From: a virus
DNA: 64,000 bases
Virus record (IMG/VR): IMGVR_UViG_3300035181_000357
Span: 1-64,000 of that record
Strand: one strand, 5' to 3'
Notes under the pieces: model-generated
Seen by the model: the letters and a program-made list of their open reading frames with translations, nothing else
Told to the model about the DNA's origin: nothing
Databases searched by the model: none
Program-made: the position numbers and the translations under genes
In this document: positions 1-64,000 of the stretch, one piece after another
Layout: the number at the start of each line of letters is the position of its first letter
Position numbering within the stretch: the stretch's first letter is position 1

Positions 1-2224
1 CTGTTCTTGAATTGAATGAATCTACCTTTGTTCCAGTTAGATAGGTGCTATTGTCATAACTAATTGTAGTTCCACTAGCCTTTACAAACCCAGTTCCGTT
101 TAAGGCCGCTTGTCTACTTGTATCTACAGGATGAACATGGTCTTGTCTTGCGGTTAAAGTAGAAGTTCCTACTGCTACTGTTCCATCCATTAAGGGAGCT
201 ACAGAAGCTAAACCAGTAATGGCATTAAATGAAACAGCTAAAACATTGCCAGTAGTATCTAATGTCATACCATTAGCGGCATCAATAGTAGCATCAGTGT
301 AATTTGCTAACCCATTACTCTGGAATAATTTTATTTTAGAACCGGAACCAATTGCTAAACCTCCTTCAGTATTACCAGTTTTAAGTAGTGATAATACTGG
401 AGCATTATTAGTTGCAACCCCACCATAAATACGAACATAGTTTTGTTGAGACCCTACATTAGTTCCAACATTAATACTTCCTGTTGAACTAGCTGCTGTA
501 GAAACAGTAAAATTGGTTCCAGATAAATACGCCAACGCTAATGTTTGAGCTTGATTAGTCCATTGAAATCCACCAGCATCTACACCACAGATAAATCTAG
601 TTATATTATTAGCATCGGAAGATAAGCTAAAGAGGTTAACTGTTGTTCCACCGCTTGTCTTACCTTGAAAATAAGTGGAGTTTGTTGCTAGAATTATATT
701 GCCGGAAAAACTACCATATCCACCACAAACAATTGGAATATAACCTGAGGTAGTTAAGGAGTTAGAATTCAAAGTCATTAATGTGTAAGGAGTTACTATA
801 GCATCGGCAGTTACAGAAGCGGATAGACCATAGAATGTAAAAGAGCCGCTCTTCATTGATAAATAAGTGTGGCCATAACTAGCATGAGTATTTAATGTTC
901 TAACTTGGTCAGAAACGGTATCAGCAGGATTTACATAAATATTATTACCAATAATAGTAGAAGCGGCTGAATATGTTTGACCAACAAAGCTATACAAAGT
1001 ACCATTAAGTGTTAATTTTATACCCCCATTAATATTACCACTAATATCAAATACTCCAGCTTGCGCTTGATTTAAATGATAGTGACCATTAGTAGCATCA
1101 CCACCTAATAGACCACTTAAACCTTCATGGTTAGTAATAGAGGCTTGACTAATTGAAGTCTTAGATCCAGTTACTGCTTCAATGCGACAAGAACCAGTAG
1201 CACCACTATATGCAGCACCAGTTCCTGTTCTTAGTGTAATCTGGTAAAGAGGAACGATTTCTTGAAAAGGTAAATTTCCAAGAGACAGATTTGCATAAGT
1301 TTCAGCCTGAGCTAAAGCTAATGATGTAAATATGTTTTGGCCTGGAATAATGATGTATTGGAATAAAGGATCCAATGAAGTTGTAGCAAATACGAAATAA
1401 TTAATATAACGTGATGCTATACCTTCTGTTAACTGCCAAGTTGCTCCAGTATATTGATTGTATTGTGGGAATGTAGTTCCAACTCCAAATGGAATAGTAT
1501 TTGTTTTAGTCCAGGTCCAGGTTCCTGTTGCGCCCGTTCTATTAAAAATAGTGTATGGACCATTATCAGCTAATACTGATGTATCAAAGATAATATCTTC
1601 ATCTGCTACCTTACCAGTAGCGATAGAATACGTATTAAATGCGTTAGTTGCGTTACCACCAGCGCCAGCTAAGTCGTAACCAGAAATAGCAAATCCGCTT
1701 AATGCCTCAGTTCCATTTACATTATGTAGGTAATAATGTGTCGACGGATCCATGGTATCACCATGGCGTTCTTCAAAGCAGAACCCATCAGCTAGGGTTG
1801 AATCCCAATAAACATATGCTACTTGAGCAGTTGTCAGAATGTTCCAAGGTGTGGAAGACTGCTGGAAAGTACCTGTATTATCAAAATAAATGAAATACCC
1901 ACCAGTTACATTAGGTAATGTAGTAGTCTGTGTAGTCTTAGTATAAACTACACCATTTACAGTGAATGTAAAATTAGATCCTGTAGGAGCTAGAGTAACT
2001 ACTCGAGTCGTTGAGTTAAATGTTAGAGTAGTACTTGTCCTATCAGGGAATCCTGTCTTTAGAGCTGTTTGATTTGTTAGAGCTAGGGTGCCAGTTAAAC
2101 TAGGTAGCGTATAAACTTGATCAGCTGTTAGAGTTGAGGGATCGAATAGTCCACCAAATCCTCCTCCTGTCTTTCGGACAGTTAAGGATGTAGAGATTTC
2201 CGTTGGATTTTTAATACGATACAT
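1..2224 (-). CDS. Tail-fibre-type structural protein (partial, C-terminus off window)
   Basis: From the ATG at 2224 one open frame of about 741 residues runs off the left edge, so the C-terminus is missing. The protein is rich in Thr, Ser, Gly and Asn, as expected of a beta-structured phage fibre. Near residue 40 it has a short segment ending in GTLALTNQTAL; a relative (GTLALEDNTSL) occurs in the fibre gene at 2628-5393, so the two may share an N-terminal attachment module. Close to the left edge the motif ARQDHVHP appears, a kind of motif I associate with phage fibre and adhesin domains. The start overlaps the stop of the GIY-YIG gene as TAATG, with AGAGGT upstream. Its role in receptor binding is inferred from composition and neighbours. 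Confidence 0.7.
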   Translation of the reverse strand, partial: MYRIKNPTEISTSLTVRKTGGGFGGLFDPSTLTADQVYTLPSLTGTLALTNQTALKTGFPDRTSTTLTFNSTTRVVTLAPTGSNFTFTVNGVVYTKTTQTTTLPNVTGGYFIYFDNTGTFQQSSTPWNILTTAQVAYVYWDSTLADGFCFEERHGDTMDPSTHYYLHNVNGTEALSGFAISGYDLAGAGGNATNAFNTYSIATGKVADEDIIFDTSVLADNGPYTIFNRTGATGTWTWTKTNTIPFGVGTTFPQYNQYTGATWQLTEGIASRYINYFVFATTSLDPLFQYIIIPGQNIFTSLALAQAETYANLSLGNLPFQEIVPLYQITLRTGTGAAYSGATGSCRIEAVTGSKTSISQASITNHEGLSGLLGGDATNGHYHLNQAQAGVFDISGNINGGIKLTLNGTLYSFVGQTYSAASTIIGNNIYVNPADTVSDQVRTLNTHASYGHTYLSMKSGSFTFYGLSASVTADAIVTPYTLMTLNSNSLTTSGYIPIVCGGYGSFSGNIILATNSTYFQGKTSGGTTVNLFSLSSDANNITRFICGVDAGGFQWTNQAQTLALAYLSGTNFTVSTAASSTGSINVGTNVGSQQNYVRIYGGVATNNAPVLSLLKTGNTEGGLAIGSGSKIKLFQSNGLANYTDATIDAANGMTLDTTGNVLAVSFNAITGLASVAPLMDGTVAVGTSTLTARQDHVHPVDTSRQAALNGTGFVKASGTTISYDNSTYLTGTKVDSFNSRT

Positions 2225-2562
2225 TACTTACCTCTGGCCTTTCTAAGTATCCAGGCCTTTTTCATATTTTCTATATATTCTTCAGTGAATTTCTTTGATT
2301 TACCTTTGGTTGCTCCCCTAACAGGTTCACATTTCTCTAAAACATGAAATTCCCAATCAGATTCATTATATTTATTCCAAGAATTCTGTAATTCAGGATT
2401 GTGTCTATAACTTCTCAACCGTCTTATATGTGTTAAGATTCTTCCCCTAATATCTACTGAGCTTCCTATATACCATTTATCATTCTGAGTATTTTTAATT
2501 CCATATACACCAGATATTTTAGGTATATGTGTAATTGTATCTATGTGGTATAATAGGGCCAT
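2224..2562 (-). CDS. GIY-YIG endonuclease, free-standing (homing-type)
   Basis: A 112-residue protein with a GIY-YIG nuclease core. GVYGI (residues 18-22) and KWYIGSS (29-35) form the two signature strands, arginines follow in DIRGR (38-42), and FTEEYIENM (92-100) supplies the expected glutamate. This matches the small Seg-like mobile nucleases of phages, which cut DNA and spread into intergenic sites. No NUMOD or HTH targeting domain is visible. It lies between two fibre genes, overlaps the next start by one base (TAATG) and has AGGAAA upstream of its ATG. It is probably a mobile gene that has inserted into the fibre operon. The nuclease family is clear; homing activity is inferred. Confidence 0.85.
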   Translation of the reverse strand: MALLYHIDTITHIPKISGVYGIKNTQNDKWYIGSSVDIRGRILTHIRRLRSYRHNPELQNSWNKYNESDWEFHVLEKCEPVRGATKGKSKKFTEEYIENMKKAWILRKARGK

Positions 2563-2589
2563 GTCGTTTCCTAAATCGTCTGGCTAGGA

Positions 2590-2609
2590 CGGGATACCGA
2601 AGTATCCCG
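2590..2609 (-). terminator. UUCG-capped hairpin between fibre gene and GIY-YIG gene
   Basis: A perfect 8-bp stem with loop CGAA on the plus strand, which reads as TTCG on the minus strand, so the transcript forms the very stable C(UUCG)G tetraloop. There is no U-run after it, so it may be a processing or mRNA-stability element and not a full terminator. It separates the 921-residue fibre gene from the nuclease gene. Confidence 0.5.
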
Positions 2610-2627
2610 ACTTAGGGAAGCTCTAAA

Positions 2628-5393
2628 TTATAATAAGAAGGCTTTTACTCTAAAGTACATTGTTACTGCTGTTCCAGTTGCTGTAGAAGCGGCTAGCAAT
2701 CTCATAGATCCAGCACTAACATCAGATGTGAATGTTACACCATGAGTACCGATTGAATCATCTTCTATAACCATCAACTGGGTTGTTGATGCAGAAGTCT
2801 GGAGAACCGTTAAATATCCTACTGTATAATTTCCAGCGCCTCTTGATAATTGATACTCTATTCTAACACTTCTGTACGTTGCTACTGCCCAAGAACATCC
2901 AGTGACTAAAGCTGCTGCCTGGTTATCAGCAATCGTAGCTGTGTTGTTCTGTAGGCCTAGGTCATTTATAAGTATGTTATTGACTTTAGAGATCGTTGTC
3001 GCAAAGCTGTTAGCTGCTGTAGTCACATCTCCTGTCATTGCTACTGTTTGGATCACAGTACCAGAGAAAGTAAATGTAGCACCTAACGTCAGAGCCTGGG
3101 CAACCGCAGTTCCACCAGTAGAGTTACCTACTATCGATACAGTAGGTACAGATTGGAGATCTGTGTAAAGAACAGTAGAATAGGCTGGGGCATTTGCAAC
3201 TGTACCAGTACCAGTAGAAGTTAGGAACTGTTTAGCATTGGTAGTGTTACCAGCTAATCTTGTAGGTACGCCACCAGTACCACCATAAGTGATATCACCA
3301 ATAGCAGCCATTGGGGTATTTAGATTGGCATTCCACTTACTAACGCCATTGGCAATCAAAGTACATGAACCATATGGTGCTGTGATATTGATTGAAGTCA
3401 AAGCACTATTTACAGTATCAGTACCATTACGTGCAATCGTGATAAACACGGTTGGTGTAATAGAACCAGACATATCTACGATGGTAACACGCTGGCCTGT
3501 GGTAGTAGCAGGTGGGAGAGTGATAGTACGAGTAGCTGTTAAAGAAGTGATATATACAATAATATCGTTCCTTAAAGTCACAGTATAGTTTGCATCAGCA
3601 ACAGCTACAGGAATTTCCTCATATACGAGGATAGTCCATTTACCAGCTCCGTTGCTTTCTAGGCAAGTAGCACCATAAGCAGATGATATAACATTAGTGG
3701 TCTGACCTTCGATAGTATCAGTACCAGCTCTTGTAATCGTGATAGTATTAGTCGATGTTACAGATCCAGATTCGTCAAATATCCAGAGGATCTGACCAGC
3801 AGTCGTTGCGGCTGGGAGCGTGATGGTTCTAGCTGCTGTGATAGAGGTAACAGCTACATATGCATCCTGAGTAGTAGCGATCGTGTAAGCAGTATCTACT
3901 ACCGTCAAACGATTCTTAGTAGCAGGAGTGTAACCAAGGTCTGACCAGGTGTAGGCTAATAACGTCTTAGCCTGGGCTACAGTCATATCTGTTGGATTTG
4001 TCACACCAGCTGTATTGTTACCTTTGAAGGTATTGGCTGGGGCGGTTGCTAACTTTGCATTCGTTACAGCATTAGCTGCAATAGTTAATACAACCGAGTT
4101 AGCAGGTGAGGTTACATCACCACCAGTAAATGCTACTGTTTGGAGTGCAGAACCAGAGAATGTTAATGCTGCACCGAGTGTGATATTGGTGGCATTAGCT
4201 GATCCGGCAGTTGGATTACCTACTAAGCTTGAAGCTGCGACAGTTTGGAATTTACCATAAGTAACCGCGTTATTTAATATAGTAGCAATACCAGTAGCAC
4301 CAACGGTAAAATCACCTGAAAACCAGGTGTTATCTATACTTACTGTGGTCGTAGTTAATTTAACACCGTTATTGAAGGTATAAGAAGCAGCTACTGAATA
4401 CTGTACCCACTGAGTTCCATTATATGCCCACTGCTGATCCGCATTTGAACCAGATCTGATAAAGATCAGGTCTCCATCTACTGCCACACCTGTCCCAGAC
4501 TGGCCTTCTAATGGAGTCGTAGGAGTTGAGCCACCACCAACCCAGGTTACATTTCCTGTGATACCTGCTACTACGAATACCTTATTATTGTATGAGGCCA
4601 TCGCACCAGTTAAATTGGTATATAGTACTCTATCACCGATGGCATAAGTATATGACTGAGCAGCGTTAGTTAATGCTGTTGGGAGAGCCGTGGTATAATT
4701 TACAGTATCAATTATTGCTACAGGAGGTCTGACGCTGATCCCTACCTTAGCTGCATTAACCTGCCCCACAGTAGCGAGAGCCTGCACATTAGTAGAAGTA
4801 TTAGTTACTAGGGGAGGATATGCTAGAGTCTGACCATCTAGGCCAGGATCTTTCTTAACCAGATTTGCATACTCTGCATTAGTTAGAAGACCACCAACAG
4901 ATGTTGCAGCATTAGAAGCTAATGGGATATTGAAAGTATGGGTATTGACATTGTTGTTGACACTCACCCATGTTGGGCCAGTATTTGTACCAGATACTAC
5001 TGTAGCAGCGAACGTCTGAGCATTGTAAGTAGCAGTTGAAATGCCATTTAATGAACTTAAACTGGCTGTTCCAGCTGGAATCCAAGATAAAGTAGTACCA
5101 CCATTATTAGATAGAACATATCCGCTGTTACCAGTTGTAGTAGGTAACATAGCTAGGAGAGATGTATTATCTTCTAAAGCCAGGGTACCAGATCTGTTTA
5201 CAAACGAGAAGGTTTTATCAGAAGTGGTTATGTTCGCAGCACTGACGATTGCTTTAAAAGCTGAAGCTACAGCCCCAGTACCACCTTGTAAACTTATAGT
5301 ACCATCAGGATTATAGGCGAAGGATCTTACTAACGTTCCGTTATTGGCTACGACGGACCATGATGAGTTTAGACTAAGAATCTGTTTAGCCAT
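2628..5393 (-). CDS. Large tail-fibre-type protein, 921 aa
   Basis: A long protein rich in Thr, Ala, Ser and Asn with very few charged residues, typical of phage fibres. It contains two related blocks of roughly 95 residues (around residues 500 and 600), each starting with a D-Y-T/A-x-T-V/I segment, then ARTITLPAATTAGQ or TRTITLPPATTTGQ, then an ITITRAGTDT or ITIARNGTDT segment, ending in G-K/S-KW. A second repeated motif is SLVGNPTAGSANAT / VSIVGNSTGGTAVAQ followed by LTFSG or FTFSG. The internal repeats suggest a repeating beta fold. The start has an SD (AGGAG) inside a small hairpin at 5399-5419. Role inferred from composition and position. Confidence 0.75.
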   Translation of the reverse strand: MAKQILSLNSSWSVVANNGTLVRSFAYNPDGTISLQGGTGAVASAFKAIVSAANITTSDKTFSFVNRSGTLALEDNTSLLAMLPTTTGNSGYVLSNNGGTTLSWIPAGTASLSSLNGISTATYNAQTFAATVVSGTNTGPTWVSVNNNVNTHTFNIPLASNAATSVGGLLTNAEYANLVKKDPGLDGQTLAYPPLVTNTSTNVQALATVGQVNAAKVGISVRPPVAIIDTVNYTTALPTALTNAAQSYTYAIGDRVLYTNLTGAMASYNNKVFVVAGITGNVTWVGGGSTPTTPLEGQSGTGVAVDGDLIFIRSGSNADQQWAYNGTQWVQYSVAASYTFNNGVKLTTTTVSIDNTWFSGDFTVGATGIATILNNAVTYGKFQTVAASSLVGNPTAGSANATNITLGAALTFSGSALQTVAFTGGDVTSPANSVVLTIAANAVTNAKLATAPANTFKGNNTAGVTNPTDMTVAQAKTLLAYTWSDLGYTPATKNRLTVVDTAYTIATTQDAYVAVTSITAARTITLPAATTAGQILWIFDESGSVTSTNTITITRAGTDTIEGQTTNVISSAYGATCLESNGAGKWTILVYEEIPVAVADANYTVTLRNDIIVYITSLTATRTITLPPATTTGQRVTIVDMSGSITPTVFITIARNGTDTVNSALTSINITAPYGSCTLIANGVSKWNANLNTPMAAIGDITYGGTGGVPTRLAGNTTNAKQFLTSTGTGTVANAPAYSTVLYTDLQSVPTVSIVGNSTGGTAVAQALTLGATFTFSGTVIQTVAMTGDVTTAANSFATTISKVNNILINDLGLQNNTATIADNQAAALVTGCSWAVATYRSVRIEYQLSRGAGNYTVGYLTVLQTSASTTQLMVIEDDSIGTHGVTFTSDVSAGSMRLLAASTATGTAVTMYFRVKAFLL

Positions 5394-5398
5394 TTTTA

Positions 5399-5419
5399 CA
5401 TTCTCCTACTAAGAGAATG
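5399..5419 (-). promoter_or_regulatory. Hairpin carrying the ribosome binding site of the fibre gene
   Basis: A 7-bp stem (CATTCTC / GAGAATG) with a 7-base loop lies immediately before the ATG at 5393. On the minus strand the AGGAG is at the loop/3'-arm junction, so folding could limit ribosome access. A similar ATTCTC/GAGAAT stem occurs before the gene at 16722-17027. Function not shown by sequence alone. Confidence 0.35.
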
Positions 5420-5425
5420 AAAGTC

Positions 5426-6106
5426 CTAGACTGGCAATGAGATTCTAAATAGCTGAATTATTCTAGAAAATGCCCCAGAGTTATCCGTGGTCACACGTAG
5501 ACTGAGATTCCCAACAGAAATAATGGAATCGAAGGATGTTCCACAGGCAACGCCTATTGCACATCCAACAGTCTGGAATATGTTTACGTTTGTACCATCG
5601 TGAATTAGATAAATTTGACCTGTCTCATATCCAGAATTATCAGAATTTCTAATAGAATAAGTATATTGGACTGCTCTATAAACTGCTATTGCCAACGAAT
5701 CGATAATAATATTTGGAGAATTGGTGTTCACTGTTGCAGAAAAATTACTGGTGAAGATTGGAGCTTCTACTGATCCTGTAAATTCTGTAGTTCGATCTGC
5801 ATTTATTCTGGCTATGTCAGCATTAGAAGAATCACGAACAACAAATACAGTATTTAAAGTATCATAGCCTTTAAAACTAACAGGACCAAGCGCATTAGTA
5901 ATGGTGATGTTGGTACCACCATTATATGCTCCCTGTAGACTTCCACTAGTTCCAGAACCACCGACGACCAACGATGGATCGATCTTCCCATCGACCCCTG
6001 TGATTACTACTTTACCAGCATCCGCTATTCCAGTACTAACGTCAACAGTAAATATCTGTCCAAACGTAGCTGGGTTATTGGGATTCCTGGTAAGAAGAGT
6101 ATACAA
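5426..6106 (-). CDS. Tail-fibre-associated structural protein, 226 aa
   Basis: A Ser/Thr/Asn/Gly-rich protein. Residues 1-50 contain a start typical of phage fibre proteins (NPNNPATFGQIFTVD, then GKVVITGVDGKIDPSLV). A central part with NTVFVVRDSSNADIARI and TTEFTGSVEAP resembles sequence found just before chaperone-type or trimerising ends of phage fibres. It lies 32 bases upstream of the large fibre gene, with which it is probably cotranscribed. A short fibre or fibre-tip protein is likely; no catalytic motif is visible. Confidence 0.6.
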   Translation of the reverse strand: MYTLLTRNPNNPATFGQIFTVDVSTGIADAGKVVITGVDGKIDPSLVVGGSGTSGSLQGAYNGGTNITITNALGPVSFKGYDTLNTVFVVRDSSNADIARINADRTTEFTGSVEAPIFTSNFSATVNTNSPNIIIDSLAIAVYRAVQYTYSIRNSDNSGYETGQIYLIHDGTNVNIFQTVGCAIGVACGTSFDSIISVGNLSLRVTTDNSGAFSRIIQLFRISLPV

Positions 6107-6136
6107 CGGTTCCTCACTTAATTAGATACGAGAAAC

Positions 6137-6646
6137 TTATTCTCTTCGTCTCATTCTTTCCAGGACTATCTCAGCAATGGACACAGATACGAATTCATCA
6201 ATGTTCCTACCGAAATTTCCGAGGGTCTTAATCAGAGAGCTCGATACCTCGACATACTTGGGACTTGGTGTGATATAGATAGTGCTTACGAATGGATTTA
6301 AGTGATGGTTTATATTTTCGATAGAGCGTTCGTAATTGAAATCTTCAGAAGATCTCAATCCCCTCAACATTACCCATATCTCTCTAGATGCGGCATAATC
6401 TACACAAAGATCACCATCTGTTAGCACATCTATGGTTATCCTACTTAGATCATCTGGACTAAATTTACTATCTAGAGATCTGTAGATTAAATCCATTCTT
6501 TCATGTTTTTCAAACAGATATTTTTTACCAGGATTATCAGCAATAAGAATAGTCAGGTGCTTAAATAGTATAAGACCTTGTCTTATAGTATCTATATGTC
6601 CTAGATGAACTGGATCAAACGACCCAGCATATAATCCCTTCTCCAT
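6137..6646 (-). CDS. coaD: Phosphopantetheine adenylyltransferase (CoaD-like)
   Basis: CoaD adenylates 4'-phosphopantetheine with ATP to give dephospho-CoA, the penultimate step of coenzyme A synthesis. The 169-residue length matches bacterial CoaD (about 160). Visible motifs: GSFDPVHLGH (residues 8-17, the T/HxGH nucleotidyltransferase signature), RGLRSSEDFNYE (95-106) and NINHHL (111-116), which are specific to CoaD within this superfamily, and SSSLIK (135-140), corresponding to the ISSTxxR/K phosphate motif. It overlaps the DHH phosphoesterase gene by 32 bases, so both are in one operon. A CoaD gene is unusual in a phage. A related cytidylyl- or NMN-adenylyltransferase is less likely because of the RGLR and NxxL motifs. 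Confidence 0.85.
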   Translation of the reverse strand: MEKGLYAGSFDPVHLGHIDTIRQGLILFKHLTILIADNPGKKYLFEKHERMDLIYRSLDSKFSPDDLSRITIDVLTDGDLCVDYAASREIWVMLRGLRSSEDFNYERSIENINHHLNPFVSTIYITPSPKYVEVSSSLIKTLGNFGRNIDEFVSVSIAEIVLERMRRRE

Positions 6647-7586
6647 ACAACGCCTCTTCTATCAAGCTAAAGATAGTCCTACTAGTATGGAGTCTGAATC
6701 CTGCAGCACGATCATGGCCTCCACCACCTTTGAATGTACTAGCTATATATCCTGCACTAATTTTATCATTAGAACGTAAGCTAACAGATAAACCTATCTC
6801 GGTCTTACCATCTAATGTAATGTTCCTAAGTTCCCAACCTACGATCAAGTCCATGCCATCTAGACGCAACATCTCGGCCAGATCACTGATACTCGAGTCT
6901 CCATTATAGAAGGCCACATTGAAACCATTTATAGTTTTTAGTATACAGTTCTTTTTACGATTTAATGTTCTTAACTGATCTGTCTTGAACATGATAGAAG
7001 CCAGCTGTCTGTCATGTGGGGTTGGAATCCCATAGTATGAATTACCAAGCAGATTTAGATATAGAGATTGAGATCTAGACTCCTCGAATCTGGGATCATC
7101 AGATAGGAAACAATCAGCAATCCCTGCTAGCTCAGCTGCAGAAGTATCATCGCTAGAAATCCACGAAAACTGTAGTGCGACTTCATAAGCAAGAACAGCC
7201 CCAGACTCACCCTTACTATTAAGTCCGAACAGAATCTGGTTGGGATATTTTTCAATATAAGGAGCCAGATCAGCCAATCTACTGACATGGTGATCCAAAA
7301 TCTTCGCACCAGCTTTTAAGAAATCCTCTAACTGATCTGCTGGAGGACATGTATCCACAAACAGAGAATTCTCTGTAACGGATATTTTCTTATATGCTGT
7401 AACAGGATATAAGAAATCTGCATTATCCATGTTCTCGAACGGGACATACTTAAGTAGAAGATTTCTACCCATGATACCATCAGGACAGTAACTGTGAAAA
7501 TATAGTCTCTTAGTCTTCTCAATATTCTCTGAGAAATCCGACAACATGTCATCATTAATTATCTCTAACTGGTCTAATCTTAACAT
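6615..7586 (-). CDS. DHH/DHHA1-family phosphoesterase
   Basis: A two-domain phosphoesterase of the RecJ / NrnA / GdpP superfamily. Counting from ATG 7586: HSYCPDG (H31, D36), VDTCPP (D78), the DHH triad (98-100), and near the C-terminus GGGGHDRAAGF of the DHHA1 domain. Substrates in the family include nanoRNA, pAp and cyclic dinucleotides; the sequence does not say which applies here. The frame is open further upstream to a GTG at 7628, but that stretch is the hairpin at 7605-7626, and ATG 7586 has GAGG 8 bases upstream, so I chose 7586 (323 residues). It overlaps CoaD. Possible roles are nucleotide recycling or destroying a defence signal; both are inference. Confidence 0.85.
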   Translation of the reverse strand: MLRLDQLEIINDDMLSDFSENIEKTKRLYFHSYCPDGIMGRNLLLKYVPFENMDNADFLYPVTAYKKISVTENSLFVDTCPPADQLEDFLKAGAKILDHHVSRLADLAPYIEKYPNQILFGLNSKGESGAVLAYEVALQFSWISSDDTSAAELAGIADCFLSDDPRFEESRSQSLYLNLLGNSYYGIPTPHDRQLASIMFKTDQLRTLNRKKNCILKTINGFNVAFYNGDSSISDLAEMLRLDGMDLIVGWELRNITLDGKTEIGLSVSLRSNDKISAGYIASTFKGGGGHDRAAGFRLHTSRTIFSLIEEALYGEGIICWVV

Positions 7587-7604
7587 ATCATCCTCAGATA
7601 ATAA

Positions 7605-7626
7605 GTACGGGACCGAAATCCCGTAC
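7605..7626 (-). terminator. Hairpin between zinc-protein gene and DHH gene
   Basis: An 8-bp perfect stem (GTACGGGA / TCCCGTAC) with a 6-base loop, followed on the minus strand by a T-rich stretch. It lies 16 bases after the stop of the small zinc protein and 19 bases before the ATG chosen for the DHH gene, which fits a partial terminator or attenuator. Confidence 0.5.
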
Positions 7627-7641
7627 ACATAATCCTTCTAT

Positions 7642-7806
7642 TTATTTAGATATCGTACATTCCTTACATTCACAATATTCACATTTGACACAGTAGAAAT
7701 AGTCACCCTCTTTATCATGAACTAAAGGAGCATCTATAGTAACTTCCTGACCTTTGTATCTGGCATGAATTTCACAACCGTTAGGGCAAACTCGATCACT
7801 GTCCAC
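7642..7806 (-). CDS. Small zinc-ribbon-like protein, 54 aa
   Basis: A short GTG-start gene. It has seven cysteines: CPNGC at residues 7-11, then a cluster CVKCEYCECKEC at 39-50. The paired CxxxC and CxxC arrangement suggests zinc binding. An in-frame TAA lies just before the GTG, and GAGAT is a weak SD. The start overlaps the end of the 251-residue gene by 11 bases, as is common in this genome. The reading frame fills a gap that is otherwise uncoded. The function is unknown; a small zinc adaptor or nucleic-acid-binding protein is possible. Confidence 0.6.
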   Translation of the reverse strand: MDSDRVCPNGCEIHARYKGQEVTIDAPLVHDKEGDYFYCVKCEYCECKECTISK

Positions 7807-8551
7807 TTAAGATCTCGTTAATGAAGTCTTTAGCTTCCTGCCAAGTCAACACAGCACTAGCAGCAGCGACTTCATCATAATCCATATCTAATTTGCTGGC
7901 AATGTATCGGATAGCAGCTTCAGGACCGTTCTTGACTTCGATGAAGAACTTACTGAGATTCCCTTCTGCGAAGGATACGAATTGGTTACTCTTATTAGAA
8001 TCTTCGATTCTTTCAAGCATCTCTAGATTGGATTGTTTGTCATCTTCATTCCAGGAATTACCAGCTTCATCAAGCACACGTACAATTCTGGAATTAGGGG
8101 ATGAAGTCTTAGTGTTACCTGCTGTCAGGAATTCTGAGACAGCCTCAGACTCAGTGGCCAAACTAACTCGACCGAGTGAGCCAAACTTGATACGACCTAG
8201 GGAACGTAAGTGGAGATCAAGAGTAACTACTTCTGTCCCGACTTGCAATGCACATTCCTCATTGTCTAGAAGCAGACCACCAGATAGAAGGTAGTAGAGC
8301 TGGTCTGAGCTAACCTGAATACTAACAGCCACAGACTTAACATCTGGAGAAGCAATCTCTTCGTCGTCCTCGGCATAGTCTTTAAGGTGCTCAGCATAGA
8401 TATCAGCGACTTCTTTGTTGTGCTTAGAGTCTAAGATTCCAACGATATAGTAAGTTGGGAGCTCATCACTATCTTTCAGATGCTGGAAAAGATTCCAGCT
8501 AATCTCTAGTGCCTCAGCTTGTTTCTCGGTAATTGGTGTAAATTGATACAT
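7796..8551 (-). CDS. Hypothetical protein, 251 aa
   Basis: Not recognised. The protein is acidic and soluble, with no membrane segment or cysteine pairs. The middle (about residues 75-135) looks beta-rich and the C-terminus (205-251) helical, with an AAIRYIASKLDMDYDEVAAASAVL-like helical pair that could be a small protein-interaction domain (only part quoted in other notes). It sits at the head of the zinc protein, DHH and CoaD genes and follows the nucleotide-metabolism cluster. No function is proposed. Confidence 0.75.
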   Translation of the reverse strand: MYQFTPITEKQAEALEISWNLFQHLKDSDELPTYYIVGILDSKHNKEVADIYAEHLKDYAEDDEEIASPDVKSVAVSIQVSSDQLYYLLSGGLLLDNEECALQVGTEVVTLDLHLRSLGRIKFGSLGRVSLATESEAVSEFLTAGNTKTSSPNSRIVRVLDEAGNSWNEDDKQSNLEMLERIEDSNKSNQFVSFAEGNLSKFFIEVKNGPEAAIRYIASKLDMDYDEVAAASAVLTWQEAKDFINEILSGQ

Positions 8552-8589
8552 ATGTATGCCTCACTATTAACTGAATCTAGAAGTCTAGC

Positions 8590-8913
8590 TCAGATATGAT
8601 GGATTACCCCTTGCGAATCTGGTTTAGACCACATTCGCTTTTTATTTATCTCCATTTTACGGAGTACTTCATACTCCATATCGAAGCCCATCTGACCAGC
8701 TAAGTTCAGTGCGACGATTACAATATCGGCTAATTCTTCCTTCGCCTTGTCCAAGTCTTGTACTTCCCACTCTACTTTAAGCTCATTTAGCTCTTTTTCG
8801 AGGTGAAGCATCTGCCCATCAGGTGTACGATCTGGGATCTTGGCATCTGCCCAGGTCTTTATACCATCTTGAATATTTTTCAATCTTCTCTTACTTTTGA
8901 ACAAAGAAATCAT
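8590..8913 (-). CDS. MazG-like nucleotide pyrophosphohydrolase
   Basis: A single-domain MazG-type protein of 107 residues. The alpha-helical signature is visible: EKELNELKVEWE (about 39-50) gives the ExxE pair, and KEELADIVIVALNLA (about 58-72) gives the downstream E and D that complete the magnesium site. MazG proteins hydrolyse nucleoside triphosphates to monophosphates and pyrophosphate. Phage versions are thought to purge non-standard dNTPs or to lower host (p)ppGpp; neither role is decided by the sequence. Being next to the dCMP hydroxymethylase-like gene favours dNTP-pool control. It overlaps the 66-residue gene upstream by 23 bases. Confidence 0.8.
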   Translation of the reverse strand: MISLFKSKRRLKNIQDGIKTWADAKIPDRTPDGQMLHLEKELNELKVEWEVQDLDKAKEELADIVIVALNLAGQMGFDMEYEVLRKMEINKKRMWSKPDSQGVIHHI

Positions 8914-9091
8914 TCCTTATCTCCCCAAACATGTCTAGTAGGTTTCTAGCTAATAGGATCTCACCATCATTAACACCTTCGTCATAAGCAGACGAATTAT
9001 CTGTGTACTGCTCAGCCAAGAAATATGGATCATCACAGGCTGCAGTTTCAGCTGCTTTAGTCTTAAGGTAGTCTAGTAATCGTTCATTCAT
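8891..9091 (-). CDS. Hypothetical protein, 66 aa
   Basis: Not recognised. A small acidic protein, predicted helical, with YTDNSSAYDEGVNDGEILLA in its middle. This EGxxDGxxxLA pattern is seen in small phage proteins of unknown function, but I cannot assign a family. It is held between the hydroxymethylase gene (8-base overlap) and MazG (23-base overlap), so it is very probably translated as part of the nucleotide operon. Confidence 0.65.
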   Translation of the reverse strand: MNERLLDYLKTKAAETAACDDPYFLAEQYTDNSSAYDEGVNDGEILLARNLLDMFGEIRNDFFVQK

Positions 9092-9932
9092 AATCTGATC
9101 CTAAGAGCCATCGAGTAAACTTGTAATCCTTAGGAACATCTTCGATAGGATTGATTCCATATGCTTGAAGGAATCCACATTCTGCAGCACAACTTATTCT
9201 CGGAACTACCAGATCTGCATACATAGACTCATCCCCGGTTCCTACGATATTTCTGACTAGATCAAAGTGACGCTCATACACATGAAAGCTATCTGCTGTA
9301 TGATAGTATGTACCCAACCCTAACTCAGGGTAAACTTCTTTGAGATAAACAAATACCATCTCGTGGATAAAACTGAAACATGGTGCGTCATTTCCCATAC
9401 CAAACACAGCATCCTGTGATCGCATGTGCACACTCATGTTGACTCTGTTGTCTCTAATCCTGAAATTGAGACTATAAGTACATGGAACATCCTTTGCTTC
9501 ATCAATAAAATGTTCTGGCTCAGAGCCTAGGATAATAATACTGGCTCTACGACTATCTCTGTCTTTTATCAATTCCCTGACGACTCGTGTCATACCACCT
9601 TTGGTGAAGACATAGTGTCCGTAGTTGGAGTTAATATATGGGAGACCTCTAGAGTCTAGAACCTTAACATCTCCCCATATCTTTGCATGATCACAGATAG
9701 ACATATCATATCTGTCACCACGAAGATACCATAGGAATTCTTTCTTAATGTAATTGATATTTAATTTTCTATCTTTGAAATTGGTGAATCGAACGTATGG
9801 TTCTAACTCATAACTAAAATGTTCACACTCTAAGACAGGAAGGCCTCGAGGAGTTGACATCTTCCCTTTATCGATAAGCCTGGTATACACTTTATAGAAC
9901 TCGTTCCAGCTAACATATGAATCTAATGTCAT
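9084..9932 (-). CDS. dCMP hydroxymethylase-like enzyme (thymidylate synthase family)
   Basis: A 282-residue member of the thymidylate synthase superfamily, closer by motif to T4 gp42 (dCMP hydroxymethylase) than to ThyA. INSNYG (100-105) and DSRR (126-129, phosphate arginines) are present; C151 in VPCTYSLNF is the catalytic nucleophile; RSQDAVFGMGND (171-182) contains D182, aligned with gp42 D179, the aspartate that replaces thymidylate synthase's asparagine and selects cytosine; SFHVYERHF (215-223) is the last conserved block. The enzyme would make 5-hydroxymethyl-dCMP from dCMP and methylene-tetrahydrofolate. The alignment is from memory; a dUMP-using relative is possible. It has a 4-base ATGA overlap with the gene upstream. 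Confidence 0.8.
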   Translation of the reverse strand: MTLDSYVSWNEFYKVYTRLIDKGKMSTPRGLPVLECEHFSYELEPYVRFTNFKDRKLNINYIKKEFLWYLRGDRYDMSICDHAKIWGDVKVLDSRGLPYINSNYGHYVFTKGGMTRVVRELIKDRDSRRASIIILGSEPEHFIDEAKDVPCTYSLNFRIRDNRVNMSVHMRSQDAVFGMGNDAPCFSFIHEMVFVYLKEVYPELGLGTYYHTADSFHVYERHFDLVRNIVGTGDESMYADLVVPRISCAAECGFLQAYGINPIEDVPKDYKFTRWLLGSDYE

Positions 9933-10165
9933 TCTCTAGTCCTCAACCTAGTCAAAAGCGCAACATCCTCTAACCTGATACCCTCTGTAACATGCGCGAT
10001 CACAGACTCTATAGTAGCACTAGGTACTTTATTTCTTTTATAATTCTCTCTAATAATACCTAATAAAGTTGGAATAATCTCGTCTCTGTTATTAGACACT
10101 AGAGTATTCCAACTTCCATCTGTTTTATCTATTAGAGCTGACTTAACTTGTTCAGAAGTTATCAC
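9929..10165 (-). CDS. Hypothetical protein, 78 aa
   Basis: Not recognised. A small helical protein with a basic end (LLTRLRTRE). It overlaps the deoxyribosyltransferase-like gene by 14 bases and the hydroxymethylase gene by 4 bases, so it is embedded in the nucleotide-metabolism operon and should be translated at a level coupled to both. No motif indicates a function. Confidence 0.65.
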   Translation of the reverse strand: MITSEQVKSALIDKTDGSWNTLVSNNRDEIIPTLLGIIRENYKRNKVPSATIESVIAHVTEGIRLEDVALLTRLRTRE

Positions 10166-10622
10166 ACTGCTCTCTAATCTTTAGTACGAAGGTATCCCAA
10201 TCAGTTACTACTTCTTGACCATAATACTTAGCAGTGACATCAATATTACCTTTCCTGAAATACTTATCTGTACAGTATATCAAGACAGGAGCATTAGAAC
10301 CTAGACCCAATCCTAATTCCAGTAACGTGATTGGAGACTGGCTCCCATCTGCAAAATAGTATACAATCAGATCTGCATCTTCTTGTCCCTTTAGTTCCCA
10401 CTCAACCTGCTGTCTGAACTGTGGATCGTCAATACTCTGCTTCCAGCTACTATCCCAGTCATCTCGTCTTGGGTTAAGTAATAGAACATTCTCATCACTC
10501 AATTCTGAAGATAGCTTAGTCTGCCAATCTTCAGCGGATCCCATGTCGATAGAACCAGCTAAGAAGATGGTGAATTGAGCATCATTGTTATATGTTCCTG
10601 GTGCTTTTACTATCTTGGCCAT
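10152..10622 (-). CDS. Nucleoside 2-deoxyribosyltransferase-like protein
   Basis: A 156-residue protein with a Rossmann-like fold typical of the nucleoside 2-deoxyribosyltransferase / DUF4406 group. FLAGSIDMG (19-27) is the first strand and loop, LLLNPRRDDWDSSW follows, DADLIVYYF is the next strand, and LLELGLGLG near residue 110 supplies the conserved glutamate expected as nucleophile. Enzymes of this family exchange bases on deoxyribose or hydrolyse modified nucleotides. Next to the hydroxymethylase and MazG it probably processes pyrimidine deoxynucleotides, but the substrate cannot be read from the sequence. It shares a TAATG junction with the gene upstream. Confidence 0.75.
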   Translation of the reverse strand: MAKIVKAPGTYNNDAQFTIFLAGSIDMGSAEDWQTKLSSELSDENVLLLNPRRDDWDSSWKQSIDDPQFRQQVEWELKGQEDADLIVYYFADGSQSPITLLELGLGLGSNAPVLIYCTDKYFRKGNIDVTAKYYGQEVVTDWDTFVLKIREQCDNF

Positions 10623-11530
10623 TACAGTTCTCCTATATCGATACTCTTAGACATTGCTCTCTGAAAATCATCCATTATAGAATCAGGCATAGAGTCGTTC
10701 CCGATAATTGTTAAGGAATTTAACCTGGGATAAACATTTAATACCTCTGGATACGCATATGCGAAGACAGTTAATTTTCTAGCCAACAGCGAGCGGCCCA
10801 AAATATCCCCACCAGACTTTGAGAAGAACTTGGTATGGATCTTGGGAACCGCGATCCAGCCATCTGAGTTCTCCATCTGCATGGGGACAGTAAACTCGGT
10901 AGGCCACAGAAGTTGAAGAAGTTTGTGATGCGGTTGATGAAGTTTCATGTATTTCTCAACTTCAAACCGAAGCATAGACATATTCTGACTATCTGCGAGT
11001 GCAGGAGTCTGGTTCTTTGCAGATAGTCTCCAACTGATGTTGTTCGAGAACTTACCTGCAATACGTTCAATAGCTACTAGGTTAACAGCTTTGTTGTACG
11101 TCTCTGACCAAGGTGATTCACTCTTATCAATCTTCCCCTTAACCAATGGATCTGGAGATCCTAGTTTAACAGCATCAGCAGCCGTCTCCATGATGTCTCG
11201 TCGAAGACTATCTAGATCAAATTGGAACTGGGGAGCAGCCTGTAGATTTAGTATACACTGTGATGCAATGTTATAGTCTAGAAGATCTGTATTAGCCAAC
11301 TGTTTAGACAACAGGATCCCATCATATGTAACAGGTCTCTCTCGCTTAACTGATTCAAAGATATCAGAGAAGATAGTCCATACGAACTGTCTAGCATGGT
11401 CAGTCCGATCGAAAGCAATAGGAAGTTTACTCGACCAGTAATCAGCCATAGTTTCTTCAGTGGCCATAACAATTCCTACGACTTCACAGAATTGCTTTAA
11501 GATAACGTCATTAAGATTTTTAGAGCTCAC
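10622..11530 (-). CDS. Hypothetical protein, 302 aa
   Basis: Not recognised. A soluble, mixed alpha/beta protein without cysteine clusters, Walker motifs or membrane segments. The first 110 residues look helical, and the C-terminal 80 contain a stretch with GGDILGRSLLARKLTVFAYAYPE. It overlaps the end of the sbcD-like gene by 11 bases and starts with ATG preceded by GAGCTC, so it is in the recombination operon. It could be a replication or recombination accessory factor by position only. Confidence 0.7.
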   Translation of the reverse strand: MSSKNLNDVILKQFCEVVGIVMATEETMADYWSSKLPIAFDRTDHARQFVWTIFSDIFESVKRERPVTYDGILLSKQLANTDLLDYNIASQCILNLQAAPQFQFDLDSLRRDIMETAADAVKLGSPDPLVKGKIDKSESPWSETYNKAVNLVAIERIAGKFSNNISWRLSAKNQTPALADSQNMSMLRFEVEKYMKLHQPHHKLLQLLWPTEFTVPMQMENSDGWIAVPKIHTKFFSKSGGDILGRSLLARKLTVFAYAYPEVLNVYPRLNSLTIIGNDSMPDSIMDDFQRAMSKSIDIGEL

Positions 11531-12509
11531 AATAATCCTTTACCAGGTCTTTAACCGTTTTATCATCACAGATGGCATCTAGAATTTCTAGAGGATCATC
11601 TGACTCAACTTCTGATACTTGCTCTTCCATGTCATCTAGGAACATCTTCATCTCTTCAGATTTAGCTACTTTCTTCATAGATGAATCAGCTATCTGAAAA
11701 CATGCCTCTAATGGAACTGTTGGTACTATCTTCTCTACTACCTTAATCCCTTCTGCAGAAAAAGAGATTACTGGAACCACGATGTCACGATCGACTTCAT
11801 CGATTGACAAGCTGGCACGAGACAAGGATCCATAATGTAGGTGATGAGTCTTCCCGACTTTCTTTGGTTCAACTCGTGAATGGTCGTGTCCCCATAACAC
11901 TACATCAAACCCGTATGGTTCTAAAGTATTGTATCCAATAGTTCTTTCACCAAAGAAATCACCATCTTCACCAGGACGTCCTACCTGGTGGATCACAGCT
12001 ACACGGTAGCAATCATCATACTTGTCAATCTCTGGTTTAGAGGCTTTTAGTGCCTCTAACGTAGTCTCAGTGTCTCTGTAATCAAACCCAATTACCATAA
12101 CCCTGACACCCTCGTCCTGACACCTGAATACTGTAGGTTCAGTTATTGGGCGATAGACATGTGATGCAATCAGGACACCTAGGGGTGAGTTGTCTAGCGT
12201 TGATATGTTATGATTAAAATCGTGATTTCCAACAATCCCATAAATATTTCCCCCAGGAAAAGAAGAAAAAACCTCTATAGCCTGATTGATCATACTTGGA
12301 GGATTGGCTAGAGATTGCCACCTCTTAACATGAAACACATCCCCGCCACATATCGCAGCACCTTTAACTTTATGGGTGAGGGCACTGGCAAACCTTATCT
12401 TGCCCAGGATGGTCTGTTCATAATTATCTCGTCGTCTTCCAGGAGGAGTAGCGGATAGATGAATATCGGTAATGAAGGTTAGATTTATTTTATGATGATT
12501 TAGTATCAT
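11520..12509 (-). CDS. sbcD: SbcD/Mre11-like metallophosphoesterase
   Basis: The nuclease partner of SbcC/Rad50. The binuclear metal site is complete: TDIHLS (residues 14-19), GGDVFH, GNHDFNH, HQVG and WGHDHS occur in the canonical order of calcineurin-like phosphatases of the Mre11 type. The length (329) is close to that of bacterial SbcD and T4 gp47. The C-terminal 70 residues are acidic and helical and may dock onto the SbcC coil base. It lies downstream of sbcC-N, the coiled-coil gene and the deaminase, with a 106-base leader containing a (GAGAA)16 repeat. The SD is GGAAG. The predicted complex processes DNA ends and hairpins during replication and recombination. Confidence 0.9.
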   Translation of the reverse strand: MILNHHKINLTFITDIHLSATPPGRRRDNYEQTILGKIRFASALTHKVKGAAICGGDVFHVKRWQSLANPPSMINQAIEVFSSFPGGNIYGIVGNHDFNHNISTLDNSPLGVLIASHVYRPITEPTVFRCQDEGVRVMVIGFDYRDTETTLEALKASKPEIDKYDDCYRVAVIHQVGRPGEDGDFFGERTIGYNTLEPYGFDVVLWGHDHSRVEPKKVGKTHHLHYGSLSRASLSIDEVDRDIVVPVISFSAEGIKVVEKIVPTVPLEACFQIADSSMKKVAKSEEMKMFLDDMEEQVSEVESDDPLEILDAICDDKTVKDLVKDYCEL

Positions 12510-12525
12510 AACTTCCGGAACAAAA

Positions 12526-12605
12526 GAGAAGAGAAGAGAAGAGAAGAGAAGAGAAGAGAAGAGAAGAGAAGAGAAGAGAAGAGAAGAGAAGAGAAGAGAA
12601 GAGAA
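12526..12605. repeat. (GAGAA)16 pentanucleotide repeat
   Basis: Sixteen perfect consecutive copies of GAGAA on the plus strand (TTCTC on the transcribed message), followed by a partial copy. It sits wholly in the 5' leader of the sbcD-like gene, between the deaminase and sbcD. The tract is all purine on one strand and mirror symmetric, so it can in principle form a triplex, and its copy number should be prone to slippage. As it is outside coding sequence, changes in length would change spacing or mRNA structure, not frame. Confidence 0.95.
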
Positions 12606-12615
12606 GAAATCTTGA

Positions 12616-13206
12616 TTAATCGATAACTCTTATGAATTTCATACCAGAATTCCTAGATATCCAGGATAATGCTGGTCTATCATACTCGGGTTGAGGTCTA
12701 TCTGTTTTATATATGACTGTATTAACATTCCGAACTACACATTGTTTAGCACAATCTAAACAGGGGACAGCTGAGCAGAATAACACATACCCATCTTTGT
12801 CATTCAGATTAGATACCCTTGAAAATGCATCTATTTCTGCATGTATAGTCAGTCTACAGGTTCTTTCAGGTTGACATCCTATATCATTACATGAGAGTTC
12901 GTTGTCTTTTGAATATGGATAACGATTATATCCATATTCAGATTCTCTACTTTGGATAGAATAGATACATGACCCTATCTTAGCTCTACAGCATGGGGAG
13001 AAAGAACTTGTGATCTCTATATCCTTGAATATTTTAGATGTAAATTCATCTAGTTCAGCCAAGCCACCTAGCCCGAGAAGACCTGTTAAATAACTAGCCA
13101 TATCAAATTCTGGTTCCACTGGATACCAGATTATATTGTCACTATAGTCTAACTTTAGTTTAGACTCAGTTAAAGGATCACCGAATTCTTCTTGGACGAA
13201 TCGCAT
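12616..13206 (-). CDS. dCMP deaminase family protein
   Basis: A 196-residue zinc-dependent cytidine/deoxycytidylate deaminase. The catalytic motifs are HAEIDAF (122-128, zinc ligand His and proton-shuttling Glu) and PCLDC (148-152, two zinc-ligand cysteines). It would convert dCMP to dUMP, supplying thymidylate precursors and competing with the hydroxymethylase for dCMP. The region before HAE is long and includes CCRAKIGSC and SCNDIGC, with extra cysteines suggesting a second zinc site as in some phage and human dCMP deaminases. The start shares one base with the stop of the coiled-coil gene (TAATG). T4 carries the same pair of enzymes. Confidence 0.85.
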   Translation of the reverse strand: MRFVQEEFGDPLTESKLKLDYSDNIIWYPVEPEFDMASYLTGLLGLGGLAELDEFTSKIFKDIEITSSFSPCCRAKIGSCIYSIQSRESEYGYNRYPYSKDNELSCNDIGCQPERTCRLTIHAEIDAFSRVSNLNDKDGYVLFCSAVPCLDCAKQCVVRNVNTVIYKTDRPQPEYDRPALSWISRNSGMKFIRVID

Positions 13207-13484
13207 TAGAGCTCCTTGAACTTAGATACCAAGGTCTCGGCCTTTTCAAGCGTCTCTTCTATCTCAGCCAGTACTTTTTCAGATTCAGCTTGAAGCTTCT
13301 CCTGCAGTTCCTTTATCTCCTGAACAGATAGTTCTTCTACATCATATCCAAGATCAGAAAGTTCTTTCATAGCTCTCTTCTTATTCTGCTCTTCGACAGC
13401 AATCTTACCTACGATCGCTTCTTTGCTTTTAGTGAGAGTCACTACTCTCTTCTCAACGGCTGCAATTCTCTCTTGAGTATCCAT
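13206..13484 (-). CDS. Coiled-coil protein, 92 aa; possible returning coil of split SbcC
   Basis: A 92-residue, Lys/Glu-rich protein that looks like one long coiled coil broken once around DLGYDVEEL (residues 45-53). It starts with ATG directly after the TAA of the sbcC N-half, and the two frames are the same, so only one stop codon separates them. GAGG upstream gives it its own ribosome binding site. Since the N-half ends at the zinc hook, this coil is positioned where the descending arm of SbcC would begin. No Walker B or signature motif is present here; those lie in 32508-33227. A small separate chaperone-like coil cannot be excluded. Confidence 0.75.
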   Translation of the reverse strand: MDTQERIAAVEKRVVTLTKSKEAIVGKIAVEEQNKKRAMKELSDLGYDVEELSVQEIKELQEKLQAESEKVLAEIEETLEKAETLVSKFKEL

Positions 13485-14660
13485 TTAAACCTCTACTTTA
13501 AACATGTAACCACACTTAGGGCATTCTACTTTTGACGCTTGTTCTATCTGTTCTTGCTTACGGAGATCCTTTAAATCTCCTGATGTAGATTCTAAATCTG
13601 ATGATACTGTATCTAAGTCATTTTTGAGCAGCTTCAATAACCTGATATATCCGATGTAGTTGGGAAGTAACAGACACGCCGTATCTAGGTCTAGCAATTT
13701 CTTCTTATCTTTATTCAAGGAATCAGTGTCTAGAGCCTTAGTATCCAGGGTCACACTCTTTTTATTATATACATCTAAGAGGTATACAATAGAAGATAGT
13801 CTGGATTGTTTGTTTACAAGCTCCACTAGTTCCTTGAATGTTTCTAAACTTTTAGAAGATAAAGAATACGCGTACCTTGAATATCTATATGTGGATAGTA
13901 GACTAGATACCTTAGAGTTATTGGCTACAGGAGTCAAATCAAAATCTAGAACATCTATCTCAGATTTAGTCTCTACTAACTTATCTAGTTTATCAGATGT
14001 GATTAAAAATGTATCGACACAATCTACTGTGTCTAACAGTTCATTGTTCCTAGAATCCAATTTCTTTAAAGTTTTGGAAACAGGTTTAGCTTGTTCCAAG
14101 AACATACTTAGTTTATGTGCTTTAGCCTCTGCATCAGTTATCATCTTAGCCGTTACTTTAGCCTCTACATCTAGTTCTTTTATCTTCGTACCGATCCTTT
14201 TCTTACCTTGATCTAATTTCTCTGTTGAAGAAAATGCACCCAACACAGTGTTCAAATCAGCTGGTGAACTACAAAGAAGGAATTGATTATCAAACTGACC
14301 ACCAAAGATGGGATCAAGCTCGACATTCCCAATATGGATAGAAGAGTACCCCATCTTAGCAACAGCTTCTGGGATATTCCCTGCGAGCTTCCCATACTCT
14401 ACACCGTTCACGGTATAAGTAGTAGCAGCCTTCGTAGTTCTTTTAGCAACGACAGTGTTCTTATCAAAAGAGATAGAAACAGCTAATTCTGTCTCACCTA
14501 TCTTGATCTTGTTAGCACCGATATCATTCCTAAATGTTCCACGAATCATTCGAAATACAGAAGACTTACCAATATCTGAGGGACCCACTATAGCAGTGAA
14601 TCCCTCGATATCAAGAAATGCATCTGACCAAGATTGAAAGTTAGATGCTTGTACTCGCAT
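13485..14660 (-). CDS. SbcC/Rad50 N-terminal half (ATPase Walker A, coil, zinc hook)
   Basis: A 391-residue protein that matches only the first half of SbcC/Rad50. Residues 1-20 form the first strand, GPSDIGKSS (26-34) is the Walker A, and FDNQFLL (about 122-128) fits the Q-loop. Residues about 145-375 are largely helical, and the C-terminus has CPKCGYMF (about 381-388), the CxxC zinc hook where the Rad50 chain normally turns back. No ABC signature or Walker B follows; these occur in 32508-33227, about 18 kb away. Its stop is immediately followed, in frame, by the ATG of a coiled-coil gene. It begins in a one-base overlap with recA. Expected partner: the SbcD-like nuclease at 11520-12509. Confidence 0.85.
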   Translation of the reverse strand: MRVQASNFQSWSDAFLDIEGFTAIVGPSDIGKSSVFRMIRGTFRNDIGANKIKIGETELAVSISFDKNTVVAKRTTKAATTYTVNGVEYGKLAGNIPEAVAKMGYSSIHIGNVELDPIFGGQFDNQFLLCSSPADLNTVLGAFSSTEKLDQGKKRIGTKIKELDVEAKVTAKMITDAEAKAHKLSMFLEQAKPVSKTLKKLDSRNNELLDTVDCVDTFLITSDKLDKLVETKSEIDVLDFDLTPVANNSKVSSLLSTYRYSRYAYSLSSKSLETFKELVELVNKQSRLSSIVYLLDVYNKKSVTLDTKALDTDSLNKDKKKLLDLDTACLLLPNYIGYIRLLKLLKNDLDTVSSDLESTSGDLKDLRKQEQIEQASKVECPKCGYMFKVEV

Positions 14661-15913
14661 TAGAACTCGTCTTCATCGTCTAAAATATCAGCGGATCCAT
14701 CGAATTCAGCGATATCTACACCATCTTCTTTGTGACCAGCCACTAACATCTCACCCTCGGTCAATACCGTATCAAAGGCTCCAGAATTATCAGAACGAAT
14801 GACTTCAACGAGCTGAGCTTTCAATCTGGTTAAGACCTCGAGATTTTCATCATAGACTAGATCTCTTACAGCCTGTTCCTTGTTGTCGTAGGTAGCGATG
14901 ATGTCTTCGTCGATCCCGACGAGCCACTTCTGACCCTTGTTCCTAATAAGACCATAACTACGAGCAAGCTCACGAACAGACATCCAATCATCAAGGCCAC
15001 GACCAGTTCTAAGATAGATAGAGTATTCTCTGTAGCTACCCATCGTAACCTTGTTCTTAAGAACTCGAACCTTGACCTTGGTAGCTTTGACACTCTTTGA
15101 GCTATTACTGTCAGACTCTGCTTCCATCAAGAAAGGATCGTCCACAGCACCCTTTAAAGCCTTCTGAGCATTGACTTCGATCATCAAAGATGGGACGTAG
15201 CGAACACTGTTTCCACCAGGTAGAACATATGGTAGATTGGTGTAAGATGGGTACTTTTGAGCCATAGCAGCCTCTTGACTACCATCGATACGAGCACGAA
15301 TCTGATTAACCATCAAGAATGAACAATCATGCTGCATTGCATATGGTAAAAGAATATCGAAGAAACGAACCATCATACGAGCGTGTTCTCCGACGCTTGC
15401 CTTGAAAGCTTGACCACTGCGGATGTCCTTCTTGTCTCGCTTCTGCTTCATCTTTGGAATGGAGTCGAATACGAACAGCTTACATCCGGCTTCAATGTAC
15501 TCCACAGCCTTCTGAATACAGTCCTCAATATCCGAGATCTTGAATACAGCGAGACCTGGACCAGTATTAACACCGACATTCTTAAGGTATTCGAAGGTGA
15601 CAGTTCCTTCAAAGTCGAAGATTACTGCAGGTAATCCAGTTTCTTTCTGGTAATTCTTCACCAAGTGATAACAGATAGTTGATTTACCGCCATGTTCTTT
15701 ACCATGAATATGGATTACACGACCACCAAAGGGGATACCTTGTAATCTTAGAACTTCATCCCAGACAATCGAATTGGTTGGGACCTTATGTTCTTGGTAA
15801 TTCTCGTCGATTAGGAACGAATTCGCATCATCTTTATACGATGCAGATAAAGAGGCAAACCTTGTCATCACATCACCACTAAGATCTTCTGATTTTGTTT
15901 TCTTTCTTGCCAT
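14660..15913 (-). CDS. recA: RecA/UvsX-like recombinase
   Basis: A 417-residue strand-exchange ATPase. GKEHGGKST (71-79) is the Walker A, preceded by the typical GGRVIHIHG strand. VIFDFEGTV and LFVFDSIP give the next conserved strands, the latter being the Walker B, and LMVNQIRARI matches the RecA/Sak4 'NQ' strand after loop 1. The C-terminal 50 residues are acidic (ending DILDDEDEF), as in RecA, where such a tail modulates DNA binding. The protein forms filaments on ssDNA and drives recombination-dependent replication and repair. It is in one operon with the RuvC-like gene upstream and sbcC-N downstream. Confidence 0.9.
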   Translation of the reverse strand: MARKKTKSEDLSGDVMTRFASLSASYKDDANSFLIDENYQEHKVPTNSIVWDEVLRLQGIPFGGRVIHIHGKEHGGKSTICYHLVKNYQKETGLPAVIFDFEGTVTFEYLKNVGVNTGPGLAVFKISDIEDCIQKAVEYIEAGCKLFVFDSIPKMKQKRDKKDIRSGQAFKASVGEHARMMVRFFDILLPYAMQHDCSFLMVNQIRARIDGSQEAAMAQKYPSYTNLPYVLPGGNSVRYVPSLMIEVNAQKALKGAVDDPFLMEAESDSNSSKSVKATKVKVRVLKNKVTMGSYREYSIYLRTGRGLDDWMSVRELARSYGLIRNKGQKWLVGIDEDIIATYDNKEQAVRDLVYDENLEVLTRLKAQLVEVIRSDNSGAFDTVLTEGEMLVAGHKEDGVDIAEFDGSADILDDEDEF

Positions 15914-15925
15914 GCTATCTCCCAG

Positions 15926-16735
15926 TTACACTGTGTATGATACTTTGAGAAGACGCTTCTTAGGTGGAATCCTAGCATCTTTAACCACAACCGAATATTC
16001 TGATCTAGTATAATCAAACCAATATATGGGATTATGAAATAATCCTTTAGTAGTGGTTTTCATATTTCGACCCTTGCCTTTCAATACTTCTTTATCTTCG
16101 CATAGAATCTTCACTATATTCTGAGGGACGCTTTCAATCTTCTCCTGAAGAATCAAGGCTGCATATATACCCATCTGGGTTAATAACACTCCATCACAAG
16201 AATCACTATCAAGACCTGGATATTCTATTAAGGGTATGAAGGAGAATGCTCTTTCTATATTTTCTTTTTTGTTCCCTGCTCCTCTTTGGATTAGACCCAT
16301 AGCTGATCTAAGTGTTGAGGCATTGACGCTCAATGTCCACACTTTATACTTATGTAGAATTGAAGTTTCTGAAAACAGGACAGAGGTAACTACCCTGTTT
16401 AGTGATGTTAAAAAATCATTCATTGGAGTTGGAGTTTCCATTGATAGAATAATTATCGGAGTTACCTGGATAGTCTCAATGGCAGATTCTATCTCTTTTA
16501 GTATAGATATACCTATCAATGTGCTCCGTACCCAGATCGGATCTGAAGATTTCTCAGGTTTGAATGAACCTATCTTAATGATCTCTGGTACATCTTCTCC
16601 CCTACGCATTAGAGATATAGAATAACCAGTCCTAGATAAACTAAGATCCATCCCAACAATCAGAAAATCTCCGTGTATAGGATTCGGATAGAGAATGGAC
16701 ACCTTTGAATTTTTACTTTGTTTAGACTCCTTCAT
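15926..16735 (-). CDS. RuvC-like Holliday junction resolvase
   Basis: A 269-residue RNase H-fold nuclease. The four acidic residues expected of RuvC can be placed: D30 in IVGMDLSLSRTGY, E100 in IILSMETPTP, and D178/D181 in LDSDSCDGVLL near residues 176-184. VNASTLRSAMG and GNKKENIERAF between them correspond to the RuvC P-type substrate loop and helix. It should resolve four-way junctions made by the RecA-like protein encoded immediately downstream (12-base gap). The C-terminal 70 residues are an extension with a basic end not found in bacterial RuvC. It overlaps the 101-residue gene upstream by 14 bases. Confidence 0.8.
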   Translation of the reverse strand: MKESKQSKNSKVSILYPNPIHGDFLIVGMDLSLSRTGYSISLMRRGEDVPEIIKIGSFKPEKSSDPIWVRSTLIGISILKEIESAIETIQVTPIIILSMETPTPMNDFLTSLNRVVTSVLFSETSILHKYKVWTLSVNASTLRSAMGLIQRGAGNKKENIERAFSFIPLIEYPGLDSDSCDGVLLTQMGIYAALILQEKIESVPQNIVKILCEDKEVLKGKGRNMKTTTKGLFHNPIYWFDYTRSEYSVVVKDARIPPKKRLLKVSYTV

Positions 16736-17027
16736 AAACTGCTAGAACTCTCTTGATATCTGCTGGGTGTTCAGGATGCTCAGGAAGATCAGAGGTATCC
16801 TTACAAATTACGATATACCCTTCTTCGAGATCCTGTCCTTTGAATACCTTGTATCCATCGAATTCACCAATATGTGGTGTTCCCAAATCTGTAGGATTGA
16901 AGCCTGAATCAGCTGCTAATACTTCCAGTTCTTCAGAATTGGCTACGATTGAACTATTCTCTAGATTTGCACCACCATGTTCTTGTTGAAACCTAGCTAC
17001 ACTATTCTTAAACCACGTCATATCCAT
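16722..17027 (-). CDS. Hypothetical protein, 101 aa
   Basis: Not recognised. An acidic soluble protein; the C-terminal half (GEFDGYKVFKGQDLEEGYIV) looks like a small beta domain. It lies between the ssDNA-binding candidate and the RuvC-like gene, in the recombination operon. Its AGGAG ribosome binding site is inside a hairpin (17029-17048), so translation may be controlled by mRNA folding. Confidence 0.65.
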   Translation of the reverse strand: MDMTWFKNSVARFQQEHGGANLENSSIVANSEELEVLAADSGFNPTDLGTPHIGEFDGYKVFKGQDLEEGYIVICKDTSDLPEHPEHPADIKRVLAVYEGV

Positions 17028-17028
17028 A

Positions 17029-17076
17029 GTATTCTCCTATGAGAATACCCAGACCCTGATCGCAGAGTCTGGGTAT
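17029..17076 (-). promoter_or_regulatory. Two overlapping hairpins before the 101-aa gene
   Basis: On the minus strand, a 10-bp stem (17045-17054 with 17067-17076) follows the stop of the ssDNA-binding candidate. A second 8-bp stem (17029-17036 with 17041-17048) holds the AGGAG of the next gene in its 3' half. The two stems share bases 17045-17048, so they exclude each other. When the first forms, the ribosome binding site is freed; when the second forms, it is hidden. This reads as an attenuator or translation switch, or as a partial terminator after a highly expressed gene. Confidence 0.5.
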
Positions 17077-17089
17077 AATTTCTTGCATC

Positions 17090-17920
17090 TTAGATGTCTT
17101 CAATCTCGTCGATATCAGACTCGTCGTCATCACCCTTGTTAGCAGCGGTGAGGTAGCCATTCAGCTCAGCCTTGGTGATCTTCTTAGGAAGACGCTTGCT
17201 CAACTTAACACCATCAAGATGAGATACTAACTCTTCCTTGACAGCAGAAACGAGCTCAGGATTTGACAGATACTTGGCCTTTGAACTGATCCTAGTGTAG
17301 TCATACCCAATACCAGAATTTGGCTGGAACATCAAGATATCGATACCATATACAGTTCCATCTTCCTCAGCAAGTCTGCTGATCTTGGCATACTGCGTTC
17401 TGGAAAGCTTGATGTATTTGATCTTGAACTCAACAGGCTGATCCTTGCGAAGCTTACCATCCTTGAGACTGGCGTTCGTATAATGAAGAACCAGTGCCAC
17501 GATGTCTAAACCTGGATCTCCGAGAGCTACACAGCACTTGGCCTTTGGAGCCTTCTTGTCAGAATGATCGGTTAAGCAGCGGAAACTACCCTTGCCCTCG
17601 ACATAGTGACTATATGCTCTCTTTGGCTTGACTTCAGAAAGAATAGTGAATCTTGCGAACTGCTCTTTCTCCTTGACTTCCAGACGTTCCAGGAAGCCAG
17701 TATTCTTCATTAACTCTTCGTCACCGAAGTCAACATCATCTTCGTCATCGATAGCTGGCTTTGATGATTTCTTAGGCTTAGGACTCTCATCCTCGTCATC
17801 GTCGATGACGACTTTCTTCTTCTTGACGACTACTTCCTCTTCATCCTCGTCACGGACTTGTTTCTTCTTAGGCTTCGGAGTGATTTCCTCATCCTCTAAG
17901 TCTTCATCATATTGTGCCAT
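17090..17920 (-). CDS. Acidic-tailed ssDNA-binding protein candidate, 276 aa
   Basis: The N-terminal 80 residues are a low-complexity charged region of alternating acidic and KKK stretches. The core (about 80-235) starts FLERLEVKEKEQFARFTIL, then HYVEGKGSFRCL, CCVALGDPG and VLHYTN, a pattern I associate from memory with phage gp32-like or ssDNA-binding proteins; the end is acidic (DDDESDIDEIEDI), typical of SSB tails that recruit partners. The frame extends upstream to 17995, but ATG 17920 has AGGAG 7 bases before it and the extra segment coincides with the leader hairpins. Neighbours are HU-like, RuvC-like and RecA-like genes. The ssDNA-binding role is inferred. Confidence 0.65.
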   Translation of the reverse strand: MAQYDEDLEDEEITPKPKKKQVRDEDEEEVVVKKKKVVIDDDEDESPKPKKSSKPAIDDEDDVDFGDEELMKNTGFLERLEVKEKEQFARFTILSEVKPKRAYSHYVEGKGSFRCLTDHSDKKAPKAKCCVALGDPGLDIVALVLHYTNASLKDGKLRKDQPVEFKIKYIKLSRTQYAKISRLAEEDGTVYGIDILMFQPNSGIGYDYTRISSKAKYLSNPELVSAVKEELVSHLDGVKLSKRLPKKITKAELNGYLTAANKGDDDESDIDEIEDI

Positions 17921-18014
17921 CGTTGGCTCCTTTTGTTGGCTGGTTCTCAATTCTGAGAACGATGTCGGTATAAGCTTGATACTCTTCTTTAACATCGTTC
18001 TCAGACCTTTTCAT
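17907..18014 (-). CDS. Possible leader peptide or small protein, 35 aa
   Basis: An ATG at 18014 preceded by GGATTT opens a 35-codon frame that ends at TGA 17907, 14 bases inside the following gene, so its translation would be coupled to that gene. The peptide is charged (starts MKRSENDVKEEYQAYTD). Both arms of the 12-bp leader stem (17953-17964 and 17993-18004) lie within it, so ribosome movement could decide which hairpin forms. It may equally be chance coding in a structured leader. Confidence 0.3.
   Translation of the reverse strand: MKRSENDVKEEYQAYTDIVLRIENQPTKGANDGTI
17943..18004 (-). promoter_or_regulatory. Leader with mutually exclusive hairpins before the ssDNA-binding candidate
   Basis: In transcript order there are three related segments: CTGAGAACGATG (18004-17993 on the message), then CATCGTTCTCAG (17964-17953), then TGAGAAC (17949-17943). 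Segment 2 can pair perfectly with segment 1 (12 bp, 28-base loop) or with segment 3 (7 bp, 4-base loop). The gene's AGGAG follows 10-15 bases later. This is the layout of an attenuator or a translational operator, similar in idea to the autoregulated leader of T4 gene 32, though no shared sequence is claimed. A DNA operator recognised by a dimeric protein is the alternative. Confidence 0.55.
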
Positions 18015-18028
18015 AAATCCAGTCTAGA

Positions 18029-18352
18029 TTAAGCCTGGACCTTTTCTAGTTCACGAAGCTGTGAGCTAGCTAGGAACTTGATCTTACGCTTTGGCTGGCC
18101 CATCTTCTGCTCGCCAGTCTTAGGAACCTTAACCATCTTAGCTGGCTTGTGGGTTACACGGAACTGACCGAATCCATGGATCTTGAACTTGAAACCATCG
18201 GTAGCAACGTTAGCAGCTAGGATGTCATGGACGGCAGAGAGTACGGCTTCTACGGTTTCAGTAGCGGCCTTGGCGGTAGGAAGGTTTAGCTTTTCCTTTA
18301 CGAGAGCCTCTAGCTCTTTACGGTTAGCTTCTGTCTTTAGTAGTTCAGTCAT
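18029..18352 (-). CDS. HU/IHF-family DNA-binding protein
   Basis: A 107-residue member of the HU/IHF family (usual length about 90). The helical N-terminus (to about residue 50) provides the dimer body, then FKFKIHGFGQFRVTHKPAKMVKVPKTGE forms the strand pair and the start of the DNA-binding arm (only the core GFGQFRV is diagnostic), and the C-terminus returns as KIKFLASSQLRELE. The arm has several Lys and Pro residues that would contact and bend DNA. It precedes the ssDNA-binding candidate. Phage HU-like proteins help to fold or replicate the genome; the exact role here is not known. Confidence 0.85.
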   Translation of the reverse strand: MTELLKTEANRKELEALVKEKLNLPTAKAATETVEAVLSAVHDILAANVATDGFKFKIHGFGQFRVTHKPAKMVKVPKTGEQKMGQPKRKIKFLASSQLRELEKVQA

Positions 18353-18370
18353 TTAAGACTCCTTTAAAAT

Positions 18371-18383
18371 GAGGTACGACCTC
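18371..18383 (-). terminator. Short GAGGT/ACCTC hairpin
   Basis: A 5-bp stem with a 3-base loop lies 10 bases after the stop of the 427-residue gene and is followed on the minus strand by ATTTTAAA. It is too short to be more than a weak pause or partial terminator. The HU-like gene's AGGAG follows it. Confidence 0.3.
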
Positions 18384-18392
18384 TGGGTGAAA

Positions 18393-19676
18393 TCAGATGA
18401 TGTCTTCCAAATCATCATCGTTGAATACAGGTTTAGGGCTGATACCCTTTGCTGGCTTTTCCACTTGCTTTAATTTGAATTGTTCTTGAGCCATTGAAAT
18501 TGCAGGAAAATCATCGTCGTCATCAGCAACTGGAATAGCATCCTTTGAAGAACTAGCAGATACCTCGAAATCCTTAGGAGGTGCTGTTACCTTAGTTGCT
18601 TTCTTAAAGAGGATAGGCTCGTCATCATCTTCTTCTACAGGAGGTAGCGATTTTCCTTCTGTCTTTGTTACCTTGTTATCCTCAACCTTTATCTTACCAA
18701 GGAATGGATCATCGACCACAGCAACTACGATTGGAGATACCTCTTGAACCGTTCTCTTGACGATCTTTTTGTGGGCTTCGACCATTGCTACTTGATCTTC
18801 AGAGAAGTCAACGGCTGGAGAGAATTCGGTTTCTTCCTTTTCGAAGACTACATCTTGTTCAGGATCGGCCATTTGATTCTTGAAAGCATCATCAATCACA
18901 TGATTCTGAATAATGATATCTTCTGGATCTTCCTCATCATTAAGAGCCTTATACAATACAGGCTCGTCGTCATCTACCTCTTCTTCAGGTAGAGGTGGCT
19001 GCTTAAAATGTTCCCCATATCTTTCTTGAAGCTTCTGATATTTAGGTAATCTGACAGCTTCATTTCCAAACTCAGAAGGAGGAGCTATGTTAGAGATCGA
19101 GGCATTAACCTGATCCTTAGCCATCTTGTACTTCTCTTGAGCCAGATTCTTGTGTGACTTTAACATACCAAGATGAATCTCAACTGACTGAATCATAGCC
19201 TCAATATCTAGGTCCTGACCCTTCATCAATCGGCTGAATTCTGAGTCTCCGAGAGACTTGATCGCTGAGATAGGAATCTTGATCTCGTTTGATCTAAGAG
19301 CCTGTGATAACGCGATTTGATACCAGGCACTGAATGTAGCACCAACATTTTCAACACTCTTCTGAATACTCTTTAGACGAGACTGAAAGAATACTGCCTT
19401 TACTGATACCTGTTCTAATTGGTCTAGAACTTCTTGTAACGTGTTCGTAACAGACAGAATGTAAGCATATTCAGTACCAGGTGCGATCGTAGAATTTAGA
19501 TCGAAGGACTTAAGATTACCAATATCCTTTCGGAGTAGATTGAAATAGTCTCCGACAGATACTTGACCATCTTCTGTTTGATAATTCAAACTCTCGCAGA
19601 TCTGATTTATCTGATCCAAAATAGGAGCACCAGACAACAGGACTTCAGCAGAAAATAATTGTACATTTATGTTCAT
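18393..19676 (-). CDS. Hypothetical acidic protein, 427 aa
   Basis: Not recognised. Residues 1-195 are helical with probable coiled coil. The rest is a disordered, highly acidic region with repeated short motifs (DDDEPVLYKA, DDDEPILFKK, VVDDPFLGK, ending NDDDLEDII). The repeated D/E-P-V/I-L-F/Y-K motif resembles a peptide docking motif used in several copies. The frame begins 12 bases further upstream, but ATG 19676 forms an ATGA overlap with the previous stop and has GGAAG before it, so I chose that start. By position it may be a replication or recombination scaffold. Confidence 0.7.
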   Translation of the reverse strand: MNINVQLFSAEVLLSGAPILDQINQICESLNYQTEDGQVSVGDYFNLLRKDIGNLKSFDLNSTIAPGTEYAYILSVTNTLQEVLDQLEQVSVKAVFFQSRLKSIQKSVENVGATFSAWYQIALSQALRSNEIKIPISAIKSLGDSEFSRLMKGQDLDIEAMIQSVEIHLGMLKSHKNLAQEKYKMAKDQVNASISNIAPPSEFGNEAVRLPKYQKLQERYGEHFKQPPLPEEEVDDDEPVLYKALNDEEDPEDIIIQNHVIDDAFKNQMADPEQDVVFEKEETEFSPAVDFSEDQVAMVEAHKKIVKRTVQEVSPIVVAVVDDPFLGKIKVEDNKVTKTEGKSLPPVEEDDDEPILFKKATKVTAPPKDFEVSASSSKDAIPVADDDDDFPAISMAQEQFKLKQVEKPAKGISPKPVFNDDDLEDII

Positions 19677-19984
19677 ACGAACTTCCATTTAATTGGATCA
19701 CAATCTGTTAATACATACTGGCTACCAATTCCTTTACTTTCTTTACATGGACCTAGTGCCCATACCACCTTAGTAACTAACTCCACAGGGGTTACAAATT
19801 CTGCTACAGGTACCGTCTTTTCATACACTAGAACGATCTCTCTGGTCTCGAAACCATCGGTAACCAGAGTCCCTGGAACTACCATTCTTTCTTCAAAGAA
19901 ATCTAGAACAGGTCTAAGAGTCTCCTTGCTTGCATATCCACAGAAGACATTGGATACTAAATTATACAATTCCTTAGTTTTCAT
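19673..19984 (-). CDS. Hypothetical protein, 103 aa
   Basis: Not recognised. A small alpha/beta protein; the N-terminal 30 residues are helical and the rest appears as strands (TREIVLVYEKTVPVAEFVTP). It overlaps the previous gene by 11 bases and the next by 4 (ATGA), so it is cotranslated in the replication operon. Confidence 0.65.
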   Translation of the reverse strand: MKTKELYNLVSNVFCGYASKETLRPVLDFFEERMVVPGTLVTDGFETREIVLVYEKTVPVAEFVTPVELVTKVVWALGPCKESKGIGSQYVLTDCDPIKWKFV

Positions 19985-20279
19985 ATTGCTTCTCCTTTAC
20001 ATAAGTTCTAATCTTCTCTATTCTATTTAGAGTTACTTTCATAGCGTGCCCTGTAGTCTCAGCATCAGCACTCTTGTCAGCATATCGAGCAGCTATGACA
20101 AGCTTCCAGGCTTCTGTCAACATATCTAGGCTTTGATCGAACGCTTCTTCAATCTCGAGACCCTTTGTACCCTCAGGACTATCTGAACGGAGATGAATGA
20201 ATCGGCCATTACCAGCACCGTATTCCATGTCTCTAACGTCTAATCCTATAGTGATCGATGTGATCGGTAATTTACTCAT
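19974..20279 (-). CDS. Hypothetical protein, 101 aa
   Basis: Not recognised. The first 40 residues contain predicted strands (PITSITIGLDVRD, then GRFIHLRSD) and the remainder is helical. No cysteine pairs or nucleotide-binding motifs are visible. It is located between the possible helicase loader (7-base gap) and the 103-residue gene (11-base overlap). Confidence 0.65.
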   Translation of the reverse strand: MSKLPITSITIGLDVRDMEYGAGNGRFIHLRSDSPEGTKGLEIEEAFDQSLDMLTEAWKLVIAARYADKSADAETTGHAMKVTLNRIEKIRTYVKEKQYEN

Positions 20280-20286
20280 ATCCTAC

Positions 20287-21030
20287 CTATTTGTAGTTTG
20301 TAATACGGAGCCACACTGGGTCATCAAAATCAACGAGGTCCCGATTGACTTCTGATACCGATGATCCAAGCTCCAAGACAGTTTCTTGTCTGGTATTAGT
20401 TTTCTGTTCCTTGCGTAAGGCTCTAGTAGAAGATTCTGTAATCCTTATTGGCTTAGTCCCTAGTAGTTTTCTGAACTCACTGGTCATTGATTTCAGATCG
20501 GCTCTATTATTCAATTCAGCTAAGTTGTGGGTACAGAACCATGTCTGCTTACCTAGACTCTTCCTCGTTTTGATAACATACTCATGTTGTTTTCCAGCCG
20601 CTTCATAGAATGGAAAAGCCGAGGCTATAATGATGAGGAGATCGGTACGATATAGCTCTCGTCTCTGCTCATCCTCTTTAGAAAAGGATCTAGACATAAT
20701 CTCATCAGGAGTCATTACCTTCCAAGTCTTAGTCCAGATCTTTCTATGTAGTAAAGCGGTCTTTAAATGTGCATACAAATTCGGAGCGTTCTCAAACTCG
20801 ATAGTTATATCTTTATTTTTCTCCAACGGTTCTAGAAGAGGTGTTGACTTCAGTGATCCATATCTCTTTAACTCACCGAGGTACTTCAAGATCATCTCTT
20901 TGATAACACACTGACAAGGACTATAACTCCCGTCTTCATTTGCTAACGATCTAGATCCACGACATTTTGGACATACCTTTGCAGCTAAAAGAAATACATT
21001 TTCAATGTCTCTCTGGCTACTCGTCGTCAT
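20287..21030 (-). CDS. Zinc-containing protein, possible degenerate DnaC-like helicase loader
   Basis: A 247-residue protein with an N-terminal zinc motif CPKC (20-23) and CQC (39-41), like that of some DnaC/DnaI-type or DnaJ-like zinc modules. The middle contains YRTDLLIIIASAFPF followed by an HEYVIKTRKSLGKQTWFCTHN stretch, reminiscent of the Walker B and sensor region of helicase loaders (DLLIIDE...T-N). However, no Walker A is visible, so any loader function would be ATP-independent. It overlaps the SNF2 helicase gene by 14 bases. The loader assignment is speculative; the zinc motif is direct. Confidence 0.5.
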   Translation of the reverse strand: MTTSSQRDIENVFLLAAKVCPKCRGSRSLANEDGSYSPCQCVIKEMILKYLGELKRYGSLKSTPLLEPLEKNKDITIEFENAPNLYAHLKTALLHRKIWTKTWKVMTPDEIMSRSFSKEDEQRRELYRTDLLIIIASAFPFYEAAGKQHEYVIKTRKSLGKQTWFCTHNLAELNNRADLKSMTSEFRKLLGTKPIRITESSTRALRKEQKTNTRQETVLELGSSVSEVNRDLVDFDDPVWLRITNYK

Positions 21031-23041
21031 CTAATACCCCACCACCTAGACTTGATACCTTTTGTTGTAAGGCTGAGTATGAATCCGTGTTCCACAGTTC
21101 TTTCTCTTCCACACGCTTCTTGGGTTTCTTAGTCTCGAGAATTGTCTTTCTGACACCAATTTTATTCATAGTCAAATTGGTACCATCAATAAAGTTCTTT
21201 AATTTCAGCGTCTTCACATGAGCCTTCAACATATCTTCGAAATCGTTCTCATCATCAATCTTATCCATACCAGATGTCATATCGAGAAGTTCTGTACCAT
21301 CATCTAGTACACCAGCCGAATATGTCTCACCGAGGATGACTTCAAAGACGCCTTTCTTAGACCTCAGAGTCTCAATGACATACTCATCAATAGTACCTTT
21401 AGCCATTAAGATATGGAGAGTACAAGCGGAATGTGGACTGGCCATACGTAACATTCTTCCTACGAGCTGAAGCATATCTCCCCATGACCAAGGACAATCT
21501 AAGACGATCATGTGAGCAGCTTGTTGAAGATTGATACCTTCTATACCAGCTGCATTGATGAAGATGAGATCATGTTCATCAGACTCCTGGAATAGTCTAC
21601 GATTTATTTCTCTCTTCTTCTCATTCTCAGCACCAGTAATTCTAAGGAAATTTCTATCTGTGAAATGCCCTTCTTTACTGAGCCACTCTAATCTATCGAT
21701 CCAGGATCTGTACTTCGTGAATACAATGACTTTCTGTCCAGATAACTCACCATCAAGCAGATCTAGTAATTCTTCCTCTTTGGACGACAGAGCCTTATTA
21801 TGGAATATCTTTGGATCATCCCTATCTAGTAACGCACTCGAATTCGCTACTAACTGGAAGACAGACATAGCTGTCATCATGTTGTCGATGCTTCTGTCCT
21901 TGACCTCTACTACTTCCCCAGCTACTTTCTTTATACTCGGTGGTAGAACATAGTCGCCATTCGGAATATCCTTTAGGAGCAACTTATATTCTTTGTCACT
22001 GAGATCAAAGGGATGGAATATTGTTGCTAACTTGGGTAGCTTTTCTTTAACTTGTGCCTGGGATCTTCCATAGTAGAATGGACGGATAGCCATCTTGAAA
22101 TCACGGACATTTTTATATCCAACGATGTCCCACTTATATCTGCCTCTACCAATGTGTTTCTTTTTCTGAACACAGAAATTATATTTGAAACTGAACTCTG
22201 TTCCGAACGGACGAATACCAACAGCCCAGGCAATGGAATAGAACTCATCTAGTTTGTTTTTCAATCCTGTGGCTGTCATAACGTGAACACGATGAGCATG
22301 TTTCTGGATATTTTCTACCAACGTTCTAATACTGGTCCCAGCAGATTTAAACTTCTGTCCTTCGTCTAGAATCAGATAGATATGCTCACCATGTGGTGCC
22401 ATCAACTCACATAGTTTTAGGATCTCTTGACTAATTACTTCTTTCTTGTCATCTGGAGCAGGATCGCCATTATCATCAAACTCGCCCTCGATCCTCTTTC
22501 GTTTCCCAATGAGAGATGTGTACTTAGCAATCAACACATCTTTCTTCTTACCATTGAGGAAATGTTCTACCTGTTTTAATCTCGCTTCATTACTCTTTAA
22601 ATCTCTGTATTTATCCTTCATTACCCAGACATTTAAGTCAGAAAATTTCTCGAACTCTGAAGCCCACTGGTACACAGTAGATCTCGTAGTTAGAACTATG
22701 ACCTTAAGATTCTCTACTCTGTCGTAGTGGTAACACGAACTGGCAATGGCACAAATCGTCTTACCTAACCCTACTGCATCTCCAATGATGAGCCTAGGTA
22801 GGATCGCCATATGAGCTATCATCATCGTCTGGTAGTTTCTTGGAGGAATCTGTCCGTATTTGGATCCCATCTTTATGGGGATTGGACCAGATTCAGGATC
22901 ATGCTTTCTGATCCTCTCCAATTTTTCCAGATCTTTATCGGCTATACCCTTATACTGGGTATACCAAGTTACTAGGCCACAGTTTGGATTTGGTACAAAC
23001 CGTTCCTTGAGCTCTCTTATACTGACTTTCTTTTCTGCCAT
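21017..23041 (-). CDS. SNF2-family superfamily 2 DNA helicase/translocase
   Basis: A 674-residue SF2 ATPase with both RecA lobes. GDAVGLGKT (87-95) is motif I, LTTRSTVYQW motif Ia, LILDEGQKFK motif II (DEGQ instead of DEAH), VMTATGLKN motif III, VIFTKYRSW motif IV, FINAAGIEGINLQQA motif V and LVGRMLRMA motif VI. The layout and the 'N-L-Q-x-A' of motif V are typical of SNF2-like remodellers, which move on dsDNA. Phage relatives such as T4 UvsW act on branched intermediates and replication control. The C-terminal 150 residues are a basic extension. It fits the recombination operon that contains RecA- and RuvC-like genes. Confidence 0.85.
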   Translation of the reverse strand: MAEKKVSIRELKERFVPNPNCGLVTWYTQYKGIADKDLEKLERIRKHDPESGPIPIKMGSKYGQIPPRNYQTMMIAHMAILPRLIIGDAVGLGKTICAIASSCYHYDRVENLKVIVLTTRSTVYQWASEFEKFSDLNVWVMKDKYRDLKSNEARLKQVEHFLNGKKKDVLIAKYTSLIGKRKRIEGEFDDNGDPAPDDKKEVISQEILKLCELMAPHGEHIYLILDEGQKFKSAGTSIRTLVENIQKHAHRVHVMTATGLKNKLDEFYSIAWAVGIRPFGTEFSFKYNFCVQKKKHIGRGRYKWDIVGYKNVRDFKMAIRPFYYGRSQAQVKEKLPKLATIFHPFDLSDKEYKLLLKDIPNGDYVLPPSIKKVAGEVVEVKDRSIDNMMTAMSVFQLVANSSALLDRDDPKIFHNKALSSKEEELLDLLDGELSGQKVIVFTKYRSWIDRLEWLSKEGHFTDRNFLRITGAENEKKREINRRLFQESDEHDLIFINAAGIEGINLQQAAHMIVLDCPWSWGDMLQLVGRMLRMASPHSACTLHILMAKGTIDEYVIETLRSKKGVFEVILGETYSAGVLDDGTELLDMTSGMDKIDDENDFEDMLKAHVKTLKLKNFIDGTNLTMNKIGVRKTILETKKPKKRVEEKELWNTDSYSALQQKVSSLGGGVLDDDE

Positions 23042-23056
23042 CAGTTAACTGATACT

Positions 23057-23287
23057 CTATGATAGTTTGGGAAGGTTCAAAAGTCTTCCATACGGAATCT
23101 GTTCCCATTTCTTTTCAGGATCTTCGATGTGGCACACTTCAATGAGTAATTTGTCATCAAGAGGTAGCCAACCAAATTTGTTATCAAGGAAATAGGGATG
23201 ATTGTCTTCAGTTATCTTTATAGAACTTACAAAGACCCCATTTATTTTTAAGAGATGTCTACTGTGTTGGATCATTTTAGTTATCAT
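23057..23287 (-). CDS. Hypothetical protein, about 76 aa
   Basis: Not recognised. A small protein with several predicted strands (INGVFVSSIKITED, FGWLPLDDKLLIEV). The start is uncertain: ATG 23287 overlaps the previous gene by 11 bases, a GTG is available at 23323 and another ATG at 23275; none has a clear SD, so translation may depend on coupling. Confidence 0.5.
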   Translation of the reverse strand: MITKMIQHSRHLLKINGVFVSSIKITEDNHPYFLDNKFGWLPLDDKLLIEVCHIEDPEKKWEQIPYGRLLNLPKLS

Positions 23288-23489
23288 ATAATTTATGGTT
23301 GGAATCACTGAGATCCCAACCACTAGCGGTTAATTCATATATCATCCCAGTACGTGTAATTTCCACTGGTCTGATTAGTTTACGAGATTTTAGAGATAGA
23401 AGAGTAAGGTCATCCAGCATAGGATGTCCTTCATGGATTCCTTCTGGGTGATAATCTGCAATCTTGCATAACGTTTTGATTGGATCCAT
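23277..23489 (-). CDS. Hypothetical protein, 70 aa
   Basis: Not recognised. The segment LLSLKSRKLIRPVEITRTGMIYELTASG looks like a winged-helix wing (a TxxG-x-x-YxLTxxG pattern common in small winged-helix proteins), of which MIYELTASG is the most suggestive part. It could be a small DNA-binding regulator. It follows the 138-residue gene by 3 bases and overlaps the next by 11. Confidence 0.55.
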   Translation of the reverse strand: MDPIKTLCKIADYHPEGIHEGHPMLDDLTLLSLKSRKLIRPVEITRTGMIYELTASGWDLSDSNHKLYDN

Positions 23490-23492
23490 AAA

Positions 23493-23909
23493 TCACTTCT
23501 CTAATGAAGGATCAGGGAATCCGTGAATTGGGCAAGAACCATTAATATAACGACGGCCAGTACCGTATGAATCTTGATTATCCATTTGAGGACAGCGACA
23601 ATTAGGGATCTGGTTCCACCAAGTATGAAAATCACTATTTAGAGGAAACTTCCAAGCCTTCTGGAGTTCGAATTCCAGATTATGAAGAACTTCTGCTAGA
23701 AATCGAAGCTCGGAAACAGCCTTACTCTTTCTGTCTGGCAATCCATCTGGAGCAACTTGAATACTAGCAGCTCGTTCAAACAAAAGATGACGATAGATAT
23801 GAAGTTTTTTAATTTCTTCTACCCGTTTGGCACTGAGTCTCTTGGATTTCACCAGAGCTGGATTTAGCTCCATCAATTCAAGGTCACCATATCGAACAAC
23901 AAGATCCAT
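23493..23909 (-). CDS. Hypothetical protein, 138 aa
   Basis: Not recognised. The first 95 residues are helical with many Arg and Lys (KSKRLSAKRVEEIKKLH). The C-terminus has C-x-C (CRCPQMDN) and a later SCPIHGFPDP, together a possible zinc-binding C-C-C-H set. It is the first gene after a strong terminator and has an AGGAGG ribosome binding site, so it probably heads the transcription unit that includes the SNF2 helicase. Confidence 0.65.
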   Translation of the reverse strand: MDLVVRYGDLELMELNPALVKSKRLSAKRVEEIKKLHIYRHLLFERAASIQVAPDGLPDRKSKAVSELRFLAEVLHNLEFELQKAWKFPLNSDFHTWWNQIPNCRCPQMDNQDSYGTGRRYINGSCPIHGFPDPSLEK

Positions 23910-23963
23910 GTATCCTCCTACACATATCTTATTACCCTATAGCTATCTAAATGAACTAATTAA

Positions 23964-23986
23964 AAGGGCCACGTTTAGTGGCCCTT
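23964..23986 (-). terminator. Intrinsic terminator after the TOPRIM gene
   Basis: A perfect 9-bp GC-rich stem (AAGGGCCAC / GTGGCCCTT) with a 5-base loop, followed on the minus strand by TTTTAATT. It ends transcription coming from the primase-like gene at 24052-24942. Confidence 0.85.
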
Positions 23987-23987
23987 G

Positions 23988-24003
23988 GTCAGATATATCT
24001 GAC
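23988..24003. promoter_or_regulatory. 16-bp perfect palindrome GTCAGATATATCTGAC
   Basis: A perfect palindrome lies directly beside the terminator at 23964-23986, in the 142-base space between two transcription units. It could be an operator or, in the message, extend the terminator structure. No clear -35/-10 pair can be assigned nearby, so I only report the symmetry. Confidence 0.4.
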
Positions 24004-24051
24004 GTACACTTTATAGTGCCTACTAGTTGATGTGGAATCCAACTATCTTAC

Positions 24052-24942
24052 CTAAGTGAACTCAAGTTCCTTTTTATTTATCCAATATTCATATGGGTCT
24101 TTGAACTTATCTTTCAACATCCATACCCTATGACCATCAGCTTTAAGTCTATTACTGTATTCAGCCCCTACTTCGTCAGAATCTAATATAAATACTAATT
24201 TCAGACCCTCGAGTTGCTTCCAGTGCATGTCAGAAATGAATGCACTACCCAATCCAACCGATTGCATCCCAAGCTGATCACAAGCTACATGATCAAAGAA
24301 CCCTTCTACTACGTAGACAGTCTTGTTGGGATCTATTTTATGAAGACCGAACGTAGCCGATCTACCATGAGAGAATAGCCACTTTGCCCAGAACTTGCTG
24401 ACATGTTCATCCACATATCTGAATACCAGGTTATTTAGATTCCCTTGTCTATCGTAACTAGGCATAACTATCTGCTCTTGAACTAACATATCGGTGGGTT
24501 CACCTAATTGTTCTAACTTGTAGCTAGCGTATTCTAGCTCTTCTTTATAGAATGGGAAATATCTAGATAACGATTTATAATCATGATCTCGGTATCGCCA
24601 TGAACTCATTTGGTATTCATGGATCAGGTCCATTGGAAATGACCTAGCCTTTAGATAGTCCGAGCATATTTCTGACATAGGTTGGCTCAAGATATCGTTA
24701 ACTTCATCTATACATAAATCTGGATGTCTAGGGACATAGTCAGGATACCCGAATTTCGTAGCTATAGACTTGGCATAATCTCTGTTTACGGTATGATGAT
24801 CTAACGCTGCTTTCATCTCACCATGAGGAACTAGTAACTTGGCTAGTTCAATACCCTCTTCTGGTACGAAGTACTCCAGAAATGGTAGAGGATCAATAAC
24901 CAATTTATACCGTAACTTTTTCTTAGGTCCAGGATTCAACAT
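24052..24942 (-). CDS. DnaG-type primase core (TOPRIM), without zinc domain
   Basis: A 296-residue primase-like protein. The first 190 residues resemble the RNA polymerase N-subdomain of DnaG (RSFPMDLIHEY, then MPSYDRQGNLNNLVFRYVDE). The TOPRIM domain follows: VYVVEGFFDHVA with E213, QSVGLGSAF, and FILDSDEVG with D254 and D256, the metal ligands. The CHC2 zinc domain that DnaG carries at its N-terminus is absent and occurs as a separate protein at 47582-48223. It should make RNA primers when helped by the zinc protein. It stands alone between two terminators; its SD is weak. A second TOPRIM protein is at 31461-32228. Confidence 0.8.
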   Translation of the reverse strand: MLNPGPKKKLRYKLVIDPLPFLEYFVPEEGIELAKLLVPHGEMKAALDHHTVNRDYAKSIATKFGYPDYVPRHPDLCIDEVNDILSQPMSEICSDYLKARSFPMDLIHEYQMSSWRYRDHDYKSLSRYFPFYKEELEYASYKLEQLGEPTDMLVQEQIVMPSYDRQGNLNNLVFRYVDEHVSKFWAKWLFSHGRSATFGLHKIDPNKTVYVVEGFFDHVACDQLGMQSVGLGSAFISDMHWKQLEGLKLVFILDSDEVGAEYSNRLKADGHRVWMLKDKFKDPYEYWINKKELEFT

Positions 24943-24956
24943 ACGTCGTTAATACC

Positions 24957-24990
24957 TATAAAAATAGGCTCCGAAGAGCCTATTTTTATA
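24957..24990 (-). terminator. Strong UUCG-tetraloop intrinsic terminator
   Basis: A perfect 15-bp stem (including TATAAAAATAGGCTC) with loop CGAA, read as TTCG on the minus strand, flanked by A-run and T-run so that it can work in both directions. It follows the 265-residue gene at 25005-25802 by 14 bases and lies just before the primase-like gene. Confidence 0.95.
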
Positions 24991-25004
24991 CCTACCTAGG
25001 CAGA

Positions 25005-25802
25005 TTAATCGATCAGACCACCACCGTACTGTTCCACGAACATATCGTATAGGAACTCATTTCTAGTTCTCCAAGATGCTAATCTATCTTCTGGAATGTT
25101 TCTCCACCACTGCTTGACAGCGTTGGCACCATAGAGATCGACTAGATCCCCAGGTCCAATGATCTGTCTGCTAGTCTCGGCTGCTGCGGTATCATGGAAC
25201 ATGAAATCATCAAGCTGTCCAAAATGCTGCTTTAACTTAGTTCCAACGGCCTCTTTGAAATCTTCATCAAATCTGGATTTTAATCTGCTTGGTTGATAGC
25301 AGGTTCCGAAGTATTCATCAACCATACTATCAATATCTAGTGACAAGATACAAGAGGTTGGAACCTTAATACCATAATCCTCTAGGAGAGAACCACAGAG
25401 ACAATAAGGAAGGTCTTGAGATTTAGCTAAGTGGGCAAACTTCTTGTACAGGCGAGGAAGCATAGCCTGATATCTCTTCCTCATCTGAACTTGTGTATCT
25501 TCTGGAGGAGCAGCATCGTTCTTCCATGAACGAGTGCCAAACATGGTCTCTAATTCTTCTGTGAGAGTTCCATCACCATATGGTGATGTAGATCCTGGAC
25601 CTTGTACCCAATCACATACTTCTTCGAAGCCAGCCTTTAAAGCTTCTGCTAGGGTTCCAGTATACTTAAATGGTTTTCTAGGCATAGCTTGCTTCTCCAC
25701 AGGAACAGCAACGGAATCATTATCGAAATCATCCTTGAAAGGGGCACGGGCACCTAACCTATACTTATTTAGGGCTACTTTAAATTTATCTAACTTCGAC
25801 AT
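25005..25802 (-). CDS. Hypothetical protein, 265 aa
   Basis: Not recognised. A soluble protein with a basic start and mixed helices. Cysteines occur as YCLCGS and in SCILSL, but not as an obvious zinc site. The open frame extends to a GTG five codons earlier, but ATG 25802 follows the previous stop by one base with GGAG in front, so I chose it. It ends its transcription unit at a strong terminator. By location it may be a virion, decoration or replication accessory protein; nothing in the sequence decides. Confidence 0.65.
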   Translation of the reverse strand: MSKLDKFKVALNKYRLGARAPFKDDFDNDSVAVPVEKQAMPRKPFKYTGTLAEALKAGFEEVCDWVQGPGSTSPYGDGTLTEELETMFGTRSWKNDAAPPEDTQVQMRKRYQAMLPRLYKKFAHLAKSQDLPYCLCGSLLEDYGIKVPTSCILSLDIDSMVDEYFGTCYQPSRLKSRFDEDFKEAVGTKLKQHFGQLDDFMFHDTAAAETSRQIIGPGDLVDLYGANAVKQWWRNIPEDRLASWRTRNEFLYDMFVEQYGGGLID

Positions 25803-25803
25803 A

Positions 25804-26223
25804 TTAGGCTCCGCCACCTAGATCATCTGCTTTATCCATTAATCTCTTACCCTTATCGAGTTGAGCCTTCATTACATTTAAAACAACTTGTACGTCGTCT
25901 TCCCACTGGTGTGGATCGGTCATCAATACAGGTTCACCATGCTGTTTTAATACAACCATGACACAGAAAGCAGTATTTCCGAAATGAATAGGAGCACCTG
26001 CTAATCCATATGAACTGTCTTTTCCCATATTTACTAGCTCGATGTCGGCAGACCACTCTTCATCAGAGCCAGAACCAAACATAGCTGGTACATCAGTATA
26101 AGTTCTTAGAGGGATCCCAAGAACCTTAGCGTACTCTTCTGGGGATTCTGGTTTTTCTGATCGGCCGAAACCAGGTAGATCACTAGAATCCAATGCCGTT
26201 TTACGGGTCGTGAGTTTAGACAT
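25804..26223 (-). CDS. Hypothetical protein, 139 aa
   Basis: Not recognised. The N-terminus is polar (SKLTTRKTALDSSD), and the middle has strands (GNTAFCVMVVLKQHGEPVLM) suggesting a small beta domain, followed by a charged helix. It starts with a good SD (AGGAG) and is one base away from the next gene. Confidence 0.65.
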   Translation of the reverse strand: MSKLTTRKTALDSSDLPGFGRSEKPESPEEYAKVLGIPLRTYTDVPAMFGSGSDEEWSADIELVNMGKDSSYGLAGAPIHFGNTAFCVMVVLKQHGEPVLMTDPHQWEDDVQVVLNVMKAQLDKGKRLMDKADDLGGGA

Positions 26224-26267
26224 TAAAATCTCCTAAAAATATATCACTCAGCTTAGTATTACAAAGT

Positions 26268-27116
26268 TCACGGTTTTATATCGAACTTATACCCAAGACC
26301 AATAACTGAAGTCGTGCCTATGAATCCAGCAGTTAACTCCATTTTATTATTAACTCTGTAGCCACCGAGAATTCCAGCTGTCCATTTCTTGGTATCAAAA
26401 TTGTAACCAGCTACTGGTGATACTGTAAATCTAGGCAACGCTTTATCAAGGCCAAACGCACTCGGTGTGAACATATTTTTAGCAGATTCTAATGGGATCT
26501 CTTCTTTACCGATCAGCACGTTATTCTCATCATAGACTTCTCTAGACATTTTAGCAGCTGATCTGTACCCACCGTCTTCTAACTTCCATTCACCAAAAGA
26601 GGTTGTAAACAGCTCTTTGTTGTTCTTCCATTTGGAACCAGTAAAGGCCAGACCTAGGGGTTTTGATGGATCATAATTGAGATTAAGACTAGTTAGTGCT
26701 GGGGCATTTGGTCGTTCTTGAACCAACTTCACATCTTTTACCACACCAGTTGCATCTCGAGATCCACCAATAATCTTGGTCAAATCCATCATATTTGCAT
26801 TAATCTTACCCACAGTAGTAAACAAACTCTGCAACTGCGCATTGTTTGCATTCATGTACTGAACCATTTGATTGCCTAGAAGCTTAGTAGCTTCTGTTTG
26901 GGCTTCAGAATTCTTCTTCAGTATCTCATTGGTAGATTGATATGCCTCTCCAACTTTCTTGAAGTCAGATTGAAGAGTGGAAGTCATTGCTACTTGTCGC
27001 TTTAACTCATTCTTAGCATCGATATAATCGTTAATGAAGAAGGTGACAGCTAATACAGCTGCCACCCCTAATATGATCTTTATCTGTAGCGCATAAGCTT
27101 TGATTGTTTCTAGCAT
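26268..27116 (-). CDS. Membrane-anchored protein with coiled coil, 282 aa
   Basis: One N-terminal hydrophobic segment (about residues 12-29) without a signal-peptidase site, followed by a coiled-coil stalk (30-125) and a C-terminal beta-rich domain (from about 140). The last 50 residues alternate like outer-membrane barrel strands (GILGGYRV, ELTAGFIG, VIGLGYKFDI). This N-in, periplasm-out layout is compatible with a spanin-like or envelope-spanning protein, which would suggest a Gram-negative host, but no spanin family is recognised. It lies 5 bases after the actin-like gene on the same message. Confidence 0.65.
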   Translation of the reverse strand: MLETIKAYALQIKIILGVAAVLAVTFFINDYIDAKNELKRQVAMTSTLQSDFKKVGEAYQSTNEILKKNSEAQTEATKLLGNQMVQYMNANNAQLQSLFTTVGKINANMMDLTKIIGGSRDATGVVKDVKLVQERPNAPALTSLNLNYDPSKPLGLAFTGSKWKNNKELFTTSFGEWKLEDGGYRSAAKMSREVYDENNVLIGKEEIPLESAKNMFTPSAFGLDKALPRFTVSPVAGYNFDTKKWTAGILGGYRVNNKMELTAGFIGTTSVIGLGYKFDIKP

Positions 27117-27121
27117 ATTTC

Positions 27122-28174
27122 CTACTTATTGATTAGCCTTGCGAAATTAAGAGCACCTCTTGCAGTAGCATCGAGGGGATACGTAGCGGAACGAGCTGTC
27201 CCGACACGGAAACGAACATTGAGATTCTTCATAAAGATGTCATTGAACATCTTATCGAAACCAGGAATTAAGCTAGTACCACCAGAATAAATAACTGGTA
27301 CCAGTTCCTTAATCTCAGTACGATTTGCTGGCATTGCAAAGAACTCATTTACAGCATCTACTAACTTAGTTAGAAGTTCCTTGTACATCAAGGAGATAGC
27401 TTCTGCCTGTCTCTCTGACTGGGCATCATGTGATGTATCAGGGTTGATAATTCTGCCAGTAACAACATCTACTCCATGTTCCTTCAACATTGTAATGTGA
27501 GAGGAAAGAGAGTTAGTGGCCTTGGCTGCACCATCATCGATGAAATCACCACCGAAAGGAATGCTGAACATTCTAACAGGTAGAGATTTGTACGTGCATG
27601 CTACGTTAATCATACCAGCACCAAGAGATACACTAAGTGCGGTTAATGGTAGTTCATCCGCGTTCTTTGGAGACATAGTCTCACTGTAGGTTACAGCTAC
27701 GGCCTCGTTAATTGCTCTAGCCTTGAAACCTAATCCGTTGATGAGTTCCTGGAAAAATCTGCTGTGAAAGTTTAGATCGTTCGACTGAATGACTCCGTTC
27801 TCAAAAATTGGACCCGGAATAGAGAAAGCAGCTACTTCTCCTGTTCCTTTGCCTAAGATCTTCTCAAGAATCAGAGATACTACAGCCTTACCATCCTCTT
27901 CCTTAGAACTTATGAAACCCTTAGATAGTGGGCGACGCAGTTCACCACCGAGAGCCCCAGCAAGCTCAACAGCATCTGCACCTACTACATAAAGGTTCTC
28001 TGCACCTTGTACGAAAGAGATTCCGGACATCTCGAGCATAGGTGCTTGCTCCAACGGAAGTGATAAGAAGCAATCTCGTACGCTGCTAATCTCTACCTTT
28101 GCGTCAGTGCTTTGTACTGCGGCCACCATGAACGCAGTTCCAACGTCAACGCCTTGGGGATTTACTTTAGACAT
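27122..28174 (-). CDS. Actin/Hsp70-fold ATPase (ParM/MreB-like)
   Basis: A 350-residue protein with the nucleotide-binding motifs of the actin superfamily in order: phosphate-1 loop GVDVGTAF (7-14), AAFSIPGP and AINEAVAV in the region of the connecting motifs, phosphate-2 loop SVSLGAGMINVA, FGGDFID, and the adenosine motif YSGGTSLIPGF near the C-terminus. Candidate roles are filament-based positioning or segregation of the phage genome, or chaperone action. Length is close to ParM/MreB (about 330-350), shorter than DnaK, favouring filament formation. The frame is open to 28228, but ATG 28174 has AAGGAG upstream and overlaps the NusG-like gene by 8 bases. Confidence 0.75.
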   Translation of the reverse strand: MSKVNPQGVDVGTAFMVAAVQSTDAKVEISSVRDCFLSLPLEQAPMLEMSGISFVQGAENLYVVGADAVELAGALGGELRRPLSKGFISSKEEDGKAVVSLILEKILGKGTGEVAAFSIPGPIFENGVIQSNDLNFHSRFFQELINGLGFKARAINEAVAVTYSETMSPKNADELPLTALSVSLGAGMINVACTYKSLPVRMFSIPFGGDFIDDGAAKATNSLSSHITMLKEHGVDVVTGRIINPDTSHDAQSERQAEAISLMYKELLTKLVDAVNEFFAMPANRTEIKELVPVIYSGGTSLIPGFDKMFNDIFMKNLNVRFRVGTARSATYPLDATARGALNFARLINK

Positions 28175-29276
28175 TCTTTCTCCTTTTAACTTGGATGTCT
28201 TTTCTAGATTTCTTACTACGCCCATCATTACATACTTCTTCTGAAGTTACTGATAGCCAAGGAGCCATCTTAGACAGCTCTTTTATAGAGATTTTATAAG
28301 AATTCCCGTACTTGGTAATGACGTCTTTATATGACTTAATGTCCTTATCTTGCCCATACATAGTCTTAGTAATGTGATATTTAAGGACGCACCAGGCAAT
28401 GACTAGATTCTTAGGTCGTTTGATCTTATCTTCTTTGATAGCTTCAAACAACTTGGCAGCGATCGCTCTCACATCTTTCTCACCAGCGAAGATCATGTTC
28501 TTGACGAAGGCAGTAATCATCTGCTGATTTGTTCTCTTTACCTTAGGTTTGATCTTCTTATCCACATGCTCGAGATCTTTGACAGCATCTTGGAATTCAT
28601 AGTCATCAACAGTCTTAATCTTAATATTTATCACTCGTTCTCCTACCAGATCTTCTATCAACAGAGATTTCAACTCTGGACCATCCTCTAAGATAGGTGA
28701 GTAATAGAATACCCTTAGATCTTTGGGAATAGTGTCTAAATTCAATAAATTCTTAAGTGGGGTCTGAACCATCATTGATGTTGTCTTGAGATCGACTTGT
28801 ACCACAGCTCTAGTTGCTGCTATGCTCTTTACTATACCACAGAAGTCTCGAGTATGACCATCTAAGATTCTGACAAAGGAGCCAGGTACTATCCCGATGT
28901 TCCTATGATCATACGTTTCCTTACATTTAGTAACAAGTCCTTGGATATAACTATCTTCTATGTTTATGAGACGATTTGGATGGGTTCCCTCACCATGGCA
29001 TACCAACCATACTACACCTGTCACAGATCGCAATTTCACAATCTTCTTAGGATCTAGGGAACGGACGAATATATAGCAATCCGTCATGAGTTCGAAGGAT
29101 TCAAGATTCCTATCAGAGACGGGAATAAAGATTTCTGCTGGGTCTTCTCTGAAGATGTTCTTGAGACTTTTCCCAATTCTCTTTATAGTCTCTTCACTAG
29201 TCTTTTCAGAACGAAGCTCAATAACATTCCATATTTTGCCAGTTAATTTAGAGGTATCACCGTATGTTAATATCAT
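28167..29276 (-). CDS. NusG-like transcription factor with KOW motif
   Basis: A 369-residue protein. Residues 10-95 fit the NusG N-terminal (NGN) domain: an opening IWNVIELRS, IFIPVSD, a TDCYIFVRS strand matching the 'GYvfV' block of NusG, and SVTGVVWLV. Residues 130-163 (PGSFVRILDGHTRDFCGIVK) form a KOW motif. NusG-type proteins bind RNA polymerase at the beta' clamp and act on pausing and termination; RfaH-like members antiterminate. The remaining 200 residues are a basic extension, helical at the end (KKSRKDIQVKRRKNV), without match. This would be a phage factor reprogramming host RNA polymerase. Its ATG overlaps the clamp-loader gene by 4 bases. Confidence 0.7.
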   Translation of the reverse strand: MILTYGDTSKLTGKIWNVIELRSEKTSEETIKRIGKSLKNIFREDPAEIFIPVSDRNLESFELMTDCYIFVRSLDPKKIVKLRSVTGVVWLVCHGEGTHPNRLINIEDSYIQGLVTKCKETYDHRNIGIVPGSFVRILDGHTRDFCGIVKSIAATRAVVQVDLKTTSMMVQTPLKNLLNLDTIPKDLRVFYYSPILEDGPELKSLLIEDLVGERVINIKIKTVDDYEFQDAVKDLEHVDKKIKPKVKRTNQQMITAFVKNMIFAGEKDVRAIAAKLFEAIKEDKIKRPKNLVIAWCVLKYHITKTMYGQDKDIKSYKDVITKYGNSYKISIKELSKMAPWLSVTSEEVCNDGRSKKSRKDIQVKRRKNV

Positions 29277-30190
29277 ATATCTCCCAATACTTTAATTCTA
29301 CCCTTAAACATCTGCATGATATCAGAGTTATCTTCGGGTTCGACATTTTTCTGAGGTGAATCCTCTAGCACTACCTGCTTGACCTGAGCCTTTATCTTGG
29401 TCACACATTTAGACAACTCATACAAGAACAGAGGTAGAATATCGACAGATGTCTGGACATTCCACTTTAGGAATAATGTGGTAACTTTCTCAGTTTCAGG
29501 AAAAGAACTCCTGATGGCTTCCCTGATCCTAGTTTCTTCTTTGGATATATACTCATCTTTGTCGAAGAAGCATTTTCCATAGTATGAGAACATATAGTTG
29601 ATAACTGTTTTATCTTCTTGTTCTTCACAGATAGCCATAGCCTCTTCTAGATTTCCGGTAGCCACAGCAGTGAAAGTTTTATATGCGATCTCATCTTCGT
29701 TGTTTTCCAGATTATCGTTCACTGATTCCCTGGATATCTTTCCTATCTTAGACAGAGTAGCTATGAAATTCTTAGCTTGTCTAATATTCCCTCTCGACTT
29801 CCTTACTACGCGATTCAAACCCTCTACAGTAAATCCAATGTTATTCTTAGAACAGAGAGCCATCAAGTACCCAACCATGTCTTTTTGATTTACCTTATTA
29901 AGATGAATCCTACAAGCTCTGGATCTGGTTGTTTCAGGTAATTTATCGTAATCCTGAACTTCCATAAAAGTCGTATGATGCTCAGAACTCAGTTCATTGG
30001 AGATAGTATAGGATATATTTTCTTTATCCAGTACTGAAGCTAGGTAGTTTATTATACTAGTTTTACCAGTACCTGGAGGTCCATCAAGGATTACCAATCT
30101 CGGGAATCTCTTTATATCAGTAAGTAGACCTCTGATGAGTTTCAGAGGTCTATCTTGCCCGATTATCTGGTCTAGACTTAGTAGTTCCAT
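29273..30190 (-). CDS. Clamp-loader-type AAA+ protein, shortened (no visible Walker B)
   Basis: A 305-residue protein resembling the DnaX/RFC clamp-loader subunit. The start (LLSLDQIIGQDRPLKLI) and Walker A GPPGTGKT (37-44) are typical, and ETTRSRACRIHL (86-97) matches the 'SRC' arginine-finger segment, followed by the lid domain and a helical collar. However, only about 40 residues lie between the Walker A and the SRC motif, where about 90-100 are usual, and no DEAD/DExx Walker B is seen. The T4 counterpart gp44 has it. It may be an inactive or delta-like subunit that needs an ATPase partner encoded elsewhere. It is adjacent, with no gap, to the gene at 30191-31459. Confidence 0.7.
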   Translation of the reverse strand: MELLSLDQIIGQDRPLKLIRGLLTDIKRFPRLVILDGPPGTGKTSIINYLASVLDKENISYTISNELSSEHHTTFMEVQDYDKLPETTRSRACRIHLNKVNQKDMVGYLMALCSKNNIGFTVEGLNRVVRKSRGNIRQAKNFIATLSKIGKISRESVNDNLENNEDEIAYKTFTAVATGNLEEAMAICEEQEDKTVINYMFSYYGKCFFDKDEYISKEETRIREAIRSSFPETEKVTTLFLKWNVQTSVDILPLFLYELSKCVTKIKAQVKQVVLEDSPQKNVEPEDNSDIMQMFKGRIKVLGDI

Positions 30191-31459
30191 TTACTCTTCT
30201 GATTCCGTTAAGAACGATACAGGCTTCATACCAGTAGTGGTATCATCGGCTTCGATCTCTAGTACACGCTTGATCAGTGATACATATAGATCTTCGAAGA
30301 TCGATAGACAATTTAGGTAAGCTAATGTATACTCACTGTAAGAGTGGCTATCTTCAGAATGACTATCGATAAAATTCTTGGTCAATTCAACATTCTTCAG
30401 AACCTGAGTCAAGCTAGTGCAGATATTAACATTGACTTTCCAAGACTTTGGACCATCTTCGATACCAACTGAGACATCAGAAGCCAAGACATTCCAAGAT
30501 TCGATCTCAGACAGAATCTCCCAACAACTAATGTTATCGGTTGCACCTACAGATGCCTTCAACTTCTCATCACAGATGACAGAAGGGGTCTGTAGGTCAA
30601 CGACATAACTGTCGTCTGAATACTGGCAGTACGTCTTTTTCTTCTTATATAGAAGACCGATTAATGGATAACGCTCCTGTAACTCAGCAAACTTGACATC
30701 GTCAAGATATGAACCCACGAGTTCATCCATCTCTGTGTTGATGATGTTCCCAGCTAGAATCTTCTTGAAGAAGTCGTATTGCCATGGTGTCCCATTAGGT
30801 CCAAAATACAGTGTAGTAGCTTTGAGTTCAATATCGAAAGACGACTTAAAGAAATCATTAAGATACATCAGTGACTTATCGTCCGTCATATCTGTGTAGA
30901 TTCTTCCAGTCTCGAAATCAACGAGCACCACGTTCTGCTTTCTATCAGAAGTAATCTCCTTGTCTAACATATCTTTAACTTCATTCTTGTCATCAGAATA
31001 GAGAAGACGGAAAGGCATATGATACATGTTAGCAGCGATCTGTTCCTTCTGTGATTCCTGATCCTCAAGGTCGATACGTTTACGCTTTACAAACCAGAAA
31101 GCAGCGGCAGTATCGGATAGCATCATAGACTCTAAACCGCCATAGCAAGGACTGAAATCTACCTCGTCACCACCAACATCCAATACTGAATTTCCAACGA
31201 CTCTGTCAACAAGGGCATAGAAGATATCTTCGGCATCCTTGTTTGTTGGGTTGATTGGGTTGATAACATCTAATCTTGCCTGACTGATGGGATTGATCCC
31301 GACCGTCATTTCATTGGCTTCATCCCAAAGTCGCACATTAGCTGCAGCAGCTGAGATACCTAGCCAATCATTAAAATTCTTAAACTTCTCTAAATCGTCT
31401 TCCTTCGTATCTTGAGCTAACTCTAGTCTAGCCCATGAAGATTTCCCGTATAAAGACAT
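30191..31459 (-). CDS. Hypothetical protein, 422 aa
   Basis: Not recognised. A soluble acidic protein of mixed structure. It has no cysteine cluster, Walker motif or membrane segment. Its stop abuts the clamp-loader start directly, and one base separates it from the TOPRIM gene upstream, so it lies within the replication operon. It could be a replisome subunit, such as a partner of the shortened clamp loader or of the primase, but this is position only. Confidence 0.7.
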   Translation of the reverse strand: MSLYGKSSWARLELAQDTKEDDLEKFKNFNDWLGISAAAANVRLWDEANEMTVGINPISQARLDVINPINPTNKDAEDIFYALVDRVVGNSVLDVGGDEVDFSPCYGGLESMMLSDTAAAFWFVKRKRIDLEDQESQKEQIAANMYHMPFRLLYSDDKNEVKDMLDKEITSDRKQNVVLVDFETGRIYTDMTDDKSLMYLNDFFKSSFDIELKATTLYFGPNGTPWQYDFFKKILAGNIINTEMDELVGSYLDDVKFAELQERYPLIGLLYKKKKTYCQYSDDSYVVDLQTPSVICDEKLKASVGATDNISCWEILSEIESWNVLASDVSVGIEDGPKSWKVNVNICTSLTQVLKNVELTKNFIDSHSEDSHSYSEYTLAYLNCLSIFEDLYVSLIKRVLEIEADDTTTGMKPVSFLTESEE

Positions 31460-31460
31460 G

Positions 31461-32228
31461 TTACTCCTCTTCCTCTAAAATGGTTATGTTTGTAGCCATC
31501 ACTGACTCGTTCTTATCTATAATACGTCTTAAAGTGTCCCTAAGTATCAATGCGTGTTTCCTATTCTCTAAGGCAAGGCTGGCGTCCTTCCCAGGTGTCT
31601 TCACTATCTCCACAGTCATAGACTTGAAGGTTCTGGCTACGATCGTCATGGCTTCAATACCGACAGGATCCTGGTCGAACATGAGATATAGGGTCTTGAC
31701 TCCAAGCATCTGGAGATAGGCTTCCTGTTTTCTACCGATCTTCTTTGTTAGCGAGCAGAGAACTGGAATATCTGCATTTAGTGCTCTAACAGCTACGAAA
31801 TCGAAAGTACCTTCCACGACTAAAACATATCCTAGTTTCTGGATCCTGGCGAGCATCTCATTACTGTTCCCAAGCCAACTTGGTCCTAGAAAATTATCTC
31901 TATCCCCTGCGATCCAATATTTTGCACCATCTTCACCTAGAGGTTTTGTCTGTGCCTTCATTGCTACATCGTTAAGATCATATTGTGGGAATACGAATCT
32001 TGGACCAGGTTCAAATCCCTTTGGTACATACATAATAGTATGATCTGATACACATTTGGTCAAGTTAGGTTTGATCAAGTCCTCAACCTGTCCCCAATTA
32101 CGTTCTTTAATGATCTTTATGACACTTGCTTGTACCCAACCAGACTTACCCTTCTCTTCTAACCTCTTGTACAAGCCCTTGACTTTCCTGATCAAGAACT
32201 CTACATCATCCCACCACTTTTTACTCAT
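31461..32228 (-). CDS. Second TOPRIM primase-like protein
   Basis: A 255-residue protein with a TOPRIM domain in its C-terminal half: YVLVVEGTFDFVAVRALN (E139) and LYLMFDQDPVGIEA (D185, D187). The N-terminal 60 residues are helical and basic, and the middle has FVFPQYDLNDVAMKAQTKP, comparable with the strand before TOPRIM in DnaG. The start is ATG 32228, which makes an ATGA overlap with the preceding stop; the frame opens 10 codons earlier. It differs enough from 24052-24942 to be an old paralogue or a different domain class, such as a primase-like helicase or OLD-type TOPRIM. Its helicase partner is not visible. Confidence 0.7.
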   Translation of the reverse strand: MSKKWWDDVEFLIRKVKGLYKRLEEKGKSGWVQASVIKIIKERNWGQVEDLIKPNLTKCVSDHTIMYVPKGFEPGPRFVFPQYDLNDVAMKAQTKPLGEDGAKYWIAGDRDNFLGPSWLGNSNEMLARIQKLGYVLVVEGTFDFVAVRALNADIPVLCSLTKKIGRKQEAYLQMLGVKTLYLMFDQDPVGIEAMTIVARTFKSMTVEIVKTPGKDASLALENRKHALILRDTLRRIIDKNESVMATNITILEEEE

Positions 32229-32593
32229 TCTTCCCCATCCAACATTCCTAATACCCACAGGAGAACGGCTACGTCGCGATATTCACGAGGTAGGATTTGT
32301 GGATCCTTTATCTCTTCTCTGAAACCTTCGAGCAATTCTTCTTTTGTATATTTAGGTTGGAACAGATCATGATCTTTGCAAGAATCGGGATCTTTAGATT
32401 TACAGAAAGTACATCTATCCTCACCAAAATCTAGGTGTTTCACCATATCAGGATTTACGAAAGATAGTGCACCTTTACAGTTACCGACACATGGTTCAGA
32501 ATTTCTTTTAAGAAACTTCTTCTTGTGTCTGTGGATCAGGTCTCTTAGCCTTTTCTGTATTTCCTGACTTGATTTTATTTTTATCTCTGCCAT
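32225..32593 (-). CDS. Zinc-motif protein, 122 aa
   Basis: A small basic protein with CVGNC (35-39) and CTFC (62-65), plus CKDH just after, giving enough Cys/His ligands for a zinc knuckle. It precedes the second TOPRIM gene with an ATGA overlap, so together they could form a split primase: a zinc-bearing polypeptide beside a TOPRIM polypeptide. The start overlaps the end of the SbcC C-half gene by 86 bases in another frame, unusually long for this genome. Confidence 0.6.
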   Translation of the reverse strand: MAEIKIKSSQEIQKRLRDLIHRHKKKFLKRNSEPCVGNCKGALSFVNPDMVKHLDFGEDRCTFCKSKDPDSCKDHDLFQPKYTKEELLEGFREEIKDPQILPREYRDVAVLLWVLGMLDGEE

Positions 32594-33227
32594 CTGTGGT
32601 TATTTCCATAATGGATTGTGGATCTATTTCTTTAATCGTAGGACCAGTCGGTCCTTCTGCTACTTGATACACTCTGTCAGCAGCAGAAGCTAATTCAGGT
32701 TGATGTGTTACGGCCAGAATCTTGAACCCATGGTCATTTGTGAGAGTTTGTATCAATTCCGATACCTTTGGTAAATACTCTTTACTGACATTATTAAAAC
32801 TCTCGTCAACTGCCAGGAACTTAGCCATTTTAAATCTTTTAATCATGATTACACGAAGAAGAAACGAGGCTAGATTGACAACCCCACCACCAAATGAATC
32901 GAAAGGATCACCAACGAGATCACCTTTCTTAATCTGGATCTTGTAGGTAGTTCCTTTAGCTCCATCTTTCTTTTCGATGACTAAACTGGTCTTCTTACCG
33001 AAGACTAGACGTATACCACCAGTTACAATGGATTCAATCTTACCGATCCCCTTGGAACTGACTATCTGTGTCATCTTGTCGATAGTTCCCTGGGCCTTGA
33101 CCAGATTTACTTTGGTCTCTAGCAAGGAATCCACCCTCTTTCTGAGAGAATCTATATTACTGTTCTCCGAATCGAGGACACGGGATTGGGAATCTACAAA
33201 ACTACTGAACTCTTGAATGTTTATCAT
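32508..33227 (-). CDS. SbcC/Rad50 C-terminal half (signature, Walker B)
   Basis: A 239-residue protein that matches the second half of SbcC/Rad50. A short coil (about residues 15-60) is followed by ATPase motifs in order: the ABC signature as SFGGGVVNLASFL (about 111-123), Walker B FLAVDES with the catalytic glutamate (137-143), the D-loop segment FNNVSKE, and the H-loop AVTHQP (172-177). No Walker A or zinc hook is present; these are in 13485-14660. The two would have to associate to bind ATP. The C-terminal 40 residues are a polar tail overlapping the next gene. Start is ATG 33227 with a weak SD. Confidence 0.85.
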   Translation of the reverse strand: MINIQEFSSFVDSQSRVLDSENSNIDSLRKRVDSLLETKVNLVKAQGTIDKMTQIVSSKGIGKIESIVTGGIRLVFGKKTSLVIEKKDGAKGTTYKIQIKKGDLVGDPFDSFGGGVVNLASFLLRVIMIKRFKMAKFLAVDESFNNVSKEYLPKVSELIQTLTNDHGFKILAVTHQPELASAADRVYQVAEGPTGPTIKEIDPQSIMEITTDGRDKNKIKSGNTEKAKRPDPQTQEEVS

Positions 33228-33245
33228 CAAATTACATGATACTCA

Positions 33246-36200
33246 TTAAGTTAGTATGCATGAGGTATTCGTGTACACAGCGATGTAACGAATCCCATCA
33301 TAAGCCACATCATTGAATACTGTCATCCAAGAAGGACCAGTAGCATACGTAGTCCAGGAAGTTCCATTAGAAGATCTCTGTAGGATGTTGCTACCAACTC
33401 TGACGAAGTAGGTACCATCAAAGAACACTCTCTTATAGATGTATGGTTGGGCTGCTGCAACTGCTGTCCAGGATCCACCATCTGGTCTTGTCATGGTAGA
33501 AGGTGTCTCTCCATCATAACTCTGACCGATTGCTACGAACTTACCTGCTCCATAGCATATGGTATCAAATCCAGTATTTGCTCCTGCTGGTTGAGAACTA
33601 GTCCAAGTAACACCACCATTAGTAGATGTCGATATGGAATTAGTTGGAGCACCATAACCTGTTGAAACAGCTACAAACTGACTATCCCCATATGCTACAT
33701 CTACCCATGATTTGGCTTCAATGGTTTTAGATGTCCAAGTAACAGCATCTGTAGATGTGACACAAACAGAATTACCTACAGCAACGTAAGTTCCAGCACC
33801 ATAGGTTACAGAATAGTAATCCCCAACAGGTACAGTAGTAGAAGCTACCCAAGTAGTGCCATCTGTGGAGTGATAGATGACATTTGTACCAACAGCGATG
33901 AAGATACCGTTGATGAATCTAACAGTTCTGATGGCCAATGTGGATCCAGTTACTAGGGTCCAGGGGACATCTCCGTTTGAGGAAGTGATGAACTTGTTAG
34001 ATCCCATGGCTACAAACTTAGAAGCACCATATGCTATTGATCCCCATGGTCCGATAGGAGAATGCACTGTGATATTAACCGTTGCAGTCACCTGTGTCCC
34101 AATACTATTGGTAGCTGTTAAAGTATAGGTTGCTGGATTTACAGCTGGGGGATATACATTAACTAATTGATATGCCCCACTTGCTGATAGAGGTTTAGTA
34201 GCACCTAAATAATCTGTTACCACAGCTGATACAGTATTCGTTGTATTATATCTTAGAGTTACAGGTGTGCCATTTGAGTCAAAATCATAAGCATTCTGTG
34301 AAGCATGAGTGTACACAGTCATATTACTAGTACTATACACAGAATCGAACAGCACGATAGTTGGAGCAGCTACCACAGTTACAGTTACAGTTTGTGTAGC
34401 AGATGTAGCGCCAGCAGCAGAACCAGTTAGTGTATATGTCGTAGTAGTCACTGGAGATACACTAGTAGTCCCAGACAGTGCCACAGATCCTACTCCCTGG
34501 TTTATAGAAGCTGTTTCAGTATCAGCTGTTGACCATGATAACGTAGATGACCCACCAACAGAAATAGTGGTTGGATTTCTAGTAAAACTCAAAATAACAG
34601 GAATACCCCAAGATAATCCACTATCTGCGGAGACATAGGCTGTTGTACCATTATATACTGTTATCAATTTAGTTCCAAGAGTAGCGAACTTTGAGAATGA
34701 GGATGAAGCCAAATTTCCAGGAATCTTAGATAATGTAGTACCTACAAAATTTAAGTTCGGTACTACTAAAACCCTCATATCTACATTTGAAGAACCCTCG
34801 AAAACGATTACAAAATCTCCATTGACATATGCTAATGCTGTTGTTGCGCCCCAGGCAGTTAGGCCATGCCCTGCTCGATCGGCATTGTATAAAGAATCTA
34901 TGTTTACCCAAGTATCCCCATCATCAACACTCTTGAAGAGGCCGTCCCACATATTATAAGCTAACCAAGTCCCTGCACCATCAGCAGTTATATAGCTTGA
35001 AACGGAATTCACAGTATATCCGGAAGGTATTAGATATGCTCCTGTGGAATCTATTTTTACCATCCTGTCTCCAAGACATGCTATAGTAGTCCCATTAGCT
35101 GTATGTAAATCACAATAGGCATAGTATCCATTCCCGACATATGTGTTGAACTGATCATTTAGTAAATGCCAAGACGACAGATCTGTCGATACACCTACAA
35201 CATTAACATATTGGGATCCACCGAAGCTAAGGATAGCTATATAGCGTTGTCCATCATAAACCATCTTCCATATATTAGGATATTCTATCACCTTAGGGAT
35301 AATAGTACCAGTTAATGTGTATGCTCCGACATCACCTGTCATGCCACTCTGTGGTAGGACATAATATGTACCAGGGTCTAGAGACATATTTAGAGAGGAC
35401 CCCGAACTTACGGCATTTATTTCAACATATGTGTAGGCTCCATCTGTTCCTACCAATTTATTGAGGGTCATATACCCTGTACCAACCCAGGTACCATTCA
35501 ATGTCATCATGAATGAGACATCTGTTGGTTTTGTTATTCTAAAACTATATATATCACAATTCACATTGTATTCTGGATATATTGGATCTAATACTGTGAT
35601 AGTACCAGATACATTTACATCATTTCCTGTTAAAACAAGAGGAGTAGCCAACCCAAAGGGTGTTGGTAATGGTGGAACAGGAACAGGAGGTACTGTAAAA
35701 GTACCAATATATACAGGGATCTGCTGCCAGTAGCCATTCTTTCTTTGAATTCCATATTCCCCGAATGCTATAGGTGCTGGAGCATTTTCACAGATACCTA
35801 GATGAGTGGCTGGAGACCAACCAGTAAATAGATTATTAACATTTATAAGTGGATTAGTATACGTGTCCTCTATAACCCATGTCAACCCATCAGTTGTAGA
35901 GCATACACCATCACCAGAAGCGAATACAGAAGATCCCTGTCTGGATAGGTAATAGGATTGGATTGGAGTATTCTTAGATGTTGGAACAGGTGGAACGAGA
36001 ATGTTAAACGTATGTGTGGCGTTCGCAGTACTTGTAAACGATCCACCAGGTGCTACATCAAGTGTGAACGGCATTGCAGTAGATACAGGAGCAGATACTC
36101 CGACATCTACTTTCATACTAACACCTGTTGTGTTCATATCTTGAACCGTAACAGTAAGATTAGAATCTACACTAGTTAGTCTAGCTACCATTGGGACAGC

Positions 36201-38480
36201 ACTATCCGTTTGAATTGGTATAGGACCCAGATAGAAGCTAGAATTTACTTTTGTATTTGGAATCGCTGTATAATCATATATTTCTGTAGAGAAATATATT
36301 TCTGAATTTCTAATCAAGCAGTATAATTGGAGATCATTTTTAAAGAACAACCTAGCTTCAGCATACACTCTCATATCATTTCTAAATGTTCCAGGAGCAG
36401 GATAGGTTGGATCTGATGCTCCAATAGTTACAGAAGCTGTTAACATATTACTATACTCAAACGGGACAGATGGAGCACCAACACCGTTAAACTCATATCC
36501 GTCATCTGGATTGTTTAATAAGATAGATCCAGTAAATGTCTGTGTAGCATGATTATATTTTGTCACCGATGATAGTGAATCCCGCATCATAAGTAGTTCT
36601 AAGCTGTCATTTAGATATCTGCTAGCCATAAGTAGGGGTGTATATGACATCCATGTCCCACCCTGTCCTTCTCCCCAATATTCTATGGCTTCAAAATCCA
36701 TTGAATGGTCTAATATATCATATAGTATAGTCCAGGCACTTCCATCCCAATAAAATATAGAGGAATTCTGTGAATAGGTCAACCCATTAGCTAATGCTGT
36801 CAGACAGTATACTTCTGTCGGAGATATTGCAGTTACAGCTTGCATGTTAGCTATAGTTGGGACCATCTCGGACACGTTGGATGATATAGCCCAGATATTT
36901 ATATATCTATTTGGGGATCCCATACTATTTCTTATTGAATATATTCCAGTTGAAGATTTCCTTGTTATACCATCATAGATTGTATTATTATTCAACATAT
37001 CATTATTCTGTACGAGAGTTCCTGTTACGAAATTAATGATGGTGTAAGAACCACCAGATGATTGATGAATATTAGGATAGTTCATGACACTTGTAGAAGA
37101 AGTAGATGGCCCGAGCGATTGAGAAGATACCAAAGTATGGGATGTCGGATCATATATATGATATGTATATCCATTTGCTGCTGTTCCAGTTAGGAGAATA
37201 TCACCATCATATGTATTACCTGGGGAGGTTACTAATGATAATTTCCCAGACCAAGACTCTTGTGGCAGAACATTCATATATTGTATCCATGTACCAGTCC
37301 CAGGAACATAGTGCACTATATGTCTATCAGGACCAGAAGATCCCCCTCCAAATACTAAAGTACCATCTAACAGCGTAGTATATGCTACTCTAGATTCAGA
37401 ATTATACAGAGTACCATGTCCACTGTCAGTGGTAACACCTGTAGTCGGATTGAATATATATGATAATGTGGAAGAAGATAATATCAGAATATTTCCATCT
37501 TGAAGTGCTACGAAATTCAATATCCTACTGTTGTTTATATTCGTATCTAGAGTCCCTGTAGTTACACTGCTTAGATCTCTAGGATATGTTCTAAAAGAAT
37601 AAGGAGTAGTAGAATGGAATCCACTGTCATCTATGATCGCAACTACGTGAGTTGTAGATATAGTTAATCTAACAGTGTATCCGTCAGGGATTGTAAATTG
37701 TCTGCTTAATGCAACCCCACCTGCTACTATCGTAGGAATATTTATATGTACTATCTCAGCATTTGTACCTTGATATTGGAGAAAATATAAGTCATCCAAA
37801 CTATCAGGAGTTTCATACCAGATATTGTAATTGAAATTCTGAATAGATATAGTAGCTGCATCAGAAACAGCTGGTCTGATTACATTAGTGGGTGCTGTTA
37901 TCTCTGTAAGAGTAGTTCCTTGATACATCCTTAATCTATTACAATTGAGTTTTACCTGTTCCACATCCTGAGAATCATTATCAAGATTTAAGTCACTAGT
38001 CTTTAGACCTATGAGATTAGTGTTATAGTTTAAATCTACCAGCCCCATAAATTTACTATTATAAAATACACCTAGGATTGACCAAGGTTCTGTTTCAGAA
38101 TAGTGTAGCATAGTAACCCTAGAATTTGTATATGTTTGAGAGATTACTACATATACATTTCCATCTTTTGTTACTATCTCAGATCGTTTCTTACTATTTT
38201 GTCCATTTAATGACTCTAGACCACTACCAGCAAGGGCAGTTTGACTAGTACTATTTAGAATTGTGGTCCAGGATCCACCAGATATAGGCCTTTTGAGGAC
38301 TAATGCTGTATCACCAAAGAGATACATATGAGTGTCACTCAATTGTAGATTTACTAGTGTCTCAGATCCTCCGAGACTAGAAACATCTTCTATAGCAACT
38401 GAATTTGTATTAGTTGAATTTGTTTTATATATTACTTTAGTGAATTGATCTAGATAATAAATGTTTTCTATAGCTGCCAT
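33246..38480 (-). CDS. Giant adhesin-like fibre protein, 1744 aa
   Basis: A very large Ser/Thr/Tyr-rich beta protein. Three domain types can be read: a stretch of about residues 955-1060 with the PPC-like pattern (IYSFRITKPTDVSFMM ... LDPGTYYVLPQ ... GAYTLTG); an Ig-like domain at about 1305-1375 (SVGGSSTLSWSTADTETASI ... TYTLTGSA); and, in several parts including about 1477-1744, BNR/sialidase-type repeats of the form 'YGAGKFVAIG...STDGTTW'. These fit a beta-propeller or adhesin used for contact with the host surface. It follows the 1038-residue protein by 13 bases. A receptor-binding or tail-fibre role is inferred. Confidence 0.75.
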   Translation of the reverse strand: MAAIENIYYLDQFTKVIYKTNSTNTNSVAIEDVSSLGGSETLVNLQLSDTHMYLFGDTALVLKRPISGGSWTTILNSTSQTALAGSGLESLNGQNSKKRSEIVTKDGNVYVVISQTYTNSRVTMLHYSETEPWSILGVFYNSKFMGLVDLNYNTNLIGLKTSDLNLDNDSQDVEQVKLNCNRLRMYQGTTLTEITAPTNVIRPAVSDAATISIQNFNYNIWYETPDSLDDLYFLQYQGTNAEIVHINIPTIVAGGVALSRQFTIPDGYTVRLTISTTHVVAIIDDSGFHSTTPYSFRTYPRDLSSVTTGTLDTNINNSRILNFVALQDGNILILSSSTLSYIFNPTTGVTTDSGHGTLYNSESRVAYTTLLDGTLVFGGGSSGPDRHIVHYVPGTGTWIQYMNVLPQESWSGKLSLVTSPGNTYDGDILLTGTAANGYTYHIYDPTSHTLVSSQSLGPSTSSTSVMNYPNIHQSSGGSYTIINFVTGTLVQNNDMLNNNTIYDGITRKSSTGIYSIRNSMGSPNRYINIWAISSNVSEMVPTIANMQAVTAISPTEVYCLTALANGLTYSQNSSIFYWDGSAWTILYDILDHSMDFEAIEYWGEGQGGTWMSYTPLLMASRYLNDSLELLMMRDSLSSVTKYNHATQTFTGSILLNNPDDGYEFNGVGAPSVPFEYSNMLTASVTIGASDPTYPAPGTFRNDMRVYAEARLFFKNDLQLYCLIRNSEIYFSTEIYDYTAIPNTKVNSSFYLGPIPIQTDSAVPMVARLTSVDSNLTVTVQDMNTTGVSMKVDVGVSAPVSTAMPFTLDVAPGGSFTSTANATHTFNILVPPVPTSKNTPIQSYYLSRQGSSVFASGDGVCSTTDGLTWVIEDTYTNPLINVNNLFTGWSPATHLGICENAPAPIAFGEYGIQRKNGYWQQIPVYIGTFTVPPVPVPPLPTPFGLATPLVLTGNDVNVSGTITVLDPIYPEYNVNCDIYSFRITKPTDVSFMMTLNGTWVGTGYMTLNKLVGTDGAYTYVEINAVSSGSSLNMSLDPGTYYVLPQSGMTGDVGAYTLTGTIIPKVIEYPNIWKMVYDGQRYIAILSFGGSQYVNVVGVSTDLSSWHLLNDQFNTYVGNGYYAYCDLHTANGTTIACLGDRMVKIDSTGAYLIPSGYTVNSVSSYITADGAGTWLAYNMWDGLFKSVDDGDTWVNIDSLYNADRAGHGLTAWGATTALAYVNGDFVIVFEGSSNVDMRVLVVPNLNFVGTTLSKIPGNLASSSFSKFATLGTKLITVYNGTTAYVSADSGLSWGIPVILSFTRNPTTISVGGSSTLSWSTADTETASINQGVGSVALSGTTSVSPVTTTTYTLTGSAAGATSATQTVTVTVVAAPTIVLFDSVYSTSNMTVYTHASQNAYDFDSNGTPVTLRYNTTNTVSAVVTDYLGATKPLSASGAYQLVNVYPPAVNPATYTLTATNSIGTQVTATVNITVHSPIGPWGSIAYGASKFVAMGSNKFITSSNGDVPWTLVTGSTLAIRTVRFINGIFIAVGTNVIYHSTDGTTWVASTTVPVGDYYSVTYGAGTYVAVGNSVCVTSTDAVTWTSKTIEAKSWVDVAYGDSQFVAVSTGYGAPTNSISTSTNGGVTWTSSQPAGANTGFDTICYGAGKFVAIGQSYDGETPSTMTRPDGGSWTAVAAAQPYIYKRVFFDGTYFVRVGSNILQRSSNGTSWTTYATGPSWMTVFNDVAYDGIRYIAVYTNTSCILT

Positions 38481-38493
38481 CTCTGTTCCTACC

Positions 38494-41400
38494 TTATAGA
38501 ATATTTCCTGGAGACTGGATTAAGATCATCTGTGGTGGAATAGAAGGTAGAATACCAATCTGTACGATATTGCTATATGGTGATATCCCATCCTTGTTTC
38601 CAGATATCATCCTGAACTTATATTGATGATTTATGATATCGAATCCATCTGTTGCAGTTGTCAGAATGATTCCAGAATTTACTCTCTTAAGGAACAGGAA
38701 TGTCCCGGAGTCTGTAGCCATCTCAATATCATAATAATCTACGAGATCACTACGAACTTGAGACCAGGATAAGACGATTATAGAACCAGAAGACAGAGGA
38801 GAATTTAGAACAGGTGCTTGAGGGGTACCGAGATATGTATTATTAGTCTTGAACAGAAGTTCACCAGTGAAGATATTCTGATTGATGGTGTTACCTTTGT
38901 CCCATGCCCCTATTACTCTCTTATTTGATAATTCCAACAGAGTCTCATATGAATTTCCATTGGTATCCAGGGATCCTATTAGGATTCTCCCTGAGTTGAG
39001 ATTCTCCATATCTGCGAATCTTATAAACTGAATGTTATTAGCACCTACAAGAGTTTCTGTTTCTGTAGAGATAAACATATTCTGTCTGACATCTTCTAAA
39101 TTTGTAGTAGATACTTGAAATAGGAATATCCCAAACTCCCCAGATAGCGCGAAGACACGAGCACCTTGAAATGGGAATGTAGCAGATATTCTATTAAATG
39201 TTCCAGATACTAGGGTAGTCAGTAGTAATTCCTGATCTGGATAATCACTGATGTTATTGAACCCAGGAGATGAGTACTTGAATATAGAGAGCCCATCAAC
39301 ATCTGAGATCAATAGATATGTAACATCATCTTCTGTATGAACAGCATCTAAGATATTTCCTCTATAACTGATTCTTCTTCTATAAAATGTAGGTGCACCG
39401 ACACCGTAATCATCCATTACCAGGACAGATTTACTACTTATAAATAATTTTCTAATTAATCCATTAGTATTAGTACCTGACTTGAACAGGAACGCATCTG
39501 ATAGAGATGTTGGAGTTATTGCTGCTGGTTCAGTCCATGAGCTGGAAGTATTTCTTAATGCTATTCTATTAGGATTTGGTCTAGTTTTTGTTAGAGTACT
39601 AGAATCTAGTAACCATCCTCCGATAGCAGGTACGACAATATCCATCTCCGCTATTACAGCAGTATTTATCTCATCAGTTACAGTCAATTGAAATGTTAAA
39701 ATCTCACCAACCGGATTAGTTCTATATAATTTTACTTCCAAATCCTTTAATGTTTTAGATGATGTCTGAACAACTGTGCCAGCAGTTTGTAACCAAGAAT
39801 ATGATAAAACATCTCCATCGACATCTGTCACCGTCGGTACTATTGTATATATGTCATTTCTAGCAGCATTGTGAGTACCGAGAGTTGGCATCGTTATCAC
39901 AGGAGCATGATTTAAAGTTAGATAGAGGGGGACTGTTGCTACTTGTGGTGTGTTAGCTGGAACTCCTGCTGGTACAGTGTCAGTAACTGTAAGTGTCAAC
40001 GTTATAGTACGAGCAGCAGGTCCTATAGCTTTTTCTGCTATCACAGAGATGGTTGGTCCAGATCCAATCACATGGAATTTACCAGTGATATCATCACTAG
40101 TCCATACGAAATCCATAGGGTCTAAATCTGGATCATAGGTTGTAGAAGCATCTACGATATGCTCTATACCTCTTACTAAATTTACAGATGTAGGAGATAT
40201 AGATACTACAGGCGGGAGGTTAAGATGTGATATGTAATAGACATCTCCCGCTTTCGTAGTCCTATTGTATTTATACCCTAAAATATACCAATCTGACAGA
40301 TTATCAGAATAGTCTTTACTTCCTCTTAACCCAGTATACGATGATTGAGAAACATTAGTAACGATTGGAGTTATCCCCATCGTCAGAGGATCTAGAAGAT
40401 ATGTCTGCAGGAATCCAGACTCAGCTACGACTTTATTCGTTATCGGAAATTCTAGAACACTTATAAATATTTCAGATACAGCATTTATTGAAGGGGTTGG
40501 TTCTGCCCATGATACTGTGTTAGTTCCATTAAATGTTTTATAATTCCAGGTAGATAAGGGAGCTACAGATAAATAACCTACGAGTGAAGAAGATGTTAGA
40601 GTTCCTTCTTTAGTCTGAATACTATATGATTGAGTGATTACCAGATCGTCTGTAGCTGTCTTTAATACTGTCAACTTATCATCTGTATATCTAGCTGAAG
40701 TACTCTGTATTGTTTGAATGGATCCTGTGACGAAAGTCCCTGCTCCTGGTGTAGTCTTTATCCTATTAACAAGAATATTTTTATCTTTAAATAGAAGAAC
40801 TCTTGGATGTTCAGTATAGAATATATCTACGGAAGTCGTATCTCCTGGTGTTATTACCATAGATAGACCGCCAATAGTTGTGTCATCCTTTATCACTTGT
40901 CCACCAGATACCCAGGTTCCAGGATCTGTAACAGAAGAGACACTGAAAGTATCTAGGGTAGTACTAGTGATGGTATGGATCCCATTATATGTAGTAGGTG
41001 TGGCACTTTCTACGACAACCTTATCACCCACCACATATGTATGTGGTAGGAGAGTCTTATATGTCGTGACTCCTGCAGACCATAGTGTTCCAGTTCCCAA
41101 TTTAGAATTTAAAATAGCTGAATAGTTTATGGCAGTATCTGTATTATCCAGTGTATAACATAAAATACCTGCTGGTACGGCTGGTGTAACAGATTCCAAA
41201 ACCGATATAGCTGCTTGAAAATTTCCATCTGTCGTGCGAATTAGGTCGTAACCACCATGACTCTTGCTCCCAGTCATAAGAGTGGTTTGAGTCAGAGTAT
41301 CTGTGGCAACGACATACTTGTACTTATGTACATCATATCTTAAGAAATCAAAATAAGCTGTAGATCCTAGGAAATGTAGGTCAGTCCCATCTGTTATTAA

Positions 41401-41610
41401 CACTGGATCGAATTTCTTGGTCCCAGCAGGGAGTGTTATAGTGTGGATGATAGAAAAGGTTTGACCTTGATCGCTAGACTTATATATAACAGCATTTCCA
41501 TCTACTCTAATATTACTTACTACATATATATCTGTTGCAATTTTGACTATAGAAGAATTCCCAGTAAGATCTGGAAACGTAGAACTTACTGGGTCAATCC
41601 TTGTAATCAT
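38494..41610 (-). CDS. Large adhesin-like fibre protein, 1038 aa
   Basis: A second large beta protein. The first 450 residues carry BNR-like segments (YKSSDQGQTFSIIHTI, ADTYV-type strands). At about 470-670 there are two PKD/cadherin-like domains (PPVVSISPTSVNLVRG ... ASTTYDPDLDPMDFVW, and a second with YTIVPTVTDVDGDVLSY). At about 930-1025 is an FN3-like domain (APVLNSPLSSGSIIVLSWSQ ... YDIEMATDSG). Such chains of small beta domains are common in phage tail surface proteins. It sits between the portal gene (2 bases) and the giant fibre gene. The order portal-fibre-fibre is unusual. Confidence 0.75.
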   Translation of the reverse strand: MITRIDPVSSTFPDLTGNSSIVKIATDIYVVSNIRVDGNAVIYKSSDQGQTFSIIHTITLPAGTKKFDPVLITDGTDLHFLGSTAYFDFLRYDVHKYKYVVATDTLTQTTLMTGSKSHGGYDLIRTTDGNFQAAISVLESVTPAVPAGILCYTLDNTDTAINYSAILNSKLGTGTLWSAGVTTYKTLLPHTYVVGDKVVVESATPTTYNGIHTITSTTLDTFSVSSVTDPGTWVSGGQVIKDDTTIGGLSMVITPGDTTSVDIFYTEHPRVLLFKDKNILVNRIKTTPGAGTFVTGSIQTIQSTSARYTDDKLTVLKTATDDLVITQSYSIQTKEGTLTSSSLVGYLSVAPLSTWNYKTFNGTNTVSWAEPTPSINAVSEIFISVLEFPITNKVVAESGFLQTYLLDPLTMGITPIVTNVSQSSYTGLRGSKDYSDNLSDWYILGYKYNRTTKAGDVYYISHLNLPPVVSISPTSVNLVRGIEHIVDASTTYDPDLDPMDFVWTSDDITGKFHVIGSGPTISVIAEKAIGPAARTITLTLTVTDTVPAGVPANTPQVATVPLYLTLNHAPVITMPTLGTHNAARNDIYTIVPTVTDVDGDVLSYSWLQTAGTVVQTSSKTLKDLEVKLYRTNPVGEILTFQLTVTDEINTAVIAEMDIVVPAIGGWLLDSSTLTKTRPNPNRIALRNTSSSWTEPAAITPTSLSDAFLFKSGTNTNGLIRKLFISSKSVLVMDDYGVGAPTFYRRRISYRGNILDAVHTEDDVTYLLISDVDGLSIFKYSSPGFNNISDYPDQELLLTTLVSGTFNRISATFPFQGARVFALSGEFGIFLFQVSTTNLEDVRQNMFISTETETLVGANNIQFIRFADMENLNSGRILIGSLDTNGNSYETLLELSNKRVIGAWDKGNTINQNIFTGELLFKTNNTYLGTPQAPVLNSPLSSGSIIVLSWSQVRSDLVDYYDIEMATDSGTFLFLKRVNSGIILTTATDGFDIINHQYKFRMISGNKDGISPYSNIVQIGILPSIPPQMILIQSPGNIL

Positions 41611-41612
41611 TC

Positions 41613-43868
41613 TTAAACGCCTTCACCGCTACCTTCTAATCCAACTTCATCAGAATCTTTTTCTTCTAATCGTAAGCCCTTTGCAATCTTGGATTTCAGA
41701 TCAGTAGTATCGAGGAGCTGCTCATTAACACCTCCACCATAAATTGAGTCGAGAAGTTGATTAAACTTAGAGTCGTTGACTGTGAACAAATCCTCTTCCA
41801 GCTTTCTTCTGCAGGTCTCAGGATCAATGTTTAAGAATTCGTAGATAATCTCGATTGGTACAGCACCCTTTGAATAGAGGTTGAACAGCATCTCATATAC
41901 GTCACCAGAATCTCTTAAAGCTAATCTGGAGAAGTTGATCTTAGGATAGATCCAACGAGGTCTGTTGTAATTATCTAGTTCGAAGAATCCCTTCTTCATA
42001 GCGATCGGTTTGAAGAAATCCTTCTCCATCAGATTGGAGATCGTCTCTCTATATAAGACATATGTGGTATTTAAGAGTTCTAAATGAATTCTGTTACCAG
42101 AATAGAATCCTTCACCAGTAAGGAGATCAGGACTGAACCCCAAACCAGTGGATAAGTCGGCATTTGTATGAGTCCACTCAGAGTCTAGTGCTAGAATACG
42201 ACCCTCAGATCCGATCTCATTCCATGTTGCATCGTAGTTAACGACGATTGTGTAATCTGGATCAGATTTAGCCTCGTCAATATGGGCTCGAAGGGCCATA
42301 GTCTCAGTGCTGGATATATCTGGGGCTACCACCAGTGTCTTTGGTGTCATATTTCTACTGACAATGGTTGTCTGAACCTGCCTGAGCTTGTCACGATATA
42401 TTACAGTACGAAGACAACGCTGTAGAATTGAACGTCCATGGTCTTCATATGGAGCTTTCTTTCTAGCGAAATGGATTAAGAAGCTACCCTTTAAAGGATC
42501 TTGATTGAGTGGGATCTTCCCATCTGTTTCCAAGACATCTCTAGTATCTTTATCGATATTAGGATCCTTCATGAATGCTTCCTTCTGGAATTCAGAAGGT
42601 TCATAGAACACGACAGGACCATCACCGAATCTAGCATCTCTTCTGATCTCAACTCTATCAGGTGGGATCATCTGAATTCTGGACCAGCCGCTGTAATCTT
42701 TGTTTACAATGTGGGAAAACAGCTCGTACTCGTGTTCTCTAGCTTCTCGGATTACCTTTAACTCAGATAATAGTTCCTTTTTCTTCTCCAAGAGAACGAG
42801 GAGCTTCTGAAGATCAGCAATTTCTTCTTTATCATCACTTAATTCATCGTCGTCTTCTGGTGTTGGAGAAAGATCTGGATCCTCAGAATCAGGACTGGTC
42901 TGTTGTTGGAGGTTATCTCCTACACCTTGTTCCTGCTCCTGATCTTTCTCTTGCTGAATCTCTAATGGAGATCTCATCTCCTTAGCTGCATCAGCATTAC
43001 TATCTTCTTTGTCTGCCTCGTCACCAGGAAGAGCGATTTTCATCGCAGCTACCTTTGATTTTACTTTAGCGATCTTTGTCTTGAGCTTTAGATGTGCACT
43101 TCTTATCTGTTTTAGGAGATTACTCTCTGTTTCAGTAGAAAGGCCTAGTTTCTTAGCTTCACGTATCCTTGAAGACTTAGCTGGATTGATGAACTGAATG
43201 ATGTCCATGTCATCAATACCATTAGCAGGATGCATATCTCCTTCACCAGAAGATTGATCTCGATCTCCACCCTCTCCACGACCACCTCTAGCTTTGATCT
43301 GCTTAGCAGCCTCTTCGCAGAGTGGCACATCTTCTTCTGAATCTTCTACGTACAAGAAGGCCTCTCCAATCAACCAGTATTCTTTAGTTGCTTGAAGCAA
43401 AGAATCGAATAACTCGGTATCTGATACGAGAGCCTGATAGAAATCATAAATGTAATCGGTGAATGCCTCAGAACTAGATTTTGGCTTCTCCAAAATCATC
43501 TTAGACATAGGCAATTCAGTATGAAGATCGATTGCTCGGGATACGATAGGATCTCTATCATATGAGAGTCTGTAGAACTTTAATTCTTCTTTTCTAGATT
43601 GAGGTAATTCCAGGGAATCTACTGGAAATTCAAAATTATAGTATCCAATATTCTGTGAATCAGCGATGTCAGCAGAACCCAAACCACCATCACCAAAGAG
43701 AATAGCCTGTTTACGAATGCCACCAGTCTTGGAGACTCCTAAAGCTATCGATCCATCTTCATTTTGATAAGTATATGAACCTGCAGAAAATGGTTCAGGT
43801 TTCTTATTTCGAGAAGTTGGTCTAGCAGCAGTTTTTCTCTTCACAGGTTGTTTCTTTGGATCTGCCAT
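41613..43868 (-). CDS. Portal protein
   Basis: A 751-residue protein resembling T4-like (gp20-type) portals. FYRLSYDRDPIVSRAIDLHTELPM (about 92-115, of which DPIVSRAIDLHTELP is the conserved core) and YWLIGEAFLYVE match the region before the wing, and RILALDSEWTHTNADLSTGLGFSPDLLTGEGFYSG-type sequence near residue 560 marks the clip/stem area. A charged, low-complexity insertion (about 230-340, rich in D, E, Q) is coiled coil or disordered. The portal forms the dodecameric ring through which the terminase at 51136-52992 packs DNA. The first 35 residues are basic and may be disordered. Confidence 0.8.
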   Translation of the reverse strand: MADPKKQPVKRKTAARPTSRNKKPEPFSAGSYTYQNEDGSIALGVSKTGGIRKQAILFGDGGLGSADIADSQNIGYYNFEFPVDSLELPQSRKEELKFYRLSYDRDPIVSRAIDLHTELPMSKMILEKPKSSSEAFTDYIYDFYQALVSDTELFDSLLQATKEYWLIGEAFLYVEDSEEDVPLCEEAAKQIKARGGRGEGGDRDQSSGEGDMHPANGIDDMDIIQFINPAKSSRIREAKKLGLSTETESNLLKQIRSAHLKLKTKIAKVKSKVAAMKIALPGDEADKEDSNADAAKEMRSPLEIQQEKDQEQEQGVGDNLQQQTSPDSEDPDLSPTPEDDDELSDDKEEIADLQKLLVLLEKKKELLSELKVIREAREHEYELFSHIVNKDYSGWSRIQMIPPDRVEIRRDARFGDGPVVFYEPSEFQKEAFMKDPNIDKDTRDVLETDGKIPLNQDPLKGSFLIHFARKKAPYEDHGRSILQRCLRTVIYRDKLRQVQTTIVSRNMTPKTLVVAPDISSTETMALRAHIDEAKSDPDYTIVVNYDATWNEIGSEGRILALDSEWTHTNADLSTGLGFSPDLLTGEGFYSGNRIHLELLNTTYVLYRETISNLMEKDFFKPIAMKKGFFELDNYNRPRWIYPKINFSRLALRDSGDVYEMLFNLYSKGAVPIEIIYEFLNIDPETCRRKLEEDLFTVNDSKFNQLLDSIYGGGVNEQLLDTTDLKSKIAKGLRLEEKDSDEVGLEGSGEGV

Positions 43869-43921
43869 ATAAATACCTCTATCATAATAGGAAATGACAG
43901 TCTATTAATGTAATGCTGTGA

Positions 43922-44260
43922 TTACTTGACTTCTTTTTCCAGATCAGCTTCTAAAGTAGCTAATTCCCTGATACTCTTCTCGTAATCTGCATCAAGCTTT
44001 GACATCTGCTGTCTGGCTCGAAGGTCCAGATCTAACATTTGTTTGAATAGAGGATCTAGTTCCTGAGGATGTGGTCTCTTAGAAAGAGCTTGAAGCATAG
44101 AAGTTCTATCAGCGATACTCCTCTTAAGATGGACTAGGCCAGATCGTAATGGTATTAAAGCACTTACAATCTGCTGAACTTCCTGGTATCTGGCTACCTT
44201 CTTTTTGAGTTCTCTAGTCTTCTTTTCAGCTTCTCTCTTTAACGCAGCTTCTGTTTTCAT
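43922..44260 (-). CDS. Coiled-coil protein, 112 aa
   Basis: A highly helical Lys/Glu/Arg-rich protein predicted to be coiled coil over nearly its full length (REAEKKTRELKKKVARYQEV, then a second helix with DLDLRARQQMSKLDADYEKS). It overlaps the end of the polymerase gene by 4 bases (ATGA) and precedes the portal gene by 53 bases. It could be a small scaffold, head or neck protein; no family is recognised. Confidence 0.7.
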   Translation of the reverse strand: MKTEAALKREAEKKTRELKKKVARYQEVQQIVSALIPLRSGLVHLKRSIADRTSMLQALSKRPHPQELDPLFKQMLDLDLRARQQMSKLDADYEKSIRELATLEADLEKEVK

Positions 44261-47200
44261 TTCTTCCTTTTCTTAAACTCATCAGGAATATCTTTCTTAA
44301 AAACCTTATCGATAGCACTTCTCTTACCTTTGTAACCGAACACTACCTTTGAGTTTCCGATCCCCAGATACTTAATAAGTTCTTCGAAATCCTCTGGTCT
44401 TAGATCATCTCGAAGAAATGGAAACCCATCCTCATGATATTCATATTCAACAGGTTCTTCATCTTCTCTTCTTGGGATATGTGCTGGCTCTGCTACTTCT
44501 ATCTCCTCTTCCACCTCATCTGTCTCTACTACGAGTTTCATAACAGGTTTGATGATCGTAACATTAGGATTGCTAAGAGTTCCTAGGCGACCACCTGCTG
44601 GTAACTCTGGTCTATTCTTTGGATCTAATCCCATTCTCTCTTCATATTCAGCTATGGTTTCTAATTTTGAGTCATCTAGTTCCTGGTCTATACCCCAGAA
44701 CTCATCTAGTTGATAACATACGATCAATTTAATCCTGAGGGTTTTAACATCCTTATCCAGGTAGGATTTTAGCACCTGCTGGGCAGATTGGGTACGAGGA
44801 TGTAGGTTCTTCTCTAGATAAGATAAAGCCTTATCCCTCTTGTCCGGATCTTGTAGAGCCTCAAAAATCTTATTAAAGGATTTAGTCCCACCTGGTATAT
44901 ATTCTTCCAGGCCAGAAATTGCTGTCCAGGCCATTGGTTCATGTCCATCATCACCCGTCAGATGTTCTGTGACGTCCCAAGAACGACCATATTCTGTATC
45001 ACACTCAATAGGAACGATCCATTTCATCTTCTCGTGAAGATCACGAAGTCTCATCAACCTAGTCAACCTAGGAATGACGAATGGGACATATTCATTCTTT
45101 ACAGAATAGTCGATTTCATCGTGAACGCTACCGTGTAGCTCATAGACATTCTCTATACCTGGATCAGACTGGGACCAGTGTCGAATCCGATTCAAAGCCA
45201 TACGCATGAAATCACCAGCCAGACCCTGAAGAGGGATATTGATACTAACTCTCTGGATCTTACCGATAAACTTCTTGTAATCCTGCATATTTCTTACACC
45301 AGTAGATTTATCATAATACATGGTGTCTGCAGCTTTACGCAATCTGGCAATAGCACCTGGTGGAACATCTTCACCAGCCTTTTCTTGAGATTCTAGTTCT
45401 TTCAGAGAATTCTTTATCTCCCACCAACGGCGATAGTTCCTAGCATGCTCAGCATTTGGGTAATAAATCTTCTGAGCAGCCATTGCGGATTCAAATTTAA
45501 TGATTCTACCCGTTGCTGTCTTGCAGATCATACTCTCTTTAGCAATCTTCTGCTTATGATATACCCATTCTGCAAACTGTGGGACACCTTCCCAATACTT
45601 ATCAACCATGACTTTACACTCGTCGAAAGTAATTTCTTTGATTACCTTCTTCATCGACTCAAAGATGGTGTAGGCCGTACCACCATACAAAAGAGCGAAG
45701 TTCAAGATCTTGGCGAGCGATCTTAAGAATTTCTTTCTATCCTTTGGTGTCTTAGGATCAGAGAATTCAGGGAATACAGCTCTTGCTGTTAACGAGTGGA
45801 AGTCACCCTCACCTTCAAGGAATTCCTTAACGAAATTATCTTCTTTAGAGATATTAGCAGCCACACGCATTTCAATGTTGGAATAGTCTGTCGTAAAGAA
45901 TGTCCATCCAATCTTAGCAATGAACAAACTTCTAATATTCAGAATTTCTTCTGAATCGACCTTTTCAGACGTCGTATCTGGACCCTGAATGAACTCACAT
46001 GATGTACAAGATGGTACTAGACAGAACAAATCACCAAAGTATTCACCATAATGATTCCCTTTGATCCCTTTAGCTAGTTTCAAGGTCCCATCATCTTCTT
46101 TATTATAACAGGAAGGATGGAGGTCTTTTATATCATATTGGGCTTCTGGAACTGAGTTGATTCGTCGTCCCTGAACCCACTTATTACCTTCCACTCTCTT
46201 AATGGCTTGGATGTTAAGACCGAACCCTCCATCTTTCTCAAACTCACCACCAGTAGCTGACAAACGACCACCAGCTACTACGCACTGTCGAAGGTAGATT
46301 CGTGCCGTATGATCAACAGGATCATATGATAGATTTCCAGGATGAAGAGCAGCATATTCACGATATTCCATCAATTTCTTCAAGAACAGGTCATCTGGAT
46401 GAATCTTTAGCAATTCTTCTAAAGTCTCTGCATCGGTGGATGGTACCTTTGTCTTTTCACTCACTCTGAAAGGTTTAAATCCTTTATGCTTGAACAGAAT
46501 CTTGACTAACTGGATAGGAGAAGATGGATTAAAGACATCCCCGTCTTCACCTTCAATCTTCTTCCATTCTGCAATCTCTTCTAGCTCTTTCTTCAGAACT
46601 TCTAGTTTCCCGCCATGCCACTTGATTGTCTTCTTAAGCTTCTTCACATCAACATGGAAACGCTGACGCTCAATCCAGGTGATTGTGTCAATCAACTCAT
46701 GATCAATCTTATGTGCTAATTTTAATTCTCTGGAACTGTCTCGAAGCTCATCCCATAGGAGCCAAGTGCAGATAGCGTCACCTGCTGCATACCAGAGAGC
46801 GATGTCAGTGGGTACCCAGTTAAATGGAGCATGCTGTGATCGTAACGTAGTTTTTCCAGTTTCTGAGTTATAATAATCTGCCTTGACACTAGTCAAGGTC
46901 TTTAACTCAATCTGATCCATATCCAATCTTGTCTTGGACTGGAACTTCAAACCATCTGCAGCATGTCCTTTATCTCCCATATCTGCCTTGGGATCATCTA
47001 AGTATGCATCTACTTGAACATCTTCAATATATGGGTATTCTCTAATCAGAATGTTCATTAGAAGTTTAAGGACTTCTTTGTCGTATTTAGCATTGTAGAA
47101 GATCAAGAGACACTTATCGAAGAGTTCCTGTAGGATCTGCCTACATTCCTCTCTGTCTATATTGTTCCCATCCTCGTGAGTAATTGGAACATAGATACCT

Positions 47201-47589
47201 TCATACCCATTAGAGCTTAAACAGATACCTGCAATCTCATTCCTAATCTTATAGGAACCATCTGGTTGCATAATGATTCTGTTATCCAGACCAGTGGTCT
47301 CAGTATCCACTGCGATCGCTGGCATTCTTTCACCAGTACGAGCTACCTCATACTTCTCTCCAGACATAACTGATTCTGCCCAGACATGGAGTTCCTTGGC
47401 ACTAGTTATTAGTCTGAACGCCTTCTTATTCATCCATGGGAATTTGATTGAATCGATTCCGGCCTTCTGAATAGCGTCTACGTGTCTGTTGAACACAGAC
47501 CTTAGATCGTTGGGCAATTTTTCTTTCTTGGCTTTCTTGACCAACTTCATATCGTCAATAGATATGTCCTCGGTGACTACTCTAGACAT
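44257..47589 (-). CDS. Family A DNA polymerase with 3'-5' exonuclease
   Basis: A 1110-residue replicative polymerase. The exonuclease domain has AIAVDTETTGL (D95, E97; Exo I), a YNAKYDKEVL segment (Exo II) and WYAAGDAICTWLL (Exo III). The polymerase has motif A DYSNIEMRVAA (about 568), motif B RSLAKILNFALLYGG (about 622; Arg, Lys, Phe and Tyr of the O-helix conserved, but Ala where Gly is usual) and motif C VHDEID (about 825). The Phe predicts good discrimination against dideoxynucleotides. No 5'-3' exonuclease is present. An insertion of about 60 residues with four cysteines lies before motif A, and about 240 extra residues follow the palm. It overlaps the CHC2 gene by 8 bases. Confidence 0.95.
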   Translation of the reverse strand: MSRVVTEDISIDDMKLVKKAKKEKLPNDLRSVFNRHVDAIQKAGIDSIKFPWMNKKAFRLITSAKELHVWAESVMSGEKYEVARTGERMPAIAVDTETTGLDNRIIMQPDGSYKIRNEIAGICLSSNGYEGIYVPITHEDGNNIDREECRQILQELFDKCLLIFYNAKYDKEVLKLLMNILIREYPYIEDVQVDAYLDDPKADMGDKGHAADGLKFQSKTRLDMDQIELKTLTSVKADYYNSETGKTTLRSQHAPFNWVPTDIALWYAAGDAICTWLLWDELRDSSRELKLAHKIDHELIDTITWIERQRFHVDVKKLKKTIKWHGGKLEVLKKELEEIAEWKKIEGEDGDVFNPSSPIQLVKILFKHKGFKPFRVSEKTKVPSTDAETLEELLKIHPDDLFLKKLMEYREYAALHPGNLSYDPVDHTARIYLRQCVVAGGRLSATGGEFEKDGGFGLNIQAIKRVEGNKWVQGRRINSVPEAQYDIKDLHPSCYNKEDDGTLKLAKGIKGNHYGEYFGDLFCLVPSCTSCEFIQGPDTTSEKVDSEEILNIRSLFIAKIGWTFFTTDYSNIEMRVAANISKEDNFVKEFLEGEGDFHSLTARAVFPEFSDPKTPKDRKKFLRSLAKILNFALLYGGTAYTIFESMKKVIKEITFDECKVMVDKYWEGVPQFAEWVYHKQKIAKESMICKTATGRIIKFESAMAAQKIYYPNAEHARNYRRWWEIKNSLKELESQEKAGEDVPPGAIARLRKAADTMYYDKSTGVRNMQDYKKFIGKIQRVSINIPLQGLAGDFMRMALNRIRHWSQSDPGIENVYELHGSVHDEIDYSVKNEYVPFVIPRLTRLMRLRDLHEKMKWIVPIECDTEYGRSWDVTEHLTGDDGHEPMAWTAISGLEEYIPGGTKSFNKIFEALQDPDKRDKALSYLEKNLHPRTQSAQQVLKSYLDKDVKTLRIKLIVCYQLDEFWGIDQELDDSKLETIAEYEERMGLDPKNRPELPAGGRLGTLSNPNVTIIKPVMKLVVETDEVEEEIEVAEPAHIPRREDEEPVEYEYHEDGFPFLRDDLRPEDFEELIKYLGIGNSKVVFGYKGKRSAIDKVFKKDIPDEFKKRKK

Positions 47590-48223
47590 TAAATTCTCCA
47601 GCTCTCAACCTTTGTTCCTTCAATCTCAAGATACTCCGAACCTTACTCAATCCCAGGACTCTTGCACAGGGTAATGGATCGTTAGATTTCTCACCTAGGA
47701 AGTAGAATCGCATAAGTTCCTTTACTAAACCAACCTTGTCTTCAGTCTCTGCAGCGACTAGTTCCGAAACTCGCCTAATATAAAGATCCTTCACATCAGT
47801 GAATTCCAAGAGGATGATATTCTCTTCTTCCACATCCTCTAAGTCGTCTTCCATCTTTGGAAGATTATATTTCTCTTCTAACCATTTAAGGGCTGCAACT
47901 CTTGTGGTGCCCATAAGTCGGGATACTAGTTTAGTATGATCCCAATATTGATCGCCAGGAGGACAACCGTAGCAATACGCGTCGTTAGATCGTTGGTACA
48001 AATGGAAACTTGGATTTGAATCACGTCCGTGAAATGGACATGAAATTGAATCACCTTTCGGAATCTTCCCAGTAACTTCTAGTGCCAGATCTCTGAAATC
48101 AATCAATTCTCTTATACGATCCCATCTCTTCTCAGAGATCTGCTTGTATGAAGAACCTAACAGTAATCTCGCTTCTTCTCTACTAAATTCTACATCCTCA
48201 ATGTCCTTGAAGTCTTCTGACAT
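47582..48223 (-). CDS. Free-standing DnaG zinc-binding (CHC2) domain protein
   Basis: A 213-residue protein whose core (about 35-115) is the CHC2 zinc-binding domain that opens bacterial DnaG: CPFHGRDSNPSFHLY (C62, H65) and YCYGCPPGDQYWD (C84, C87), followed by the typical helix with RVAALKWLEEKY. In DnaG this domain recognises the template initiation site. The TOPRIM core is missing here and lies in 24052-24942 and 31461-32228. The last 95 residues are helical, with LLEFTDVKDLYIRRVSELVA, possibly a docking arm for the split core. It directly precedes the polymerase gene. Confidence 0.8.
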   Translation of the reverse strand: MSEDFKDIEDVEFSREEARLLLGSSYKQISEKRWDRIRELIDFRDLALEVTGKIPKGDSISCPFHGRDSNPSFHLYQRSNDAYCYGCPPGDQYWDHTKLVSRLMGTTRVAALKWLEEKYNLPKMEDDLEDVEEENIILLEFTDVKDLYIRRVSELVAAETEDKVGLVKELMRFYFLGEKSNDPLPCARVLGLSKVRSILRLKEQRLRAGEFNV

Positions 48224-48259
48224 TTATTTCCTCTTAAGTCTTAGATACTTTAAAGGCTT

Positions 48260-48292
48260 GGACCCCGAGGTCGTTTAATTTCCTCGAGGTCC
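48260..48292 (-). terminator. 11-bp hairpin between sigma-like and CHC2 genes
   Basis: GGACCTCGAGG and CCTCGGGGTCC on the minus strand pair over 11 positions with one U-G wobble, separated by 11 bases. The wobble pairs only in minus-strand RNA (it would be C-A on plus), which supports function in the message. There is no U-run after it, so it may be a processing or stabilising structure or a partial terminator. Confidence 0.5.
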
Positions 48293-48322
48293 ATCTTGTC
48301 TTAATTAGCGTATTCTTTCCGG

Positions 48323-49144
48323 TTATACCTTACTAGTCTTACGTGTGTAGATCTTCCTCTTGTTGGGGATCTTCTGAAGTCCCTTAGAGTACACACTAGC
48401 CAAGATACGGAGTCTCGACTTGAGTCTATTTAGTTCTTCCATCTTGAGTCCGGCAACTTCACAGATCTCAGACATAGAATTATTCTGCATGAACAAGGTA
48501 GCCGTCTTCAGCGTATCTGGCTCGTTCTTCTTAAGGAATTTCACGAATCCTTTAACGAAGTGGGTAGTATCCATAGAATCTGCAAAATTCAAATCGACCA
48601 AGTGGGAACAGTTGTGTTTGGTGAACAGGTCTTCAAGAGTCACTGTTCCTGGAACATAACTTTCTGCTGATTCTGGAGCATCGAAGGAGATCATCAAGGT
48701 ATTGCGTTGAGTAATCGGCTCTCTGGTTCTCTTTCTGATACAAATCATATACTTTCTAGTAAGTAGAAGATTGATGTAGAAGAAGAATTTTCCAGCAGAT
48801 TTGCCACCAATTCTGTCACCCGAGAATGACATGATTCGATCTTTGATTCCCTTGGCCTGGCCATTTTTAGAGACTGTAAGAATATATTCTACCATATCAT
48901 GGGTGAAATCTTCTAACAGTTCGTTCGGACAGCGGTGTCTGATAAGCCAAGTCTTTATATACTTTGGATATCTGTTATTAAACTCTTCGAAATTCATTGG
49001 AACAACAAAGTCATCATCAACAGACACGACTTCCTTGTAACTGAAATCCGATTTCTTCGTTGCTAAATCCAGTTCCTTCTTATCTTCTTCTGTCATCTCT
49101 TCGTCAAGGATAACATCATTTAGGTCTGACAAGCGTTCCTCCAT
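48323..49144 (-). CDS. Sigma-70-like (ECF-type) factor candidate
   Basis: A 273-residue protein that resembles a sigma factor. YIKTWLIRHRCPNELLEDFTHDMVEYIL (about 61-88; ELLEDFTHDMVEYIL is the diagnostic part) fits region 2.1-2.2. At the C-terminus TLKTATLFMQNNSMSEICEVAG, then MEELNRLKSRLRIL, has the helix-turn-helix of region 4, including the 'SxxEI...G...E...LKSRL' pattern typical of sigma-70 members. The central region contains basic residues that could contact DNA. A role in late transcription is plausible because it lies among head and packaging genes; this is inferred. A different HTH DNA-binding protein is the alternative. Confidence 0.55.
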   Translation of the reverse strand: MEERLSDLNDVILDEEMTEEDKKELDLATKKSDFSYKEVVSVDDDFVVPMNFEEFNNRYPKYIKTWLIRHRCPNELLEDFTHDMVEYILTVSKNGQAKGIKDRIMSFSGDRIGGKSAGKFFFYINLLLTRKYMICIRKRTREPITQRNTLMISFDAPESAESYVPGTVTLEDLFTKHNCSHLVDLNFADSMDTTHFVKGFVKFLKKNEPDTLKTATLFMQNNSMSEICEVAGLKMEELNRLKSRLRILASVYSKGLQKIPNKRKIYTRKTSKV

Positions 49145-49205
49145 GGAGTTTGAAGTTGATACTCCTTGCTCATTATATCAGGGAGAATGAAATTCTAAAC
49201 AATCT

Positions 49206-50078
49206 TTATTTAGTTGGTACTCTCTTAAGCTGACTCTTCTGTTTTAGTTCTTCGAGGAGTCTCTTGTTGGCTTCTTCTAGAGTAGATAGTTTTCCCCTTA
49301 CCTCATCTAGTTCAACCTTCTGAGTTGTAGTCACAGTTTTGTTGGTAGAACTTAACCAACTATTTACTAACAACATCATCATTAATGATGCTAAAATCCC
49401 AATGAAATTAGTCTTTATCTGGGACAAGATCAGGTTGGATAGAATGATTATGGGTTCTTTCTTCTCACCAGTAAGGGGATTAAATCCTCGTTCTTTTAAC
49501 AATTCAGCAATAGCTATTTGTAGTGTAGGTAGTAATCTAAGGACTTCATCGTCTTTCATGTTCTTGAAGAACAGAATTATAGGAGAATGAGCTTGTAACG
49601 CAGTATATATAAGATCGATTTTAGCCATCGCTTCTTTTAACGTGACATCTATTTTTCTTCTATCTGCCATAGCTTCGTCTAATGATGCTTTTATTGCGAC
49701 GAGTTGATTATATATCGTTTTATATGTCCCAGCTACCCCAGATAATATACTTCTATTCTTTCTGGTCTCTTCTATCTGAGTCTCGGATTCAGTTGAAAGA
49801 GTTTCTACCAGTCGTTCGAAGCTATCACTAATACTAGAACAGAACTGGATAATTTGGTTTAGTTTCTCATCACCATCTTCCATATTATCAGACGAATTTT
49901 CTGTATAAGCTGAGAGCATACTCTGCAGTTTCTCCAGAGCCTTCTCCATATCGTTAGTGATTGATAGAATGTCTCTTATGTCTAGATATGCGGCTTCTGT
50001 AGAAGCATAGATCTCCTGAAGATCCTCTTTTACTTCTGAATTTGCAGGGAGAAACCTTCTTCTTCTATCGTCGGCCAT
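49206..50078 (-). CDS. Coiled-coil membrane protein, 290 aa
   Basis: Long coiled-coil helices cover about residues 15-165, one hydrophobic segment lies at about 226-246 (NFIGILASLMMMLLVNSW), and a second coil (about 255-285) closes the protein, ending in a basic tail. The N-terminus is basic (DDRRRRFLPAN), suggesting it is cytoplasmic. No tape-measure or holin family is recognised. It is cotranscribed with two further unrecognised proteins just after the terminase gene. Confidence 0.6.
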   Translation of the reverse strand: MADDRRRRFLPANSEVKEDLQEIYASTEAAYLDIRDILSITNDMEKALEKLQSMLSAYTENSSDNMEDGDEKLNQIIQFCSSISDSFERLVETLSTESETQIEETRKNRSILSGVAGTYKTIYNQLVAIKASLDEAMADRRKIDVTLKEAMAKIDLIYTALQAHSPIILFFKNMKDDEVLRLLPTLQIAIAELLKERGFNPLTGEKKEPIIILSNLILSQIKTNFIGILASLMMMLLVNSWLSSTNKTVTTTQKVELDEVRGKLSTLEEANKRLLEELKQKSQLKRVPTK

Positions 50079-50087
50079 TGTCTCTTC

Positions 50088-50612
50088 TTATAGATGTTGG
50101 GGAACTAGAGATCGTCGGCGGATAATATTCTCTTTACTTTCGCTGGACAGAGAATCCATTCTAACTTTTATTAAAGATTCTAATCGCTCATTTGTTATTT
50201 TTATTTTAGCAATCGAATCTTCTAGAATTTTTGAACTCCTCCGAGGATTGACCTCTACTAAGGGGTTTATAACTTCACTTTTAAAAGGCAGTTCTCTATT
50301 AACAGGAAATATAACATCAAACGTTATCTTCTCATTCTTGAAATCTCTGCTGAACTGCCATAAAACATCCCCACCTTCCATGACATACACTTTCTCTTTG
50401 TCATCTAGGAGGGGATCATCATTTACATAAGATAATATCAATTCTTGGTCAGCAATCTTACATCTTGAATTTTTAAACAGAATCTTTGGGACACCACCAT
50501 CGTCGGCGATGACTACGATTGGAAACGGAACAGAATTTATGATCTCGATTAGGGAAGCTATAGGATCCTTGAGCCTCAGAATTTCTGTTGTTCGATGTCG
50601 TAACCTAAGCAT
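50088..50612 (-). CDS. Hypothetical protein, possible PAS-like start, 174 aa
   Basis: Not recognised. Residues 20-55 (LIEIINSVPFPIVVIADDGG...ILFKNS) resemble the first strands of a PAS domain, a fold for small-molecule or protein sensing, but the match is short. The C-terminal 50 residues are helical and charged. The gene is flanked by two membrane-protein genes. Start ATG 50612 with weak SD. Function unknown. Confidence 0.55.
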   Translation of the reverse strand: MLRLRHRTTEILRLKDPIASLIEIINSVPFPIVVIADDGGVPKILFKNSRCKIADQELILSYVNDDPLLDDKEKVYVMEGGDVLWQFSRDFKNEKITFDVIFPVNRELPFKSEVINPLVEVNPRRSSKILEDSIAKIKITNERLESLIKVRMDSLSSESKENIIRRRSLVPQHL

Positions 50613-50652
50613 AGTAATAGCCCGTAGATATTCTAATTATAAGGTAGGAAAC

Positions 50653-51108
50653 TTATTTATTACCCTGGAATAGGATTTCTAAAAATGGGAGCTGCGGTAG
50701 GAAAAGAATCCAGCAATAGAAGAGTGTGTTGAAAAACAAAGGGCAAGACATATCCATTCGATATGGGGAATTGTTATCTTTGTATATTTCTGGGACATAT
50801 TCTCCTGGAAACAACTGGGCTTCTAAAGATGACCTCTTTAGGATATATAGACCGACGGTCATCATACCTACTAGAAAGTAGATAGACACTGTCTTCCAAG
50901 ATAATCCGAGATTTAAAAACCATTCTAAGTACAAATGGTCATAATTATAATTAAATATCGAGTATAATACTAAGGCTATCGCGAGTTTAAATGGGGTCTT
51001 AGTCCAGAAGGGTTCTTTATTATTCTCAGACATACCCAACTTGTTATGTCTAGTGATTAGAAATGTAAATGACGAGGCTATAGATATGGCTATAAAAGCG
51101 TTTATCAT
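50653..51108 (-). CDS. Membrane protein with about four helices, 151 aa
   Basis: Hydrophobic segments at about residues 2-19, 42-57, 73-93 and 124-145 predict a small polytopic inner-membrane protein. This topology and size are compatible with a holin, but no holin family signature is seen, and an infection- or exclusion-related membrane protein is equally possible. It lies between the terminase gene (27 bases downstream) and the PAS-like gene. Confidence 0.6.
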   Translation of the reverse strand: MINAFIAISIASSFTFLITRHNKLGMSENNKEPFWTKTPFKLAIALVLYSIFNYNYDHLYLEWFLNLGLSWKTVSIYFLVGMMTVGLYILKRSSLEAQLFPGEYVPEIYKDNNSPYRMDMSCPLFFNTLFYCWILFLPQLPFLEILFQGNK

Positions 51109-51135
51109 TGAAATGCTCCTACATCTTATTACGTG

Positions 51136-52992
51136 TTAGAAGCGACGACCAGCCAACCTACCAGGACGACCTGGGACATCCTCTCGAGTCATGGCCTTTA
51201 TTCTCTCAGACATCCTATAATTTGATAATGAAGATACTTCAGGATCGAAGTCAAGCCCATGTAGTAAAGGATCTATATTATTACCAGAAATAATATCATC
51301 CATTTTATTAGGTTCATCTTTCATAAATTGGTTAGCTAGATATGCAACTAACGCTACGACATCACACATGTCATCGTGGGCACCCTTTTCATTGGGAGCC
51401 TGTACTCTAATCTGGTACTTACTGACTATGGTGGCTTCTACAGATTTTATTTCTTTCTCGAAAATAGGAACATCTGGGAACCTGATTGTACCTTGATCGA
51501 TGAATCCCTTAAGTGTATAATACATTTGAGAATTGATACCAGTATTTAAATGTACCAATTCAAAATTCTCAATATCATTCATCTTCAAAAGCTGGGTGAG
51601 CATAGACCCACCATGTTGGTCAGTACAACCCTTATAACAAGGCAGAACAGAATTAAGCCCGATCATCCAGTTGAGGATATCCTCTAAAGGAATCTCTGTA
51701 ACATGTTCATATGGAGCCTCACCAACCATCTTGCGGCCGATATAATCATAGTATAATTGAATCCCAACACCATCAACATATTCAAGATGCCCAATAGCTA
51801 GAGCCGTGGCATCGTGTTTCATACCAAGATCTAGTGCCCAGAAGTACAGCTTTGAAAATTTCTCTTCTTGATATCTAACAGTATTCTCTCGTCCTCTATC
51901 TATAGCTCGTTCAATAGATAGAACAGGTACGTAAGATTCAGCAGAGTCTAGAAACTGTCCACCATACTCAGCTTTCCAGGTTAGGGAAGCAGATATGGCC
52001 TTCTTTCTCAGGTATTCAGAGTTAGAACGAGGGTTCATCTCAGCAGATGAACACATGAGGGTAAAAATTCCAGAATCTGGGCCATGTTTCATAGCCTCGG
52101 CATGAAGATCGTAGGCTTTACCTTCACGCTTCCATGGGCTGGTAATGGTTAAGATCAGAGATTCTAATAATCCTGTCTCAGTACTGGTGAAGTTCATGGT
52201 AGCTGGAGCTGCTGCTTCATATACTTCATCAGAGTTTGAACCCTTCTCATTCCTGAAGTGAGCAAACTCGTCTAGTGCCAAGAAATATGAGCTGGGACCA
52301 CGTACAGCATTCGTGGTACAAGGCCAGGCACCTATCTTAATAGATGGGATAACATCACGTTTGTCTTTATCAGCTTCAGTTACGAACTCCATGCTCTTAG
52401 ATCCCGGAGTCTTTCTAAGGTATGGACTAAAGAATGGACAGGAGTTAATGTCTGATTTAAATTTATCGTATAGACGGTTAGCACCAGAATTATCTTGTGC
52501 CAGGAAAGTGAATTCTATTGGAGAACCTTCAACCAGACCGAAATGTTCATGAGGAGATCGTATAGATAGAAGTTTATATAGTTTGAAATCTGCGATAGCA
52601 GATACTAACTGGGATTTACCACCACGTCGGCCAGCAAAGATAACAGCTTCGTTGAATCCTCGTTCTGGGAGATCTTGCCAATCTTCTACGTTTATTCTAC
52701 CTTCACTATATAGATAATCTAGATATTCTCGTTCAGTAAAGGTGTAGAGAACTTCTTCTGCGAACTTATCTTTTACAATTATGGTCCCCTCTTTATAATC
52801 CAGGGGAACTCCCAAGATGCACTTGTATATAAATCTTTGAACTGGATATAGAGTTACCTTTGGTCCAGAATCCCCTTCTAAAAAATCTATACCATTTAAT
52901 ATATTAGAATTAACAGATATTTCACTATCTACGATTTGACCTAAGATTGATGATCTAGCCTGATGAGAAAATTTATTAATCTTTACTGCCAT
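51136..52992 (-). CDS. terL: Terminase large subunit
   Basis: A 618-residue packaging motor. The ATPase domain has Walker A GRRGGKSQ (121-128), Walker B FLALDEFAHF (about 238-247) and the coupling motif LILTITSPW. The nuclease domain has WALDLGMKHDATALAIGH (first acidic residue), and GAHDDMCDVVALV near residue 542 (last acidic pair), of the RNase H type. It docks to the portal encoded at 41613-43868 and cuts genome-length DNA from concatemers. No certain small subunit is present; 56600-57088 and the 53-residue NUMOD3-like protein are candidates for associated DNA-binding proteins. It starts 17 bases inside the end of the 53-residue gene. Confidence 0.95.
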   Translation of the reverse strand: MAVKINKFSHQARSSILGQIVDSEISVNSNILNGIDFLEGDSGPKVTLYPVQRFIYKCILGVPLDYKEGTIIVKDKFAEEVLYTFTEREYLDYLYSEGRINVEDWQDLPERGFNEAVIFAGRRGGKSQLVSAIADFKLYKLLSIRSPHEHFGLVEGSPIEFTFLAQDNSGANRLYDKFKSDINSCPFFSPYLRKTPGSKSMEFVTEADKDKRDVIPSIKIGAWPCTTNAVRGPSSYFLALDEFAHFRNEKGSNSDEVYEAAAPATMNFTSTETGLLESLILTITSPWKREGKAYDLHAEAMKHGPDSGIFTLMCSSAEMNPRSNSEYLRKKAISASLTWKAEYGGQFLDSAESYVPVLSIERAIDRGRENTVRYQEEKFSKLYFWALDLGMKHDATALAIGHLEYVDGVGIQLYYDYIGRKMVGEAPYEHVTEIPLEDILNWMIGLNSVLPCYKGCTDQHGGSMLTQLLKMNDIENFELVHLNTGINSQMYYTLKGFIDQGTIRFPDVPIFEKEIKSVEATIVSKYQIRVQAPNEKGAHDDMCDVVALVAYLANQFMKDEPNKMDDIISGNNIDPLLHGLDFDPEVSSLSNYRMSERIKAMTREDVPGRPGRLAGRRF

Positions 52993-53137
52993 TCTCTTCT
53001 CTCCACTTAGCCCATCGTTTTATTTGAATGACATCCGACATCTTTTTCTTAGACTCTTCTGAATGTTTCTTTCCTAGATTGGCATCTCGTAATTTCTGTC
53101 TAGTATCTACAGATGGATTTTTCTTAGATTCTGACAT
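52976..53137 (-). CDS. NUMOD3-like DNA-binding peptide, 53 aa
   Basis: A short gene overlapping the terminase start by 17 bases. TRQKLRDANLGKKHSEESKK (residues 12-31) matches the NUMOD3 motif (pattern 'S/T-x-x-x-K-x-x-x-A-x-x-G-K-x-H-S-x-E-T/S-x-x-K') found in the DNA-binding tails of GIY-YIG and HNH homing endonucleases, here without any nuclease domain. The last 15 residues are basic (IQIKRWAKWREE). It may be a remnant of a homing endonuclease or a DNA-binding protein recruited to serve the terminase. ATG 53137 has GAGGAA 15 bases upstream. Confidence 0.6.
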   Translation of the reverse strand: MSESKKNPSVDTRQKLRDANLGKKHSEESKKKMSDVIQIKRWAKWREENGSKD

Positions 53138-53204
53138 CTTTTTCTAGCTTCCTCGGACCATATTCTAGTTCTATTGAGTGTGGTGTTATTACTTTAGCTG
53201 CCAT
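53124..53204 (-). CDS. Possible small ORF, 26 aa
   Basis: A tiny frame from ATG 53204 to TAA 53124, overlapping the end of the ADP-ribosyltransferase gene by 11 bases and the start of the NUMOD3-like gene by 14 bases. This chain of overlaps is how real genes are arranged here, and otherwise the 56-base gap would be empty. The peptide is charged (contains IELEYGPRKLEKD). There is no family match. Confidence 0.25.
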   Translation of the reverse strand: MAAKVITPHSIELEYGPRKLEKDVRI

Positions 53205-53964
53205 GGGTCACATCTACTACCTTTATCTGGTCTTTTACTGAATTCCAGTATTTCATCAGACTATCAGAATTTACATCTTTTATACTATCTGGGTGATTCC
53301 ATACCCAAGGTATGATATATAGCTTAGTAGGCCATATCACTCCATCTGAAGTAATAGCTGACGGCATCGTCTCTATCAACTGAATAGTTAGAGAATCTGG
53401 AATGATTTCGTCTTCTATGGCTTTTTTAGCATACCATACTAAGTCATCATAGAACACGGACTTCTTTTCGAACAGACCCTGCAGAATCGAATGAAATTTA
53501 TAATCTTTTATATTCTGATCCAAGGTGTCAATCAACCGTCTTACTAATGCTCTGTTCTTAGCGACCTCTTTACGAAAAGTCAGAGGTGTGGTATTGTGTA
53601 CATCGCTGACTACACCCTCATCCATGTCATAATAGCATAGTATGATATCTGCTATAGAATCTTCATCCATAGTCAAGTCATTAAATGCAGAACCTGGTAT
53701 TTCAAAGATATACAGATTATCATCATCTATAACCTGAGATATCCTGGTTACAGAGTATGACAGAGCCTGCTTAATAGAATTAGCAAAGTATATTCTGCCC
53801 TTTTGAGGCTCCATTTGCCCAGCTTCAAAGGAAATATCCTTAGATTTTAATCCTTCTTTTAGGATATTATCTGCAGCCTCTTTAGTAGTCCCGTGCCACC
53901 AGGTCCTAGATTTTATATTAGGAGTTGGAGATACAGCGATTCTTCTGGTGAAGAGTCTGGACAT
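53194..53964 (-). CDS. Putative ADP-ribosyltransferase (ART fold)
   Basis: A 256-residue protein whose first 95 residues look like an ADP-ribosyltransferase or KptA-like ART domain. WWHGTTKEAADNILKEGLK (22-40) has the H of the H-Y-E triad, GRIYFANSIKQALSYS (56-71) has the Y, and YIFEIPGS (85-92) has the E at E88. Such enzymes transfer ADP-ribose from NAD. T4 carries virion-packaged (Alt) and early (ModA/B) members that modify host RNA polymerase and translation proteins. The gene lies among portal and packaging-region genes, which suggests a virion protein injected with the DNA. The remaining 160 residues are not recognised. RNA 2'-phosphotransferase activity is an alternative. Confidence 0.6.
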   Translation of the reverse strand: MSRLFTRRIAVSPTPNIKSRTWWHGTTKEAADNILKEGLKSKDISFEAGQMEPQKGRIYFANSIKQALSYSVTRISQVIDDDNLYIFEIPGSAFNDLTMDEDSIADIILCYYDMDEGVVSDVHNTTPLTFRKEVAKNRALVRRLIDTLDQNIKDYKFHSILQGLFEKKSVFYDDLVWYAKKAIEDEIIPDSLTIQLIETMPSAITSDGVIWPTKLYIIPWVWNHPDSIKDVNSDSLMKYWNSVKDQIKVVDVTHGS

Positions 53965-53969
53965 ACATT

Positions 53970-56588
53970 CTAATCTTTCTTCTTGATGATGTACTTGACC
54001 TTTAAAGTCATAGTCTCTATATCGAGTTTCTCAGCACGAACAAATACTTCATATGTGAATCCAGCATCGCCTTCATCATTCCATACAGCAGCTTGTGCCC
54101 AGGCACCATTCAATGCATCAATCATATCAGTATCATTTAGACCATCAGCGAGGGCCTTGAAGCCAAAACCAGTCTGATCAACGGGGAGTATTCCAGCATT
54201 AGCTAGCAGAAGACCAGTCTCTAGATCGTTGAGTCTGAGAGTCCATTCCATTGGAGTGTCAGTGAATAATGGCTTTTGTGTAACCTGGAATCCAGAAACT
54301 AGAGTGGCAGCAATCTGGCCGCAGATTCTCTTAAGAACATCAGCTAATTTTACTTTGTTCTCTGCTGAAGCAGTCTTCGAAGCCTTTTTAGAAGCCATCA
54401 ATAGCGAACTAGGATTGATATCATCATGTGGGGCATTAAACATGTTGGTGAATCCAGGACCACGGAGGTTGAGTTCCTTACGTAGAGGAGCACCTTGTGG
54501 TTGACTTGGTCCGAGACCCATACCTGCTGGACCCTTTGTAGCATCACCTTCATCGGTCTTCTCTAACTGCATCTGTAACATTTCAGGTGTTGGAGAATGG
54601 GTGAATTCTCTTCCAACTGGTTGAATAGCAAGCTGTTCTGCCATTTCAGGATAGAAACCTTCTAGAACCTGACCAGGAACCATCAACGTGAAAGCTTTCT
54701 TCTCCAGGAATGATTCTTTCTTATCTACAGGAGGATCAGACCATGCTTCAAATCTCCTAAAGTTGTTCTTGTCAGAAAGCCCCTTGGTGAACTTCTCTCT
54801 TGCCTTTTCTGTCGAGAACGTACGTTCTTTGTTTACGACCTGATCCTTTTTATTAAATTCAGACCATTGAACCCCCCAATTACCATCAGCAGAGGCTGTT
54901 ACAGGTTTCTTTTCTTCCTCTTCCTCATGTTGGAACCAATCATCAGCTGACATTGGTAGTTCTTCTCTCAAAATCTCTTCAGAAGAAGCTTCTTTTAACA
55001 GTCCATGCATTTGTGCATACTCGATTGCAGATCCAAGCCAATCATTAGGGTTTAGATATCCGTCTTCGACGAGTTCTCCAACTTCTTCATCAGACCAGGA
55101 AGCAATCTCGGTGTCACCCTTATACAGGGTTACTTGAGCACGATCTCTCTCAAACCAGGTATCAACTCTGTATTCATCAGAGTCAGCAGATTCTACTCTC
55201 TTCAACTCGTCCTTCTGATCTTCGCCTTCAGCGAACTGATCTTCATCAGTTCCTTCTTCTAAGACATCTACTAGCTTCTTGTGTTCTTCTATGAATTCAT
55301 CAGCTGGCATTTCAACCACGATCTTAGCACCATGATCATCAGCAAGAGTTAGAGCTCCAGGAAGACCCTTTACCTGAGCAATCTCATCAGAGGCTGAAGG
55401 CATGTTGGAGTAATAATCCTGGATGATGTGTTGTACATCGAGAGAACCATTCTTGCCACCCGACAGGATCCAATCCTCTAAGGTTAGGAGATCATTCTGC
55501 ATCTTCTCGTAACGAGGTCCTTGACTCTCGTCTCCAGACTTATCCATCTTTCTAAGTTCTACTCTCAGATACTTGGTCACCATCTTTGCATCAGCTTCTA
55601 CATCATCAGATGCTTTCTTTGGATCTGGACCATCAACCATCTCTGGTCCAACAGTTTCCTTAGATCCTGGGGCACCATAATCTGGACGATTACGAAGGCC
55701 AGTTTCAGCAGATATTTTAGTCTTAGTATCTAAGATATCTTCAATCTTACTGAATAGCTTAAGTTCTTCTGGCTCCATGATACTCTCTTCGAGTTCTTCG
55801 ATGTGAGCAGCGGATAATCTGATCTTCTTTCTCTGAACTTCAGCTTTTACCAAGGAAGAAGCGATGAGTCTGAATGTGGTCTTAATTTTAAGATCCTTAA
55901 GTGCATCTTTTCCGATCGACTTGCCTTCTCCTAGACTGACCTTAATGTCCTCAGCTTCCACCTCAGATCCTTTACCAAGTTCTGGGTAAGCGTTGCCATA
56001 ACTAGGAGTCTTAAAGACATGCTGTTGAAGTGGGATAGATTCCACACGGAATGCACCAGTCAAGGCTTTGATCTGTTCGAAAGAGTTTGATAAGGCTGGG
56101 TTATACATGGCACAGAATACCTTGTCTCTAAGGTCTAGGAACAGGGTGTCTTCGTTGAAGTGGATGACCTTAATATCTGAGATATTTGCCCAAGCTGGAT
56201 GGAAGACTACTAAATCACATACTTCACCATTGGAATTGGTGAATAACATTTCTTTAGCCATCTTTAAAGTGTCTTTTGACATATCTTCAGAGGCTAGAAA
56301 CTGTAGTCTGGCTTCAATGGCTTCTTCCTGATTTAAGGAAGAGAATACACCAGAAGCTAGGAGAGCGATTGGGAAGTTTTCTGCTTTCTTACATACAGAG
56401 GCTGGTACTACATAGATATCACCAATAACGATATCTTCTCTATATGATTTTTTGCAGATCTCTAACTTAGCTACATTTCCTTTGTTAGCTTCTTTAGCAC
56501 CCTGAGTCTTGATAGCCTCAGCTACCTGGGCGATCATCTCGTCAGGTGCAGTGAAAGAAAGATATGATCTATATGCCTTAGTTGCCAT
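53970..56588 (-). CDS. Large unrecognised virion-region protein, 872 aa
   Basis: Not recognised. A large acidic, multi-domain protein. The first 300 residues are compact and mixed alpha/beta (IVIGDIYVVPASVCKKAENFPIALLASG). The middle (about 300-690) is low-complexity and acidic with EEEEEKKPVTASADG-type linkers. The end (about 725-872) returns to a folded domain with LEVK-type strands and TMTLKVKYIIKKKD. Several A-S/E-rich linkers could be cleavage or flexible sites. It lies directly upstream of the ART gene (5-base gap). A capsid-internal or neck protein is possible, but the sequence does not show it. Confidence 0.6.
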   Translation of the reverse strand: MATKAYRSYLSFTAPDEMIAQVAEAIKTQGAKEANKGNVAKLEICKKSYREDIVIGDIYVVPASVCKKAENFPIALLASGVFSSLNQEEAIEARLQFLASEDMSKDTLKMAKEMLFTNSNGEVCDLVVFHPAWANISDIKVIHFNEDTLFLDLRDKVFCAMYNPALSNSFEQIKALTGAFRVESIPLQQHVFKTPSYGNAYPELGKGSEVEAEDIKVSLGEGKSIGKDALKDLKIKTTFRLIASSLVKAEVQRKKIRLSAAHIEELEESIMEPEELKLFSKIEDILDTKTKISAETGLRNRPDYGAPGSKETVGPEMVDGPDPKKASDDVEADAKMVTKYLRVELRKMDKSGDESQGPRYEKMQNDLLTLEDWILSGGKNGSLDVQHIIQDYYSNMPSASDEIAQVKGLPGALTLADDHGAKIVVEMPADEFIEEHKKLVDVLEEGTDEDQFAEGEDQKDELKRVESADSDEYRVDTWFERDRAQVTLYKGDTEIASWSDEEVGELVEDGYLNPNDWLGSAIEYAQMHGLLKEASSEEILREELPMSADDWFQHEEEEEKKPVTASADGNWGVQWSEFNKKDQVVNKERTFSTEKAREKFTKGLSDKNNFRRFEAWSDPPVDKKESFLEKKAFTLMVPGQVLEGFYPEMAEQLAIQPVGREFTHSPTPEMLQMQLEKTDEGDATKGPAGMGLGPSQPQGAPLRKELNLRGPGFTNMFNAPHDDINPSSLLMASKKASKTASAENKVKLADVLKRICGQIAATLVSGFQVTQKPLFTDTPMEWTLRLNDLETGLLLANAGILPVDQTGFGFKALADGLNDTDMIDALNGAWAQAAVWNDEGDAGFTYEVFVRAEKLDIETMTLKVKYIIKKKD

Positions 56589-56599
56589 CTTGTCTCCAA

Positions 56600-57088
56600 T
56601 TAATTTGTAATTTCTACTTTTTCTACTTCTCTTCTTAGTTCTGGTTCTCTTATAGCCATCATATCTCTGAATGCTCTAAGAATTTCGTTTGCCTTGTCTT
56701 CAGTATACCCAGATTGAATAATGGACTTTTTCATCATCGTTACTATTTCTCGTACAGCATACTGGAACTTTGGTCCATCGAAGTTTAGGACATCTCGTCT
56801 AGCTAACAGATCGTTATCTTGAAGGGTTTTACTAAGTTCTCTTAAGGCCTTTACCTGTGCTTCTCTTGTCTTCAGGCTGACTTGAGCCAGTGGGCTAGCT
56901 GCAATACCAGAGATCTCTCGGATGACATTAGCCATCTCAACAGCGATCATTCTATTAATGAGTGTTAATGGAACGTTGGGATCATCCACCATTTCCATTA
57001 TTTTACTATAGTTTACTGCTCTAGGATCTTTCAATCCATCGACATAAACTTGATCATTCTCATCAAAGGATATTTCAGAAGTTGCCAT
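56600..57088 (-). CDS. Hypothetical helical protein; possible terminase small-subunit-type
   Basis: A 162-residue, mostly helical protein. The segment AQVKALRELSKTLQDNDLL (about 76-94), with a following DVLNFDGPKFQYA, is a pattern I associate with small DNA-packaging or head proteins of large phages, but I cannot place it firmly. The charged C-terminal helix (EPELRREVEKVE) could be coiled coil. It starts 4 bases after the stop of the 440-residue gene with GAG as a short SD. The terminase small-subunit role is a suggestion based on size, helicity and proximity to terL. Confidence 0.5.
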   Translation of the reverse strand: MATSEISFDENDQVYVDGLKDPRAVNYSKIMEMVDDPNVPLTLINRMIAVEMANVIREISGIAASPLAQVSLKTREAQVKALRELSKTLQDNDLLARRDVLNFDGPKFQYAVREIVTMMKKSIIQSGYTEDKANEILRAFRDMMAIREPELRREVEKVEITN

Positions 57089-57091
57089 ATA

Positions 57092-58414
57092 TTACTCTAT
57101 GTCTCCAACGTTCCCATAGGAACCGAGGTCAATGTCATGACCCTTTAATTCCTTGATCTCAACATCGAAATCTTGAAGCTTAGAAGAGTCTAATCCGACT
57201 TGTGTATTTAAGGTGTTTCCATCATAAGAAGGATCGCCGTTGGCAATCTTATTTGATGATACCTTATCTAGACCAGGGAAAGTAAGAAGAGTTCCACCGG
57301 TTAGACCACAATGCATACCATTACGATATGTGCAAGAAGCACATTTCTTGGCACCGACGATGGCATTCTTAGAAGCCAGTTTACCATGTAGGTACTTACA
57401 ATCAACACGATCAAGATTGATCTTTGACCCGGTCTTCTTTAGGTCATCGATATATCTCTTAGCAGCTACTTTAACCTTTAAGGTTCCGAACTTCTCACGA
57501 GCTTCTACGAAAGCAGCCTCAAAGGATTTCCCACTATCAATATCCTGTCTGAAATTATCAGAAGAGATACTATCTTCAGTGAATGTAACCTTGTCTCCAG
57601 CACTTCTGATAGAATATTGCTCATCTTGAGCTCTTGGAGCCTGGACCTGAACCTCATCCTGAACACCATTATGAATATCAGTCATAGCCTTCTTGCTAAC
57701 CTGCTTACCCAACTGGGCTGCTATTTTATTGACAACTTCCTGCAATTCTTTCTTGCTTGCTACGATAGGAAGTTTATAAAGATTACAACGTCCACCAGCA
57801 CAATGGCTGCATGAGTCACAAGCTGATATCTTCTTAACAGAAGCGGCTTTAACTGAACCTTCTCGCTTAATCTTATTGAAGGTTTCGATACAACCCTTAG
57901 AACCAGAACTCTTCATAAAGTGGTTTGGCTCAATGAAAGAAAGACCAACCAGGCCAGCTCTGTCGTTGAGATAATCGGCTGACATAGTCTTATTGAAGAT
58001 AGCCAACTCTGCGAGTTTATTCATCTTGGATTCGATCTTTTCAGGACTAAATCCTAGGTGAAGGAGGTCATCAATTCTCTTCAATACTTCAGAATCTGTT
58101 AACATCTTCTTCTCTAGACCCTCAATACTGGATCCAGACGCAGCCTTTAAAGCAGAGGCTAAGACAGATGTATCATCGTCGATAGCTTTCTCTGCTCGAC
58201 CTTGCCAGTCCTCATGATTGGGGATATTGGTTGCAGTTCTACCAGTGTTGGTGTGGTGACTCTTTCCACCTAACTCTTGTACCAAGTTATCAGATTTATC
58301 CTGAGATATGGCTTTGAATCCATCGCCACTCTTCTTCTCTTCCTTTGTATTTTCATACGAAGGAGCTACATCGTCAAGGATTTGATCTATAATAGATGCG
58401 TAAAATTTTGTCAT
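57092..58414 (-). CDS. Cys-rich virion-region protein, 440 aa
   Basis: Not recognised. It contains two similar cysteine clusters: CDSCSHCAGGRCNLYKLP (about 200-217) and CASCTYRNGMHCGLTGG (about 371-387). Each has CxxC plus a later C before a Leu-rich stretch, suggesting two zinc or metal knuckles. The cluster pattern C-x2-C-x(2-7)-C-x(3)-C resembles an iron-sulphur or zinc site, and both ends are low-complexity. It is cotranscribed with 56600-57088 downstream. It may be a head-associated protein. Confidence 0.55.
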   Translation of the reverse strand: MTKFYASIIDQILDDVAPSYENTKEEKKSGDGFKAISQDKSDNLVQELGGKSHHTNTGRTATNIPNHEDWQGRAEKAIDDDTSVLASALKAASGSSIEGLEKKMLTDSEVLKRIDDLLHLGFSPEKIESKMNKLAELAIFNKTMSADYLNDRAGLVGLSFIEPNHFMKSSGSKGCIETFNKIKREGSVKAASVKKISACDSCSHCAGGRCNLYKLPIVASKKELQEVVNKIAAQLGKQVSKKAMTDIHNGVQDEVQVQAPRAQDEQYSIRSAGDKVTFTEDSISSDNFRQDIDSGKSFEAAFVEAREKFGTLKVKVAAKRYIDDLKKTGSKINLDRVDCKYLHGKLASKNAIVGAKKCASCTYRNGMHCGLTGGTLLTFPGLDKVSSNKIANGDPSYDGNTLNTQVGLDSSKLQDFDVEIKELKGHDIDLGSYGNVGDIE

Positions 58415-58424
58415 TTCATATCCC

Positions 58425-58751
58425 TTAATCGTAAAATTCTAAATCGTCTAAAATATGTTTTAAAGAAGATTCAGGATCTCTTGAATCAGCTGCCATGAGA
58501 GTCTCAGAGTTATCTACTTCATTTGCAGAAGTTAAACGCATGATCTTACCTTCTTTTACTTCCCAGAAATCCTTAGAACTTGGGCACTCATATACATTTC
58601 CTGCTACTCTCATCAATCCTAGTCTCTGGATTACCGTATTGGCTGAAGCCATAATAGGTAAAAGGGCATCATGAGCCTCAGATGCCATATCAGACTGTTT
58701 TGGTATAGACAGGGAATGAATACTGGCTTCCACTCTCTTTTTCATTGACAT
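58425..58751 (-). CDS. Hypothetical protein, 108 aa
   Basis: Not recognised. Helical N-terminus (MASEAHDALLPIMASANTVI) and a beta-like centre with NVYECPSSKDFWEVKEGKI. It has GGAG TTAGG before its ATG and is close (10 bases) to the 440-residue gene. No functional motif. Confidence 0.6.
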   Translation of the reverse strand: MSMKKRVEASIHSLSIPKQSDMASEAHDALLPIMASANTVIQRLGLMRVAGNVYECPSSKDFWEVKEGKIMRLTSANEVDNSETLMAADSRDPESSLKHILDDLEFYD

Positions 58752-58815
58752 CCTAACTCCTAAATCTACAGATATAAGTCATCATAATAGGTAAGAGAAG
58801 TTATTTACATGTCTG

Positions 58816-59562
58816 TTAATGGTTAGCTCTGGATACCATAATGTGATCGAAAGCTGGATCTTCTACGTCAATGTAGAAGGAACCTAGTAAATCAGGATCT
58901 TCTTTAAACAAGAAACTCATCTTTTCTAGTTTCCGTTTACTGTATCCCTGACCATTAGCACTCGCTTTGTCAATGAGGCCATATATCATTGCACCTAACG
59001 ACAGACTTAGTTCGTCATCCTTATCTAATAGAGCCTTTGAAACCTGCGATAGAACTCTTCGTACATCAGGTCTGTGTACATTGCTCTTCTTGGCTACAAT
59101 GTTAAAACTTCTATACTTTCTATAGTCTTCTATCAGAGTAGAAGTTTTTACACCTTTAAGCACATTCTCTAGTCCATTTGTAGACAGAACAGTACTAATT
59201 AGACCAGAATCAGGATTGGCCCCATATATAATTATGGCCCCAAGCTTCTTGATGGCCATACGAATCTTAAAGCTGCATATTGTTTGAGTGGATCTGTGTA
59301 TCTTTGCCAGGCACCATTGAGGCTTATTGATCATGTAATAACTTAGGAGTAATTCCTGGTCTTCAATCGAGATATTTCTTAAAATCTTTAGAAAATCTGG
59401 AAAATTCTCCTTTATATACATTGAGATATGTTCTTCAATCAAATCATTTTGAGTCTCTAACGAGACTGTTTGATCTTGAAACTTCTCATCACCACTCTCT
59501 TCGTATGCATCTACTGATCGTTTAGAGATTATTGCGTCGAAGTACGGGCTGATTTCGGGCAT
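58816..59562 (-). CDS. Possible HTH DNA-binding protein, 248 aa
   Basis: The segment around residues 65-110 (ISIEDQELLLSYYMINKPQWCLAKIHRSTQTICSFKIRMAIKKLG) reads like a helix-turn-helix of the sigma-region-4 class: a helix, a turn and a recognition helix before a KLG-type ending; only SIEDQELLLSYYMINKPQ and HRSTQTICSFKIRMAIKKLG are quoted as the two halves. A second HTH-like pair may lie near residues 140-175 (FNIVAKKSNVHRPDVRRVL). It could be a regulator of late genes. It follows a terminator by about 100 bases, so it may start a new unit. No family is firm. Confidence 0.5.
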   Translation of the reverse strand: MPEISPYFDAIISKRSVDAYEESGDEKFQDQTVSLETQNDLIEEHISMYIKENFPDFLKILRNISIEDQELLLSYYMINKPQWCLAKIHRSTQTICSFKIRMAIKKLGAIIIYGANPDSGLISTVLSTNGLENVLKGVKTSTLIEDYRKYRSFNIVAKKSNVHRPDVRRVLSQVSKALLDKDDELSLSLGAMIYGLIDKASANGQGYSKRKLEKMSFLFKEDPDLLGSFYIDVEDPAFDHIMVSRANH

Positions 59563-59663
59563 ATAGTTAGTTCCTAACCTGGATAACTACTTTATTCATT
59601 CTAAAACTCCATGTACGCCAACGTTTACACGTTATCATTCACTTTAATTATTACCGATAAATA
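59563..59663 (-). promoter_or_regulatory. Leader of the HTH-like gene with AACGT-N4-ACGTT dyad
   Basis: The roughly 100 bases between the terminator and the start at 59562 hold no gene. They contain an AACGT-N4-ACGTT inverted repeat at 59620-59633 and an A/T-rich TTTTAGAATGAATAAAG stretch that could include a -10 element. I cannot place a convincing promoter. The dyad could be the operator of the HTH-like protein itself. Confidence 0.25.
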
Positions 59664-59697
59664 ATAAAAAGTCTCACATTTTAGTGAGACTTTTTAT
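59664..59697 (-). terminator. Intrinsic terminator after the 875-aa gene
   Basis: A perfect stem (AAAAAGTCTCAC / GTGAGACTTTTT, extended by two A/T pairs) with a 6-base loop, and T-runs on both sides, so it can act in both directions. It follows the stop at 59715 by 18 bases and separates this unit from the HTH-like gene. Confidence 0.9.
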
Positions 59698-59714
59698 ATC
59701 CTACTTTTAAAGTT

Positions 59715-62342
59715 TTACTCAGCTACTAATTCAGGAGCTAGTTCAACATCCGATACAAATTCGCTTTCAGAACCTTCTTCAGAATCCTCTAGTTCCACAC
59801 CGAGATTATCGGCTAGATTCTCAACACCCTCAGCGAGATGGTCTAGATTACTATAGATCTCATTTAAGGACAAGCTAACTTCTTCTGGTTCCTCATCGGC
59901 TACACGTCTGAGACCAACAGCAAACTTCTTAGCAATACGCTTCTTAGCAATACGCTTCTTAGCAATACGCTTCTTAGCAATACGCTTCTTAGCTAGTTTG
60001 CCTTCCTTGGCTTCACCTTCTAGAGCCTCTTCCTCTAAGGATTCACCCTCTTCAGGAACAAGATCGTCAGGAGTCAGATTTAGATTCTCAGCAAGAGCAT
60101 CTAGAGCTTCTACCTGTTCCATGAACTTATCACGGAGTTCGGCAATGGCTTCACCTAGAGCTTCTGGCTCTTCCTCAGCAATACGCTTTAAAGTAGCGAA
60201 CTTGGAGGCAGCAGTCTTGGCTTCAGACAAGGCTTCTGCTTTTGCAGCTGCTTCCTTTTTCTTGGCGATAATCTGTGATAATCTTCCCATTGGTTTCTCC
60301 TGTGAACTGGTTACAGCGCTATCTTGCTTTTTAACAGACTTTTCTTCGTCTTCCATCTTGACTAGTTTCTTGGTATAATCGTTGACCAATTTGACCAGCA
60401 GATTGCTCTTATCGATGTTACCTTCTTTAATGAACTTGGTGATGCACTCTCTTAGGTTTACAATGGCCTTCTTGTAATATGAGAATGACTTCTGAGTCTT
60501 AGCTTCGAAATCCTTCCAGATCTCGTCGCTGACTTCATTTGTCAGAGTAGCATCAAAGAGAATAGCTAGATTTGGACCAACTTTCTTACCCATTGTTCTG
60601 GTAAGCCATGGGAAGAATTCAGCCTTGAACTCTTTAAGATCAGAAGAGCTCTCTAACTCAGTGTGGTCGTCAAGAGTTGGCTTGGTATCGAAAATATTAT
60701 AGGTCTCGTCACCAGTTCCAAATTCTGGCTGTACTTCCTGGTTCTTGATCTCAACCTTCTTCTTCTCTTCACCAGTCTCTGGATCGATCTCAACGGTCTT
60801 GTAAACCTTACCATAACCATAGTGTTCTCCGACCCAATCTCTGGCCTTGGATACAGAATAGCTGAACATCTTCTTCAAGAAAGTCGTTACCTGCTTCTCT
60901 AGTGGGTTGTCCTTGTCAGGAGCTCTGTTAGGATCAAACTTTAACAGAGTCTTCAACTGATACAAGTGAGTAATGATCATGTGGTGAGCAGCTTCGTCAC
61001 GCAGATCCTGGTCAGCAATAACCTTCTTGTAGATACTCTCCAAGTATGAACTCCAGTTCATATCCTCATCTACAGGGAGCCCAGCTTCCCTGATAGCAGT
61101 CTTGACATACAAGTCAAAGTCTTTGTTGTAGGAGGTGATCATGAGGTTTGAGAATCTTCTTAAGGTAGAGCCGAGGAGATTTGTTAAACTTGCTAGATGG
61201 GTTTTATTTAAGGTTTCTATTGAGCCGTCAAGATATCTTGCTTGAATTCTGAGATCATCAGTGGTTCGGGCAGCAGCGAGTACGCGGAACGGACGAGAGC
61301 CTGATGGCACCACATAGGACCCAAGCTTAAAGGCCTTCTTTAGACTTGCAATATTGGGTTCCATTGTTTCTAAGAAATTAGAAACTTCTTGGAAGTACTC
61401 TTCTTCATTCTGTGTAGCATTATAATAGGCCGAATCATAATTGTCTAAGTTCTCTTCGAAGTCACCAGCTTGGCCGTATTCTTCATACTTATCAAATGCG
61501 TGTAAGAATTCATATAGTTCAGATAAACCTAATTGGAAATCACTATATTCACTCTCTGTCATATCAAGCCACTGCATTACCTGAGCATCGTCGTTGGCAT
61601 CGATGAAATTCTGCCAGGCTTCACAGTCAGATGTTTCTTCCAAATCCTGAGGTAGATTCTTGACTACCTCTACTGGAATTTCATCCATATCGATATCTAA
61701 TGACATCTGGTGGGATTCTAGATCGAATCCTGGGAATCTCTCCTCGATTTTTCCTACATCATGGGAATTATCATCACAGAAACGGGACCAGGCATTACTC
61801 GTACCACTAATGTCAGTGTTATTCATGACGTCTTCAGCATCATCAAAGGAATGATATTCCTGGCCTGACTCTTCTGCATAATTCTCAAAAGCGGCATTGA
61901 CCAGTACTAATACTTTATTCACTTCTCCGAGAGTGCCCTCTTTAGGTAACTCGTTGAGGAGCATATCCCCTTGCCCATTTCCAGCATAGCCGTTTCCAAC
62001 CCACTGGCCGAATCCACCATTCTGAACCTGATAATGAAGCTTGGCGAGTGCAAACAACATCTTATGGGTATCGGAAGGAAGCTGCTTAAGCATCTCCTGC
62101 ATACTTTTATCACCCATCTGTTGCCAGTTCTTGTGAATCTCGCTGAGGGCCTTCTGAAGATAATCTTCATAGAACCCTGCGAACTTCGCATGAGGATTTA
62201 CAGCCTTAGACGATACAGGCTTCTCACGACCTTCTAGACCACGGTCTACAGAACCATCACTGGTTTCCTTTGCTTTCAGATGCTCGAAAGCTTCCGATGC
62301 AACAACGGTCTTAAATATATCTGCGGATAGTTTGTGACGCAT
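59715..62342 (-). CDS. Large virion-region protein with DUF4375-like start and Lys-rich repeat, 875 aa
   Basis: Residues about 55-215 contain YQVQNGGFGQWVGNGY and LNELPKEGTLGEV, matching the DUF4375/DMP19-type pattern (Q-V-x-N-G-G-F-x-Q-W/Y). In other proteins this domain binds partners and mimics DNA in one family; its role here is unknown. The middle (about 330-640) is helical. Residues about 783-806 are a tandem KKRIA repeat (at least four copies, 59925-59984). It ends in a long acidic stretch. It has ATG 62342 with a nearby GAAG. It may be a virion protein that binds DNA through the basic repeat. No homologue is claimed. Confidence 0.6.
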   Translation of the reverse strand: MRHKLSADIFKTVVASEAFEHLKAKETSDGSVDRGLEGREKPVSSKAVNPHAKFAGFYEDYLQKALSEIHKNWQQMGDKSMQEMLKQLPSDTHKMLFALAKLHYQVQNGGFGQWVGNGYAGNGQGDMLLNELPKEGTLGEVNKVLVLVNAAFENYAEESGQEYHSFDDAEDVMNNTDISGTSNAWSRFCDDNSHDVGKIEERFPGFDLESHQMSLDIDMDEIPVEVVKNLPQDLEETSDCEAWQNFIDANDDAQVMQWLDMTESEYSDFQLGLSELYEFLHAFDKYEEYGQAGDFEENLDNYDSAYYNATQNEEEYFQEVSNFLETMEPNIASLKKAFKLGSYVVPSGSRPFRVLAAARTTDDLRIQARYLDGSIETLNKTHLASLTNLLGSTLRRFSNLMITSYNKDFDLYVKTAIREAGLPVDEDMNWSSYLESIYKKVIADQDLRDEAAHHMIITHLYQLKTLLKFDPNRAPDKDNPLEKQVTTFLKKMFSYSVSKARDWVGEHYGYGKVYKTVEIDPETGEEKKKVEIKNQEVQPEFGTGDETYNIFDTKPTLDDHTELESSSDLKEFKAEFFPWLTRTMGKKVGPNLAILFDATLTNEVSDEIWKDFEAKTQKSFSYYKKAIVNLRECITKFIKEGNIDKSNLLVKLVNDYTKKLVKMEDEEKSVKKQDSAVTSSQEKPMGRLSQIIAKKKEAAAKAEALSEAKTAASKFATLKRIAEEEPEALGEAIAELRDKFMEQVEALDALAENLNLTPDDLVPEEGESLEEEALEGEAKEGKLAKKRIAKKRIAKKRIAKKRIAKKFAVGLRRVADEEPEEVSLSLNEIYSNLDHLAEGVENLADNLGVELEDSEEGSESEFVSDVELAPELVAE
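59925..59993 (-). repeat. 15-bp in-frame tandem repeat encoding AKKRI
   Basis: Four exact copies of a 15-base unit (CTTCTTAGCAATACG on plus) at 59925-59984, then a degenerate fifth to about 59993. Being in frame, it encodes repeats of AKKRI, a lysine-arginine rich stretch resembling histone H1-like or nucleic-acid-binding tails. Exact nucleotide identity, including silent sites, indicates recent expansion by slippage or recombination. Confidence 0.9.
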
Positions 62343-62370
62343 ATTATCAGTCCTTGAAGAAGTAAGAGAT

Positions 62371-62568
62371 TTAGTCTAGGATTAGATCGTTTGGATCCCA
62401 AGACTGTTTGTCATCAGAAGATAACACTTCATCTAATACACCTAGAAACTCTTCGTGATCCTTGAAAGCAACATCACTGTGACCTTTGTCAGTAGCAGCA
62501 GTCTTTCCCTGTGCACTAGCATAGAGTCTGTTTAGAATAGTTGCATCTGGTTCTTGAATTTTAGCCAT
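62371..62568 (-). CDS. Hypothetical protein, 65 aa
   Basis: Not recognised. A small acidic protein, N-terminus MAKIQEPDATILNRLYASA, C-terminus acidic (SWDPNDLILD). Its ATG at 62568 has a GGAGAAATAACC leader. It is 28 bases upstream of the 875-residue gene and probably cotranslated. Confidence 0.6.
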   Translation of the reverse strand: MAKIQEPDATILNRLYASAQGKTAATDKGHSDVAFKDHEEFLGVLDEVLSSDDKQSWDPNDLILD

Positions 62569-62634
62569 GGTTATTTCTCCGAATAGTTATACCATCAATT
62601 AAAGTTCTGGAAGTCTAAATTGTATTTATTATGA

Positions 62635-63414
62635 CTAATGCGACTTCACAGGAGTTGTTCGTTCTACGACCTTTTCTTCTACCTCTACGGGTTTCTTTAC
62701 TACCTTCTTTTTCTTCTCTGGAACAGGTTTTTCTTCTACAGGCTCTTCCACTTCTTCCACTACTGGTATCTCTTCGATAGGCTCTTCTACAGGAGGGGGT
62801 TGTTCTACTAATTTCTCTTTTACGACAGGCTTGTTAATCTCAACAATTTCGTCGTCATCATCCTCAATAGGTTTGATAGTCGGAACCGTGTCATCATAAC
62901 GCTCTAACGTCTTCTCCACATTCTTATCCTTGAATTTCTCTAACAGCCTCTTTAGAAATGGATTTACTCTATCACTAACGATTTTGAGGTGTTTACAGAT
63001 TACGAACTGGAATCGTCTTGGATCAGTTGGAGCCTGATACTTATCTCGGGGAGTTCCTTCTAATGAGTCTCCTTGACCTAAGTTCCATTGTGCTCCCCAA
63101 TATAAGAAAGCTGGACAGCTACAACTGACTTTAACATCTAGATCTTTGATTGTAGATTTGTCAACAACCTGAGCCGTATCAAATCTGATTAATACAGTGT
63201 GGCCTCTGGGGTCAGAATCTTTCTCTTTGCATTTTACTTTGTATGTTAGTAGCATCTCATCAAGATCTACATTCTTAACAGACATATTACAGTTCTTAGC
63301 CTTAGCTACTGAGAAATCAGAAGTTAGTTGAACCAGATCTTTGATACTAAAAGCCACTTTATACCGGGATTGAGCTACCCAGTCACCGACTTTTGTTGTA
63401 ATCCAGACACTCAT
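62635..63414 (-). CDS. SWIM-type zinc-finger protein, 259 aa
   Basis: The first 150 residues include CSCPAF (C98, C100) and ICKHLK (C140, H142), the CxC...CxH arrangement of a SWIM zinc finger, with a spacing (39 residues) longer than usual. SWIM domains bind DNA or proteins. From about 170 the chain is Pro/Glu/Val/Lys-rich and disordered (EEPIEEIPVVEEVEEP, KKKKVVKKPVEV), with alternating acidic and basic blocks. It is the gene before the 65-residue protein. A head or DNA-associated protein is likely by position. Confidence 0.6.
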   Translation of the reverse strand: MSVWITTKVGDWVAQSRYKVAFSIKDLVQLTSDFSVAKAKNCNMSVKNVDLDEMLLTYKVKCKEKDSDPRGHTVLIRFDTAQVVDKSTIKDLDVKVSCSCPAFLYWGAQWNLGQGDSLEGTPRDKYQAPTDPRRFQFVICKHLKIVSDRVNPFLKRLLEKFKDKNVEKTLERYDDTVPTIKPIEDDDDEIVEINKPVVKEKLVEQPPPVEEPIEEIPVVEEVEEPVEEKPVPEKKKKVVKKPVEVEEKVVERTTPVKSH

Positions 63415-63431
63415 CTAACCCACCTATTAAA

Positions 63432-63454
63432 TCGGCCTTCATATAGAAGGCCGA
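63432..63454 (-). terminator. Hairpin after the AT-hook protein
   Basis: A perfect 9-bp stem (TCGGCCTTC / GAAGGCCGA) with loop ATATA, followed on the minus strand by TTTAAT, 20 bases after the stop at 63474 and 18 before the SWIM gene. The U-run is short, so it may be partial. Confidence 0.7.
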
Positions 63455-63473
63455 AATCCCAAAGCTATCTGAA

Positions 63474-63884
63474 TTACTTCTTCTTTGGGCGACCACCACG
63501 TTTTACGACGGCTTCAGTCTTAGCTTCTTCAGTGGTTTCTGTTTCAACTTCTTCAGTATTTTCGCCAACTTCTTCAACTTCTTCAGTGGTTTCATCTTCA
63601 ACCTCAACGACAGGAACGACGGAATCCACAGCAGGAACGACGACGGTCTCTACAACAACCTCAGGAGTCTTTACAGGCTCTTTAGATGCGGTCTTTAACC
63701 AGCCCTTCTCTTCCATTGAATCAACTGCGACATTTCTAATTTGGAATTGGGTTAGAAGATTATCTTCTCTATATACCACTAGGCTTTCTGTATCGGCATT
63801 GTAGACACAAGTATCTCCAACCTTTGACTGATAGCTGTGGTCCGTGAATGCTACAGAATATGCGAACGTATAAGATTTCATCAT
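63474..63884 (-). CDS. Acidic protein with AT-hook-like tail, 136 aa
   Basis: The first 70 residues form a compact beta-like domain (SYTFAYSVAFTDHSYQSK, CVYNADTESLVVYRED). The rest is a Val/Glu/Thr repeat-rich disordered stretch, and the end is KRGGRPKKK, an AT-hook-like GRP core flanked by lysines that binds the minor groove of AT-rich DNA. ATG 63884 has GGAG 8 bases upstream, preferred over the next ATG at 63881. It is probably the first gene of a unit that follows a strong terminator. Confidence 0.65.
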   Translation of the reverse strand: MMKSYTFAYSVAFTDHSYQSKVGDTCVYNADTESLVVYREDNLLTQFQIRNVAVDSMEEKGWLKTASKEPVKTPEVVVETVVVPAVDSVVPVVEVEDETTEEVEEVGENTEEVETETTEEAKTEAVVKRGGRPKKK

Positions 63885-63944
63885 GGTTACTCCATTTATA
63901 TAATATAATACTCTACACTTATATGTACGTAAGTCATTTAATAT
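63885..63944 (-). promoter_or_regulatory. Possible promoter before the AT-hook gene
   Basis: The minus-strand sequence between terminator and ATG is strongly A/T-rich and includes TTACGT, 16 bases, then TATTAT, compatible with a sigma-70-like -35/-10 pair, and TATATAAAT 13-17 bases before the ATG. Weak evidence, but a promoter is needed after the terminator at 63945-63970. Confidence 0.3.
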
Positions 63945-63970
63945 AAAAGGCTCTCCGAAGAGAGCCTTTT
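63945..63970 (-). terminator. UUCG-tetraloop terminator at the right edge
   Basis: A perfect 11-bp stem (AAAAGGCTCTC / GAGAGCCTTTT) with loop CGAA, TTCG on the minus strand, the same design as at 24957-24990. It ends an upstream gene whose C-terminus lies off the window; bases 63971-64000 contain only its final codons or its trailer, and the frame cannot be decided. Confidence 0.9.
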
Positions 63971-64000
63971 AAGTTTGCTTAATCAGGGATTAAGGACGAG

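Follow-up and report, generated by a model that had tools for sequence, protein, structure and literature searches.

Rad50 probably encoded as two separate halves, cut at the zinc hook, in a giant phage and its relatives

A giant phage very probably has a split Mre11-Rad50 (SbcCD) complex for end processing, in which Rad50 is made as two polypeptides, an N-half and a C-half (probability about 0.88). The stretch of DNA analysed, referred to below as the window, comprises the opening 64 kb of a virus record of 210,611 bases. The reading rests on sequence motifs, predicted folds, co-occurrence of the two genes, their fixed order and permuted fusions; from these we infer the assembly of the complex, its activity and the role of a third protein of 92 aa.

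The N-half is a protein of 391 aa (13485..14660, minus strand) in which profile comparison and an AlphaFold model place an N-lobe with Walker A, a long helix (residues 144-237), a distal region and a C-terminal CPKC. The Walker A-bearing N-lobe that marks members of the Rad50/SbcC family is present (GPSDIGKS, residues 26-33; 14562..14585, minus strand), and so is the CxxC zinc hook of the coil apex, carried here on a free C-terminus (CPKC, residues 380-383, eight residues ahead of the stop; 13512..13523, minus strand). Across 39 aligned N-halves only G26, G31, K32, R37, N45, P97, C380 and C383 are invariant, which includes three Walker A residues and both hook cysteines. In the PDB the N-half profile finds N-lobe chains of Rad50 (1f2t_A, 3aux, 5f3w), and the family profile also matches the zinc-hook crystals 1l8d and 6zff; the AlphaFold model is poorly resolved past residue 238.

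Scans of viral contigs with a single protein or with two sequences returned no relatives, and neither did a nucleotide search of a phage collection with the region, but a profile search of viral contigs found 51 further N-half loci. All complete N-halves among them end just after CxxC, except that of locus L062. When three scans of viral contigs were combined, CxxC lay no more than 35 residues from the end in 178 of 180 complete N-half ORFs, a set in which some loci overlap and which does not represent 180 independent genomes. The initial annotation had asked whether the TAA is kept in relatives; it can be seen that the end of the N-half just past CxxC is conserved. In Tunturi_5, the nearest annotated relative, the N-half ends shortly past CGKCG. 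A scan of genome contigs with the N-half of phage vB_BboS-125 gave one weak locus. The hook cysteines are missing in phage Magritte and a few relatives; N-halves without any CxxC are Magritte gp155 (L012:5839-6891) and L062:7992-9053, both from genomes that encode a separate C-half at another site.

The C-half gene lies 18 kb from the N-half gene (32508..33230, minus strand) and encodes 240 aa from its first start (ATG at 33227), with a helix at residues 5-77 followed by a C-lobe, as judged by profile, AlphaFold and Foldseek. It carries a signature-like DSFGGGV (32880..32900, minus strand; G114 invariant and G115 nearly invariant in 19 sequences), degenerate compared with LSGGE, a Walker B FLAVDE (32802..32819, minus strand; D142 and E143 invariant in 19 sequences) and an H-loop VTHQ. 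The elements of the C-lobe are all present, on a separate polypeptide and with a degenerate signature; the ATPase motifs are divided between two genes and are invariant within each family. AlphaFold gave a model of one 73-residue helix plus a C-lobe (pLDDT 86), whose best PDB matches in Foldseek were SMC and Rad50 C-lobes (1f2u_B/D, TM 0.73-0.76; 1xew_Y, 0.74; target-normalised). Among PDB chains, the C-half profile likewise hits C-lobes of Rad50 and SMC, including 1f2t_B, from an entry in which the lobes are present as separate chains. A PF13558 search for a C-lobe in the phage's own record gave zero matches, and the family (208-246 aa) was found instead through clustering of the genes neighbouring N-halves; a C-half scan of genome contigs returned no relatives. 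C-half ORFs of 336-489 aa were considered as fusions and rejected, as, judging by their translations, they continue upstream into the reading frame of an overlapping gene. Tunturi_5 ORF174, another candidate C-half, is a DnaB-like ATPase. Directly downstream of the C-half is a conserved gene for a small protein (cluster 10; 32225..32593, minus strand), a family that holds this place next to the C-half in many other phages as well.

An Mre11/SbcD partner is encoded near the N-half: a metallophosphoesterase of 329 aa (11520..12509, minus strand; Pfam Metallophos, 1.1e-8) that is 37% identical to Tunturi_5 SbcD. Nearly all relatives likewise have SbcD near the N-half. Directly upstream of the N-half is a UvsX/RecA-like recombinase (14660..15913, minus strand). 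The neighbourhood in Tunturi_5 is like that of the window, with SSB, RuvC, UvsX, the N-half, a small coil and SbcD. In vB_BboS-125, an AP2-domain gene lies between N-half and small coil, and an unannotated SbcD-like metallophosphoesterase frame of 372 aa stands beside the split Rad50 genes (NC_048735.1:22513-23010; L246). The gene directly downstream of SbcD in the window (10622-11530) encodes 302 aa. It and a relative in L015 (14017-14967) have in common a KSGGD/E motif and a start that by eye resembles DnaB-N, and neither has a Pfam match. The window gene (KSGGD...LTIIGND), which also lacks a PHROG match, had been considered as the C-lobe and was dropped after the true C-half emerged. In many such operons a further family (cluster 4, for example L011:9810-10820; about 300-340 aa, with a cysteine-rich C-terminus that by eye is Cas4/RecB-nuclease-like) lies between SbcD and the small coil; none was seen beside the window's module.

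The split system has the N-lobe, the hook, the C-lobe and the SbcD partner in common with canonical Rad50/SbcC and SbcD. However, the canonical protein is a single chain, which turns back at the hook (1048 aa in E. coli SbcC, 560 aa in T4 gp46, 636 aa in Twort SbcC), whereas in the split system the hook is cut and there are two genes plus a small hairpin protein. The single polypeptide running from N-lobe through coil, hook and coil to C-lobe was looked for, two genes were found in the window, and this feature sets the split form apart from canonical Rad50/SbcC. In the control, Twort SbcC, residues 6-334 (with the hook at 323) match the N-half profile and residues 436-633 the C-half profile; in T4 gp46 and E. 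coli SbcC the split-family profiles also align N then C, weakly. Lobes of P. furiosus Rad50 produced as separate chains assemble into one head. Crystals of its catalytic domain (1f2t, 1f2u, 1ii8) show one head built from N- and C-lobes as two polypeptides, like the phage halves; they are laboratory constructs, whereas the phage division is natural and falls at the hook. The initial annotation had remarked that a Rad50 cut at its hook would be a distinct architecture, and this view is upheld by its conservation across phages with the C-half as a gene of its own.

The halves are already present in databases under other names. PHROG 16465 ('exonuclease') matches the N-half and PHROG 15167 ('ATPase') the C-half, as two separate families whose annotations do not mention halves of one protein. 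Split genes are also found in the Bacillus phage vB_BboS-125 (N-half gp32, small coil gp34, C-half gp35), in Tunturi_5 (halves and small coil, gp181/gp180/gp14) and in the Microbacterium phage Magritte (gp155/gp2, the N-half being that without hook cysteines), where they are annotated just as exonuclease, ATPase or hypothetical. No published description of a split or permuted Rad50 was found in the open-access literature, to which the search was confined, subscription literature being outside its scope; the papers on jumbo phages consulted there handle SbcC as a single protein. Fusions of Mre11 and Rad50 (Mimivirus R555 and others) are a non-canonical rearrangement of the same complex, but they join SbcD to SbcC rather than split Rad50 (PMC3175470, in the passages considered here). 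According to the same passages, one of the SbcC P-loop segments was not seen in Anaerostipes and Bacillus phage 0305phi8-36; they contain no description of a separate C-half.

The 92-aa protein (13206..13484, minus strand) is a small coiled-coil protein predicted, from family alignment and AlphaFold, to form a helical hairpin. Members of its family, as a rule 86-97 aa long, occur in 34 of the 39 virus records having an N-half. The gene follows the N-half directly only in the window's own lineage; in most phages it lies several genes downstream, past SbcD, from which a nuclease-like gene often separates it; in L063 and L053 it adjoins the C-half. To judge from these sequences, it is an independent third gene. 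The N-half and the 92-aa protein were also modelled as one readthrough chain, a device for holding both in one AlphaFold model. The 92-aa part was predicted with moderate confidence as two helices (394-436 and 446-483), and the packing of the hairpin was not resolved (pTM 0.32).

One possible but doubtful reading is that the 92-aa protein is the descending-coil segment missing between hook and C-half, so that Rad50 would be in three pieces. The gap of about 100 residues between the N-half and C-half matches in Twort SbcC is the length of the small coil, the genes run N, coil, C, as the parts do in Rad50, wherever all three were found together, and no coil gene turned up in the phages with permuted fusions described below. 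On the other hand, the prediction for the protein is two helices separated by a conserved break, and its gene usually stands past SbcD, away from the N-half. Furthermore, when its profile was compared with pre- and post-hook segments of canonical SbcC, it preferred the post-hook half in just 8-9 of 27 proteins, mostly related T4-likes, which gives no support for a post-hook origin. Profile similarity between the small coil and the coil of the C-half was judged to be coiled-coil background. The 92-aa protein is a conserved third component, and as a predicted hairpin it most likely braces the distal coil or the hook region.

That the two halves are partners is indicated by how they occur together. 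A separate C-half is present in 34 of the 39 virus records having an N-half, the other five being records of 21-55 kb, and no full-length SbcC was found in the 39 records, the window's included, where SbcC-like profile matches fall on the separate halves. The N-half precedes the C-half on one strand in all 69 non-identical loci holding both; with a coil profile iterated on small ORFs, the gene order was N-SbcD-coil-C in 58 loci, N-SbcD-C in 10 and N-coil-C in one. Direct evidence, and the strongest, is that five phages (L241-L245) carry a single ORF of 604-685 aa in which the C-half profile match comes first, the N-half match second and a CxxC at the end (L241:8251-10308, L242:3516-5498, L243:8269-10302, L244:8314-10128, L245:8308-10224). 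Each of these records has exactly one match per half, both inside the fusion ORF; read from their sequences, the five are natural circular permutants ending at the hook. It could be argued from the 18 kb between the genes in the window that the N-half bridges DNA by means of its hook, independently of the C-half, and that the C-half belongs to another complex. This is very improbable, given the co-occurrence, the shared operon order, the natural fusions and an N-lobe that by itself lacks signature and Walker B. In L244 and L245, a gene of 104-105 aa is located between SbcD and the permuted fusion.

The junction between the N-half and the coil gene in the window reads GTA GAG GTT TAA ATG, with a gap of zero bases and an identical frame. 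As initially annotated, a 391-residue N-half ending at the CxxC hook is followed by TAA and the in-frame ATG of the 92-residue gene, and both ORFs were found as described. The TAA (13485..13487, minus strand) is, by sequence and family comparison, a conserved gene end, and the GAGG noted earlier was confirmed as a Shine-Dalgarno-like AGAGG (13490..13494, minus strand) 5 bases ahead of the ATG; at the homologous junction in Tunturi_5 the coil gene follows a 9-base spacer with its own GGAGG. The same arrangement could be taken as one gene with a leaky stop and a readthrough product of 484 aa, the more so as the frame is also identical in Tunturi_5 and in L013, L015 and L016. In the last three, however, the two genes stand about 100 bases apart, with several stops and a small ORF in the interval, and in most phages the coil gene is not linked to the N-half at all. 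Conserved in-frame linkage across one stop, as expected of readthrough, was therefore not found in the family. Moreover, of the 45 junctions between neighbouring genes in the window, 11 are within -4 to +3 bases, with a second zero-base junction at 30190/30191; abutting genes are ordinary here, so that the zero gap is not unusual. Together with the Shine-Dalgarno-like sequence ahead of the second ATG, this makes readthrough very unlikely, and neither the proposed 484-residue product nor the notion of an N-half separated from its own descending coil by a single in-frame stop could be sustained. That the stop truncates a once full-length gene, or is a sequencing error, is favoured by the stop itself and nothing else and can practically be dismissed, the same end recurring throughout the family, the C-half being preserved whole in a separate gene and the records yielding no full-length version. 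Scores of phages share the split and some rejoin the halves in reverse order, so that it is a genuine architecture rather than the product of a stray stop.

Rad50 drives Mre11 on DNA ends. In the split complex that we favour, the N-half would provide the N-lobe, the ascending coil and the C-terminal CPxC hook, and the C-half the descending helix and the C-lobe with signature and Walker B. By analogy with the lobes of P. furiosus Rad50, the halves should assemble into one ABC head, with N-half helix 144-237 pairing with C-half helix 5-77 as the head-proximal coiled coil. With ATP, two such heads would form a dimer that drives SbcD as a nuclease on the ends of phage DNA; this end processing may take place, alongside UvsX, RuvC and SSB, in recombination-dependent replication. 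The hook itself lies on a free C-terminus, and the 92-aa hairpin may brace or clamp the distal arm. Points that weigh against the split complex are the 18 kb between the halves in the window, the degenerate signature of the C-half, the hook cysteines missing from Magritte and a few relatives, and the poor resolution of the N-half model past residue 238. A more tentative extension is a Rad50 of three polypeptides whose coil is open at the hook: with free termini at the apex and the hairpin as a removable clamp, the phage might open or lock the arm, a state beyond canonical Rad50, and the circular permutants might be a second solution to the same topology.

The covalent turn of Rad50 at the hook is usually seen as part of DNA-end tethering and sensing. 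If the present reading is true, a widespread natural Rad50 without that turn, together with a permuted lineage, would mean that the continuous loop is dispensable. The small versions in vB_BboS-125 and Tunturi_5 would let head assembly and hook function be tested apart, and the PHROG 'exonuclease' and 'ATPase' families would be renamed as halves of one enzyme.

Follow-up and report, generated by a model that had tools for sequence, protein, structure and literature searches.

A stable hairpin in the leader of a gp32-like gene from a large phage, tentatively read as a static mRNA boundary

The leader and its gene setting

Does the leader between an HU-like gene and a candidate single-stranded DNA-binding protein (SSB) gene act as a regulatory switch, or does it shape the message in a more ordinary way? 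The leader (108 nt; 17921..18028, minus strand) lies within a window of 64 kb, which is the whole stretch of DNA that was analysed and the first part of a 210,611-base virus record. A preliminary description had proposed that one leader segment could pair with either an upstream or a downstream partner while a short open reading frame (ORF) runs through it, which was taken as the logic of attenuation or translational autoregulation, with T4 gene 32 as the point of comparison. The sequence features that it named are indeed present at this place on the minus strand, where the genes follow the order up431 (18393-19688), HU-like DNA-binding protein gene (18029..18352; PF00216, E 2.9e-15), leader, SSB candidate (17090..17920), orf101, a RuvC-like gene (the name is taken from its relative in phage Tunturi_5), and a UvsX/RecA-like gene (14660-15913). 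Elsewhere in the window, an ORF at 2224-2562 resembles GIY-YIG homing endonucleases (phrog_7168, E 8.8e-14).

Profile searches of IMG/VR yielded 19 loci with the UvsX-like protein and 25 loci with the SSB family. All but one of the 19 UvsX loci include the SSB gene (18 in total; the exception, L137, is a short contig), and wherever the upstream gene was recognised in these relatives, SSB follows either HU or up431; the HU-like gene lies directly upstream of SSB in several of them, as it does here. In the GenBank phage collection, Tunturi_5 (PP885688.1) is the only member with an SSB relative, which is annotated as 'single strand DNA binding protein'; it is an Acidobacteriota phage of 308-309 kb (PMC11924767).

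Structural kinship of the SSB candidate with gp32

The SSB candidate is a divergent protein of 276 aa, translated from ATG 17920-17918 behind the Shine-Dalgarno (SD) sequence AAAGGAG. Searches of Pfam and PHROG with 12 members of the family returned no match, and a sequence profile search of the PDB with the SSB returned no SSB. An AlphaFold model built from 13 sequences reached a mean pLDDT of 72, with the core (residues 78-262) mostly above 80. Foldseek gave no match for this model at E <= 0.001; when its candidates were structurally realigned, the four best chains were all gp32, aligned over 162-167 residues, namely the cores of RB69 gp32 (Z 10.5, with rmsd 3.4 over 167 residues, and Z 8.6) and of T4 gp32 (Z 10.0 and 9.1), and the next unrelated chain followed at Z 5.2. 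H105, C115, C129, and C130 are invariant in 13 family members and are candidates for a zinc site of one His and three Cys as in gp32-type proteins, with a spacing that differs from that in T4 gp32. The acidic N-terminal tail was modelled with low confidence and is probably disordered.

The earlier designation as an ssDNA-binding candidate thus gains support from the modelled resemblance to the RB69 and T4 gp32 cores. Since no member could be assigned to a Pfam or PHROG family, the model points to a gp32-type protein at the level of the fold only and not at that of the sequence family. The family occurs in about 15 distinct phage lineages beside HU, RuvC-like, and UvsX-like genes, and of more use than the leader itself is this gp32-fold SSB family, missed by Pfam and PHROGs, with its conserved HU/SSB/RuvC/UvsX setting in large phages and with hairpins on either side of the SSB message.

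A long hairpin dominates the leader

From 5' to 3', the leader RNA comprises the HU stop, ATG 18014, arm 1, a loop, arm 2, TGAGAAC, AAAGGAG, and the SSB ATG at 17920. Arm 1 (TCTGAGAACGATGT; 17992..18005, minus strand) is complementary at 14 of 14 positions to arm 2 (ACATCGTTCTCAGA; 17952..17965, minus strand), and the two form a perfect inverted repeat with 26 nt between them, predicted to fold into 15 pairs with a loop of 24-26. The upstream pairing had been given as perfect, which it is, but over 12 bp, a length that has to be extended to 14 bp. A perfect 14-bp repeat was found in none of 3000 dinucleotide shuffles of the 108-nt leader (shuffle maximum 12), the whole leader folds at -28.0 kcal/mol (z -3.8), and the leader hairpin, at -23.7 kcal/mol, is the most stable qualifying sense-strand hairpin of the window. 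An Rfam scan of the window at the gathering score gave 0 matches, and scanning the phage's own genome for the leader sequence retrieved nothing besides the leader's own arms.

Part of arm 2 (17954-17960, GTTCTCA) doubles as the 5' arm of a weak alternative hairpin, in which all 7 positions pair with arm 3 (TGAGAAC; 17943..17949, minus strand) across a loop of 4, so the downstream partner had been correctly recognised; a partner of at least 7 bp for arm 2 appeared in 62 of 5000 shuffles of the downstream flank (about 1%). The two structures are computed at -24.5 kcal/mol (long) versus -8.2 kcal/mol (short), a gap of about 16 kcal/mol, and with the 5' arm present the short hairpin has an ensemble probability of 6e-5. 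It dominates only in the absence of a free arm 1, and with arm 1 blocked its probability rises to 0.999. Co-transcriptional folding would also favour the long form, because arm 1 is transcribed first, then arm 2, and the 7-bp partner last.

The SSB SD lies outside both hairpins, and computed access to the ribosome site is constant. The SD is unpaired at 65-72% across the long-hairpin, arm-1-blocked, and loop-start states (0.70, 0.65, and 0.65, respectively), with the AUG at 0.41 in each, and forcing the short hairpin leaves the values essentially the same (SD from 0.70 to 0.65, AUG from 0.41 to 0.41). A U-tract was sought 3' of both stems and found behind neither, the long stem being followed by ATTGAGAACC and the short one by CAGCCAACAA. 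With ribosome-site access constant and no U-tract after either hairpin, no switch output is visible. Two candidates were rejected accordingly: a transcription attenuator, as neither of the mutually exclusive hairpins ends in a terminator U-tract, and a translational attenuator or RBS switch, as computed SD and AUG access is the same in all states. What survives of the earlier interpretation is a strong, non-random leader structure before a gene for a gp32-like product; attenuation or a two-state switch is not supported, given the rarity of the short form and these two observations.

The leader ORF and the leaders of relatives

The ORF that crosses the leader (17907..18014, minus strand) is as previously described, with 35 codons from ATG to TGA and its stop 14 nt inside the SSB gene. 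No AGGAG-type SD precedes its ATG at 18014, whereas the window's genes typically have one. Homologues were found neither in the phage collection nor elsewhere in the phage's own genome, and the ORF is absent in the relatives, whose leaders are mostly too short for it. Its codon usage is coding-like and on a par with true genes, but 40 of 926 off-frame windows free of stops (4%) match it. The ORF is probably not a regulatory leader peptide; it might be translated through coupling to termination of HU, whose stop lies 14 nt upstream. A two-state attenuation or coupling mechanism, in which a ribosome on this ORF covers arm 1 and the 7-bp hairpin then forms, appears very improbable. Arm 1 starts about 9 nt past the first base of the ORF and hence within ribosome cover, and blocking it does release the short hairpin, but the mechanism would have no output step, there being no terminator and no state that alters access to the SSB SD or AUG, and it would depend on an ORF that is not conserved and has no SD of the usual type.

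The SSB leaders of relatives are 0-123 nt long, their perfect inverted repeats do not exceed 7 bp (8 bp in Tunturi_5), and none of the 18 examined has the long leader hairpin. When IMG/VR was scanned for the stem pattern, 17 contigs were hit, none with an SSB relative, and a 14-base scan gave chance matches only. As far as these sequences tell, the hairpin is particular to this phage among those examined, and, because it is in no relative, selection on it is not demonstrable from them. This absence, together with the 0-123 nt leaders of relatives and the coding-like usage of the ORF (shared, as stated, by 4% of off-frame windows), would suit a lineage-specific insertion, palindrome, or remnant with no regulatory function, in which the 35-codon ORF is perhaps a small gene. 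We consider such an origin distinctly unlikely, since a perfect 14-bp repeat would be expected to decay without selection, the window's strongest hairpin adjoins a gene that also bears the second strongest, and the ORF has no relatives.

Hairpins on both sides of the SSB gene

The second strong hairpin lies directly after the SSB stop (17045..17076, minus strand), with 14 bp including G-U pairs, a loop of 4, and no U-tract. At -22.2 kcal/mol it is the second most stable qualifying sense-strand hairpin of the window; the window's two most stable computed hairpins on this strand thus flank one gene, SSB, immediately 5' and 3'. A stable hairpin without a U-tract at a cistron border is one feature of differential-decay hairpins, and one stands at each border of SSB. 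The third strongest (48259-48293; 12 bp, loop 11, no U-tract) is in the gap before the gene at 47582-48223.

In 14 of 18 relatives, the 110 nt past the SSB stop contain a hairpin at -16 kcal/mol or better, in many cases with a U-tract, a fraction that includes close kin and is not a count of independent lineages; for comparison, a hairpin at -14 kcal/mol or better was seen at 22 of 146 other gene ends. U-tailed or strong post-SSB hairpins were seen in L124, L125, L127, L003, and L001 (Tunturi_5), among others. By comparison of these loci, the 3' hairpin is recurrent in the SSB family, and this phage has the 5' hairpin in addition. Because the 3' hairpin is U-tailed and terminator-like in many relatives, what they have in common may be a terminator and not a protective structure.

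We tentatively favour, at somewhat less than even confidence, the reading that the leader hairpin is a static 5' boundary for mRNA stability and processing, which gives SSB its own protected mRNA segment. On the HU-SSB transcript, the leader hairpin would fold once its 3' arm is made and then persist, and together with the post-SSB hairpin it would bracket the SSB message and shield it from RNases, the 5' structure blocking 5'-end-dependent endonucleases and the 3' structure blocking 3'-5' exonucleases. Such a bracket would uncouple the stability of SSB mRNA from that of HU and of the downstream RuvC/UvsX genes, while the ribosome site of SSB would stay available, since the stretch of about 30 nt from hairpin to AUG in which it lies is loosely structured. 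Protection, processing, and a benefit of high SSB output are suggested here by analogy with E. coli operon hairpins and T4 gene 32 mRNA. In E. coli operons, 3' hairpins without U-tracts and structure at the 5' end stabilise individual segments, a middle gene in the papBA type (PMC5927463), and of all T4 messages that of gene 32 is the most stable, with RNase E cleavage at -71 and at the gene end (PMC3014915). In itself, the leader is probably an ordinary kind of mRNA-shaping hairpin.

Promoter-like motifs

Which hairpin exists depends on where the SSB mRNA starts, and a transcript starting inside the loop would leave the long hairpin outside the main mRNA. It is conceivable, though improbable in our estimation, that the element works at the DNA level, with the inverted repeat or the loop (AGAGTATCAAGCTTATA) serving as an operator or phage promoter and the SSB mRNA starting in the loop with only the 7-bp hairpin, which such a start would allow to form. 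Of 17 representative phages, 13 have AGTA[AT] in the 75 nt before SSB, against 4.9 expected (0 of 500 shuffles), in this window inside the hairpin loop, and CAGTAATCCNGG occurs only twice in the Tunturi_5 genome, before SSB and after the SSB terminator. However, the loop motif AGAGTATCAA is not enriched in the phage's own genome over a reversed control, motif discovery by EM returned the Shine-Dalgarno sequence only, and part of the AGTA signal falls within the end of the upstream coding sequence or shares bases with stop codons. No sigma-70-like promoter was listed in the leader.

Several further observations concern gaps between genes. In Tunturi_5 (5788-5796 and 6709-6717), CAGTAATCC is followed about 20 nt on by GGTATTAGC, both before SSB and after the terminator, and this repeated motif pair looks like a duplicated promoter-like module. 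In the window, the gene-preceding gaps at 43868-43921, 49145-49205, 50613-50652, and 58752-58815 share, by eye only, a sequence resembling TTYC-N-T-N-CCTATTATGATRA, for example CATTTCCTATTATGATAG and CTCTTACCTATTATGATGAC, which is a candidate phage promoter. In the gap at 12510-12615, which is almost unstructured, TCTCT-type repeats follow one another on the sense strand.

Comparison with autogenous operators and other known systems

The main functional rival to the static boundary, which we regard as unlikely though still worth weighing, is a translational operator, on which the gp32-like protein would land at the hairpin and spread over the unstructured ribosome region, so that its synthesis is repressed in the manner of T4 genes 32 and 43. 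The modelled likeness to the gp32 core is in keeping with it, as is a layout like that of the T4 operators, in which a folded 5' element is followed by a weakly structured ribosome site (PMC535899, PMC3014915). In the T4 gene 43 operator, a plain hairpin sits about 40 nt before the start, and the present stem ends 31 nt before it; that so simple an element suffices there is why we give the operator this much weight. On the other hand, pairing of the loop with its flanks in a pseudoknot scan was no better than in shuffles (4 bp Watson-Crick downstream), a simple scan around the ribosome site for UUAAA or UAAA repeats found a single UUAAA, located in the hairpin loop, the region before the AUG is 52% A+T, and relatives with the same protein family do not have the hairpin. 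The earlier comparison with T4 gene 32 is reasonable at the fold level but does not extend to the T4 pseudoknot or the UUAAA repeats. A more specific version, that a gp32-fold protein outside Pfam and PHROGs uses a plain long hairpin to repress its own translation, with an operator of independent origin standing in for the T4 pseudoknot, seems to us quite improbable.

The static boundary that we favour has close counterparts in the decay hairpins of the papBA/malEFG type, which are likewise stable, devoid of U-tracts, and placed at gene borders within a co-directional cluster; here, however, the arrangement is predicted from sequence, it belongs to a phage, and the 5' hairpin is not conserved. 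Tunturi_5 shares a related SSB (32% identity over the matched stretch), the same SSB-RuvC-UvsX order, an SSB leader of 104 nt, and a terminator-like hairpin after SSB. Its own inverted repeat differs in being perfect over 8 bp, including the SD, and unrelated in sequence, and it is marginal against shuffles, 93 of 3000 of which contain 8 bp or more.

The T4 gene 32 leader likewise precedes the gene of a gp32-fold protein, with a structured 5' element before a less structured ribosome region, and events occur at both ends of the message, as seen from the RNase E sites at -71 and +831. It differs in carrying a pseudoknot of about 28 nt where a plain 15-bp hairpin is predicted here, and in having UUAAA repeats before the AUG, and autoregulation, known for T4 gene 32, is not known here. 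The operator of T4/RB69 gene 43 differs in size, with a T4 hairpin-loop of 16-18 bases against 54 here, where the loop is large, and in serving a polymerase instead of an SSB, here a putative binder; it is alike in consisting of one hairpin, placed some 30-40 nt ahead of the start codon. For T4 relatives without the pseudoknot, the evolution of gp32-type control upon replacement of its RNA target was left open (PMC535899), and an autogenous operator at this leader, if true, would show how such control evolves.

Follow-up and report, generated by a model that had tools for sequence, protein, structure and literature searches.

A Rad50/SbcC-type ATPase apparently divided among three genes in phages and bacterial chromosomes

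The gene at 32508-33227 encodes, as a protein on its own, the C-terminal lobe of an ABC ATPase of the Rad50/SbcC type. It lies in what we call the window, the whole stretch of 64,000 nucleotides analysed (positions 1 to 64,000 of the viral record IMGVR_UViG_3300035181_000357), on the minus strand, with its ATG at 33227, a stop codon ending at 32508 and an in-frame TTG one codon 5' of the ATG. The 239-aa product, here called the C-half, matches the 'ATPase' family phrog_15167 over residues 29-190 (E 1.7e-16), and its SMC_N match is weak. PDB sequence searches with the C-half gave weak ABC matches alone, and its identity was settled by fold searches. The AlphaFold2 model, built on a 40-sequence alignment (pLDDT 90.4), consists of one long helix followed by ABC lobe II. 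This 73-residue N-terminal arm helix (residues 4-76 by DSSP; 33000-33218) is modelled with a pLDDT mostly of 90-98.

Lobe II carries the Walker B motif FLAVDE (residues 137-142; 32802-32819), whose D141 and E142 are present in 40 of 40 homologues, and the H-loop pair T174-H175 (32703-32708), likewise found in all 40. The D-loop region SFNNVS (residues 143-148; 32784-32801) carries the D-loop aspartate in 11 of the 40 homologues and a serine in 27, including the window. The ABC signature, SFGGG (residues 111-115; 32883-32897), is degenerate. Its glycines are retained (G113 in 39/40 and G114 in 40/40), and F112 stands in place of the LSGGE serine. Across the 40 homologues this column, positioned by motif alignment, holds arginine in 19, phenylalanine in 13 (the window among them), tyrosine in four and serine in none, whereas the proteins compared with them, three Firmicutes SbcCs plus the phage fusion, have the canonical LSGG[EQ]. 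Inspection of the C-half sequence by eye revealed neither a Walker A motif nor a CxxC.

The complementary motifs are found in a second gene on the same strand, at 13485-14660, which encodes a 391-aa Rad50/SbcC N-half (phrog_16465, E 2e-18). It comprises ABC lobe I and a long helical arm, and it ends in a CxxC half-hook. Its Walker A motif is GPSDIGKS (residues 26-33; 14562-14585), with G26, G31 and K32 invariant in 32 homologues, and its zinc-hook motif is CPKC (residues 380-383; 13512-13523), with C380, P381 and C383 invariant in the same number. The N-half stops only 8 residues past the hook, and its TAA is directly followed by the ATG of a small coil protein of 92 aa (13206-13484, minus strand), which we call S. 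S has the look, from its sequence, of a helix-break-helix hairpin, and a phage homologue belongs to phrog_18563. Also on the minus strand, at 11520-12509, lies a 329-aa SbcD/Mre11 nuclease (PF00149, E 1.1e-8; SbcD-like phrog_100, E 2.3e-6), the presumed partner; a dCMP deaminase gene (12616-13206) sits between it and S.

Both halves are encoded among recombination and replication genes. A UvsX/RecA-like recombinase gene (14660-15913, minus strand; phrog_97, E 8.9e-39) adjoins the N-half, and the replication cluster of the C-half includes a clamp-loader ATPase (29273-30190, minus strand; phrog_5846, E 3.3e-18). The window also holds two separate TOPRIM primase-like genes (31461-32258 and 24052-24942) and a 368-aa open reading frame at 27122-28228 that is actin/ParM-like by eye and has no PHROG match at E 1e-3. 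Terminator-like sites show a slight excess over shuffles, near the N-half only. Against the PADLOC defence ATPases LmuB, PtuA, GajA and Mads3, the N-half gives weak partial matches, with E 2e-7 for LmuB.

Much of the preliminary description of this DNA is borne out by these results. It had placed the C-half in a separate gene about 18 kb away, and the open reading frame is confirmed, with a gap of 17.8 kb between the N-half and C-half genes. It had assigned Walker A and the hook to the N-half, as found here, and had described a C-half coil far shorter than that of the N-half; the lengths are 76 and about 233 residues. For the C-half itself it was right about Walker B, the D-loop region, the H-loop and the lack of Walker A and hook, but not about an intact ABC signature. 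It had also named an intact second rad50 in the genome as evidence against a split. Throughout the 210,611-base record, PF13476 matches the N-half and the clamp loader only, and a phrog_77 search gives no match at E up to 10; since the record may be incomplete, this absence of a second SbcC is strong, yet not final.

Overlaying the predicted folds on known structures assigns each half to its own side of an ABC head. By VIA-align 2, the C-half is structurally closest to 1f2u_B, a separate chain in the crystal that comprises the P. furiosus Rad50 C-segment (Z 13.4, rmsd 2.7, 143 aligned, residues 738-882), and the remaining matches are mostly C-lobes of Rad50, SMC and cohesin. The AlphaFold2 model of the N-half is weaker (pLDDT 70.3), although most of lobe I (about residues 1-110) is well predicted. 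Its residues 1-134 align to 1f2u_A 4-149 with Z 11.2, and lobe I matches the N-lobes of SMC, RecF and Rad50 about equally well. The arm is predicted as helices at 147-237, 249-302 and 313-375, separated by low-confidence breaks. As modelled, the N-half and C-half are complementary parts of a single ABC head, with the Walker A lobe on one chain and the Walker B/H-loop lobe on the other.

The same correspondence can be seen when the pieces are mapped onto single-chain SbcC. For a Firmicutes homologue, the N-half covers profile positions 3-453 of the 878 in Rad50 PRK03918 and 298-645 of the 967 in phrog_77, and the C-half covers 816-877 and 869-957 of the same two profiles. The expectation of the preliminary description that the halves are complementary and act in trans fits the mapping: each gene supplies what the other lacks of a single Rad50-type ATPase, and action in trans is to be expected. 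One contig carries a 772-aa fusion of SbcD and the N-half (L035:7111-9429; PF00149 at 36-196 and PF13476 at 344-583), with the S and C-half genes after it. Acinetobacter phage vB_AbaM_3098 has a single 938-aa Mre11-Rad50 chain with its parts in the matching order: one N-profile match runs to 646, just beyond the CPTC hook (630), and the main match to the C profile begins at 736. The intervening 89 residues correspond in length to S, most members of which have 75-97 aa, although a second, weaker N-profile match over 647-784, as expected of coiled coil, makes this gap an argument from size only. Profile mapping of S onto the post-hook arm of single-chain SbcC gave no significant sequence match, and such mapping says little, since coiled coils align to one another all along their length.

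The same split recurs in relatives of the window phage, where the preliminary description had proposed to look for it, and well beyond them. An IMG/VR profile scan with an alignment of five C-half sequences found 35 C-half loci (the single-sequence query gave none), and a scan of bacterial genomes with a prophage-type alignment found 24. Among 61 non-redundant loci from phages, prophages and Firmicutes chromosomes, the C-half is present in 59; 48 of these 59 have S, and 48 have the N-half within about 10 kb. Complete sets of SbcD, N-half, S and C-half occur at 46 of the 61, and in these the SbcD/Mre11 gene lies at the same locus. Where the N-half was incomplete near the C-half, searching the whole record found it in 8 of 12 cases; the other four records are 51-91 kb long.

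Isolate phages carry the pieces both far apart and side by side. In Tunturi_5 the C-half (gp14) lies at 19 kb and the N-half (gp181) at 128 kb, with S (gp180) adjoining the latter and SbcD at gp177. Magritte encodes the C-half as gp2 and the N-half as gp155. Bacillus phage vB_BboS-125 has the N-half, S and C-half as gp32, gp34 and gp35, with an AP2 gene between N-half and S, and in Microcystis phage Mvi-JY20 the N-half, SbcD, S and C-half genes overlap. The distance from N-half to C-half, 18 kb in the window, is about 107 kb in Tunturi_5 and about 130 kb in the genome G001; G001 and G002, which are among the closest relatives of the window phage, likewise have the N-half and S distant from the C-half. 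Outside the window, the genes that break up the set are AP2 or small open reading frames. Two phage contigs have LAGLIDADG inteins inside the N-half Walker A motif, after the GK (L024:2599-4626 and L033:3388-5631), and a 775-aa SbcD/Mre11 reading frame with a weak LAGLIDADG match (L037:3518-5842) probably holds another intein or homing insert. The 'splitting' of sbcC/sbcD in phage SPN3US was set aside as a precedent, as it concerns separated genes and not one divided sbcC.

In bacteria the four genes form compact chromosomal operons. Loci L060-L075, from Peptoniphilus, Aedoeadaptatus, Tissierellia, Thermoflavimicrobium and Ammoniphilus, have an operon in the order SbcD, N-half, S, C-half, as at L068 from Aedoeadaptatus ivorii, on a complete chromosome (3287-4264, 4261-5700, 5702-5938 and 5938-6621, respectively). 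The gene ends overlap or abut in Peptoniphilus, Aedoeadaptatus and Tissierellia, and the S-to-C gap in Firmicutes is often -4 nt. Within the Aedoeadaptatus family the C-half is found in 38 of 61 genomes, nearly always as a single copy. In 7 of 10 bacterial genomes with the split set, a TIGR00618 search (E up to 1e-10) found no ordinary SbcC, and NF003034 matched the split N-halves, reading frames of about 1200 aa that are SMC-like by length, and many weak ABC proteins. The other three, Sutcliffiella, Paenibacillus and Brevibacillus, have a phage-like N-S-C-SbcD set plus an ordinary SbcC. Because no ordinary SbcC was detected in the seven, the three-piece form may be the sole SbcC in some bacteria. 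The identical split in isolate phages and bacterial chromosomes marks it as a conserved trait and not a local breakage, and its recurrence in dozens of loci is far beyond chance.

Gene order places S at a specific point in the series. Each of the 46 complete sets keeps its four genes on one strand, and N-half, S and C-half are collinear in 45; the exception is the window, where the C-half lies upstream and N-half, S and SbcD follow. The mobile element is SbcD (M), which gives the layouts NMSC (19 sets), MNSC (18) and NSCM (8). These sets share descent and are not 46 independent events; still, one N-S-C order persists across three layouts. Its place between N-half and C-half in the compact operons puts S at the post-hook arm position of a single-chain Rad50. 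Pairwise distances among the four proteins correlate (r 0.89-0.96, n=41 sets), which, with shared ancestry uncontrolled, is supportive only. In most NMSC phage loci a gene resembling a sliding clamp separates S from the C-half (phrog_947, E 1e-22, for L006:6789-7922, which has equivalents in about 20 loci), and this order of S, clamp and C-half recalls T4, where genes 45, 46 and 47 are neighbours.

The arm lengths do not fit a simple picture of S as the missing arm. The summed length of S and the C-half arm is nearly constant, about 165 aa, whereas the N-half arm varies from 199 to 357 aa. Since the return arm is the shorter, a plain antiparallel coil would not close, and part of the N-half arm would, judging by these predicted lengths, have to fold on itself or remain unpaired. 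The preliminary description had proposed that the 92-aa protein supplies the missing arm. The position of S between the halves strongly favours this, but its length agrees only in part: S fills some of the gap between the N-half arm and the C-half coil, not all of it.

The hook offers a second view of S. The C-P-x-C motif at the arm apex is missing only in the Magritte-type N-halves (L005:7989-9041 and L048:1459-2520), and S was not detected in those same genomes. This joint lack points to a link between hook and S. One candidate for a Magritte S, L004:1-291, was dropped, as it was itself among the seed sequences and does not resemble a coil. Two other loci have S-sized, coil-like reading frames directly before the C-half that do not match the S family (L034:9556-9801 and L022:4608-4874).

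The lost signature serine bears on how the heads engage. The S793R mutation in P. furiosus Rad50 impairs both ATP binding and ATP-dependent dimerisation, and changes at S471 of T4 gp46 alter communication between DNA and ATP (PMC7247530). About half of the split family has arginine at the site of S793R, and the family may therefore gate its ATPase differently. Going by the motif alignment, ATP-driven engagement of the heads would be either rebuilt in another way or weaker.

Taking the homology, the folds, the conservation of four genes, their collinear order and the break at the hook together, all of them computed here, we infer that these genes very probably encode a three-piece Rad50/SbcC, in which the N-half and C-half build the head in trans, S forms a stretch of the return arm and SbcD/Mre11 is the partner. 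The N-half would give ABC lobe I, with Walker A and the Q-loop, along with the long helical arm and the terminal half-hook. From the C-half would come lobe II (signature glycines, Walker B, D-loop and H-loop) together with the base of the return arm, which S would extend beside the hook. On physical assembly, the two halves would associate into one ATPase head, a zinc ion at the CxxC would pair two such complexes, and SbcD/Mre11 would bind at the arm root, so that two heads join an SbcD/Mre11 dimer. ATP binding would then gate an end-processing nuclease for phage recombination and replication, as in T4 gp46/gp47. This pathway, in which ATP gates a nuclease acting in recombination-dependent replication, is the one established for Mre11-Rad50 complexes.

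An alternative that keeps assembly in trans makes S a subunit in its own right, such as a factor on the N-half arm that caps the hook or loads the head. Its hairpin look, the shortfall of S plus C-half arm against the N-half arm, the lack of a significant match to SbcC arms and the location of the S gene either beside the N-half alone (the window, Tunturi_5, G001 and G002) or near the C-half would all suit such a protein, which we consider possible, if unlikely: S keeps its place between the halves across the three layouts, its length together with the C-half arm holds steady while the N-half arm varies, and it is apparently lost where the hook is lost. It has also been proposed, in the preliminary description, that the split permits regulated assembly, with the halves expressed at different times and the ATPase formed only when both are present. 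The wide separation of the genes in the window, Tunturi_5 and G001 would suit that idea, but many bacteria have the pieces in a single overlapping operon, the four genes share one strand in the window as elsewhere, and promoter-like matches in the window are no commoner than in shuffles. With operon forms common and genes on one strand, regulated assembly is unsupported, and we regard it as improbable.

Two further readings deny that the pieces form one enzyme. If they were independent proteins, the C-half would be an ATP-independent DNA-binding or scaffold protein, and the N-half would resemble RecF or SMC and have some other partner, which would accommodate the lost serine, the likeness of the N-lobe to RecF and SMC heads and the distance between the genes in the window. 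The two halves co-occur, however, also in 8 of the 12 records where they are not neighbours, and the invariant Walker B and H-loop would be needless in an ATP-independent protein; this reading is very improbable. That the pieces are remnants of a broken SbcC, either pseudogene fragments of one former gene or an assembly error, has nothing in its favour besides the split itself. A single break point is common to isolate phages and bacterial chromosomes, the frames are intact, and the C-half is widespread within one bacterial family. We reject this reading, which is extremely improbable, on the conservation of the split across unrelated genomes. A more elaborate form of the three-piece Rad50 is doubtful: its arm loop would not be covalently closed, so that S could be exchanged and the loop could open at the S junctions, its heads would engage without the signature serine, and it would be the only SbcC in Peptoniphilus-type bacteria.

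The three-piece Rad50/SbcC, found in many unrelated phages and bacterial chromosomes, has apparently not yet been described as one system. Few DNA-repair machines are as conserved as Rad50/SbcC, which is viewed as one chain whose ends must fold together. A natural three-chain form, cut at the zinc hook, would let arm length, hook and head vary separately and so help to dissect their roles. Annotation would also be corrected, as the pieces are currently named 'exonuclease', 'ATPase' and 'hypothetical protein'. Likewise, PHROGs 16465 ('exonuclease'), 18563 ('unknown') and 15167 ('ATPase') catalogue N-half, S and C-half singly, with the split SbcC unnamed. A literature search, with subscription papers and bioRxiv preprints mostly outside its scope, did not turn up any account of a Rad50/SbcC that is split in nature.

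Some reported systems come near it. In the SbcD-SbcC fusions of Anaerostipes and Bacillus phage 0305phi8-36, one SbcC P-loop NTPase segment was not observed, and the parts of that report available to us describe no separate C-half or S gene (PMC3175470). The L035 contig likewise has SbcD fused to the N-half, and we read these fusions as a candidate, unrecognised precedent. Jumbo phages encode Pol III alpha and RNAP beta/beta-prime as distant gene pieces, with SbcC/SbcD near-universal among them; these split enzymes differ from Rad50, and the portion of that account available to us mentions no split SbcC (PMC7824862).

Compared with SbcC/Rad50 and SbcD/Mre11, as in E. coli SbcCD and T4 gp46/gp47, the split system has the same lobe I and II folds, Walker A and B motifs, H-loop, CxxC hook and helical arms. 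It also shares the SbcD/Mre11 partner and a recombination and replication neighbourhood (clamp loader and UvsX, with a sliding clamp in related phages). SMC, RecF and RecN have an ABC head without hook or Mre11 partner, whereas the split system has both a CxxC hook and SbcD. The closest structural parallel is the P. furiosus Rad50 crystals 1F2T and 1F2U, best or among the best of our matches, in which the head is also made from two chains. Chains A and B there are a laboratory construct from one natural gene with the arms removed; here the split is natural, and arms and hook are retained. Canonical SbcC/Rad50 is one polypeptide, whereas here there are three, with the break right after the hook, the signature serine lost and an N-half arm longer than the return arm. 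Since every feature tested is SbcC/Rad50-like apart from the single chain and the signature serine, the system is best placed as a split, diverged branch of the family and not as a canonical member.

Follow-up and report, generated by a model that had tools for sequence, protein, structure and literature searches.

The window analysed here is a stretch of 64,000 nucleotides, the first 64 kb of a virus record of 210,611 bases that may be incomplete. Among its head and packaging genes is a short gene whose product the earlier note took to be a putative ADP-ribosyltransferase (ART), suggested by its placement to be packaged in the virion and injected with the DNA like T4 Alt. We ask here whether the product has an ART fold, whether its active site is that of a working enzyme, and how and on what it would act.

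The gene and its neighbourhood

The gene occupies 53964..53194 on the minus strand, starts with ATG and encodes a stand-alone protein of 256 aa, which we assign to the ART fold from the open reading frame, profiles, a structural model and structure searches. Its start lies 5 nt past the stop codon of a gene for an 872-aa protein directly upstream (53970..56588, minus strand). To its other side are a 53-aa remnant of an endonuclease-like gene (52976..53137, minus strand; the type is assigned by eye, and the gene encodes 250 aa in contig L002) and the gene for the terminase large subunit (51136..52992, minus strand), whose start the remnant overlaps. The portal protein is encoded at 41613..43868 and the major capsid protein at record positions 63993-64913, just past the window, both on the minus strand. 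The placement among virion genes given earlier is therefore correct, in that the gene lies between the major capsid and terminase genes, in a head and packaging block that includes the portal and is encoded on the same strand.

The gene is more than a chance open reading frame, since viral contig L002 retains a copy at the same place (42% identity to the window protein) and the differences between the two copies at the three codon positions (0.39/0.29/0.63) are in keeping with purifying selection on a protein whose synonymous sites are close to saturated. At amino-acid-changing sites the comparison of the window with L002 gives a pN of 0.36 for the ART gene vs 0.12-0.21 for three neighbours, which we count in favour of an effector because effectors tend to differ in this way. 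There are no Rfam matches within 48000-64000 and no terminator-like site near the ART gene, and promoter-like sites are found only at the level of shuffled sequences.

The window's terminase shares 47% identity with the terminase of Tunturiibacter phage Tunturi_5, a cultivated 309-kb myovirus of an Acidobacteriota host (PMC11924767), and a terminase-based search yielded 46 loci from related large phages, among which there are near-copies. In 22 of the 45 loci L007-L051 (some of these loci being near-copies or fragments) a homologue of the 872-aa protein lies ahead of the terminase, and the slot between the two genes varies: it holds ORFs that are small or unrecognised, genes that by eye are endonuclease-like, or a protein of 633 or 911 aa. 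The homologue of the 872-aa protein in Tunturi_5 is gp350, which is annotated as DarB-like antirestriction; scanning gp350 against Pfam and PHROGs did not bear this label out. The homologous site in Tunturi_5 is 430 bp long and contains no ART, and a fusion of an ART with the 872-aa homologue in this phage was considered and rejected, there being no significant alignment.

The 633-aa protein is found in the pre-terminase slot of L018 (607-2505) and L019 (6351-8249), where it starts with MSRLFELRKS and has a weak nucleotidyltransferase match (E 0.066). The L028 protein of 911 aa and the 872-aa protein have homologous C-termini (33% over 284 columns, E 3e-33); an ART-like stretch in the former, seen by eye only, was set aside, having no match in Pfam, PDB, PHROGs or phage searches. 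L002 has a homing-endonuclease-like gene of 250 aa (9262-10014, by eye) between the ART and terminase genes. The terminase matches in L033, L034, L037 and L040 span ~2.7 kb vs ~1.8 kb, as if interrupted by an intein or intron, and the L040 ORF is 1493 aa long.

Family, fold and active site

Used alone as a query, the window protein returned nothing useful from the viral contigs or the phage collection, and tblastn found no phage relatives. Its match to the Pfam PARP profile (PF00644; 18.4 bits, E 0.0016) covers residues 18-74 only and is below the gathering score of 26.7; PHROGs has no match at E up to 0.1, and a DarT profile is absent among the Pfam and NCBIfam matches. The lack of DarT or PARP profile matches over cut-off is compatible with kinship. 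No ART rose above noise in sequence searches of the PDB, and the matches with better E-values there (a designed repeat protein, 1.3e-4, and interferon gamma, 0.002) were judged to be composition artefacts.

With the L002 copy as query there is a distant match (E 3e-3) in Tunturi_5 gp205, at 26% over 159 aa. A profile of the window and L002 pair had matches at E up to 0.1 in 11 of 28 records, mostly over short stretches, and full-length relatives are present in L081/L068 (a 1013-aa ORF), L082 (1708 aa), L083 (742 aa), L084 (1280 aa; L085 is a near-copy) and gp205. A profile of the ART domains of these five relatives, built without the window sequence and without the L002 copy, retrieves the window protein at E 3e-9 and the L002 copy at E 2.9e-10 from 3617 distinct ORFs, and in the reverse search the window-pair profile retrieves all five relatives at 5.8e-9 to 1.5e-6. 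When the L081 domain was used as a single-sequence query, it picked up 5 of 26 records, one weakly, but not those of the window and L002, so that the kinship with the larger relatives rests on profiles. Within the record of the window, itself possibly incomplete, the subfamily profile has one match, the ART gene. Other searches did not extend the family: the alignment of the window and L002 pair found only the L002 copy again in the viral contigs and nothing in the genome contigs, the alignment of the relatives' ART domains had no matches in the genome contigs and a second such alignment added no new record from the viral contigs, and neither whole gp205 nor the 872-aa protein had matches in the viral contigs.

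The ART-PolyVal family (PF18760) is not matched by any of the six subfamily members at E up to 1, nor does it match anything in the records of the window or L002 at E up to 0.1; it is matched in 11 of 18 related records and at eight places in Tunturi_5. Judged by these profiles, the subfamily is one with no Pfam match over cut-off, and this subfamily, seen here in single-gene form, is what the locus adds to the known ARTs, together with a tentative N-terminal leader.

At least two unlike domains per chain are found in the L068, L082 and gp205 proteins, whereas the window protein has a single domain. Tunturi_5 gp205 (PP885688; annotated as an ADP-ribosyltransferase exoenzyme toxin) resembles the window protein in its homologous ART domain and in its first 10 residues, but it is 853 aa long, has a GNAT domain over cut-off, weak ParB-like matches and more domains by eye, and is encoded far from the terminase. 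The L068 protein matches the Acb1/2H phosphoesterase family at 28.7 bits (cut-off 27), together with the 2'-5' RNA ligase type (Pfam), the L082 protein has a GNAT match over and a SprT-like match under the Pfam cut-off, the L084 protein has ART-PolyVal over cut-off, and the L083 protein has no other Pfam domain. None of the relatives that can be placed with respect to the terminase (in the records of gp205, L081, L084 and L085) adjoins it.

Two further observations concern the architecture of such proteins. The 1013-aa ORF (L068:4672-7710, minus strand) joins an Acb1/2H phosphoesterase-like domain, by name of an anti-CBASS family, to its ART domain; a sub-cut-off IcmF-related Pfam match over the helical insertion in L081/L068 was judged to be a composition artefact. 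ORFs of ~2,700 to 5,500 residues in L070, L071, L072 and L074 (records G013, G012, G008 and G017), some of them incomplete in the sequence examined, contain several ART-like 'YHGT' motifs and are possible ART arrays within one protein.

A structural model computed from six sequences (the two of window type and four of the five larger relatives, gp205 being left out) reached a pLDDT of 73.8 and a pTM of 0.74, and a two-sequence model reached a pLDDT of only 41.3. Among the best 50 of 127 Foldseek matches to the PDB, ranks 1-28 are proteins known as ARTs (DarT1, Tpt1/KptA and ADP-ribosylating toxins), and the first other fold appears at rank 29 (E 1.4); none is below E 0.001, and the best is DarT1 (E 0.012 over 86 columns). 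A second look with VIA gave 48 of 50 rows that are likewise known as ARTs, at Z 5.6-7.6, with CC0527 in the remaining two; all Z scores stay below 8, where by the tool's own warning they can reflect merely a common arrangement. Three matches in the viral library are below E 0.001 (two unnamed, one uncharacterised, Vibrio phage nt-1), and proteins named DarT and PARP-domain rank below them. The split beta-sheet core of ARTs is found in the model, and with E and Z values that are modest and top ranks that are nearly all ARTs, the window protein very probably has an ART fold. Profile homology and structure thus bear out the ART domain of the earlier note; the lack of such a fold had been set as its refutation, and the model instead retrieves ARTs at the top ranks.

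The C-terminal 160 residues, previously unrecognised, are modelled as a helical insertion (residues 103-200; 53365..53658, minus strand) and the last strands of the ART domain, with weak sequence support. Helices lie between residues 101 and 199 and are followed by strands at 214-219 and 248-251; the C-terminal core segment PSAITSDGVIWPTKLYIIP (residues 201-219; 53308..53364, minus strand), defined by alignment and model, includes G208 and P212, which are common to the relatives. When profiles of the window type and the larger type are compared, the N-terminal halves match at E 2.7e-12. For the C-terminal halves hhalign gives E 0.0081 and a probability of 4.9% over the segment around G208-P212 only, and these halves too are likely to be akin.

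Residues invariant in all six sequences include H24, G25, T26, E29, R57, Y59, D96, D100, E101, D102, G208 and P212. H24 (53893..53895, minus strand) is the predicted NAD-binding His and lies within 'WWHGT', and Y59 (53788..53790, minus strand) is the predicted active-site Tyr and lies within 'GRIYFA', positions that fit strands 1 and 2 of an ART. The H-Y-E triad proposed earlier holds for these two residues and is not supported at the third, E88 (53701..53703, minus strand). This residue is contained in the modelled strand 83-90, and position 88 reads E,Q,A,E,E,E across the six sequences, with Q in the nearest relative (gp205 has E); we rejected it as the catalytic residue on account of this variability. 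Near it the invariant acids are D96 and the motif D100-E101-D102 (53659..53667, minus strand), which is at the start of the insertion but outside strand 5, and position 207 reads D,D,R,Q,R,Q, with Asp in two of six. The canonical acid of strand 5 is not evident, and the enzyme could be inactive.

The active site of polyvalent ARTs is described as His/Tyr/Asp, with the Asp in strand 5, and that of Alt as Arg/Ser/Glu (Iyer and colleagues, PMC5512222); H24 and Y59 of the predicted site match the first two residues of the former. The phage polyvalent ARTs (Tox-ART-HYD2 clade, PMC5512222; PF18760) share with the window protein the strand 1 His, the strand 2 Tyr and a jumbo-phage context, and the L084 ORF, a relative of the window protein, also has PF18760 domains. 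The window subfamily differs from them in having no PF18760 match and no conserved strand-5 Asp, and the window protein differs further in its long helical insertion, as modelled, and its free-standing single domain. The likeness to T4 Alt is one of proposed role only, that of a phage ART entering with the DNA: packaging is plausible, but the window protein has His/Tyr at strands 1 and 2 and does not fit the Arg/Ser/Glu site of Alt (PMC5512222), and the Alt family is absent among its Pfam, PHROGs and NCBIfam profile matches.

A tentative N-terminal leader and a K-[TSQ]-A-[AS] motif

The first 14 residues of the window protein (MSRLFTRRIAVSPT; 53923..53964, minus strand) resemble the starts of several other ART-bearing phage proteins, a likeness captured by a post hoc pattern with modest hold-out support. 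The window protein starts with MSRLFTRR, the L002 copy with MLSRLLTRH and gp205 with MSRSKLLTRR; a scan of 2621 ORFs (duplicates counted) with a leader-type pattern found these three and one unrelated start, and a later scan of 1139 distinct ORFs added the L018 protein, a Tunturi_5 ART protein and one unrelated start. A broader pattern, formulated after the data had been seen and applied to any start, matches 10 of 15 ART-bearing ORFs vs 12 of the 407 other genes taken from Tunturi_5 and the record of the window; when a Shine-Dalgarno-like stretch is demanded too, the counts are 8 of the 15 vs 7 of 407. The 15 exclude ORFs with a cut-off N-terminus, and also an L073 ORF of 1518 aa (with the pattern) and the 911-aa protein of L028 (without it), the ART content of both being without tool support. 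Among 15 ART-PolyVal ORFs fetched afterwards as a hold-out, three match vs 7 of 407, both counts with the Shine-Dalgarno-like stretch (Fisher p 0.004); this set omits two overlapping frames and any ART-PolyVal ORF that lay at a contig end or had come up before, and it is not fully independent, as its records G006, G008 and G010 also occur, identical or nearly so, in the first set. The window ART gene itself has no Shine-Dalgarno by the leader-scan test. On these counts the leader pattern is enriched among ART-bearing ORFs yet far from universal.

Similar starts occur in other genes. Two adjacent genes of record G000 (159280-160107 and 160082-160981, plus strand; L120) start with MMFKSQLLKTAAPP and MFRSSLLKSAAPP, like the ART-protein leader, and have no family match over cut-off. 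The N-termini of the major capsid proteins, LLLKSPGGRQKLA in G000 (63993-64913, minus strand) and LLKSAAGRQKLA in Tunturi_5 (281033-282025), also resemble the leader, which may be chance. A gene with InPase and GP88 matches (L110:9766-11226; Tunturi_5 224266-225726) lies directly upstream of that for a 1489-aa ART-PolyVal protein, and both starts fit the leader.

The motif K-[TSQ]-A-[AS] occurs 43 times in 17 ART-rich proteins vs 4.4 expected in shuffles; two of the 17 are without tool-supported ART and several are related, which makes the sites non-independent. Enrichment of the motif is also seen in 88 other large proteins (29 vs 8.2), and in the window a slightly wider form is present in the portal and in the proteins of 872 and 875 aa. 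As a lead, the motif could be linked to the processing of head-associated proteins, or simply belong to flexible linkers. That the leader (approximately M-x-LL-x-K/R-x-A) and K-T/S-A-A, which recurs within the large proteins and stands several times just before an ART domain, together form a head-targeting and processing signal for injected cargo, with the window protein as a single-domain cargo, seems to us quite unlikely.

Role, delivery and alternatives

We propose that the protein is a stand-alone member of an ART subfamily that is otherwise a domain of larger, often multi-domain ('polyvalent') effectors of jumbo phages, that it would be carried in alongside the phage DNA, and that H24 and Y59 would bind NAD+ so that, early in infection, ADP-ribose is moved to a macromolecule of the host or of its defences. 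Read loosely, as an ART effector that acts on the host and not in RNA repair, this chain has a probability of roughly 60%. The protein is probably active, a target of the host or defence type is likely, and the acceptor is somewhat more apt to be protein than nucleic acid. Delivery with the virion stands at even odds, entry with the DNA being the most likely route because the gene lies inside the capsid-terminase block.

An Alt-like packaged and injected role is plausible from the gene position, the related polyvalent effectors and published inference. Virion packaging of polyvalent ARTs is an idea already in print: more than 40% of jumbo phages and 30% of myoviruses are reported to have ARTs, for whose packaging a case is made (PMC9503650), the polyvalent ARTs have been postulated as packaged (PMC5512222), and for jumbo phages generally ARTs are likewise held to be packaged or listed among takeover factors (PMC7824862, PMC13282480). 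The term 'mass spectrometry' is absent from the main text of the Tunturi_5 paper (PMC11924767).

The ART could instead be an enzyme that, like T4 ModA/ModB, is synthesised in the infected cell and does not enter the virion, with the neighbourhood of the terminase a landing site for mobile cassettes. This is a real possibility, though one we place below even odds. It agrees with the presence in L002 of both the ART and the endonuclease-like gene between the 872-aa gene and the terminase, where the window keeps a remnant and Tunturi_5 has only 430 bp, and with the encoding of the gp205, L081, L084 and L085 relatives away from their terminases; it is harder to square with the other large proteins that occupy the same slot in relatives, one starting MSRLF like the window protein and another fused to the domain that ends the 872-aa protein. 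We consider it rather unlikely that the protein is a degenerate ART which binds NAD+ or ADP-ribose without transfer and serves as a sponge or adaptor: the unconserved strand-5 acid at position 207 would be expected of such a protein, but the invariance of H24, Y59, E29, R57, D96 and D100-D102 suggests a site that is maintained.

Other chemistries on the same fold have also to be weighed. RNA 2'-phosphotransferases of the Tpt1/KptA kind rank near the top of the structural matches (Z 7.6, rmsd 2.7, 88 aligned), their NAD-binding lobe aligning with the window protein, and there is a weak partial NCBIfam match (E 0.03 over 28 residues) and a match of the six-sequence A7 alignment profile to Tpt1 (E 0.44 over 26 residues). 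However, it is the C-lobe alone that aligns (residues from ~84 on in the archaeal chain), only ~20 residues precede strand 1 of the window protein, hence the N-lobe is missing, and the second-strand residue is Tyr where Tpt1 has another residue. Since the window protein lacks the separate lobe that Tpt1 has at its N-terminus, we rejected membership in this family, and regard such an activity as highly improbable. Modification of nucleic acid as by DarT is distinctly unlikely too; DarT1 heads the Foldseek list and DarT appears in VIA at Z 5.7 over 144 residues, but the Foldseek coverage of DarT1 is small and the Pfam and NCBIfam matches include no DarT profile.

We favour an ART effector that acts on the host, and the ART-fold protein of this large soil bacteriophage, whose relatives are parts of larger phage proteins presumed to sabotage the host, probably adds to the phage weapons of a generally known kind, as a member of an uncatalogued family. 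If active, it would be a small, single-domain and expressible member of an ART subfamily otherwise found in proteins of 742 to 1708 residues, and its target could be sought directly. The cultivated relative Tunturi_5, with its Acidobacteriota host (PMC11924767), makes the packaging of such effectors testable, and if the leader should be a packaging signal, the injected cargo of these phages would be predictable from sequence.
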